This document shows, one piece after another, positions 1 through 34,954 of a stretch of 34,954 nucleotides of DNA. The notes below the pieces were generated by a model, which saw only the letters and a list, made by a program, of their open reading frames with translations, was not told where the DNA came from and did not search any database. The position numbers and the translations under genes were made by a program. How positions within the stretch are numbered: position 1 is the stretch's first letter; each line of letters starts with the position of its first letter. Origin of the DNA: Bacteroidia bacterium (GTDB lineage Bacteria; Bacteroidota; Bacteroidia; AKYH767-A; OLB10); assembly GCA_016788185.1 (NCBI GenBank), contig JAEUTF010000184.1, forward strand, positions 1 through 34,954, in the 5' to 3' direction.

Positions 1-472
1 CCAGATTTTTGGTAAGTGTTTCCACCGTGGAGCTGAGTTCATTCTTTTCCTTTTTCAGTTGTTCGTTTTCAACCAGCAGGGCATCGATGCGTTCAAGGTA
101 TTCGTCGCGCAATTTTTTTAATTCAGCCAGTTCCTGCTGCAACTGTTTGTTCAGCCTGCTTGAATTGCCTTCCTTTTTTCTGAGGTCTTCAATTCGGGCT
201 TTTTGTTCATCCACTTTGCCATTGGCTTCCTGTAACAGACTATCGAGCCGGCTGTTGATGCCTTTGTACTGGTTCAGTTCCGCATAGGTGTCGTTTAACT
301 CTTTTTCAATATCGAGGTTGGCGGTCACCAGGTTTTCCTTTTCCTGCCTGTGGTCTTCCTGCATGCTTGATTTACTGGTGAACAGCCATGCATTCAATCC
401 CAATGATGCCAAAAGCAATACTAAAAGGACTTTGTTGGTGTTGGATCCTCCGGAGGTTGGGGTGTTATTCAT
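1..472 (-). CDS. Coiled-coil, single-pass membrane protein (3' end outside window)
   Basis: I read this gene by translating the minus strand from the ATG at 472-470; it stays open for 157 codons to the window edge, so the C-terminus is missing. After a short polar N-terminus rich in Thr, Ser, Gly and Asn there is one hydrophobic segment at about residues 14-30, with core VLLVLLLASLGLNAWLF. The rest is a long, highly charged Glu/Lys/Gln/Leu-rich stretch with heptad-like spacing, expected to form a continuous coiled coil. This fits an inner-membrane-anchored protein whose coiled coil projects into the periplasm or cytoplasm. It lies 71 bp downstream of tsaD on the same strand and may be cotranscribed or have its own weak promoter. 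I do not recognise a named family and assign no function. Confidence 0.75.
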   Translation of the reverse strand, partial: MNNTPTSGGSNTNKVLLVLLLASLGLNAWLFTSKSSMQEDHRQEKENLVTANLDIEKELNDTYAELNQYKGINSRLDSLLQEANGKVDEQKARIEDLRKKEGNSSRLNKQLQQELAELKKLRDEYLERIDALLVENEQLKKEKNELSSTVETLTKNL

Positions 473-543
473 CGTATGGATTTTTAGATTATCGCTAAAC
501 TACAAATGAAATCGGCACTAAGAGGCTATGAAACGGAATTTTT

Positions 544-1596
544 TCATTCGGAAAAGGGTTCAGGCCGCCGGAAGGGGAACCTGGCGAGTGGACTGACCTC
601 CTGTCCGCAGAAAATCCCGGCATCAAATTTATAATGGGCAAAAACAGCAATCATTCCGGCATTGTCGGTACAATACTCAAAAGGAGGTACGTGTACCTTC
701 CAGCCATCGACCGCCGCCTTGCTTTTTATGGCTTCTCTTAACCCCGAATTTGCCGATACGCCTCCTGCCAGCGCGATTTCCCTGATGCCCGTTTGCTGAA
801 TGGCCATTTCGATTTTTTCCAGCAACATATTGACGATGGTGTATTGAACACTGGCGCAAACGTCAGCCAGCTGAGTGCTGAGAAAATCAGGATCCTTTTG
901 CTTTTCCCGCTGTAAAAAATACAGGACGGCGGTTTTAAGGCCGCTGAAGCTGAAGTCAAGTCCGGGTGCAAAAGGATGAGGGAATGGATAGCGTCTTCCG
1001 TCTCCCTTTTGAGCCCATTGATCCACAAGTGGTCCGCCGGGATATGGCAGGCCCAGCATTTTAGCGACTTTGTCGAAGGCTTCTCCGGCAGCATCATCTC
1101 GGGTTTGCCCGATGATCTCCATGTCGAGGTAGTCGTGGACCAGCACCAGTTGGGTATGCCCGCCCGACACAGTAAGGCAGAGGAAGGGGAATCCGGGTTG
1201 ACGAAGCACTTCATTTTCCCGGGCCGCAAAGTTTGCGATGACATGCGCCTGCATGTGATTTACCTCGATGAGAGGGATGTCGAGTGCCAGTGACATGGCC
1301 TTGGCAAAGGAGGTGCCCACCAGCAGCGAACCGATGAGCCCGGGGCCCCGTGTAAACGCAATGGCTCCAAGCGCCGATTTTGGTAAATTAGCTTCCTGTA
1401 AAGCCGCAGTCACCACCGGGATGATTTGTTGCTGATGAGCCCGCGAAGCCAGTTCCGGTACCACACCACCATAACGGGCATGCACCTCCTGGCCTGCGAC
1501 CACATTTGAAAGGATGACCCCGTCCCGTGTCACTGCCGCCGATGTCTCGTCGCAAGACGATTCAATACCAAGTATATACACAGGCCCCTTGTTCAT
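544..1596 (-). CDS. tsaD: tRNA N6-adenosine threonylcarbamoyltransferase TsaD
   Basis: TsaD transfers the threonylcarbamoyl group from TC-AMP to A37 of tRNAs reading ANN codons, working with TsaB and TsaE in the cytoplasm. The 350-residue protein has the usual family length. It opens with the ASKHA nucleotide-binding signature GIESSCDETS (residues 10-19) and carries the metal-binding HMQAH motif at residues 114-118, plus GGHTQLV and a late GGVSANSGLR motif. I choose the ATG at 1596, because a consensus -7 box lies at 1607-1614. That makes the further-upstream in-frame ATGs (1629, 1623, 1617) untranscribed from this promoter, and the extra residues do not resemble the family. The gene is divergent from the tamB-like gene, a neighbourhood I recall as common in Bacteroidota. 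No unusual residues are seen. Confidence 0.97.
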   Translation of the reverse strand: MNKGPVYILGIESSCDETSAAVTRDGVILSNVVAGQEVHARYGGVVPELASRAHQQQIIPVVTAALQEANLPKSALGAIAFTRGPGLIGSLLVGTSFAKAMSLALDIPLIEVNHMQAHVIANFAARENEVLRQPGFPFLCLTVSGGHTQLVLVHDYLDMEIIGQTRDDAAGEAFDKVAKMLGLPYPGGPLVDQWAQKGDGRRYPFPHPFAPGLDFSFSGLKTAVLYFLQREKQKDPDFLSTQLADVCASVQYTIVNMLLEKIEMAIQQTGIREIALAGGVSANSGLREAIKSKAAVDGWKVHVPPFEYCTDNAGMIAVFAHYKFDAGIFCGQEVSPLARFPFRRPEPFSE

Positions 1597-1606
1597 AATA
1601 CCTTCA

Positions 1607-1614
1607 CAAAGGTA
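1607..1614 (-). promoter_or_regulatory. -7 promoter box of tsaD
   Basis: The minus strand reads TACCTTTG, an exact match to the Bacteroidota -7 consensus TAnnTTTG. Its last base is ten bases from the tsaD ATG at 1596, giving a predicted leader of only about 5-7 nt. No clear TTTG -33 element is visible at the expected distance. Confidence 0.7.
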
Positions 1615-1636
1615 CATTAACATTGGCAATATGCTC

Positions 1637-1644
1637 TAAGTTTG
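1637..1644 (+). promoter_or_regulatory. -7 promoter box of the tamB-like gene
   Basis: The plus strand reads TAAGTTTG, an exact TAnnTTTG match, and predicts transcription starting near 1648-1650. It lies 22 bp from the oppositely oriented tsaD box, so the two promoters overlap. No ATG occurs between this predicted start and 1727. Confidence 0.7.
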
Positions 1645-1726
1645 AACCCTCGTCTCCTCTCTAATAATCGCCAATATCCGCCGTCTTAGAAACATATCGT
1701 TTGCGCTGCTGGGATTTGCCCTCCTC

Positions 1727-4700
1727 TTGCTGCTTTTTGTCCGTCTGGTGGTCAAGGTGCCACGTGTTCAATCCTGGCTGGTGCGGCAGGTGGCCGGCTG
1801 GCTGACTGATGAGTTGCAGGTGAAGGTGGAAGTGGCTTCGGTGGACATCCGCCTGTTCAGAAGCGTGGTGTTGAACGGTGTCTTCATACAGGACCAGCAG
1901 AAAGACACCCTGATCTGTATTCCGGAACTTGAAGCGTCCATCAGCCAGTTCAGCTATAAGAAGCAAAAACTCACGTTTTCCGCCATTACCTTGAAGGAGG
2001 CAAGAATAGGACTGAAATTTTATAAGGACCCCCGGAAATACAACATAGATTTTCTCATCGATTATTTTTCATCCTCTCAAAAAGACACCACTGCCTCCAA
2101 ACCCTGGGCGGTCAGAATAAGAAAGCTTCAGCTTCAGAATTGTCATTTTACTTATCGTGATTATAAATTCAATGATGCGGATCATGGCATCGATTGGGAA
2201 GACCTCGCTTTGAAAAAACTGAATGTGGTTCTGGAAGATATTGAGCCGGAAGCGGACACCCTTCGGTTATCCGTGAAGCAGCTTTCTTTTGTGGAGAAAA
2301 GCGGTTTCAACGTGATTGACTTTTCCACCAGGGCACGTTTGCAGCCCGGGCTAATGGATTTTGAAGCACTGAAAATCCGCTCGGAAAAAAGCCTAATCCA
2401 GGCCAATGTCCGATTCAATTTTAAGGACATGGAGGATTTTCAATCCTTCGTCACGAATGTGCACTGGAAGGGAGATTTTACGGATTCAAAAGTGGATTTC
2501 GCCGACCTTTCCTTTTTTGCATCCGAACTGGATCATCTCAACAGGAGTATCCTGCTCAAAGGTTCTTTTTCGGGCACGGTGGACCGTTTCAAAGGAAAAG
2601 GGGTGGAACTGCGGTACACGGACGATACCTATTTCAAAGGAAATGTAAACATGACCGGCCTTCCTGATTTTTTTGAAACCTATATGGAACTGAAGGTGGA
2701 TGAACTTGCATTTAATACCCGCGATCTGGAAACAATTCCTGCCTGGCCATTCGACAGCCTGAAGAGGATCGAGTTGCCATCCCAGATGAACAGCCTCGGG
2801 CAAGTTCGCTTCAAAGGCAGTTTTAACGGATTTTACAATGACTTTGTCGCCTACGGCAACATGCATACCGCATTGGGATTCATAAGCTCTGACCTGAATC
2901 TGAAAATCGGTACGGTGGACCGTCAAACGGCTTATAAGGGGAATCTGCGTTTAAATGATTTTGACATCGGAAAATTCTGGGGAATACAGGATATCATGGG
3001 AAAGACCAGCCTGAAGGCGAAACTGGAAGGCAAGGGATTTGATCTGAAAAACATCAATGCGCGCATCGAGGGAGAAATCAACAGCCTTGGTTTTTATAAA
3101 TACAGTTACAGCAATATAAAATTAAACGGACATTTTGCACAACGATTGTTTACCGGCGAACTGGTGATTGCAGACCGGCATCTGGATATGGATTTTGAAG
3201 GAGAAATTGATCTCACGCAAAAGCTGCCCGTATACAATTTCAACTCATCTATCCGCAAGGCCGACCTGACTGCCCTGAACCTGCTGAAAAGAAAGCAGGA
3301 AGCCAGTTTGCACACAGACTTAAGCATCAGCCTGATTGGTAATAACCTTGACAATGCCCAGGGAACCATTCAGGCCGACGACTTTGATTATACCGAAGGA
3401 GACAAGCACATATTGGCGGAGCGTATTTTTCTGGAGTCGCGTATCGGTGATCAGCGGGAACTCAATCTTGTTTCTGATTTCGCGGATGTGCGCATCTCTG
3501 GCGACTACAGTTTTTCGGCGCTGCCGAAAACCCTGAACCATTATTTTTCGACCTACATTCCGGCTTTGCTGGAGCGTGACAGCCGCCGGCCGGTAAGTCA
3601 GCAATTTAGTTTTAAGGCGGAGTTAAAGAAAACAGACGGGGTGCTGGATGTTTTTTTACCACAACTGGGTATTGAAAAGGGAACCGTGGTGGAAGGGACA
3701 ATCAATACGGACATGAATGACATGTCGCTGCGACTCCGGTCAGCGGGGGTGGATATCCGGCCGGTCAGGCTGAAGGATTTCTCCATTGACGGACATACGG
3801 AAGAGGGCAATCTGGTTTTTTCCAGTTCCTTCGGCGGGATTCACCTGAACGACAGCGTCAGGATCAGGGACGCAGGCATCAAGGGGTTTACCAACAGGGA
3901 TACCGCGAGTGTTCTGCTTCAGTTTTCGGGTCAGGACTCAAGTTCGGATATGGCTTCCTGTTACATACAGGCCGGCTTTCTGTCAACGGGCTATACGATG
4001 ATCAAACTCCTGCCGGAGAAGTTGTTGTTACACGGCAGAGCATGGAACCTCAGTCCGTCCAATTACATCCTGGCCGACAGCACCGGTTTGCTGATCCATG
4101 ACTTTAGTTTTTCGAGCGACAGCCAGCGGCTGGACCTGAGCGGAGTCGTGGGGAAGGACACTTCTTCGACTCTGCAGGTGGAGATGGTCAGATTCGACAT
4201 TTCCCAGTTTAATGATTTCCTGAGTGTATACAATGTGAACCTGGGAGGCATCGCCAACGGAAAGGTTTCCATTTCCTCGCTCCTGGGCAAGCCCGCGCTG
4301 GATTCTGACCTGGAGGTCAAACAGCTGACCTGGTACCGCGACAGCCTCGGGGATGCCGAACTGCAAACGGTGTGGGATAGCAGGGAGAACCGGGTGGATG
4401 TGGAAGGCACCGTGACCCGCGGTGGAACCAGGAATATTCATGTCAGCGGTTATTACCTCATCCGGGAAAAAGACGATGAGCTGAATTTTACCGCGCAACT
4501 TCAGAAAACCTATGTACAGTCGTTCAGCCATTACCTCGATGGACTGGTATCAGACATGACCGGCATTGCGAGCGGGGAGTTGTACCTGAGAGGAACGGCG
4601 AATAAACCGGAACTCACCGGAAAAGTGTATCTCCAGAAAATAGGATTTACCATTGATTACCTCAACACCAGTTACAGTTTTTCGACTGAAGTGGAGGTGC

Positions 4701-6145
4701 TGAAAGACCGTTTTGAGTTTAAAAACGTGGTGATGAACGATGTGAAGGGAAATCCGTCCATTGTGAACGGCAGCATACGTCACGAGCACCTGGATGATTT
4801 TTACTTTGACCTCGATATAAAGGCCAACAAGGCCCAGGTTCTCAATACGGGCCCTTCCGACAACGACATTTATTACGGAGTGGCTTATGCCAGCGGCACG
4901 GTTAGTATCAAGGGCTACCTCGACTACATCACGATGAACATCGGGCTGAAGTCAGAGAAGGGTACTAAAATCAATCTTCCGCTCAGTAATCCCGAGGAAG
5001 TCAGTCGCAGCGGTTTTATAAATTTCATCAATGTCAGAGAAAAGCAGGATACCCTCAAGGTGTCGGGACCTGATTTTTCGGGCATTGCCCTCAACATGGA
5101 TTTTGAAGTGACGCAGGATGCCAGCATCTACCTGATTTTTGATTCGAAAATCGGCGACATCATTGAAGGAAAAGGGGATGGCAACATCACCATGCGCATC
5201 AGTCCATCGGAGGATATGCGCATGTTCGGCGGCTTTACCATTGAAGAGGGGAAATACCTCTTCACCATGCAGAATATCATCAACAAGCCCTTCTACATTG
5301 ATAAGGGCGGCTATGTACGGTGGACCGGCGACCCCTACGATGCCACCGTCAACATCAAGGCAATCTATAAATTAAGGGCCGGACTGTATGACCTGTTTCA
5401 GGACAGCAGTTTCAGGAAACTGGTGCCGGTGGAGCTGAACCTGCATCTCACCGAAAAGCTTTTCAATCCCAACATTGCTTTTGATATCAATGTCCTCAAC
5501 ATTGATCCGAACACGGAGAATCAGATCCGGCGGCTGATCAATACCGAGGAAGAGAAATACCGGCAGGCGGTATCACTCCTGGTGATGCGGCGCTTTACTT
5601 CTCCCAGTGAAATTTCAAACCGCTCCATCGTGAATTCCACCAACGTGGTGGGGGTAAACGCCTATGAGATGCTGAGTAACCAACTCAGCAACTGGGCTTC
5701 ACAGATCAGCAACCAGGTGAACGTGGGTGTCAATTACCGCCCTGGGGATGCGCTGACCAGCGAAGAACTGGAAGTGGCGCTTTCCACCAGCCTCTTCAAC
5801 GATCGGGTGACGATTGATGGAAACGTGGGAGTAGCCAATTCCACCACGCCCAATGCCAACCAGAACACCTCCAACCTGATCGGTGATTTTACCGTGGAAG
5901 TAAAAGCGAACAAAGACGGACGTGTCCGTTTAAAAGCATTTAACCGTTCCAACAACAACTCCCTGATCAACAACATCAACTCGCCGTATACGCAGGGGGT
6001 AGGTGTTTTTTACAGCCAGGAGTTCAATACCTTCGCCGAGCTGACTCAAAAACTGCGTGATCTTTTCCGGAAAAAGTCAAAAAGGAAATCCAATTTGCCG
6101 GATGTGAAAACTAGTCCGGATGTCATCAAGGAAAATCAACAGTAA
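1727..6145 (+). CDS. tamB: Translocation/assembly module TamB-like protein (DUF490 family)
   Basis: This is a very large (at least 1472 aa) AsmA/TamB-type protein, expected to be anchored in the inner membrane and to span the periplasm as a long beta-rich bridge. In proteobacteria TamB works with an Omp85 partner in outer-membrane biogenesis and lipid transport. Repeated amphipathic beta strands fill the middle. The last 400 or so residues resemble the TamB C-terminal domain, followed by a basic, Asn-rich tail. The start given is the TTG at 1727, a conservative choice. The open frame extends back to 1646 and encodes a basic N-terminus and a full hydrophobic helix (from 1679, RRLRNISFALLGFALLLLF) that a TTG start would cut in half. 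True initiation is therefore probably at a non-standard codon such as ATA 1664 or ATC 1667. The gene is divergent from tsaD. Confidence 0.9.
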   Translation: MLLFVRLVVKVPRVQSWLVRQVAGWLTDELQVKVEVASVDIRLFRSVVLNGVFIQDQQKDTLICIPELEASISQFSYKKQKLTFSAITLKEARIGLKFYKDPRKYNIDFLIDYFSSSQKDTTASKPWAVRIRKLQLQNCHFTYRDYKFNDADHGIDWEDLALKKLNVVLEDIEPEADTLRLSVKQLSFVEKSGFNVIDFSTRARLQPGLMDFEALKIRSEKSLIQANVRFNFKDMEDFQSFVTNVHWKGDFTDSKVDFADLSFFASELDHLNRSILLKGSFSGTVDRFKGKGVELRYTDDTYFKGNVNMTGLPDFFETYMELKVDELAFNTRDLETIPAWPFDSLKRIELPSQMNSLGQVRFKGSFNGFYNDFVAYGNMHTALGFISSDLNLKIGTVDRQTAYKGNLRLNDFDIGKFWGIQDIMGKTSLKAKLEGKGFDLKNINARIEGEINSLGFYKYSYSNIKLNGHFAQRLFTGELVIADRHLDMDFEGEIDLTQKLPVYNFNSSIRKADLTALNLLKRKQEASLHTDLSISLIGNNLDNAQGTIQADDFDYTEGDKHILAERIFLESRIGDQRELNLVSDFADVRISGDYSFSALPKTLNHYFSTYIPALLERDSRRPVSQQFSFKAELKKTDGVLDVFLPQLGIEKGTVVEGTINTDMNDMSLRLRSAGVDIRPVRLKDFSIDGHTEEGNLVFSSSFGGIHLNDSVRIRDAGIKGFTNRDTASVLLQFSGQDSSSDMASCYIQAGFLSTGYTMIKLLPEKLLLHGRAWNLSPSNYILADSTGLLIHDFSFSSDSQRLDLSGVVGKDTSSTLQVEMVRFDISQFNDFLSVYNVNLGGIANGKVSISSLLGKPALDSDLEVKQLTWYRDSLGDAELQTVWDSRENRVDVEGTVTRGGTRNIHVSGYYLIREKDDELNFTAQLQKTYVQSFSHYLDGLVSDMTGIASGELYLRGTANKPELTGKVYLQKIGFTIDYLNTSYSFSTEVEVLKDRFEFKNVVMNDVKGNPSIVNGSIRHEHLDDFYFDLDIKANKAQVLNTGPSDNDIYYGVAYASGTVSIKGYLDYITMNIGLKSEKGTKINLPLSNPEEVSRSGFINFINVREKQDTLKVSGPDFSGIALNMDFEVTQDASIYLIFDSKIGDIIEGKGDGNITMRISPSEDMRMFGGFTIEEGKYLFTMQNIINKPFYIDKGGYVRWTGDPYDATVNIKAIYKLRAGLYDLFQDSSFRKLVPVELNLHLTEKLFNPNIAFDINVLNIDPNTENQIRRLINTEEEKYRQAVSLLVMRRFTSPSEISNRSIVNSTNVVGVNAYEMLSNQLSNWASQISNQVNVGVNYRPGDALTSEELEVALSTSLFNDRVTIDGNVGVANSTTPNANQNTSNLIGDFTVEVKANKDGRVRLKAFNRSNNNSLINNINSPYTQGVGVFYSQEFNTFAELTQKLRDLFRKKSKRKSNLPDVKTSPDVIKENQQ

Positions 6146-6203
6146 TCGGTTCAGGTGTTCACTTGAAAAGCAGGCGTTTGGAGGGTGACCTGAATTTTTT
6201 TTG

Positions 6204-6277
<74 letters not shown>

Positions 6278-6304
6278 ATTTTACTCGAAAACCAAACGGG
6301 GACG

Positions 6305-6312
6305 CAAAGGTA
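6305..6312 (-). promoter_or_regulatory. -7 promoter box of the CAT-anticodon tRNA
   Basis: The minus strand reads TACCTTTG, an exact TAnnTTTG match identical to the tsaD box. It lies 27 bp upstream of the mature tRNA 5' end, leaving room for a short 5' precursor removed by RNase P. No strong -33 TTTG is visible. Confidence 0.65.
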
Positions 6313-6393
6313 TCAAAAAATGATATTTTCCTCAGCCCCTTCTAGATAATAATTATTACATTGTTTTTCAATGGTTTAATAATATTCAACAGG

Positions 6394-6425
6394 GTTGTAT
6401 TTTCGGAATCTTCCCCGTTACTTTG
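6394..6425 (+). promoter_or_regulatory. Possible promoter of the first secreted paralogue
   Basis: A GTTG at 6394-6397 is followed after 20 bp by TTACTTTG at 6418-6425, which matches TAnnTTTG except for one base. Spacing fits the Bacteroidota -33/-7 arrangement. The predicted leader to the ATG at 6566 is about 135 nt, long for this window. The remaining intergenic DNA here is AT-rich and contains a short palindrome at 6347-6358. Confidence 0.35.
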
Positions 6426-6565
6426 GGTAAAGCATCCTGCAGATGCGTAAAAACGTTCACCCTGAATAGCGCAGGGTTGGCCAATCTCCCGGTTGAAACT
6501 TCAATTGTTTTTTATAAATTACGCAATGGCGGGGTATAGTCTATCCACCCCAGAAATTATCCACG

Positions 6566-9500
6566 ATGAAAAAAAGTTACCTGCTCCGATCCGGCCTCTT
6601 CCTGTTCCTGTTGACGGCTGTTTGCCACACCAACGTACAGGCCCAGTTGAATTACAGTTTTCAGCAAACCACGGAAACCTATCAGGCGCTGAGCGGAGGA
6701 ACCATCCTGGGTACCGCGAATGGCGTCGCGCTTTCGCTGGATTCTGCACTCGACAGCAGGGTGTACACGCTTCCCCCAAACGCCATACCCTTCCCTTTTT
6801 TCTTTAACGGATCCGGCTATACCACGTTGTTCGTTTCTTCAAACGGATTTATCACCTTCGGGATTGCACCTTCTACCACGAATGTCAATCCCCTGGGATC
6901 CACCGCCACCTACAGCGGAGCGGTGGTCGGTTTCGGGAGAGATCTGATCGGTAATTTTAAGAATGTGGTTCCGGGTGACCCGGATACCATCGCTCAGATT
7001 CGTTATGGCGTTACCGGTAGTGCCCCCAACCGCAGGTTTGTGGTGGAGTGGAACAATTTCCGACCGGGCGGGGGAGGCTCCAGCCTGGTACCCAACATGA
7101 GTTTCCAGATCCGGCTCACCGAGGGTTCGGGCGTTTGTGAAGTGGCTTACGGAGCCTTTACCGGTGCCACCTGGGTGAACAGTACGGCGCAGGTGGGTAT
7201 CAGAGGCGCCACCAATACCGCCTATTTTAACCGCCTGCTGGCCAGCGGCCAGCCCTGGACCAATACATCGCAGGGCATCGCGGCGACCTCTTCCTGTGCC
7301 TTTACCTCTTCTACGCTGCCTGCATCGGGTCTTGTCTTCAGGTTCATGGCCAACTGCCCCACGCCTTCCAACCTGTCCATTCTGGATCTTGTGGCCAACT
7401 CTGTAAAATTGCGCTGGAATTCAGGCTCTGTAGCCGGCACCTTTCCGGGCTCCGGTTACATCGTGGAGTGGGGCCCAAGCGGCTTTACGCCCGGTACGGG
7501 TACGATCGTCAATACCAATGATACCTTCCTGATCCTTTCCGGACTAAGTTCGGGAACCCCCTACCAATATTACGTTCGCCGGAATTGTTCATCCAGCGGA
7601 AATGGCATCAGTGTAAATGCAGGGCCGAAATCCTTTACCCCCGGACTTCCTGCCGAAGATTGTGCATCCGCACAACTGATTTCTGTGGCGGCAAATCTGG
7701 CTTCCTGCAGTTCCACGGCGGTCAGCAGCGGTTCATCGCAAAACGGACCCAATGCCTTGTGTTCGGACGGATTGGGCGGCAATTTTCCAGATGATGACAA
7801 ATGGTTTAAGTTCGTTGCACCCGGAAACAGCAAAAAAATAATCATTACCACTTCTGCCGGAACCGTCAACGACTGGGTGATGGAAGTCTGGAACAATTGC
7901 CCTGCCAGCGGCGGGCTCAGTATAAAATGCAGCGATGATGTGAACGGCGGAATGCCTGAAATTTCCTTGTGTCAGAATGAATACATTCCCGGACATACGT
8001 ATTATATTCGTTTGTGGACGTATAGCCTCAGCGGGAACGGCACCATGAGTTTTTGTGCCTATGAAGCTTCGCCTTGTCCGGTTGCTCCCAGCTATGACAA
8101 TTGTATTGCCGCCGATTCATTCCTGATCAATCCTGTGCTGAGTTGTCCGGGTAATGAACAAATTTTCTCCACGCTTTTTGCCACCCCATCGGTTGGTGGT
8201 GACAATACAGCCGACGCCCCCACCTGTGACGGTTCCACGACCCTGAACGATGTTTGGCTACGCTTCAATACCGGATCAACGGGAACTTTTACCGTGACCC
8301 TGAATCCGCTAACCGCCACCGATCTGAGAGCGCAGGTGGTATTTGAATGCGGAAGCGGAGGGTATGAAATTGCCTGTTGGAATCCGGCGGCAGGAACCCA
8401 TACGCTCACCGGACTGAACCCCTCCGCCAATTACGCCATCCGGGTATGGTCGGCGGTCGGACAAAGCGGAACCTTCAGTGTCTGCGCACAGGATGCCTGT
8501 GATGATGCGACCGCCACGTTATCCGGTTCATCCACCATTTGCACCACCGGTACCGCACAACTGCGTGTTGATCTTACCGGACTACCCCCCTGGAACGTTA
8601 CGTATACGGATGGAGTCTCCAATTACAATTTTACTACCTCCACCACCCCGTATTTTATTTCTGTTTCTCCTCAGGTCACCACCTTTTACAACCTCGTATC
8701 CGTGAGCAGCCCGATTTGTTCCGGAACAGGGGATGGCGTAGCCAGCGTCAATGTCGTGCCACCACCGGTAGTTGATCTGGCCGCATTTACCAGTCCGGTC
8801 TGTTCCAATCAGATTTTTACGTTATCGGGTGGAACCCCTGTAGGCGGTACCTATTCCGGTATAGGTGTTACCGGAAATCAGTTCAATGCCTCAGTAGGAG
8901 GACTCGGGCCACATTTAATCACCTACACCTATGGGATCGGGAACGGGTGCCAGCGATCGGATACCGCTTCCATTCAGGTCATTCAGGCGCCTTCGGTTAC
9001 GTATTTCAATCCTGCCGTCGCCCCGGTGGGTTCAACAATTAAGATTGGTGGCAGCCACTTGAATACGGTGAACCAGGTGCGGTTTAATTTAACAAACGCA
9101 TTGGTTTATAATATCTTAAGTTCTGACACCATCACGGCTGTCGTTCCGCCCGGAGCAAATACCGGTTACATCACGGTGTTTACCAGCAACGGATGTTCAG
9201 CTCAGAGTCCGACTACTTTCGGAGTGGGTAATCCTCCTGGCGTCACACTCAACCTGAAGGCCTATGTGGAGGGTTATTATGCTTCCGGAGGACTAATGAA
9301 TGCGGTAGTTGATCCGATTAATCTTCCCACAAAATCGGATACCATGACCGTTGAACTGCACAGCCCGCTGGCACCTTATGCGCTGGTAGCGACCCGGAAA
9401 GCACTGTCGAATACAAATGGAACCTTTACCGTGACCTTCCCTGCGGCGCAAACCAATAATTCCTACTACATCGTTTTAAAATCAAGGAATACAGTTGAAA

Positions 9501-9658
9501 CCTGGAGTAAGGTACCGGTCTTGCTGGTATCGGGTAATAATTCATACGATTTTTCAGTGCCGGGTACGTCCATGCTGAGGCCACATAGCCAGTCTGGTGG
9601 CAGTAATTTGCAAAACGGTTCTGTACATGAATTTATTAAACCGGAACATCCTGAATAA
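6566..9658 (+). CDS. Secreted multidomain adhesin-like protein, paralogue A (no recognisable T9SS tail)
   Basis: The 1030-residue protein begins with a clear Sec signal peptide (MKKS, then a hydrophobic core ending in NVQAQ, cleavage near residue 26). Approximate order: a beta-sandwich-like N-terminal domain (27-260), a fibronectin type III module (265-350), two pre-peptidase C-terminal-like modules rich in Cys and Asp (358-495 and 504-640), Ig/PKD-like modules (643-800), an IPT/TIG module (808-890) and a conserved beta domain (893-1013). In Bacteroidota proteins that last domain, as I recall it, is usually followed by a dockerin-like or sorting segment. Here the protein stops after a polar tail of about 25 residues with no YPNP-type T9SS signal. 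Role unknown; surface binding or matrix function is likely. It is a tandem paralogue of the next gene, 156 bp away. Confidence 0.88.
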   Translation: MKKSYLLRSGLFLFLLTAVCHTNVQAQLNYSFQQTTETYQALSGGTILGTANGVALSLDSALDSRVYTLPPNAIPFPFFFNGSGYTTLFVSSNGFITFGIAPSTTNVNPLGSTATYSGAVVGFGRDLIGNFKNVVPGDPDTIAQIRYGVTGSAPNRRFVVEWNNFRPGGGGSSLVPNMSFQIRLTEGSGVCEVAYGAFTGATWVNSTAQVGIRGATNTAYFNRLLASGQPWTNTSQGIAATSSCAFTSSTLPASGLVFRFMANCPTPSNLSILDLVANSVKLRWNSGSVAGTFPGSGYIVEWGPSGFTPGTGTIVNTNDTFLILSGLSSGTPYQYYVRRNCSSSGNGISVNAGPKSFTPGLPAEDCASAQLISVAANLASCSSTAVSSGSSQNGPNALCSDGLGGNFPDDDKWFKFVAPGNSKKIIITTSAGTVNDWVMEVWNNCPASGGLSIKCSDDVNGGMPEISLCQNEYIPGHTYYIRLWTYSLSGNGTMSFCAYEASPCPVAPSYDNCIAADSFLINPVLSCPGNEQIFSTLFATPSVGGDNTADAPTCDGSTTLNDVWLRFNTGSTGTFTVTLNPLTATDLRAQVVFECGSGGYEIACWNPAAGTHTLTGLNPSANYAIRVWSAVGQSGTFSVCAQDACDDATATLSGSSTICTTGTAQLRVDLTGLPPWNVTYTDGVSNYNFTTSTTPYFISVSPQVTTFYNLVSVSSPICSGTGDGVASVNVVPPPVVDLAAFTSPVCSNQIFTLSGGTPVGGTYSGIGVTGNQFNASVGGLGPHLITYTYGIGNGCQRSDTASIQVIQAPSVTYFNPAVAPVGSTIKIGGSHLNTVNQVRFNLTNALVYNILSSDTITAVVPPGANTGYITVFTSNGCSAQSPTTFGVGNPPGVTLNLKAYVEGYYASGGLMNAVVDPINLPTKSDTMTVELHSPLAPYALVATRKALSNTNGTFTVTFPAAQTNNSYYIVLKSRNTVETWSKVPVLLVSGNNSYDFSVPGTSMLRPHSQSGGSNLQNGSVHEFIKPEHPE

Positions 9659-9725
9659 ATCAGGCTTTTTCACCCTTTATTTCCAGTAGTTGACGTCCTA
9701 AGGATCGAAATTTACCTCTGTTTAC

Positions 9726-9755
9726 TTTGAAAACTGGGGTAGATTCTTATCTTTG
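9726..9755 (+). promoter_or_regulatory. Promoter of paralogue B (-33 TTTG and -7 TATCTTTG)
   Basis: TTTG at 9726-9729 and TATCTTTG at 9748-9755 are separated by 18 bp, the best complete Bacteroidota promoter in the window. The predicted leader to the ATG at 9815 is about 55 nt. It implies that the second paralogue can be transcribed independently of the first. Confidence 0.7.
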
Positions 9756-9814
9756 TTAGGAAGCCATGTTAATCGTGGTAATCAAACACATCTTTGAACA
9801 AAACACACCCCAAA

Positions 9815-12800
9815 ATGATTGTCAAGTTCTACCCTTTAACCTGGCGGTTTCTCACCGCTTGCTGCCTGCTCTTGCTGGCAGCGAAATCCAATGCACAGGT
9901 CAGTGCATATAATTTCACCCAGATGACCGGCACCTATACCGCCATCACCGGAGGAACGGTGATTGCCACCGCAAGTGGTACGTCAGGGGCGGCTTCGCTG
10001 GATGACGTTATTTATGATCTTCCGGCCGGAACCATACCTTTTAGTTTCCAGTTCAACAGCACGGCCTATACCGGATGTAAAGTGAGTACGAACGGGTTTA
10101 TCACCTTTGGCGCCACCGCCCCCTCTGCCAATGGTTCAACAACAGGATACACCCCGATATCGGCTACCACCGCTTATAGCGGTGCGGCCTCGGCGTTAGG
10201 GAGAAACCTGAATGCCTACTTTTTTTCGGGCGTACCGGCACAAACCGGTGAATTGCGGTACCAGACCCTCGGAACCACCCCGAACCGGACCTTTGTGATT
10301 CAGTGGAAAAATTTCAAAACCTTTAACACTTCCGGCGCCACCTTCGGGCCGGTACTTAATTTCCAGGTCAGGCTGAAAGAAACATCGAACGCCATCGAGT
10401 TTGTGTACAATTGCAGCGGGGCCTTTACCAGCAGTCTGGCACAGGTTGGGTTGCGCGGGGCCACCAATGGATTCCCCTCCAACGTGAACAACCGTTCTGT
10501 AGCCAACGGCGTGAATACCTGGATCAACTCCGTGGCCGGCACCTCCAACGCCGCCACCTGCGAATTTTCTTCCTCGCTGATGCCTCCCTCCGGTCTGACC
10601 TACAGTTTTGCTCCTTCAGCCTGTCCGAGTCCGCAGAATGCAGCGGCGACCAACATCACGCAGAATTCTGCACAGCTTACCTGGACTTCCCCCGGTGGCA
10701 ACGGTACCTTCACCATTGAATATGGCTTATCCGGATTTTCTCCCGGTAACGGAACTACGCAAACCAATGTGAGTTCCGGTGTGGTGATAAACGGCCTGGT
10801 GTCCACCACAAATTATCAATATTATATCCGGCAGGAATGCGGGGTGAACGGCAACAGCAGCCTGGTGGGACCCATCGATTTCAGCACCGGCGGCCCCGGC
10901 GAAGATTGTGCGACGGCCTTGTTGGTGAATGTAGCCAATAACCTGGGTGCCTGTGCTTTCACCACCGTGAACTCGGGGGTCTCCTCGAACGGGCCCAATG
11001 CCATTTGTTCCGACTTTAACGGAAACGGTGCCAATGATGACAAATGGTACCGCTTCGTAGCACCCAGCGGAGGGAATCAGCTGGTGATCACCACAACAGC
11101 AGGCACAGTAAACGACTGGGTCATGGAAGTCTGGAACGGTTGTCCCGGCAGCGGCCTGATGCTGAAATGCGCCGATGATGTGAACGGCACCATGCCGGAG
11201 ATTACCCTCTGCCAGAACGAATATACCGCCGGCCAGACGTATTACATCCGGATATGGACCTACAGCACCGCGGCCATTGGAACAGCGAATTTATGTGTGT
11301 ACAAAACCACGGCCTGTCCACTGCCTCCTGTCAACGATGAGTGTATTTCTGCCACACGGCTGACCGTAAATTCACCATTAGCCTGTCCGGCTTCAGCCAC
11401 GTCTCATTCAAACGCCTATGCCACCCCGAATACGGATGGCGCTACCTGTGATGCGGGTACCAAGCGCGATGTGTGGTTTGTATTCAATACCGGGAATCTT
11501 GGAAACATTGTGATGACCATTTCTCCCGGTACCGCTACGACCCTGAAAGCGCAGTTGCTGTTTGAGTGCGGCGGATTTGAGATCTCCTGCTACTCACCCG
11601 CCAACGGTACCTATACCTTTACGGGTTTGAATCCTCAGGCCGACTATGTGATCCGTGTGTGGTCTGATTCCGGCACCGCCGGCACCTTCAACATCTGCCT
11701 CGCCGATCAGTGTGCGAACCCGACTGCTACCTTCGGTCCAAACCAGGCCGTGTGTACAGGGCAGACGGCCAGTTTGCCGGTCAGCTTTACCGGCGTACCG
11801 CCCTATACTTTTACCTATAAAAACAATACGACCAATCAGAATTTCCCGGTCACTACCAGTTTAAATCCATACAACATTCAGTTGTCGCCATCCGCCACTA
11901 CCACGTATACCCTGCTCAGCATGAACGATGCCGCCTGCAGCGGAACGGCGAGTGGTACGGCCAGTGTGACGGTGGTTTCACCCCAGGCGGTGAGTCTGTC
12001 GGCTTTCCCTTCCACCTGCACGAACAGTCCTCTCGTTACCTTAACCCAGGGCTCGCCGGCGGGAGGTGTTTACAGCGGGGTAGGGGTCTCCGGAGTTAAA
12101 TTCAATCCGGCGGTGGGTACACAAACCATCACCTACACCGTTACGTTCGCGCCCGGTTGTGTGGACAGCGCTTCGCAGGTATTTACGGTACATCCGCTAC
12201 CCAATGTCAGTCTCAATTCACTGGGCAACGTTTGCTTAACGGCTGCGCCCTTCCCGTTAACCGGAGGTGTTCCTACCGGAGGAACCTATTCAGGTCCGGG
12301 GGTGAGCAACAATACTTTCAATCCGGCTTCAGCAGGACTTGGAAACAAGATTATCACCTATTCCTTTACCAGTACCGCGGGATGTACCAGTTCAGACACC
12401 GCTCTGATTACCGTCATCACCTGTTCAGGATGCGCGAACCCGCCGGTAGCCAATGCAGGACCTGACAGGATTTCCTGTGAGGGTTCGCAGGTTAGCCTGG
12501 CCGGATCCATCTCAGGAGGCGCCAATTCAGCATCCTGGGTAGGGAACGGCACCGGTTTCTTCACCCCGAATAATACAACGCTTACGGCTACGTATGTACC
12601 CTCTTCAACCGATGTACAATTGGGTCAGATCATGCTGATCCTTACGACCAATGATCCGGATGGCGGAGGCCCTTGCGTACCGGACAAGGATACAATGATG
12701 GTGTTCTTCCAGGACTCCATTGCCGCCAATAGTATTACCGGAACCACGGGCGTATGCCGTCCGGTAAACGGAGTGACCTATTCGGTAGCCTCACAAGCCG

Positions 12801-14074
12801 GAGCCAGCTATAACTGGACCGTACCCACGAATGTTGTACTGGCCAGTGGTCAGGGTACAGCCGCCATCACCGCGAACTGGCCTTCCAATGGTCAGGCCGG
12901 GAATGTTTGTGTAACGATGAGCAATGGCTGCAATTCAAAGCAACTGTGCAAGAATGTGAAATTGAGGACCACTGCGGCCGGCAAACCTACGTCCATAAAA
13001 GGACAGACCTCTGCCTGCAGAAATGAAGTGTTTACCTATTCCTGCTCAAGGGTCAGTTCGGCCGACTTCTATGTCTGGACTCCGCCTGTAGGTGCCACCA
13101 TCAACGGTTCAGGCGCTTCTTTCCAGACGGTCGACACCTTTGTGGTGGTCACCTTCGGAGCGGCCTATACCGGTGATACCTTGCGTGTGAAAGGCGGGAA
13201 TTGCGCGGGTTTCAGTGCGGAAACCAAGTTGCGTATCAACAGAAGAACCACGGTACCCGGAACCCCCTCGGCGATCAGCGGCGAAGGCAACGGGGTATGC
13301 GCCAGTACCCAGGTGTATTCCATTAAACCTACCAACGGAGCGAGCAGTTATCGCTGGAGAACGGCTGTTGCCGGAGCTCTGATCAATGGACTGCCATCTC
13401 CGCTCATCACAAACGACACCCTGGTTACCGTTACCTGGCCTTCCGGTTTTGCATCGGGTACACTGTTTGTAGCCGCCAGAAACGCATGCGGAACAGGTAC
13501 TGAAAAATCCAAAACCATCAAGGGCGTCCCCGGAGTGTCCAGCGGAATCAATGGCAACGACACGGTTTGTGCCGGTACTTCGCAGGTCTATTCAATAGCT
13601 CCTTTGTACGGTGCCACTTCCTATACCTGGACGGTTCCATCTTCGGTAACCATTCAAAGCGGACAAGGTACCACTTCCATCACGGTGAAATTCAATGCAG
13701 CTACCGGTACGAGAGCGATAAAAGTGAAAGGTGTAAATGCCTGCGGCAACGGTTCCAACAAAACCCTGAATGTACAGGCCATCGCTTGTCCGAGAAATGG
13801 TGATTTAAGCATCCGCAATGCATTCGGTATAGATGCGTATCCGAACCCCGCCAGTGATCTGCTGAATATACAATTTGAATCAGCCTCCGACGAAAACTAC
13901 CGGATCATGTTGTATGATCTGACCGGCCGAATGGTGCAGGAGCAAATGATAACGGCGGTAGAAGGAGTGAATACCCTTCAGTGGAGTCTTTCCGGATATC
14001 CTGCCGGCGTGTACCTGCTCGCGGTACAGGGTCGTGAAGGTCTGAGTCAGGTGAAGATAGTGGTAGAAAAATAA
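9815..14074 (+). CDS. Secreted multidomain adhesin-like protein, paralogue B, with T9SS type A sorting domain
   Basis: I choose the ATG at 9815 (1419 aa) over an in-frame TTG at 9794, because it begins an ordinary signal peptide (MIVKFYPL, hydrophobic CCLLLLAA core, cleavage after NAQ near residue 28). The first 870 or so residues repeat the architecture of the upstream paralogue: N-terminal beta domain, fibronectin type III (about 269-350), two pre-peptidase-C-terminal-like modules (360-495, 500-630) and Cys-rich beta modules with GGTYSG motifs. Four tandem PKD-like modules follow (about 973-1324). The last 80 residues, from YPNPASD at 1342 through GVYLLAV to KIVVEK, are a T9SS type A sorting domain that directs export across the outer membrane and attachment to the surface. 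Ligand unknown; adhesion or matrix binding is an inference. Confidence 0.92.
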   Translation: MIVKFYPLTWRFLTACCLLLLAAKSNAQVSAYNFTQMTGTYTAITGGTVIATASGTSGAASLDDVIYDLPAGTIPFSFQFNSTAYTGCKVSTNGFITFGATAPSANGSTTGYTPISATTAYSGAASALGRNLNAYFFSGVPAQTGELRYQTLGTTPNRTFVIQWKNFKTFNTSGATFGPVLNFQVRLKETSNAIEFVYNCSGAFTSSLAQVGLRGATNGFPSNVNNRSVANGVNTWINSVAGTSNAATCEFSSSLMPPSGLTYSFAPSACPSPQNAAATNITQNSAQLTWTSPGGNGTFTIEYGLSGFSPGNGTTQTNVSSGVVINGLVSTTNYQYYIRQECGVNGNSSLVGPIDFSTGGPGEDCATALLVNVANNLGACAFTTVNSGVSSNGPNAICSDFNGNGANDDKWYRFVAPSGGNQLVITTTAGTVNDWVMEVWNGCPGSGLMLKCADDVNGTMPEITLCQNEYTAGQTYYIRIWTYSTAAIGTANLCVYKTTACPLPPVNDECISATRLTVNSPLACPASATSHSNAYATPNTDGATCDAGTKRDVWFVFNTGNLGNIVMTISPGTATTLKAQLLFECGGFEISCYSPANGTYTFTGLNPQADYVIRVWSDSGTAGTFNICLADQCANPTATFGPNQAVCTGQTASLPVSFTGVPPYTFTYKNNTTNQNFPVTTSLNPYNIQLSPSATTTYTLLSMNDAACSGTASGTASVTVVSPQAVSLSAFPSTCTNSPLVTLTQGSPAGGVYSGVGVSGVKFNPAVGTQTITYTVTFAPGCVDSASQVFTVHPLPNVSLNSLGNVCLTAAPFPLTGGVPTGGTYSGPGVSNNTFNPASAGLGNKIITYSFTSTAGCTSSDTALITVITCSGCANPPVANAGPDRISCEGSQVSLAGSISGGANSASWVGNGTGFFTPNNTTLTATYVPSSTDVQLGQIMLILTTNDPDGGGPCVPDKDTMMVFFQDSIAANSITGTTGVCRPVNGVTYSVASQAGASYNWTVPTNVVLASGQGTAAITANWPSNGQAGNVCVTMSNGCNSKQLCKNVKLRTTAAGKPTSIKGQTSACRNEVFTYSCSRVSSADFYVWTPPVGATINGSGASFQTVDTFVVVTFGAAYTGDTLRVKGGNCAGFSAETKLRINRRTTVPGTPSAISGEGNGVCASTQVYSIKPTNGASSYRWRTAVAGALINGLPSPLITNDTLVTVTWPSGFASGTLFVAARNACGTGTEKSKTIKGVPGVSSGINGNDTVCAGTSQVYSIAPLYGATSYTWTVPSSVTIQSGQGTTSITVKFNAATGTRAIKVKGVNACGNGSNKTLNVQAIACPRNGDLSIRNAFGIDAYPNPASDLLNIQFESASDENYRIMLYDLTGRMVQEQMITAVEGVNTLQWSLSGYPAGVYLLAVQGREGLSQVKIVVEK
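12730..13788 (+). repeat. Four tandem PKD-like modules in paralogue B
   Basis: Four protein-level repeats of about 85-95 residues, each with a Cys near the start (VCRPVNG, ACRNEVF, VCASTQVYS, VCAGTSQVYS), a Y-x-W core (YNWTVP, YVWTPP, YRWRTA, YTWTVP) and a later Cys (CNSK, CAGFS, CGTGTE, CGNGS). They have diverged at DNA level, so they are old duplications. Confidence 0.7.
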
Positions 14075-14093
14075 TTGCACTCACCCAAAATAG

Positions 14094-14124
14094 GAGAGCC
14101 CGGTTTTGCCGGGCTCTCTTTGTT
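14094..14124 (+). terminator. Rho-independent terminator between convergent genes
   Basis: A perfect 10-bp stem, GAGAGCCCGG (14094-14103) with CCGGGCTCTC (14109-14118), encloses loop TTTTG and is followed by TTTGTT. It ends the plus-strand paralogue B. On the minus strand the same hairpin is followed by CTATTTT, so it probably also terminates the GH31 gene, whose stop codon it overlaps. Confidence 0.9.
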
Positions 14125-16522
14125 ATGATGAAACTTTCAGGGTGATTTCCTTAAAGTTCGCATTGGTCCTGAACTTGATCACTCCCAGATGCGAATAACG
14201 TTTGGTGATGCGGTGGGTTTTTCCGTCAACTTCAAATTCGGTGATGTTTTCCGGAACGCCATGCAGGACGATCTTGTAGTGGGGATAGCTGGGCTCGAAA
14301 TTACCGCTTACCGTCTGGAAAATTTTAAACGTACCTTTCTTTTGCGTCACAACAAACTTCTTAATATTGAACTGTCCGTTACGGTATCCGTAGTAATCGC
14401 CTGCGTCTTCATAAAGATGACTGGTCTGAACCGTTTTGGTATAATAAATGTGCAGGGTAAGTTCCGTAACCGGGATTTCACCTACATACTGCATTTTTGG
14501 GTAATTGGCCAAGACCGATCCTTCTTTTACAAAGAGCGGCATTTTATCCAGCGGTGCTTCCGCATTGATTTCCTTGCCTCCGTTTTCCAGGTCATCGTTC
14601 CAGAAATTATACCAGCGCCCTTTGGGTAAATACAGGAGCCGTGTATCTGCACCGGGAAGATTCACCGGACATACCATGATTTTATCCCCGAACATGTACT
14701 GGTCGGTATGGTACAAGGATTCTGTGTCCGATTGGTCGGTCATCACCAATGGGCGGATCATCGGAATTCCGTATTGTGAATTTTGCCAGAATGTGGTGTA
14801 GATATAGGGAAGCAACTGGTAGCGCAGATGGATGTATTTTTTGGCAATGAACTCGTATTTCTGTCCATAGGACCATGGCTCCTGTGGCTCTGCCCCCGGA
14901 TCATTGCCTGCTGAATGCGTTCGGCAAAAGGGATGGAAAACGGCCATCTGCAACCAACGAACATACAGTTCACCGTCCGGATTGCCGATGAATCCGCCGA
15001 TGTCTGAACCGGCAAATGAGATCCCCGACATACAGAGACGCTGAACCTGCATGTTCGCAATCCACATGTGCTCCCAGGTAGCGATGTTATCGCCGGTCCA
15101 TACGGAACTGAAGCGTTGTGCGCCCGAATAGCAGCTGCGTGTAATCACAAAGGGACGGTTGGGATAGAGGAATTTACGGATGCCGTCAAAAGTCGCCCGG
15201 GCCATCTGCATCCCGTATACATTGTGCGCCTTGCGGTGGCTGCAGGGATCACCGTCGTAATCGTGTCGTACATCTTCAGGAAAGGTTCCGATTTCGAAGA
15301 CGGCAGGTTCATTCATGTCGTTCCAGACGCCACGAACGCCCATACGGATCATTTCTTCAAACAATCCGCTCCACCACCGCCGTGCATCAGCGTTGGTGAA
15401 GTCGGGGAAATTACAGGCTCCCGGCCATACATCACCTTCCATCAACTCACCATCGGCCCGCTTACAAAAGAATCCGTTTTTCACCCCTTCCTGATACACC
15501 CAGTATTCGGGATCGATTTTTATCCCGGGATCAATGATGACAATGGTTTTGAATCCTTTTTCCGCCAGATCGCCCATGAGCTTTGCCGGCTTGGGAAAAC
15601 CTTCTTTGCTCCAGGTAAAACAGCGAAAGCCTTCCATGTAATCAATATCCAGGTAAATGGCATCGCAGGGTATCCCTCTTTCACGGAACTCACTGGCAAT
15701 TTCCCTGACCTGCTTTTCAGGATAGTAACTCCATTTGCACTGATGGTAACCCAGTGCCCACAGTGGTGGCATCTCCGGTGTTCCTGTCATTCCCGCATAC
15801 TGCTCTACCACGTTCATCAGTTCGGGTCCATAAATGAAATAATAATTCATTTCACCGCCGCGCGCCCAGAAACTGCAAACATCAAATTGCTCTTTACCGA
15901 AATCAAAAATGGTCCGGAAGGTGTTGTCGAAGAAAACGCCATAGGCGATATCATGGTGCAATCCCATGTAAAAGGGGATGTTCTTGTAAATGGGATCCTG
16001 ATCTTTTTTAAACCCATAGGTATCGGCACCGTAGTTTTCAATTCGCTTGCCGCGGATGTTAAGTTCCATGGGTTTGTCACCCATGCCAAAAAAACATTCG
16101 CCATCCTGGATCTTTTTCGAACAATAGTTGATCTTACCGCCCTTTTTGATATAGTGTTGCCAGTGAAAGCCCAGTTCATCTTCACTGATCACATTGTATT
16201 TTCTGTCGAGGATGGTGATCTTCAGCGTTTTTTTGTAAATCTGAATCACCAGGTGATCGGTCATCAGATCAAATTTGTGACGGTCTTCGTATACGGAAAG
16301 GTTGGCGGGCTGAATGCTGAAGTTCTCCGCTATGGCATACGAAAAGTCGCGCTGAAATTTTCCATCGGGAGCATAACGGAAACGAACGATTTTATCCGAA
16401 AATATTTTTACCTCCAGAATGGTATCGGCCGTGTTAAAATAAAAGACCTGTCCTTCCTGTTGATAGGAGGTGACATCGGCAGGGAAATACTTGACCGAGT
16501 ATTTATCTTTTTTAATTTCCAT
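14123..16522 (-). CDS. Glycoside hydrolase family 31 alpha-glucosidase
   Basis: The 799-residue protein matches GH31 alpha-glucosidases and alpha-xylosidases in length and order: an N-terminal beta domain (about 20-240), a catalytic TIM barrel (about 250-600) and C-terminal beta domains. The nucleophile motif WNDMNEP is at 400-406 (Asp402). The GDN motif at 477-479 supplies the likely acid/base Asp478. The barrel also has LDIDYM and the GSDIGGF substrate-site motif. It hydrolyses terminal alpha-linked glucose or xylose with retention of configuration; substrate specificity cannot be read by eye. There is no signal peptide, so it is probably cytoplasmic and acts on imported oligosaccharides or storage glucan. 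No SusC/SusD pair or other glycosidase is nearby. The start is the ATG at 16522, with a near-consensus promoter upstream. Confidence 0.95.
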   Translation of the reverse strand: MEIKKDKYSVKYFPADVTSYQQEGQVFYFNTADTILEVKIFSDKIVRFRYAPDGKFQRDFSYAIAENFSIQPANLSVYEDRHKFDLMTDHLVIQIYKKTLKITILDRKYNVISEDELGFHWQHYIKKGGKINYCSKKIQDGECFFGMGDKPMELNIRGKRIENYGADTYGFKKDQDPIYKNIPFYMGLHHDIAYGVFFDNTFRTIFDFGKEQFDVCSFWARGGEMNYYFIYGPELMNVVEQYAGMTGTPEMPPLWALGYHQCKWSYYPEKQVREIASEFRERGIPCDAIYLDIDYMEGFRCFTWSKEGFPKPAKLMGDLAEKGFKTIVIIDPGIKIDPEYWVYQEGVKNGFFCKRADGELMEGDVWPGACNFPDFTNADARRWWSGLFEEMIRMGVRGVWNDMNEPAVFEIGTFPEDVRHDYDGDPCSHRKAHNVYGMQMARATFDGIRKFLYPNRPFVITRSCYSGAQRFSSVWTGDNIATWEHMWIANMQVQRLCMSGISFAGSDIGGFIGNPDGELYVRWLQMAVFHPFCRTHSAGNDPGAEPQEPWSYGQKYEFIAKKYIHLRYQLLPYIYTTFWQNSQYGIPMIRPLVMTDQSDTESLYHTDQYMFGDKIMVCPVNLPGADTRLLYLPKGRWYNFWNDDLENGGKEINAEAPLDKMPLFVKEGSVLANYPKMQYVGEIPVTELTLHIYYTKTVQTSHLYEDAGDYYGYRNGQFNIKKFVVTQKKGTFKIFQTVSGNFEPSYPHYKIVLHGVPENITEFEVDGKTHRITKRYSHLGVIKFRTNANFKEITLKVSS

Positions 16523-16542
16523 AATTCGCGTGGCTTAAGCAG

Positions 16543-16550
16543 CAAAATTG
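16543..16550 (-). promoter_or_regulatory. Near-consensus -7 box of the GH31 gene
   Basis: The minus strand reads CAATTTTG, one base off TAnnTTTG, 20 bp upstream of the GH31 ATG at 16522. Distance resembles that of the gcvT and capD-like genes. No -33 TTTG is visible. Confidence 0.4.
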
Positions 16551-16656
16551 CGTTTCAGTATCAGTACTTTCGGTTGTGTTCATTTGTTCTTTTGCACGCT
16601 GTTTTGTTAATAGCCGGGCAGTCTTCTACGCAACAGCGTAAAAAAGGTTGATGCGT

Positions 16657-19600
16657 TCAGGGTAATTTCACAAAGCGTCCGGTTCTGATAGCTCCTGAAG
16701 AAAGCAGTCGTATCAGGTACATGCCCGGAGGCAATCCGCTGATGTTGATTTCATGGTCTTCCTGTGAAGTCATCAGGGTGAATCGGCTGTACAGCTGCCC
16801 TTTCAGGTCAAATATTTCGCACAGGATGTTTGCTGCCGGCATGCTTTCTGCGTTAACGTGCAGCCGGTCGGTAGCAGGATTGGGATAGAGCAGGAGCCGG
16901 CCTTCCAGCCATGGCGTGGCCTGAACGGAGAGGCAGGCGTCAAGGGTAATCGTACCTCTGGCAAGGCCTGAACATCCGTTGGCGGCTTCAAAGGAATAGT
17001 CATAGATATAGTTGCCCGCATAGGCTCCTGAAGGATTGAAGGTGTTGCTGTAAATGCCATATCCAAAATAACTGCCACCGGCCGGCCATCCTGCATTGAG
17101 CAACAAGGGTAAATTACTGAGGCATACCTGAACGTCGGAAGCTGTAACGACCGGATTGGGCAGAACGGAAACCGAAACGCTGTCGGAAGTAACGCAGGAA
17201 CTCAGGCGGCAACGGTACAGGGTGGTTTGAAGGGATGGGTCAACCGCTCCGATCTGAAGCGTGGCGGTATTGTTTCCGCTGTAAGGAGCAAGCGGCGGTA
17301 CGGGCAACCATCCGCTGCCATTGTTCAGTTCCCAGTTGTAGGATAGAAAACTCCCTGCGCCGGTTAGCGAGAATTCAGCGCTGTCTCCATCGCAGGCGCT
17401 GTCATCAAGGGGTTGCTGCAGTATCTGCGGGGTAGGATTCAGCTGCAGGGAGGCGCTGTTGCTGACGGAACTGAAGGGAGGACAGTTGCCGCTGATCACA
17501 CAGCGATACTGGTAATTGTTGAAAATGGCCGGAATGTTGAGTACATCCAGAATACTGCTGTTCACCCCGTTGTAGTTCGCTCCGTTGCTGAGCGACGTAA
17601 ATCCGCTGCCGTTATCCACCTCCCATTGATATCCTATGCCGGAACCGGCTACGCTCACCGCGAATGAAGTGCTTCCTCCGTCGCAATAGGGCCGGGGACT
17701 CAGTACCGTTCCGGTGACAGGAATTCCACTGACGCTGAGCAACGCTGAATCGCTGTAGGTACAAAGGCCGATTCTGCAGCGGTAGAGATTGCCATCGTCA
17801 ATGCCGTTGGTAAAATTGACGGACAGGTTAGCGGTGTTCACCCCGCCGTATTGACTGTTGTTGGTTAAATTAGTATAGAATCCGGCGCCGGAATTTACCT
17901 GCCATTGATAGCTAAGGCCTGTGCCGGAAGCGACGATGGAGAAGGCTGACGCGCTTCCGCTGCAGACCGTATCCGGTAAGGGCTGTGCGATGACAGTAGC
18001 CGTACCGGTGTTCACATTCAACACCCCGTAGTTCGATTGAATGGTGCCGCAGGTTCCGCTGATCGTGCAACGGTACCGGTACCCGTTCATGGAGACCTGA
18101 GCATTCAGAATCAAGAGGAGCGATGTGTTTACATCCTGATAGAGGGCATTGTTGCTCAGGTTGACGTATGATCCGCTTCCGGTTGCGTCTACCTGCCATT
18201 GATAGCTGAGCCCATCACCCGCCGCGGCTACGTAAAAGCCGCTTCCCTGTCCGTCGCAGGGATTTTGATTGGCAGGCTGAAGTGAAATCTGGGGTCGCTG
18301 AAGGATGCTGAGATTGTATCCATTGTCGGTGGCCAGCAGGTAGGGAGAAGTGCTCACAATCCTGACTCTGTAATACGGACTGCTGATCAGCGTATCTGGC
18401 AGTATTCCGTTTAAGGTAACCGGGGAGGCGTTGCTGCTCACAGAATCCAGCTTCAAAGGATTGATAAACCGGCCCAAGCTGTCGGACAGTTGCAGATAGT
18501 ATTTGTTGCCGGGATCGAGGGTGAGGTTGGTTTGAGCACTGACCGTTAGGGTGGACCCCGTGCAATGCACGGCAGAAAGGGAGGAGGTAATCGTTAACTC
18601 CGGATCCGCATCGCGCTTCCAGGCGGAAAAGGACATGCTGCCCGCATAGAGTGTTTTCCCGTCAGCAAAAAGGTTTTCGATGGCGCCGATGTGCGCCGGA
18701 AAACCGTTGTTCCAGGGATGAAATGTTTTGCCGAGGTCATCGCTGAACTCCACACCGTTGCCGGTGGCGCCGAAAATAAAGCCGTTTACCGATGCAATAT
18801 CGGTGTAATAACCAAATGGGTTGACCAGCCTCCAAAGGCTGTCTTCAGCCGTTCTCCGGTAAATGGCAAGCGTGTTGTTCATGACGAGGGTGCTTCCCAA
18901 TGAGAGGATATCCCTGACCAGACCATTTCCGCTGATGCCCTGGCTGAAATTGGTCCAGGCTGCACCGGGTGTTTCCATTTTGTAAACGCTGTTGTTGATG
19001 CCTGCATAGGCCGATTGCCCCATAACCCCGACCGAATACGTTGTGCCGGAGACCGGTAAGCCGCCGCTGAAATAATTCCAGCTCACTCCCAGATCGTCAC
19101 TGTAAGCCACTTTACTGCCCGACGGCGCCACTAGGTAATTGCCATACACACAAATGTCGTTATTGGGGATAGGCGCTACCGATGGTGACTGCCAGGTTAG
19201 TCCGTTGTCGGTGGAGGAGTACAGGTTGTAAGAACCGGGAATGAAAATTTTATTGTTGACTTTTATGCCGGCACGGTAAATCCCCTGCACATTGTTCAGG
19301 CTGGTATTGGACCAGTTGGCTCCGCCATTGGCCGATCGTTTGATGCCGGAATAGAATCCTGAACCCGCGAGCAGGAGATTTCCCTCTGCAAAGCCAAAGG
19401 TGGTTCTTGCTCTTGTAATGTCTCCGTTTTTGTCGACCCAGTTTCCGCCTGAAAGCGGGCAGGAAAAAATCCCTTCGGCACTGGCCACGTACAGGTCGGT
19501 GTTGTTATGACTCATCATCCAGGGCAGATTGGCGTTCAGGTAGCCGTTGCCGAAGGGCGTGAAATTGCTTTGTCCGACCGGGGCGGAATAAACACCGCTA

Positions 19601-20412
19601 TTACTGAGTCCCGCAAAAACCGTATTGCCTCTGATGAGCCAGCTGTAGGTGTAGACGGGAGAAGGGAGGGTGGGAATGTTGACCGGATTCCAGAGTACCC
19701 CCCCGTTAAGGGTAAAATACGTTCCACTGGACGTTCCGCAATAGGCGGTGTCGCCCAGGGCGGCAAGGGAGGTGATGCTGGCATTAAAGGGAATGTTGTT
19801 GCCGGCATAATTGAACGTAACTCCTCCGTCAAGCGACTTGTAGATGCCGGCTGTTGTGGAAGCCCAGAGCGTATTTCCGCTGGAGTATAAATGATTCAGT
19901 GTACTGGCAAAACCGAATGTATATCCCGTGGCCGACCAGCTCAGGCCGTTGTTGCTGCTTTTATAGAGGTCGGTGTTTCCGGTTCCAAGATAAGCTCCCG
20001 CATACAATTCGCCCTGGTGTACCACCATTTCATACACATACGAGTAGTCCGGTAAAAGGCTGTCGGCCGCCACCCAGGTCGCTCCGAGATTGCTGCTTTT
20101 GTAAACGCCCGTATCCGAGGCGGCAAAGAGATCTGCACCAAAGGCGATGATGTCCCGTGCATACGGCATGGCCAGTCCCGCGGAAACATCGGTCCAGTTG
20201 GCACCTCCGTTCAGGCTTCTCCACAAACCTGACCCCGTACTACCATTCGTGTTGGAGGAGGCCAGTACAGCACCCTGATGACATAAGATGGATTGCGGGC
20301 TGAAGAAACCGTAGGGGCCGTTTAACGAGGTCCAGGATGACGGAGTCTGGGCGAAGGCTGTACACGATACAGTACAGGCCATGACCAGAAAGAAGTGTAG
20401 TTTGTTTTTCAT
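16657..20412 (-). CDS. Secreted Asp-box propeller and Ig-like repeat protein with T9SS type A sorting domain
   Basis: The 1251-residue protein starts with a signal peptide (MKNKLHFFL, cleavage after TAFAQ near residue 22). Residues 25-620 hold about a dozen blade-like repeats with at least nine Asp-box (BNR) motifs such as SLNGGANW, SSNNGLSW, SLDGGVTF and SDDLGKTF, the pattern of sialidase-like or VPS10-like beta-propellers. I see no sialidase catalytic signature, so this is more likely a binding or scaffold propeller. Next come four tandem Ig-like modules with core Trp at 739, 837, 930 and 1027. A short Cys-containing module then leads to the T9SS sorting domain, from YPNPATD at 1176 through GLPPGMYLIRL to the end. 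It is expected on the cell surface or released. It is alone on its strand; GH31 is downstream. Confidence 0.93.
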   Translation of the reverse strand: MKNKLHFFLVMACTVSCTAFAQTPSSWTSLNGPYGFFSPQSILCHQGAVLASSNTNGSTGSGLWRSLNGGANWTDVSAGLAMPYARDIIAFGADLFAASDTGVYKSSNLGATWVAADSLLPDYSYVYEMVVHQGELYAGAYLGTGNTDLYKSSNNGLSWSATGYTFGFASTLNHLYSSGNTLWASTTAGIYKSLDGGVTFNYAGNNIPFNASITSLAALGDTAYCGTSSGTYFTLNGGVLWNPVNIPTLPSPVYTYSWLIRGNTVFAGLSNSGVYSAPVGQSNFTPFGNGYLNANLPWMMSHNNTDLYVASAEGIFSCPLSGGNWVDKNGDITRARTTFGFAEGNLLLAGSGFYSGIKRSANGGANWSNTSLNNVQGIYRAGIKVNNKIFIPGSYNLYSSTDNGLTWQSPSVAPIPNNDICVYGNYLVAPSGSKVAYSDDLGVSWNYFSGGLPVSGTTYSVGVMGQSAYAGINNSVYKMETPGAAWTNFSQGISGNGLVRDILSLGSTLVMNNTLAIYRRTAEDSLWRLVNPFGYYTDIASVNGFIFGATGNGVEFSDDLGKTFHPWNNGFPAHIGAIENLFADGKTLYAGSMSFSAWKRDADPELTITSSLSAVHCTGSTLTVSAQTNLTLDPGNKYYLQLSDSLGRFINPLKLDSVSSNASPVTLNGILPDTLISSPYYRVRIVSTSPYLLATDNGYNLSILQRPQISLQPANQNPCDGQGSGFYVAAAGDGLSYQWQVDATGSGSYVNLSNNALYQDVNTSLLLILNAQVSMNGYRYRCTISGTCGTIQSNYGVLNVNTGTATVIAQPLPDTVCSGSASAFSIVASGTGLSYQWQVNSGAGFYTNLTNNSQYGGVNTANLSVNFTNGIDDGNLYRCRIGLCTYSDSALLSVSGIPVTGTVLSPRPYCDGGSTSFAVSVAGSGIGYQWEVDNGSGFTSLSNGANYNGVNSSILDVLNIPAIFNNYQYRCVISGNCPPFSSVSNSASLQLNPTPQILQQPLDDSACDGDSAEFSLTGAGSFLSYNWELNNGSGWLPVPPLAPYSGNNTATLQIGAVDPSLQTTLYRCRLSSCVTSDSVSVSVLPNPVVTASDVQVCLSNLPLLLNAGWPAGGSYFGYGIYSNTFNPSGAYAGNYIYDYSFEAANGCSGLARGTITLDACLSVQATPWLEGRLLLYPNPATDRLHVNAESMPAANILCEIFDLKGQLYSRFTLMTSQEDHEINISGLPPGMYLIRLLSSGAIRTGRFVKLP
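17140..18300 (-). repeat. Four tandem Ig-like modules in the propeller protein
   Basis: Each module has an early Cys, a YQWQV/YQWEV/YNWEL strand, a Y-x-GVNT/NNT turn, and a YRC motif carrying the second Cys, as in Ig-fold disulfides. The core Trp residues are 98, 93 and 97 residues apart. The first two copies are closest: the DNA around both Trp codons shares a 15-base run (from 18193 and 17899). Confidence 0.75.
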
Positions 20413-20642
20413 TGCATTTTATGAATCACAGCATTTAAAACCCGTTGAGGATGTACTGCAAGGGGACGCTGTGGTGGCCGATGGATAGCGGGAGCGGCTG
20501 AGGCTGTGTTTTTTCAGGTCGATAATCCTGGCATTCGCAGTACTCCGTTTTACCGGTGTTTGAACTGAGGACAGCCCTGCTTTTTCAGCATAAAAATATG
20601 GATTTAAAGGGGGGAATTACAGTCTTCGGGCCTTTCATTTGC

Positions 20643-20650
20643 TATTTTTG
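20643..20650 (+). promoter_or_regulatory. -7 promoter box of the E1 dehydrogenase gene
   Basis: TATTTTTG is an exact TAnnTTTG match. Only four bases separate it from the ATG at 20655, so the predicted transcription start falls on or next to the A of the ATG and the message may be leaderless. The preceding 230 bp, up to the divergent propeller gene, show no other clear feature. Confidence 0.6.
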
Positions 20651-20654
20651 CGGC

Positions 20655-22733
20655 ATGTCCCTATCCCTTGCTTCCAGTCTGAGAACCGGATCCAGTACTG
20701 AGGTCTTGCTCAAGGCTTATCGCCTGATGTGCACCGCCAAAGAAATGACGGTATTGTTTGAGGAAAAAGTGCAGATTACAGCCAAATATGTGCATGCCAC
20801 CTCGCGTGGTCATGAAGCCATTCAGCTGGCGGTGGGCATGCAACTGAAACCGCAGGATTACCTCAGTGCCTATTACCGGGATGACAGCATGTTACTGGGT
20901 ATCGGGTTGCGGCCCTATGAGTTGATGTTGCAATTGCTGGCCAAGAGGGACGATCCCTTTTCCGGTGGTCGAACCTATTACTGCCATCCCAGCCTGAATC
21001 GTGAAGGAATGCCCAAAATTCCCCATCAGAGTTCCGCCACCGGCATGCAGGCCATTCCGGCCACGGGTTTAGCCATGGGCATTCAATACCTGACCAAACA
21101 GGGACTTCTGCCGGCTGACGAAGAATCGCCGCTGGTGGTGTGTTCGTTGGGAGATGCTTCGGTCACGGAAGGTGAAGTGGCGGAAGCTTTTCAGATGGCG
21201 GCATTAAAGCAATTTCCGATCATTTTTGTGGTGCAGGATAATGAATGGGACATATCGGCTACCGCTGCCGAAACCAGGGCGATGAATGCCTACGAATATG
21301 CGAAGGGCTTTAAAGGTCTGGAGGCGGTTACCATCGACGGTACCGATTTTTTCACCTGTTATGAAACCCTGCAAAGGATCATGGAGTCGGTACGGAAGGA
21401 TCCGCGGCCCTGGTTGGTGCACGCCAGGGTGCCACTACTGAATCACCACACCTCAGGGGTGCGCAAGGAATGGTACCGTGATGACCTGGAAGAGGCGGCC
21501 TTACGGGATCCTTTGCCCCGCTTTCGTGCCGGACTGCTGGAAGCAGGAATTGCGGAAAGTGAACTGACAGAAATGGAGGCGCTGGCTTATACCAGTGTAC
21601 GTGCAGATTTTGAGGAAGCCCTGAAGGCGGAAGATCCCCGTCCGGAGGATTTGTTTACCCATGATTTTGCGCCCACGCCGGTACTAAAGGAGTCCGGAGA
21701 ACGGACACCTGCAGGTGGTGAAACTAAAGTGATGGTCGATTGTGCCCTCTTTGCCATCCAGGAACTGATGGAAAAGCACCGTGAATGCCTGCTGTATGGC
21801 CAGGATGTGGGAGGGCGCTTGGGAGGCGTTTTCCGTGAGGCCGCCACGCTTGCTCAGAAATTCGGAGACCACCGGGTGTTCAATACACCCATTCAGGAAG
21901 CTTTCATCATTGGCAGCACGGTGGGCATGAGTGCCACCGGATGCAAACCCATTGTTGAAGTGCAGTTTGCCGATTACATATGGCCGGGGCTGAATCAGCT
22001 ATTTACAGAAGTCAGCCGGAGTGCTTACCTCACCAATGGCAAATGGCCGGTCAGCTGCATCATCCGGGTGCCGATCGGTGCCTACGGGAGCGGTGGTCCC
22101 TACCATTCCTCCAGCGTTGAAAGCGTGCTGACCAATATACGCGGAATCAAGATTTGCTATCCTTCCACCGGCGCCGACCTGAAAGGCCTGATGAAAGCGG
22201 CGTATTACGATCCGAATCCGGTGGTGATGCTGGAGCACAAAGGCCTATACTGGTCAAAAATCAAGGGGACCGAGGAGGCGAAGACGGTAGAACCTTCCGA
22301 AGACTACATTCTTCCCCTGGGCAAAGCCAGGATGGTACTGGAAGCAGAGGCCTCTCCAACAACGGATACCCTGAGCGTTATAACCTATGGCATGGGGGTT
22401 TACTGGTCAAAGAACGCTGCCTCCTCCTTCCCGGGCCGGGTGGAGATCATCGACCTGCGCACACTGATGCCGTTGGATACGGAAGCTGTTTTCACCTCCG
22501 TTCGAAAACATAACAAATGCCTGATCGTGACCGAAGAGCCGGTGTTTAATTCATTCGCGCAGGCCCTGGCCGGCCGTATTCAGCAGGAATGTTTTCAGTG
22601 GCTGGAAGCACCGGTCAGGGTCATCGGAGCGGAGAATATGCCGGCCATCCCGCTCAACAGCATCCTTGAAGCGACCATGCTTCCGAATGCTCAAAAGGTA
22701 AAATCTGCCATGGAATCCCTGCTTGATTATTAA
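20655..22733 (+). CDS. 2-oxoacid dehydrogenase E1 component, fused alpha and beta subunits
   Basis: The 692-residue protein joins both halves of a thiamine-diphosphate E1 enzyme, which decarboxylates a 2-oxoacid (branched-chain 2-oxoacids or pyruvate) and passes the acyl group to the lipoyl E2. The alpha half (about 20-340) has the ThDP/Mg motif, GDA at 166-168 to N196 in QDNEWD. Ala stands where the textbook motif has GDG, which I recall as usual in this fused family. The beta half (from about 355) includes LLYGQDVGG, the FNTPIQEAFI segment, EVQFADY and IGAYGSGGPYHS. I choose the ATG at 20655, because the -7 box lies at 20643; a GTG at 20556 would lie upstream of that promoter. MiaE follows after 9 bp. 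E2 and E3 are not in the window, so substrate is unresolved. Confidence 0.92.
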   Translation: MSLSLASSLRTGSSTEVLLKAYRLMCTAKEMTVLFEEKVQITAKYVHATSRGHEAIQLAVGMQLKPQDYLSAYYRDDSMLLGIGLRPYELMLQLLAKRDDPFSGGRTYYCHPSLNREGMPKIPHQSSATGMQAIPATGLAMGIQYLTKQGLLPADEESPLVVCSLGDASVTEGEVAEAFQMAALKQFPIIFVVQDNEWDISATAAETRAMNAYEYAKGFKGLEAVTIDGTDFFTCYETLQRIMESVRKDPRPWLVHARVPLLNHHTSGVRKEWYRDDLEEAALRDPLPRFRAGLLEAGIAESELTEMEALAYTSVRADFEEALKAEDPRPEDLFTHDFAPTPVLKESGERTPAGGETKVMVDCALFAIQELMEKHRECLLYGQDVGGRLGGVFREAATLAQKFGDHRVFNTPIQEAFIIGSTVGMSATGCKPIVEVQFADYIWPGLNQLFTEVSRSAYLTNGKWPVSCIIRVPIGAYGSGGPYHSSSVESVLTNIRGIKICYPSTGADLKGLMKAAYYDPNPVVMLEHKGLYWSKIKGTEEAKTVEPSEDYILPLGKARMVLEAEASPTTDTLSVITYGMGVYWSKNAASSFPGRVEIIDLRTLMPLDTEAVFTSVRKHNKCLIVTEEPVFNSFAQALAGRIQQECFQWLEAPVRVIGAENMPAIPLNSILEATMLPNAQKVKSAMESLLDY

Positions 22734-22742
22734 TAACCATTC

Positions 22743-23324
22743 ATGTTCCGACTTAAATTACCGACGGATCCGAGATGGGTCAATATTGTTGAGAAAAACA
22801 TTGAAGAGATTCTCACCGATCATGCCTACTGCGAGCAGAAAGCCGCTTCGAATGCCATTTCAATTGTCGTCAAGCATCCTGAAAAAAGCGACCTGGTGAA
22901 GGCGGTGCTGGAAGTGGCGCAGGAAGAATTGCAGCATTTTCAGATGGTTCACGACAAGCTGCTGGAACGGGGTTTTGTACTGGGGCGGGAGCGAAAAGAC
23001 GAATACGTGAACCTGCTTTACGATTTTATGCAGAAGGGCGGTTCGCGAACGCGGCAATTGATTGACCGTCTGCTCTTCGCCGCCATGATAGAAGCCAGGA
23101 GTTGTGAACGGTTTAAAGTGTTGTCGGAGCATATTCAGGACGAAGACCTGAAAGTATTTTACCACGACCTCATGATCAGCGAAGCCAACCATTACACGCT
23201 CTTCCTGGGTTTCGCGAGGCAGTATGCGGAGGGGGAAGATGTGGAAGCTCGCTGGCAGGAGTGGCTGGATTATGAAGGAGAAATCATAAGCGGTTTCGGA
23301 AAAAAGGAAACCATTCACGGTTGA
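22743..23324 (+). CDS. miaE: tRNA-(ms2io6A)-hydroxylase MiaE-like
   Basis: MiaE is a non-haem diiron monooxygenase that hydroxylates the isopentenyl side chain of (ms2)i6A at position 37 of tRNAs reading UNN codons. The 193-residue ferritin-like four-helix protein shows the carboxylate-bridged set at the right spacing: E31 (CEQK), E62-x-x-H65 (EELQH), E116 (MIEARSCERF) and E146-x-x-H149 (EANHYT). The early motif LPTDPRW is also typical. It begins 9 bp after the E1 gene and is probably cotranscribed with it; a metabolic link is not obvious. Its stop lies one base from the stop of the convergent capD-like gene, with no terminator hairpin between them. The miaA and miaB partners are not in this window. 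Confidence 0.9.
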   Translation: MFRLKLPTDPRWVNIVEKNIEEILTDHAYCEQKAASNAISIVVKHPEKSDLVKAVLEVAQEELQHFQMVHDKLLERGFVLGRERKDEYVNLLYDFMQKGGSRTRQLIDRLLFAAMIEARSCERFKVLSEHIQDEDLKVFYHDLMISEANHYTLFLGFARQYAEGEDVEARWQEWLDYEGEIISGFGKKETIHG

Positions 23325-23325
23325 T

Positions 23326-25224
23326 TCAGATTGCGCGCTCTTTCACATCGAGTTTTTCGAATTCGGAATTCTTGCTGAGAAACTCCGGCACGATTTCTTT
23401 CATCTTCCGGACGATGGCCTTGTTATCCTGGCTCGAAAAGAGTCCGATCAGCTCCCTGATATCCTTCGATACGGTTTCAAAATCATATTCCTTGACCCTG
23501 GCGATCATGATTTTACTGTGATGGGTGGGCAGTGTGTTTTCTTCGTTGGCGAGCAATTCTTCAAAGAGCTTTTCGCCGGGACGGATGCCGGTATAGCGGA
23601 TCTGAATATCCTTGCCCAGTTCCAGACCGCTGAGCTGAATCATTTTCCGGGCCAGATCGGCAATTTTCACGGGCTTGCCCATGTCGAAAATAAAAATTTC
23701 ACCGCCCTTGCCCATGGTCCCGGCCTCTAAAACCAGCTGACAGGCTTCGCTGATCGTCATAAAATAACGGGTGATGTCCGGGTGGGTGACGGTAAGGGGT
23801 AATCCGGATTCGATTTGTTTTTTGAATCGCGGGATGACACTGCCGTTAGATCCCAGTACGTTTCCAAAGCGGGTGGTAATGAACTTTGTTTTACCCTGGC
23901 CATTCATGGATTGCGTGTAGATCTCCGCAATGCGTTTGGTGGCGCCCATGATGTTGGTGGGATTGACCGCCTTGTCGGTGCTGATCATGACAAACTTCCG
24001 GGCTTCAAATTCAAGGGCAAGATCGGCGATGATTTTGGTGCCGAGCACATTGTTGAGAATGGATTCGCTCGGATTCAGCTCCATGACAGGCACATGCTTG
24101 TAAGCGGCCGCATGGAACACCATGTCGGGACGAAAGGTGTTGAAAACATTACGCATGCGTTCCATGTTGCGGATGTCGCCGATGACGGTTTCCAGTTTCT
24201 GGAAATTCGTTTCCGGATTATCCCTGATCTCCAGTTCCAGTTCATAGAGCGGTGATTCGGCGATGTCAAGGATCACCAGCAGTTTGGGGCCGAAAGGAAG
24301 TATCTGACGTACCATTTCACTGCCGATGGATCCGGCGGCACCGGTCACCAGGATGGTCTTGCCCTGGAGTTCGTGACGGATGGTGTCAAGGTGCAGTTGA
24401 ATGGGCTCCCTGCCGAGTAAATCTTCAATGTTGACTTTGCGGATTTGCTTGAAGCTAAGTTCGCCGTTGATCCAGGATTTCACAGGAGGAACATTCAAGA
24501 CCCGGATGTTATGACTCAGGCAGGATTCAACGATATATTGTTTTCGTTCGGCCGAGATGTTCTGGATGGCGATGATCAGGTGTTTGATGTCCCGTTTTTC
24601 AAGAAGATTTTCGAGCTGGGAGGCCGGGTGAATACCGATTCCCTCCAGTTTTTTACCCGCTTTCTTCGGGTCGTCATCAATAAAACCTACTACTTTGTAA
24701 CGGGTGCCTTTATCCCGGTCGAGGGTGCGTTTGGTAGTCAGTCCGGCCTCGCCGGCACCATAAATAAGAACGCCTGTTTTCTCGCTGCTTGGATTTTTAA
24801 GTTCCATATAAATCACCTTCACCAGCAAGCGGCCGGTAATCATAAAAAATACCGTAATCAGGAATTCAAGGATAATGATTGAAAAGGGCACAAGGTACAC
24901 TCCGGTGAACGGGTAGTTGACGAGATTTCCGACCGCCAGGCAGAAGGATCCTGCCGCCAGCGTTAACAAGATCCGCACGGCATCCCGCGTGCCGGTATAG
25001 CGGATGATGCCCCGGTAAATTTTGGTGATGATAAAGGAAACGCACCGCACGCTGAGCACTACGGAAAATACCAGGGGAAAAGTATCGGTTTCCACCTCCG
25101 GTACACGGAAGTTAAAACGCAGCAGGTACGCAAGACCCAGCGAAACGACGCAAATCAGCAGGTCGATCAGGAAAATGGTAAAGCGGGGAAGGCTTCGGCT
25201 GGGGAGTTTCAGGGGGATACCCAT
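23326..25224 (-). CDS. Membrane-bound nucleotide-sugar 4,6-dehydratase/epimerase (CapD/FlaA1/WbpM type)
   Basis: The 632-residue protein has an N-terminal membrane region with about four helices (residues 15-140), a CoA-binding-like Rossmann domain with GAGEAG from residue 156, and a C-terminal extended SDR domain with nucleotide motif VTGAAGSIG at 293-301. The catalytic region reads STDKAVNP at 415-422. The usual YxxxK is replaced by MxxxK (Met426, Lys430), the hallmark of the PglF/WbpM/FlaA1 group of UDP-GlcNAc 4,6-dehydratases. These make a 4-keto-6-deoxy sugar nucleotide for capsule, O-antigen or protein glycans. It is divergent from a glycosyltransferase gene, which agrees with a surface glycan role, although no larger polysaccharide cluster is present. 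The exact sugar substrate is not known. Confidence 0.95.
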   Translation of the reverse strand: MGIPLKLPSRSLPRFTIFLIDLLICVVSLGLAYLLRFNFRVPEVETDTFPLVFSVVLSVRCVSFIITKIYRGIIRYTGTRDAVRILLTLAAGSFCLAVGNLVNYPFTGVYLVPFSIIILEFLITVFFMITGRLLVKVIYMELKNPSSEKTGVLIYGAGEAGLTTKRTLDRDKGTRYKVVGFIDDDPKKAGKKLEGIGIHPASQLENLLEKRDIKHLIIAIQNISAERKQYIVESCLSHNIRVLNVPPVKSWINGELSFKQIRKVNIEDLLGREPIQLHLDTIRHELQGKTILVTGAAGSIGSEMVRQILPFGPKLLVILDIAESPLYELELEIRDNPETNFQKLETVIGDIRNMERMRNVFNTFRPDMVFHAAAYKHVPVMELNPSESILNNVLGTKIIADLALEFEARKFVMISTDKAVNPTNIMGATKRIAEIYTQSMNGQGKTKFITTRFGNVLGSNGSVIPRFKKQIESGLPLTVTHPDITRYFMTISEACQLVLEAGTMGKGGEIFIFDMGKPVKIADLARKMIQLSGLELGKDIQIRYTGIRPGEKLFEELLANEENTLPTHHSKIMIARVKEYDFETVSKDIRELIGLFSSQDNKAIVRKMKEIVPEFLSKNSEFEKLDVKERAI

Positions 25225-25242
25225 GGTTCAGGATACTGGCTT

Positions 25243-25250
25243 CAAATTTA
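25243..25250 (-). promoter_or_regulatory. -7 promoter box of the capD-like gene
   Basis: The minus strand reads TAAATTTG, an exact TAnnTTTG match, 18 bp upstream of the ATG at 25224, giving a predicted leader of about 13 nt. Confidence 0.65.
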
Positions 25251-25275
25251 CTAAATTCATTCCTACGCTTTTTGG

Positions 25276-25283
25276 TATATTTG
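25276..25283 (+). promoter_or_regulatory. -7 promoter box of the glycosyltransferase gene
   Basis: TATATTTG is an exact TAnnTTTG match, 25 bp from the divergent capD-like box. Predicted initiation near 25288 lies downstream of the ATG at 25285, which supports the later ATG at 25312; that start is preceded by a purine-rich GAGGAAG. Confidence 0.65.
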
Positions 25284-25311
25284 CATGCTTTTCGAGGAAG
25301 ATGGTACCCCT

Positions 25312-26397
25312 ATGCCCCGTATTCTGTTTGTTGCTGCGCATCGCCCACGGCGTTCACCCAGTCAGCGGTTCAGGTTTGAACAATACCTGGACCGTCTGAA
25401 GACGGCGGGTTACGCGTATGACTATTCCTGGCTGATCGACGAGGCGGACGATGCCATTTTTTACAAGCCCGGAAACATGCTGAATAAAGTCCGGATTTTT
25501 ATCAAGAGCTGGATCAGAAGATGGAAAGACAGCCTGAATGCCGGCCAATATGATCTCATTTTCATTCACCGCGAAGCATTCATGACCGGTTCTGTACTGT
25601 TTGAACGTATGATGAAGCGTTCAGGAGCAAAGTTGATTTTCGATTTTGACGATGCCATCTGGCATTACGATGTATCGGACGCGAACCGTCGCCTGGGATG
25701 GCTCAAGCGCCCTTCCAAGACCAAAGAAATCATCCGGCTTTGTGACTGTGTGATTGCCGGAAATTCCTACCTCGCCGCGTATGCGGAACAGTACATCCGT
25801 GATGTGACGGTGATTCCCACCACCATCGATACGGATTATCACAAGCCCAAACTGTTGCGCGACTGGAATCCGGACAGCGTATGCATCGGTTGGACCGGCA
25901 GCCTCACTACTGTGAAGCATTTCAGAACCATCGAGCCGGTACTAAAACGTATTCACCAGAAGTACGGGAACAGGGTGCGCTTCAAACTGATTGGCGACCC
26001 CACTTATACGTGTCCTGAAATAGGACTCTCCGGAATTCCCTGGAATCTTGAAACGGAAGTGGAGGATCTCAGCGATATTGATATCGGCATTATGCCCTTG
26101 CCCAATGATGAATGGGCAAAGGGGAAATGCGGTTTTAAGGGATTGCAGTACATGGCCATGGAAGTACCTGCCGTATTATCACCTGTGGGTGTCAACACCG
26201 AAATCATCCGTCACCATGAGAATGGCCTGTTGGCGGACACCGAGCAGGAGTGGGAGGACCTGTTGTCCTTCCTGATTGAAAATCCGGAAGAACGCCGGCG
26301 CATGGGAATTGCCGCACGAAAGGATATCGAAGCGCGGTACTCCGTTAACTCCCAGTGGCCCAGGTACCTGGCACTGTTCAACAGGCTGGTTTCCTGA
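25312..26397 (+). CDS. Glycosyltransferase, GT-B fold (GT4/group 1-like)
   Basis: The 361-residue protein resembles group 1 glycosyltransferases. The N-terminal half has a Rossmann-like start (RILFVAAHRPRRSPSQRF) and the motif FDFDDAIWH near residues 107-115. The C-terminal donor-binding half includes IGWTGS, then a late segment with KCGFKGLQYMAMEVPAVLSPVGVN followed by an Asn-Gly-Leu loop, which matches the donor-site GT4 pattern. It should transfer a sugar from a nucleotide donor in the cytoplasm to a lipid-linked or surface glycan acceptor. I prefer the ATG at 25312 to the ATG at 25285, since the promoter box ends at 25283. Its divergent neighbour makes a modified sugar nucleotide, so the two may serve the same glycan. 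Donor and acceptor are unknown. Confidence 0.87.
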   Translation: MPRILFVAAHRPRRSPSQRFRFEQYLDRLKTAGYAYDYSWLIDEADDAIFYKPGNMLNKVRIFIKSWIRRWKDSLNAGQYDLIFIHREAFMTGSVLFERMMKRSGAKLIFDFDDAIWHYDVSDANRRLGWLKRPSKTKEIIRLCDCVIAGNSYLAAYAEQYIRDVTVIPTTIDTDYHKPKLLRDWNPDSVCIGWTGSLTTVKHFRTIEPVLKRIHQKYGNRVRFKLIGDPTYTCPEIGLSGIPWNLETEVEDLSDIDIGIMPLPNDEWAKGKCGFKGLQYMAMEVPAVLSPVGVNTEIIRHHENGLLADTEQEWEDLLSFLIENPEERRRMGIAARKDIEARYSVNSQWPRYLALFNRLVS

Positions 26398-26405
26398 AAA
26401 ATCGC

Positions 26406-26413
26406 TAATTTTG
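26406..26413 (+). promoter_or_regulatory. -7 promoter box of gcvT
   Basis: TAATTTTG is an exact TAnnTTTG match. The ATG at 26434 is 20 bp downstream, giving a leader of about 15 nt. The box lies just after the glycosyltransferase stop, so gcvT has its own promoter. Confidence 0.65.
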
Positions 26414-26433
26414 CACGCAAACAAAATGTGAGT

Positions 26434-27531
26434 ATGGATACCATCACTTTGAAAAACACAGCCTTAACAGACAAGCACCAGGCCCTGGGCGCGAAAATGG
26501 TGCCCTTTGCAGGATACCTGATGCCGGTGCAGTATGAGGGTATAAATGTGGAGCATGAAACCGTGCGGAACAAGGTAGGGATGTTTGATGTGTCGCACAT
26601 GGGTGAGTTCATCCTGAAGGGGGAGGGCGCCCTGGATCTGATTCAGCGCGTCACCAGCAACGACGCCTCTAAACTGTCACCCGGTAAGGCGCAGTACAGC
26701 TGCCTGCCCAACGAGAGCGGCGGGATCGTGGACGACCTTATTGTGTATTGTCTCGAAGATGGCAACTGGATGCTGGTTGTCAACGCATCGAACATCGAAA
26801 AGGATTGGAACTGGATTCAGAAATACAATACCGGCAACGTGGAAATGCACAACATTTCCGATCAGACCTCCTTGCTGGCCATTCAGGGTCCGGATGCCGC
26901 AGCCGTCATTCAGAAACTGACTTCGGTGGATCTAGGCTCCATTCCCTATTACTGTTTTGCCAAAGGGGAAGTAGCAGGCTGCAAAAACGTACTCATCTCC
27001 AATACGGGATATACCGGGGCGGGCGGCTTTGAATTGTATTTTGAAAATGCTCATGCCGTAAAAATCTGGGATGCGCTGATGGAGGCCGGCCGGGAGTTTG
27101 GCATCAAAGCATGTGGACTGGGCTGCCGGGATACCCTGCGTCTGGAAATGGCTTTTTGTCTGTACGGTAACGACATCGACGATACCACCTCTCCCCTCGA
27201 AGCCGGTCTTGGCTGGATCACCAAATTCACCAAGGAATTTACCAACAGTGCGGCCCTGAAGGCCCAGAAAGAAGCCGGCGTTCAAAGGAAACTCGTAGGA
27301 TTTGAAATGGTGGACAAAGGCATTCCGCGTCACGGCTATGAAATTGCAGATGCCGCTGGTAAAATCATTGGCGTGGTAACCTCCGGTACACAATCCCCTT
27401 CCCTGCAAAAGGCCATCGGCATGGGTTATGTTCAGTCGGGTTTTGCGGCCGAAGGAAATGAAATCTTTGTAAAAATCAGGGACAAGGCCATCAAAGCCAC
27501 CGTCATAAAAACTCCTTTTCTCAAAAAATAA
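26434..27531 (+). CDS. gcvT: Glycine cleavage system aminomethyltransferase (T protein)
   Basis: GcvT takes the aminomethyl group from the lipoylated H protein and, with tetrahydrofolate, releases ammonia and forms 5,10-methylene-THF. The 365-residue protein has the family length and motifs: [13 protein letters not shown] near the start, [11 protein letters not shown], the [19 protein letters not shown] segment, a [12 protein letters not shown] motif, and [12 protein letters not shown] with the C-terminal barrel-like domain ending in KTPFLKK. I use the ATG at 26434; a GTG two codons upstream is possible. An ATG at 26426 is out of frame and is followed at once by TGA. The comB-like gene follows after 6 bp in the same frame, suggesting cotranscription. 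GcvH and GcvP are not in the window. Confidence 0.97.
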
Positions 27532-27537
27532 TCTGGT

Positions 27538-28278
27538 TTGATCAGTTCGGATTCCGGAAATATAAAAACAGTAGAAGTCTGCTTCTCTCCGGCTTTGATA
27601 CATCTTCACGATGTGTCCTCGTCGGTGGTCGTGGTGATTGACATCCTGCGTGCCACTTCCTCCATTTGTGTGGCATTTCATCACGGGGTGAGAAGCATCG
27701 TTCCAGTTGCTTCGGTGGAAGACAGCAAAGCGTACCGGGAAAAAGGTTTCCTGGTAGGCGCCGAGCGCAATGGAGAGATGCTGGACGGGTTTGATCTGGG
27801 TAATTCTCCGTTTAGCTTCATGGATCCAAAAGTCAAGGGACGAGATATTGCCTTGTCGACCACCAACGGCACACAGGCCATTGCCGCGGCCGGTGGGGCC
27901 TCTATGCTGGTGGCCGGGTCTTTCCTGAACCTTGATTACCTGAGTGAATGGCTCATCCGTCAGGACAAGAACGTGCTGCTGCTCTGCTCGGGATGGAAGA
28001 ATTCATTCAACCTTGAAGACACCTTGTTTGCCGGGGCGGTGGCCGAACGCCTCCTTCCGCATTTCGGGCTGAACAGAATGCGTGACGCCGTGTTGGCTTC
28101 CATGCACCTCTACAGCCTTGCAAAAGATGACCTCAATGCATTTCTCGAACAGAGTTCGCACAGAAAACGCCTCGAGAAGTTGCAGATTGAAAAAGATATC
28201 GAATATTGCCTTACCCCGAACCTGGCACCGGTGATACCGGTTCTGGTAGACGGGGCTCTGGTCAATATGACTGCCTGA
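27538..28278 (+). CDS. comB: 2-phosphosulfolactate phosphatase family protein (ComB-like)
   Basis: ComB-family enzymes dephosphorylate 2-phosphosulfolactate to sulfolactate, a step in archaeal coenzyme M synthesis and bacterial sulfolactate formation. The 246-residue protein carries the family blocks VEVCFSPAL, VVVVIDILRATSSIC, GFDLGNSPFSF and ALSTTNGTQAI, then LLCSGWKNSFNLEDTLFAGA. No ATG exists in the first part of the frame. The start given is the TTG at 27538, 6 bp after gcvT. An ATA at 27562 sits exactly where related proteins, as I recall them, have their initiator Met (ATA-AAA-ACA giving x-KTVEVC). ComA and ComC are not in the window, so the physiological substrate in this organism is uncertain; a role in sulfonate metabolism is inference. 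Confidence 0.88.
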   Translation: MISSDSGNIKTVEVCFSPALIHLHDVSSSVVVVIDILRATSSICVAFHHGVRSIVPVASVEDSKAYREKGFLVGAERNGEMLDGFDLGNSPFSFMDPKVKGRDIALSTTNGTQAIAAAGGASMLVAGSFLNLDYLSEWLIRQDKNVLLLCSGWKNSFNLEDTLFAGAVAERLLPHFGLNRMRDAVLASMHLYSLAKDDLNAFLEQSSHRKRLEKLQIEKDIEYCLTPNLAPVIPVLVDGALVNMTA

Positions 28279-28316
28279 TTTTCGTACCGGCAGAACGTTA
28301 TTTTATGTGAACGACG

Positions 28317-29297
28317 ATGTATAAAAAACGTCTGGGCATTCTACTGCCGCTGATCATCGCACCAGGTGCCGTGATCACCCTCCTGGCCTGGGGCTTCTGG
28401 GGCCATCAGCAAATCAACAAAGCTGCTGTGTTTACCTTGCCTCCCGAACTGTTCGGGTTTTACAAGGAGCACATCGCTTTCATCACCGCACATGCCGTGG
28501 ATGCCGATAAGCGCCGCTATGCAGATCCTGCAGAGGCGCCGAGGCATTTTATCGACCTCGACCGCTACGGGGACCATCCTTTCGACAGCCTGCCGCGCCG
28601 CTGGGAGGAGGCGGTGGCGAAGTACGGTGAAGACTCGCTCCAGGCGCATGGTATTGTGCCCTGGCATGTGATGCGGATGCTCGCACGGCTCACGAAGGCC
28701 TTCAGAGAGCACGACCGTGAACGCATCCTTCGGTATTCCGCGGATATCGGGCATTATATCGGCGACGCACATGTGCCCTTGCATTGCACCAGGAATTACA
28801 ACGGTCAGCTGAGCGGGCAGCACGGCATCCACGGTTTCTGGGAATCGAGGCTCCCGGAGTTGTTCGGCGATCAGTATGATCGTATCACCGGAAGGGCAAG
28901 CTACCTGCAGCATCCGTCGGAAGTGATCTGGCAGGTATTGCGCGAAAGTTATGCCGCCCATGATTCCGTGTTGCGTATTGAAAAGCAGCTGGCGGCCACC
29001 TTTTCACCCGACCAGCGCTATACGGTTGAAGAGCGCGGAGGACAATTGCTAAAAGTGTATTCAAAACAATATAGCGCCGCTTATCATCAGGCGCTGCACG
29101 GAATGGTCGAGCGCCGCTTTCAGGCGGCTATCCATACCGTAGGCAGCTTTTGGTATACTGCCTGGGTCGATGCGGGAATGCCGGCCATGAATTACAAGGG
29201 TGAATTCATCCTCAGTGCAGAGGCAAAAGATGAACTCGACAGCCTTGATCTGAAATACAATTCCAGAAGCGGAACGGTGGCCGGCCACGAAGACTGA
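28317..29297 (+). CDS. Secreted zinc-dependent phospholipase C / S1-P1 nuclease superfamily protein
   Basis: The 326-residue protein has a hydrophobic N-terminus (residues 6-24) ending in Ala24-Trp25. In this superfamily the mature protein's N-terminal Trp itself binds zinc and is followed by a His five residues later. Here W25-G-F-W-G-H30 reproduces that spacing, so cleavage after Ala24 would expose the ligand. Other zinc-ligand candidates are H77/D80, H117 (GIVPWH), H146-D150 (HYIGD), H156 (PLH) and H172 with W175-E176 (HGFWE). All core ligands seem present, so the enzyme should be active on phosphodiesters (phospholipid or nucleic acid) outside the cytoplasm. It lies 38 bp after comB and faces ispE. 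Lipase versus nuclease cannot be settled by eye. Confidence 0.87.
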   Translation: MYKKRLGILLPLIIAPGAVITLLAWGFWGHQQINKAAVFTLPPELFGFYKEHIAFITAHAVDADKRRYADPAEAPRHFIDLDRYGDHPFDSLPRRWEEAVAKYGEDSLQAHGIVPWHVMRMLARLTKAFREHDRERILRYSADIGHYIGDAHVPLHCTRNYNGQLSGQHGIHGFWESRLPELFGDQYDRITGRASYLQHPSEVIWQVLRESYAAHDSVLRIEKQLAATFSPDQRYTVEERGGQLLKVYSKQYSAAYHQALHGMVERRFQAAIHTVGSFWYTAWVDAGMPAMNYKGEFILSAEAKDELDSLDLKYNSRSGTVAGHED

Positions 29298-29373
29298 AAT
29301 GCCGGTGGCAGGTAAGGTGGGAGCAGACGAGACTGGCTGACGCAGAACTTGAGCGGGTACAGTCTTCGCTGGT

Positions 29374-30183
29374 TTAAAGTCGGCCCGACCAGGATGTAAA
29401 GTCCTTCCAGCGATTCCTGTCGGGCTCATTCCGGAACAAGCCGAAGACCGCCGCTCCGGAGCCGCTCATGCTGGCATAGACAGCCCCTTGCCTGTAGAGT
29501 TGTTCTTTCATTTCGCCGATGACGGGATAACGGGCCATTACAGGTTCTTCGAAATCATTCACCAGCGCATCTTTCCATTCAGCGGGATCCTGTAAAAGGA
29601 CGGAGCGAAGCGGAACCCGGGGCGGTTTCGGTTTGATCCAGCTGTAGGCTTCCGCCGTTCCGACCGACACCGGGGGCATAACGATGAGCATATACCAATT
29701 TTTAAGGTCCAGCGGAAACGGCTCCAGTATTTCACCACGACCACCGGCCATCATCGCTTCCCGGTTAAGAAAGAAGGGGCAATCGCTCCCCAGGCGAACC
29801 GCATAGGCCGCCAATTCGCTTTTATTCAGTTGAAGTCCGGCCAGTTCATTGATCAGGTGAAGGGCAAAGGCGCCATCGGAAGATCCACCGCCTAAACCTG
29901 CTCCCATGGGAATTACCTTGTGCAGGTGCACCGCTAAACCCGGCACTTGATAATTCTGCGCCAGCAAATTATAGGCTTTGATTACCAGGTTGTTACTGCT
30001 GTCGCCCGGGATGAGCAAGCCACTGCTGTGGAAAGTAAGTCCTTGTTTATCAGACCGGACCATCTCAAGGGCATCGGTCCAGGGTACGGGAAGAAATACG
30101 CTTTCCAGGTTATGATAGCCATCTGAACGTTTTTCGGTGATATTCAGGCCCAAATTCACTTTACAATGGGGAAATACGATCAT
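29374..30183 (-). CDS. ispE: 4-(cytidine 5'-diphospho)-2-C-methyl-D-erythritol kinase
   Basis: IspE is the GHMP-family kinase that phosphorylates CDP-ME at the 2-hydroxyl in the MEP route to isoprenoid precursors. The 269-residue protein has the expected N-terminus (PHCKVNLGLNITEKRSDGYHNLESVF), the ATP-binding glycine-rich loop PMGAGLGGGSSDGAFAL near residues 91-107, and the C-terminal GSGAAVFGLF motif. The Lys in KVNLGL (Lys8) and the Asp of SSDGA match catalytic positions of the family. It is divergent from accA with 81 bp between starts and converges on the phospholipase-like gene. No terminator hairpin is apparent in the 76-bp convergent gap. Confidence 0.96.
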   Translation of the reverse strand: MIVFPHCKVNLGLNITEKRSDGYHNLESVFLPVPWTDALEMVRSDKQGLTFHSSGLLIPGDSSNNLVIKAYNLLAQNYQVPGLAVHLHKVIPMGAGLGGGSSDGAFALHLINELAGLQLNKSELAAYAVRLGSDCPFFLNREAMMAGGRGEILEPFPLDLKNWYMLIVMPPVSVGTAEAYSWIKPKPPRVPLRSVLLQDPAEWKDALVNDFEEPVMARYPVIGEMKEQLYRQGAVYASMSGSGAAVFGLFRNEPDRNRWKDFTSWSGRL

Positions 30184-30200
30184 AATCTCTTCTGATTCAG

Positions 30201-30208
30201 TAAACTTA
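30201..30208 (-). promoter_or_regulatory. Near-consensus -7 box of ispE
   Basis: The minus strand reads TAAGTTTA, matching TAnnTTTG except for the last base, 17 bp upstream of the ispE ATG. The distance fits the other promoters of the window, but the mismatch lowers confidence. Confidence 0.4.
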
Positions 30209-30239
30209 TTTTGCGAAACTAAGTTTTTTTATTTTCGGG

Positions 30240-30247
30240 TATCTTTG
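30240..30247 (+). promoter_or_regulatory. -7 promoter box of accA
   Basis: TATCTTTG is an exact TAnnTTTG match, 17 bp before the accA ATG at 30265, predicting a leader of about 12 nt. A T-rich tract precedes it; no -33 TTTG is evident. Confidence 0.65.
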
Positions 30248-30264
30248 ACCCCCATCCCGAACAC

Positions 30265-31224
30265 ATGAGCGGAACATTATTGGATTTTGAGAAGCCACTG
30301 GAGGAACTCCAGGATCAGCTTGTTAAAGCGAAACAGATTGCGGAGAAAGGAAAAGTGAATGTCGACAACGTGATCAAGGACCTTGAAATCAAAATAGAAA
30401 GAACCCGGAAGGATCTATACAGCAAGCTCACACCCTGGCAACGGGTACAACTCTCCCGGCACCCCGACCGGCCGTATTCGCTGGATTACATTCAGGCCAT
30501 CACCGGAGGCGATTTTCTGGAACTTTTTGGTGATCGCCAGGTGAAGGATGACAAGGCGATGATTGGTGGCTTTGGCAGTATCGACGGGCAAACCGTGATG
30601 TTGGTCGGCCAGCAAAAGGGGAACAATACCAAAATGCGCCAGTACAGGAATTTCGGAATGCCGAACCCTGAAGGATACCGGAAAGCCTTAAGACTCTTTA
30701 AACTGGCCGAGAAGTTTAACAAGCCCATCGTTACACTCATCGATACTCCGGGTGCTTATCCAGGCCTGGAAGCAGAGGAGCGGGGACAGGGTGAAGCCAT
30801 TGCCCGCAATCTGTACGAGATGTCGATTCTCAAAGTACCCGTTATTTGCATCATCATCGGAGAAGGTGCTTCCGGAGGTGCTCTGGGTATTGGCATCGGC
30901 GATCGGGTTTTCATGCTGGAGAATACCTGGTACTCTGTGATCTCTCCCGAGTCCTGTTCCAGCATCCTGTGGCGGACCTGGGAGAACAAGGAGAAAGCGG
31001 CGGAAGCGCTGAAACTCACCGCCACCGACATGAACGCCTTGCACCTGGTGGATGGTATTATTCCCGAACCGGTAGGCGGAGCACACTCTAATCCTGCTGA
31101 AATGTTTACCACGGTGAAAGCTGAAATACTCAAGCACCTGACCATCCTCAAAGGAGTGAATCCGGAGGAACGCATCCGCAAACGGATAGAAAAATTCTGT
31201 TCGATGGGTGTATACAACGAATAA
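30265..31224 (+). CDS. accA: Acetyl-CoA carboxylase carboxyltransferase subunit alpha
   Basis: AccA with AccD forms the carboxyltransferase that moves CO2 from biotin-BCCP to acetyl-CoA, giving malonyl-CoA for fatty acid synthesis. The 319-residue protein has the family length. It shows the N-terminal helical segment ([14 protein letters not shown], then [24 protein letters not shown]), [16 protein letters not shown], and the crotonase-fold core with [23 protein letters not shown] and the oxyanion-forming [12 protein letters not shown]. Start at ATG 30265 is supported by the -7 box just upstream. It is monocistronic, ended by a hairpin terminator at 31245. Nothing unusual is seen. Confidence 0.98.
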
Positions 31225-31244
31225 AATTCCGGAAAAGAAATAGA

Positions 31245-31276
31245 GAAAGCCGGTGCCCTGTCGCCGGCTTTCTTGT
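31245..31276 (+). terminator. Rho-independent terminator of accA
   Basis: Stem GAAAGCCGG (31245-31253) pairs with CCGGCTTTC (31264-31272); an extra T-G and G-C pair can extend it inward to a CCCTGT loop. It is followed by TTGT, a short T tract, 20 bp after the accA stop codon. Confidence 0.8.
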
Positions 31277-31355
31277 CTGATAACTAATGCTGCTGAAACA
31301 GCGCAGATTGAAATGCTGTTGATAAATTAACAGGGATTAACGAACCGATAGCGAC

Positions 31356-31363
31356 TAATTTTG
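31356..31363 (+). promoter_or_regulatory. -7 promoter box of dnaB
   Basis: TAATTTTG is an exact TAnnTTTG match. Just four A residues separate it from the dnaB ATG at 31368, the same spacing as at the E1 gene. The predicted transcription start coincides with the start codon, so the message may be leaderless. Confidence 0.6.
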
Positions 31364-31367
31364 AAAA

Positions 31368-32891
31368 ATGAGTACTGACAAGCCGACGCGTAGAAAAACA
31401 CTGCCTGCCCAGGTGATTTACACGGATGCCATGCCGGGCAAATTGCCCCCGCAGGCCATTGATATGGAGGAGGCGGTGCTCGGCGCCATGATGCTGGATA
31501 AAAACGCGGTGGCGGAAGTCATCGATATCCTGAAGCCGGATGCTTTTTACACGGACGCGCACAGTAAAATTTTCGAATCCATACAACACCTTTTCCATTC
31601 CACGCAGCCGGTCGACATCCTTACCGTTACCCAGCAACTGCGCAAGAACGGTACCCTGGAAGCTGCCGGCGGAGCCTATTACATTACCCAGCTCACCAAC
31701 CGCGTGGCTTCCGCTGCCAATATTGAATTTCATGCCCGCATCGTCTTGCAGAAATACATTCAGCGGGAGCTGATTAAAATTTCGAGTGAAACCATCCGCG
31801 ATGCCTTTGAAGATACCAGTGATGTGCTGGCACTGCTCGACAAAGCCGAACAGAATCTTTTTAAAATCACGGAAAGCAACATTCGTCGCAAATACGAGTC
31901 CATGTCGGGCCTGGTATCCAAAGCGCTGAAGGAAGTGGAAATCGCCGCCAAGCAGGACGGCGGAGTAACCGGGGTGCCCAGTGGCTTTACAGAACTCGAC
32001 CGGGTTACTTCCGGCTGGCAGAAAAGTGATCTGGTCATCATTGCGGCCAGACCGGGTATGGGAAAAACCGCTTTCGTTTTGAGTCTGGCACGAAATGCCG
32101 CTGTACGTTTTAAGAAGCCGGTCGCCTTCTTCAGTCTGGAAATGTCCTCCATTCAGCTGGTGAACCGCTTGGTAGCCAGTGAGACGGAAATTGATACGGA
32201 AAAGCTCAAGAAGGGAACCCTTGCCGCGCACGAATGGCAGCAGCTGAACATGAAAGTGGCTCCGCTGACAGAAGCGCCGATCTATATTGACGATACGCCT
32301 GCACTCAATGTGTTTGAATTGCGTGCCAAATGCAGAAGGCTGGCCTCTGAAAAGAAAATCGAAATGATCATCATCGATTATCTTCAGCTCATGCAGGGTG
32401 GAGTGGACAATAAAAACGGCAACCGCGAACAGGAGATCAGTTATATTTCCCGGTCGCTGAAAGGCATCGCCAAAGAACTCAACATTCCGATTATCGCCCT
32501 CTCGCAGCTGAGCCGTGCCGTCGAAAAGAGTCAGACCAAAAAACCGCAGTTGAGCGATCTTCGCGAATCCGGTGCCATTGAGCAGGATGCCGATATGGTG
32601 ATGTTCATCTATCGCCCGGAATACTACCAGCTCACCGAGACCGAGGACAATATGCCGACCAATAACCTGGCAGAGATCATCGTGGCCAAAAACAGAAATG
32701 GCGCTCTGAAATCAGTCAACCTGAAATTCCTCGGCCACCTTACCAAGTTCACCGACTGGGAGACCTATGATTTTATGGATGAAAGCGGAGCGGTAGACCG
32801 GCCCACTCCCGTCTTCCCGAACCCACATGCCGATTCCAGCCGTATCACCCGGAATTCCCGGATGAATGACATGGGAGATACTCCGTTTTAG
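31368..32891 (+). CDS. dnaB: Replicative DNA helicase DnaB
   Basis: DnaB is the hexameric 5'-3' helicase at the replication fork. The 507-residue protein has an N-terminal helical domain (about 25-130, PPQAIDMEEAVLGAMMLDKNAV), a linker helix and a RecA-type ATPase domain. The Walker A motif ARPGMGKT is at 227-234 (Lys233, Thr234). The Walker B-like strand MIIIDYLQLM and the QLSRAVE and DLRESGAIEQDADMVMFIYR motifs follow. No intein or insertion interrupts it, which is worth noting because dnaB is a common intein site. The acidic/polar C-terminal tail ends MNDMGDTPF. Its promoter box directly abuts the start codon. Confidence 0.98.
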   Translation: MSTDKPTRRKTLPAQVIYTDAMPGKLPPQAIDMEEAVLGAMMLDKNAVAEVIDILKPDAFYTDAHSKIFESIQHLFHSTQPVDILTVTQQLRKNGTLEAAGGAYYITQLTNRVASAANIEFHARIVLQKYIQRELIKISSETIRDAFEDTSDVLALLDKAEQNLFKITESNIRRKYESMSGLVSKALKEVEIAAKQDGGVTGVPSGFTELDRVTSGWQKSDLVIIAARPGMGKTAFVLSLARNAAVRFKKPVAFFSLEMSSIQLVNRLVASETEIDTEKLKKGTLAAHEWQQLNMKVAPLTEAPIYIDDTPALNVFELRAKCRRLASEKKIEMIIIDYLQLMQGGVDNKNGNREQEISYISRSLKGIAKELNIPIIALSQLSRAVEKSQTKKPQLSDLRESGAIEQDADMVMFIYRPEYYQLTETEDNMPTNNLAEIIVAKNRNGALKSVNLKFLGHLTKFTDWETYDFMDESGAVDRPTPVFPNPHADSSRITRNSRMNDMGDTPF

Positions 32892-32998
32892 TGAAAAGTC
32901 GCTGCCGGCGGTCCGTCAGGAGTGCGGAATGGCAACCATTTATCAGGGTAAAAGGGCAACAATTCAGGGCATTTTGCGTTTTAATACACTGCAAAACC

Positions 32999-34261
32999 AT
33001 GTTTAGAAAGATATTCTTCACACTACTGCTGACCGGAATTTTTGCAAGGGCTTCCATGGCTTCCTACATCCTCATCCCAATGGATGAATCGCAGAAGAAT
33101 CATTTGAAGGCCTATGGTATTGCGTACTGGATTCTGACCAACAACCTGGAAGTAGACTGGTTGCTGAATTACCGTGGCGGCAGTTTCATGTTCAAACATG
33201 TTCCCGCCCTCGAAAAGGAATGCACCATCCGCGGTGTCAGTTTCTCCGTCATTGCCGATGGGCAGGCGGTGGCCATTATTGACGAGATTTCACGACCGGA
33301 AGTGAACATGGACCTGGTCAAGCTCGAAAAGCCGCCTAAAATGGCCGTGTATTCACCGAAAGATAAATTGCCCTGGGACGATGCCGTGACGCTTGTGCTG
33401 ACCTATGCGGAAATTCCCTATGATGTCATTTACGATGAGGAAGTGATCAGCGGCAAGCTGCCCCTGTACGACTGGCTCCACATGCATCACGAAGATTTTA
33501 CGGGGCAATACGGGAAGTTTTACGCGATGTATCATACGGCGGCCTGGTACCAGGAACAGGTCAGGACCGACGAAGCCATGGCCAGGAAACTGGGTTTTGC
33601 CAAGGTATCTGAAATGAAGGGAGCCGTAGCCAGGAAAATCAAAGAGTTTACAGCGGGCGGCGGCTTTCTGTTTTCGATGTGTTCGGGAACAGATAGCTAC
33701 GATATTGCCCTCGCCGCCGAAGGTGTTGATATCTGTGAAAAAATGTACGACGGTGACGGAACCTCACCCGGATACAACTCGAAACTGGACTTTTCCAAAA
33801 CCTTTGCATTCAGAAATTTCAAGTTGAGCCAGAACCCGATGGAATATGAGTTTTCCGACATTGACATGACCACCCAGCGGAGAATTCCGCGCAATGAAGA
33901 TGTTTTTGTACTTTTTGAATTCTCCGCCAAATGGGATCCTGTTCCCTCCATGCTGTGCCAGAACCATGAACAGGTCATAAAGGGATTTATGGGTCAGAGT
34001 ACTTCTTTTAAGAAAGACCTGATTAAACCGGAAGTACTGGTGATGGGAGAGAACAAAGCGGCCAATGAAGCGCGCTACATACATGGTGAATTCGGCAAAG
34101 GCACCTGGACGTTTTACGGAGGCCATGACCCGGAAGATTACCAGCACATGGTGGGTGATCCCCCCACCGATCTCAGCCTGCATCCGAACTCCCCGGGTTA
34201 CCGTCTGATTTTAAATAATGTTCTCTTTCCGGCCGCCAAGAAGAAAAAGCAGAAAACCTGA
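32999..34261 (+). CDS. Conserved secreted Bacteroidota protein of unknown function, possibly GATase1-like
   Basis: I choose the ATG at 32999 (420 aa) over a frame-opening ATG at 32891 that overlaps dnaB, because it begins a signal peptide (MFRKIFF, hydrophobic core, cleavage after ASMA near residue 21). Mature sequence starts SYILIPMDE. From memory, close homologues run through Bacteroidota and are sometimes labelled asparagine synthetase B; I see neither an N-terminal glutaminase Cys nor a PP-loop, so I do not adopt that name. The middle (about 128-240) looks like an alpha/beta fold: KMAVYSPKDKLPWDDAV, YDVIYDEEV, YDWLHMHHEDFTGQYGKF. A Cys in GGGFLFSMCSGTDSYDIA, with a late YGGHDPEDYQH, could be a class I amidotransferase-like nucleophile elbow and acid pair. 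It ends in a basic KKKKQKT tail. It follows dnaB by 107 bp. Confidence 0.85.
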   Translation: MFRKIFFTLLLTGIFARASMASYILIPMDESQKNHLKAYGIAYWILTNNLEVDWLLNYRGGSFMFKHVPALEKECTIRGVSFSVIADGQAVAIIDEISRPEVNMDLVKLEKPPKMAVYSPKDKLPWDDAVTLVLTYAEIPYDVIYDEEVISGKLPLYDWLHMHHEDFTGQYGKFYAMYHTAAWYQEQVRTDEAMARKLGFAKVSEMKGAVARKIKEFTAGGGFLFSMCSGTDSYDIALAAEGVDICEKMYDGDGTSPGYNSKLDFSKTFAFRNFKLSQNPMEYEFSDIDMTTQRRIPRNEDVFVLFEFSAKWDPVPSMLCQNHEQVIKGFMGQSTSFKKDLIKPEVLVMGENKAANEARYIHGEFGKGTWTFYGGHDPEDYQHMVGDPPTDLSLHPNSPGYRLILNNVLFPAAKKKKQKT

Positions 34262-34492
34262 GGGCACTGCATCCGGAGCCGGAGTATATTTCACCGCTGT
34301 TTTTTTGCCCATTTAAACGAAAATTTAATTGGTTTGAACAGATTGAAATTTAATTACTTGTGAAATTGGTTGCTGATTTGGTCTTAAAGTTTTGTTAAGG
34401 CCTTTTCTGTGGGTTGTTTTTTAGGGATATATAATTATTTTTAGTCCGCTTAATCGCAACAAACTATTCTGAATTCCGTTAGACCAAGGTGC

Positions 34493-34954
34493 ATGTTTGA
34501 ATTACTCTTCCTTCTTGTATTTCTGTCCGGATTGGTCATGAAGCTTTTTCATATCCCTTTTCATACCGTGGTGATGGGCCTGGGATTACTGGCCATGCTT
34601 ATCTACTATGTGCTGATTCTGGTGCGTGCAAATCCCGGCAAAAGGCGGACCGCCGGTTGGCTGGGACTGTCCACCGTGAGCTGGCTGATTTTCTTTTTAG
34701 CGGAAGTAAAATTCATGGGTGGCACCCTGATCCTGATGGGGCTGGCTCTTTTTGTTTCCATTCTCTCCCTGTTGATGACGCTTCGTGAGCCGGGTGTATT
34801 GTCTCCCGGCCGTATCTTCGTATTGCTGGCGGCCTTGTTTCTCTCCGCGTCCACCTCCTGGATGGAACTGCATACACGGTATTATGTTTTCAATATTCAT
34901 TTCAGCCCGAGTGCCTGGAGCGATTACCTTACCCTCGATAAGTACAGCTGGTTT
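34493..34954 (+). CDS. Multi-pass membrane protein, GldL-like (3' end outside window)
   Basis: I read this by translating from the ATG at 34493; the frame stays open for 154 codons to the window edge. Four hydrophobic segments occur at about residues 1-12, 20-45, 58-95 and 105-122, separated by short basic loops (RANPGKRR). The MKLFHIPFHTVVMGLGLLAM stretch resembles the KLMHWPGA-type motif that I recall from GldL, the inner membrane motor component of gliding motility and T9SS, and from GldL-related membrane proteins. The match is partial: the Trp-Pro-Gly core is replaced by Ile-Pro-Phe, so this is GldL-like at best. The 231 bp before it are AT-rich, with a possible -7 variant TATTTTTA at 34436-34443 but no other clear feature. 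Confidence 0.65.
   Translation, partial: MFELLFLLVFLSGLVMKLFHIPFHTVVMGLGLLAMLIYYVLILVRANPGKRRTAGWLGLSTVSWLIFFLAEVKFMGGTLILMGLALFVSILSLLMTLREPGVLSPGRIFVLLAALFLSASTSWMELHTRYYVFNIHFSPSAWSDYLTLDKYSWF

Follow-up and report, generated by a model that had tools for sequence, protein, structure and literature searches.

In a 34,954-nucleotide stretch of DNA from a Bacteroidia bacterium (hereafter the window), two adjacent genes encode paralogous proteins, A and B, of which B ends in a T9SS type A sorting domain and A does not. This raises the question of what the end of A represents, for which the sequence-only reading of this DNA had offered three options: A may be periplasmic, use another sorting signal, or be truncated. 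The features that bear on the question are the following.

1727..6145, + strand: TamB-family protein, upstream; a like protein lies upstream of A in locus L099
6566..9658, + strand: paralogue A, 1030 aa, ATG start, with signal peptide, B-shared part and X-like C-terminal domain (short form)
6566..6643, + strand: likely signal peptide of A, residues 1-26, ending ...NVQA before Q, read from the sequence
6653..9199, + strand: part of A alignable with B, residues 30-878, from alignment and profile searches
8993..9241, + strand: IPT/TIG-like module of A, by eye, no Pfam match
9242..9559, + strand: X-like C-terminal domain of A, residues 893-998, ETWSK variant, predicted beta-sandwich
9560..9655, + strand: polar tail of A, residues 999-1030, low model confidence
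9794..14074, + strand: paralogue B, 1426 aa as a TTG ORF, likely start ATG 9815
13838..14065, + strand: T9SS type A sorting domain of B, residues 1349-1424, profile match
14123..16522, - strand: GH31 glycoside hydrolase, downstream; a like protein lies downstream of B in L099

Paralogues with unequal ends

The coordinates first assigned to A and B are correct, and so is the claim that the two share one module order over more than 600 residues: they align across 879 columns at 44% identity, far above chance, and both contain the motifs VNDWVMEVWN and CQNEY. B likely starts at ATG 9815, where a signal peptide begins; the signal peptide of A is of the signal peptidase I type, with no lipobox seen by eye. 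The part of A alignable with B holds an N-terminal beta region, an fn3 module, two GBD_T9SS_assoc-like stretches and further modules, of which fn3 alone passed a curated Pfam or NCBIfam cut-off. The two Cys-rich modules noticed earlier are GBD_T9SS_assoc-like and not, as they were labelled, pre-peptidase-like: PF23759 (GBD_T9SS_assoc) is over its cut-off in B and under it in A (E 0.00066 and 0.00082). Beyond the common part, A has a TIG-like stretch and the X-like domain, while B has four PKD_6 stretches (besides its two GBD_T9SS_assoc stretches) and a C-terminus that matches TIGR04183 (E 1.4e-12) and PF18962 at residues 1349-1424, just as its end had been described. The IPT/TIG assignment in A is tentative: the stretch resembles such a module by eye but finds no Pfam match even when searched alone. 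Judged by their module content, A and B differ by several modules, hence this is no clean swap.

That A ends without a T9SS tail is borne out. Residues 893-1030 gave no match in Pfam (E<=1) or in NCBIfam (E<=5, at which the program discards most matches above about 0.1), and searches for sorting and dockerin models found no recognised C-terminal domain there, including the type A CTD models TIGR04183 and PF18962. NCBIfam, which we take to include models of the T9SS type B and type C CTDs, returned no type B or C match for the end of A. A frameshift or a hidden dockerin behind A was considered and rejected, since none is visible in the six frames of 9200-9960; A simply stops 32 residues past the domain. 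A is an intact, probably Sec-exported protein.

A conserved end domain in two forms

Neither Pfam nor NCBIfam has a model that matches the X-like domain. This genome carries 10 copies, always as the last domain, seven with short endings and three with a dockerin-like tail; the earlier statement that in other proteins a dockerin-like segment comes after this beta domain proved correct. The best 79 of 462 relatives elsewhere, found via one peptide pattern around TWS that favours the close family and fixes the motif, comprise 30 short, 46 dockerin, two internal and one cut. Among these best 79 of 462 the residue after TWS goes with the form, being K in 28 of the 30 short and A in 43 of the 46 dockerin cases, and the domain is terminal, with or without a dockerin, in 76 of the 78 uncut loci. 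In these loci, as in the pair and 129-sequence counts below, "dockerin" is assigned from the length of the end, which looks dockerin-like by eye; its identity was checked by Pfam in 35 members only, with Dockerin_1 in 26 of them at E<=0.1. With identical domain sequences removed, 129 distinct sequences have 81 long ends (41-130 residues past the domain), 42 short ends, four other and two cut. Two domain alignments were used, one of the window copy and 62 of the 79 loci, the other of 35 of the 46 dockerin-form loci.

Loss of a type A or dockerin tail from A by mutation would sit well with the 28 more distant relatives from other orders, all of which have long ends, dockerin-like by eye. Such decay is nevertheless extremely improbable. 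The A-B tandem is present in seven species of two genera, and the orthologous loci show the identical class of short ending in all seven A orthologues, with K (once R) following TWS. In the polar tail, an LR near the start and the terminal IKPEHPE are conserved in relatives, the (K/R)PEHPE terminus being found in 4/4 own-genus species, and other frames hold no remnant of a longer end. On these grounds, together with the seven short endings of ten in this genome and the form-specific residue, the suggestion that A is truncated falls. B has the type A end in five of the seven species, all those with a readable end (B of G415 runs off the contig stretch and the frame of B in G426 is broken). One branch splits A from B, with support of 99/99 and in 200 of 200 bootstrap trees, the outgroup row being very long and the root not trusted. 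The unequal ends appear to be older than the split of the two genera; the inequality is old and kept, and is not damage.

Exchange with type A tails and a probable link to the T9SS

Exchange of C-terminal modules was sought among 245 ORFs, counting pairs whose bodies align over >=120 columns at >=30% identity and end no more than 20 residues short of either module. A type A end was paired with a short end 18 times and with a dockerin end 13 times, and a dockerin end with a short end 54 times. Thirty of the 31 type A pairs trace to a single body family, whose 13 ORFs comprise six with short, four with dockerin and three with type A ends; at least two of these ORFs are likely repeats of one gene, retrieved twice. 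Exchange with type A tails is observed in this family and in one further pair. Identical proteins mark five duplicate loci (L099=L242, L121=L241, L101=L243, L149=L244, L119=L245), and these repeats remain in the counts of exchange pairs, signal peptides and matches to the home-made type A profile. Type A candidates were scored in 150 of 222 cases, 145 of them above the cut-off. A second tandem pair of this genome (C20) sets a 1295 aa dockerin form against a 1505 aa protein with a type A end, at 62% identity over 1154 columns.

By a crude rule, signal peptides occur in 59/61 complete domain-bearing ORFs, 37/38 type A ORFs and 64/160 other ORFs, repeated ORFs included. Of 392 genomes sampled across the phylum, 50 carry the domain; all of these are among the 319 with the T9SS translocon SprA, which our own genome also encodes, and none among the 73 without. 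The hypergeometric probability (1.5e-5) is not corrected for relatedness, and the co-occurrence is weaker than this value because 14 of the 20 listed SprA-negative genomes (of 73) are one family, f19.

Of the three options, use of another sorting signal fits best, on sequence grounds, because type A, short and dockerin ends occur at the same place in one body family, because the crude test sees a signal peptide in almost every domain-bearing ORF, and because the domain is confined to SprA-bearing genomes in the phylum sample. In A, the conserved X-like module stands in place of a T9SS type A tail. It would most likely do the job of a CTD because it is found at the type A CTD position and exchanged with it in one family of homologues, and would then decide T9SS exit from the periplasm and surface placement, the role played by CTDs of type A (through PorV) and type B (through PorP/SprF). 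We regard it as an evenly balanced proposition that the domain, in A in its short form, serves as an alternative targeting module at the C-terminus, with a probable tie to the T9SS.

Two other readings bear on the same observations. Unequal ends that are conserved could imply unequal places, and A has no recognised T9SS tail, so that the exchange might keep one paralogue periplasmic and send the other to the surface. We find this unlikely: the body of A has T9SS-associated modules of the same kinds as B, and restriction to SprA-bearing genomes in the sample of 392 is unneeded for a purely periplasmic module. More improbable still is a role of the domain in ligand binding or assembly, with the surface proteins that carry it leaving the cell by some other signal that is not recognised. 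Beta-sandwich folds are frequent as binding modules, and internal copies in L100 and L102, two loci of one protein family among the best 79 of 462, show that non-terminal placement is possible, but the domain is otherwise terminal in the uncut loci and, in one body family, takes the place of a type A tail to within 20 residues.

T9SS sorting models were absent among the NCBIfam matches of 63 and 35 domain members, and the home-made type A profile had one weak match among domain-bearing ORFs (L070, E 2e-4, inside the domain). Recurrent neighbouring ORFs, those with type A tails excluded, were clustered; by eye, over the first 70 residues and with no profile used, we noticed no shuttle gene in the 25 largest of these clusters, and no PorP/SprF-like gene adjoining the domain loci. 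In the open-access literature searched, we saw no paper that describes the X-like domain as a T9SS signal.

Resemblance to known modules and the docking alternative

The X-like domain resembles the type A CTD (TIGR04183/PF18962) in being C-terminal in signal-peptide proteins and interchanged with it in one body family, and is predicted to be a beta fold, probably a sandwich, of similar size, yet the two have no sequence relation by hhalign (probability 0.3% and 1.2%). Type A CTDs have an Ig-like 3+4 beta-sandwich fold, to which the short-form model shows no clear match: the mirolase CTD (8qb1) came fifth (Z 6.6, 74 residues, 2.6 A), tied with and indistinguishable from unrelated folds, and it reached Z 4.7 against the dockerin form. 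Foldseek with the short form gave no match at E<=0.001 (best 6yoa, 1.5e-3), and no convincing solved relative of the domain was found by sequence (best E 0.13).

The dockerin form (L106 model), on the other hand, is predicted to fold like the type II X-module-dockerin dyads of clostridial scaffoldins (2b59, 3kcp, 4fl4, 5g5d, 5m0y, 4wi0, 4u3s, 5k39), with Z 10.5-12.4 over 132-147 residues, the next match being at 6.1. Domain order and the Dockerin_1 profile also agree, whereas identity is just 15-17%, the hosts are Bacteroidota with a T9SS, the cohesin partner of the dockerin form is uncertain and A itself has no dockerin. When the dockerin form was compared by sequence with solved structures, the matches fell on its dockerin part, and EF-hand proteins were among the weak hits. 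In its longer form the X-like beta-sandwich makes up the leading half of a predicted X-module-dockerin-like dyad; in A it is present in its short form, which has no dockerin.

This likeness raises the alternative of docking instead of sorting, in which the dockerin form binds cohesin-like proteins anchored by type A tails, leaving the short form as a spacer or a remnant. The predicted dyad fold and the Dockerin_1 matches agree with it, and this genome encodes one cohesin-like protein (G000:C249, a 272-aa frame) with signal peptide, cohesin-like domain and type A tail; most of the 17 cohesin-like proteins read in this taxonomic order end, by eye, in a type A-like tail. Dockerin enzymes with a CTD-bearing cohesin scaffoldin were inferred for Cloacimonadota in a passage of PMC8542988. 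A passage of PMC6247017 describes two cellulolytic Bacteroidetes without cellulosome-associated dockerins. Among the matches listed, the A6 cohesin-like protein occurs in 10 of 14 genomes with the full dockerin form (a fifteenth, G416, has a dockerin fragment only) against 9 of 28 others (Fisher P 0.02, not corrected for relatedness). Again among the matches listed, however, it was found in nine genomes without the full dockerin form and not in G394, G398, G401 or G402, each with several dockerin copies, G402 having the most domain copies of all (16); PF00963 matched in these four only in G398, below cut-off. The association of cohesins with the dockerin form is weak and not required, and docking leaves unexplained both the short form, the majority here, and the crossing of the outer membrane. 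We consider the docking alternative rather unlikely.

Returning to the domain as a sorting signal, passages of PMC10202324 and PMC12618676 describe types B (TIGR04131) and C (ChiA), showing that further sequence classes of C-terminal T9SS signals exist, and a further class is plausible because these two already do. The NCBIfam matches of the 63 and 35 domain members include no T9SS sorting model, of type B, type C or otherwise. Tentatively, the domain could be a fourth class of T9SS C-terminal signal, with a fold related to the cellulosomal X-module and two forms, by which duplicated surface proteins are given different signals and sent to different places.

A 2023 review (PMC10202324) raises the question of whether different CTD families are tied to different functions or to different final locations of the protein; naturally occurring tandem paralogues that differ in their C-terminal modules offer a ready test, the C20 pair most of all. 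If the X-like module is a T9SS signal, cargo lists built from TIGR04183 and TIGR04131 miss a class of proteins, which would amount to 10 proteins in this genome, with the domain present in 50 of the 392 genomes sampled across the phylum. This end module may be an unrecognised means by which proteins are placed on the cell surface.

Unequal ends of the tandem pair

The two paralogues lie where the sequence-only reading had placed them, on a window that is one entire contig (G000:C211) of a 3.23 Mb source genome assembly in 282 contigs:

6203-6277 (-), tRNA-Met gene, flanked by the TamB gene and A
6566-9658 (+), paralogue A, 1030 aa
9794-14074 (+), paralogue B, 1426-aa ORF
16657-20412 (-), protein of 1251 aa with BNR repeats and a type A T9SS tail, adjoining the GH31 gene

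A and B share 44% identity over 879 aligned columns, and the observation that their ends are unequal is sound: B closes with PKD_6 modules and then a type A T9SS tail, whereas the final 138 residues of A have no match in Pfam or NCBIfam. An IPT/TIG module proposed for A finds no support in Pfam, and the modules described as pre-peptidase-like are instead GBD_T9SS_assoc-like, in A below the cut-off.

A recurrent terminal domain in two forms

The final domain of A (about 105 residues), here called X-like, has 10 copies in the source genome and is the last domain in all of them. Seven stop 1-33 residues past a YDFS-like motif (short form), and three continue for about 85 further, dockerin-like residues (dockerin form); none of the 10 is followed by a type A tail, of which the genome holds at least 145 (150 scored out of 222 candidates). 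Truncation of A, one of the options first considered, is rejected: its end is a recurrent, conserved module, found ten times and always last, and not an isolated event.

Endings are bimodal across 79 loci on named genome contigs: 30 are short and 46 dockerin-like, while in 2 the domain is internal and in 1 a contig end interrupts it. The residue after TWS follows the form: short forms have K in 28 cases out of 30 (R in 1, A in 1), and dockerin forms have A in 43 cases out of 46 (K in 3; Fisher P 3e-15, kinship ignored). More distant relatives, scattered across the phylum, have a long dockerin-like end in 28 of 28 read. Loci L100 and L102 (from 6001) are exceptions to the terminal position, the domain there being internal, with IPT-like repeats and a further domain behind it. 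A short secreted-looking ORF (~177 aa) occurs near domain-bearing genes in 8 loci (L110, 2644-3174, and seven more).

The PF00404 dockerin profile matches the tail in 26 of 35 members (E<=0.1; best 1.1e-8), and the domain ahead of it matches nothing consistently in Pfam or NCBIfam across 63 members. An AlphaFold model of a dockerin form (locus L106; mean pLDDT 94.9) superposes on eight type II X-module-dockerin entries, with 132-147 aligned residues, an rmsd of 2.9-3.5 A and Z scores of 10.5-12.4 that clearly exceed that of the next-best structural row (Z 6.1); its top Foldseek match is 5g5d (E 8e-5). As modelled, the longer form of A's module is similar to an X-module-dockerin dyad. The domain and tail of A itself were predicted at mean pLDDT 84.6 (tail ~50-70); the short-form model alone gave no clear structural match, with the mirolase T9SS CTD among the tied rows, so that the label X-like for A's domain rests on homology to the dockerin form.

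Module exchange and the age of the tandem

Among 245 ORFs classed by their ends, 31 pairs can be aligned to a point no more than 20 residues from the end module, which is a type A tail in one protein and an X-like domain in its partner. All but one of these pairs (30/31) belong to a single body family of 13 ORFs, some of them repeats, in which all three ends are represented and which includes an adjoining source-genome pair:

L198 (G000:C20), 3715-8232 and 8498-12385 (both -), tandem paralogues with unequal ends (type A versus X-dockerin-like)

These proteins (1505 aa, type A; 1295 aa, dockerin form) are 62% identical over 1154 columns; together with A-B, two body families of the source genome hold unequal-ended tandem paralogues. 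Judging from such alignments, X-like and type A modules are exchanged between homologous bodies. A-B is not a clean exchange, since four PKD_6 modules precede the tail of B.

The A-B tandem itself is conserved. Matches to the body of A (E<=1e-40) occur in 9 of 42 genomes of the order, seven with both genes in tandem and two with a single copy near a contig end; in one genome (G427, locus L099) TamB-like and GH31-like genes flank the pair on its upstream and downstream sides respectively, as in the window. In a tree built from the 14 A/B proteins plus a single distant outgroup row, one branch parts A from B (99/99; 200/200 bootstrap trees). The tree has a very long outgroup branch and its root is unreliable; provided that the root lies outside A, the short-ended A predates the split of two genera. 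In all seven A proteins the short form leads into a polar tail bearing [LQ]R close to its beginning; the terminus is (K/R)PEHPE in 4 of 4 own-genus species and in none of the 3 from the other genus. B has a type A tail in all five species with a readable end; that of G415 runs off the available stretch. The G426 orthologue of B (L121, 6519-8471; same in L241) has its frame broken after ~600 residues, by assembly error or decay.

Targeting or docking as possible roles

The translocon protein SprA was found in 319 of 392 phylum genomes and the X-like domain in 50, all 50 among the SprA-bearing ones (24 of 24 with a narrower domain profile). SprA-negative genomes number 73, and 14 of the 20 listed share one family, so the co-occurrence has few independent tests. 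A signal peptide (crude rule) is present in 59 of 61 domain-bearing ORFs. Position, exchange with type A tails, signal peptides and presence, in this sample, only in T9SS genomes favour an alternative C-terminal targeting module, which from sequence is the best reading of the X-like domain.

The dockerin form also suggests possible docking to cohesin-like proteins. The order does have proteins that combine a signal peptide, a cohesin-like domain and a type A-like tail, with one such frame in the source genome:

L191 (G000:C249), 1577-1960 and 2006-2218, frame of 272 aa made up of a signal peptide, a cohesin-like domain and a type A T9SS tail

Relatives matching the profile of these proteins (A6) occur in 19 of the 42 genomes from this order, but the same profile found no such protein in 4 of 14 dockerin-form genomes, including the one richest in copies (G402).

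A recent paper (PMC12618676; Commun Biol 2025) argues that CTDs hold both secretion and targeting signals, PorV going with type A CTDs and PorP/SprF with type B CTDs. The ending of A is a recurrent, conserved variant among the C-terminal modules of Bacteroidota surface proteins, and the module is a candidate, with a fair chance, for a new class of T9SS signal.
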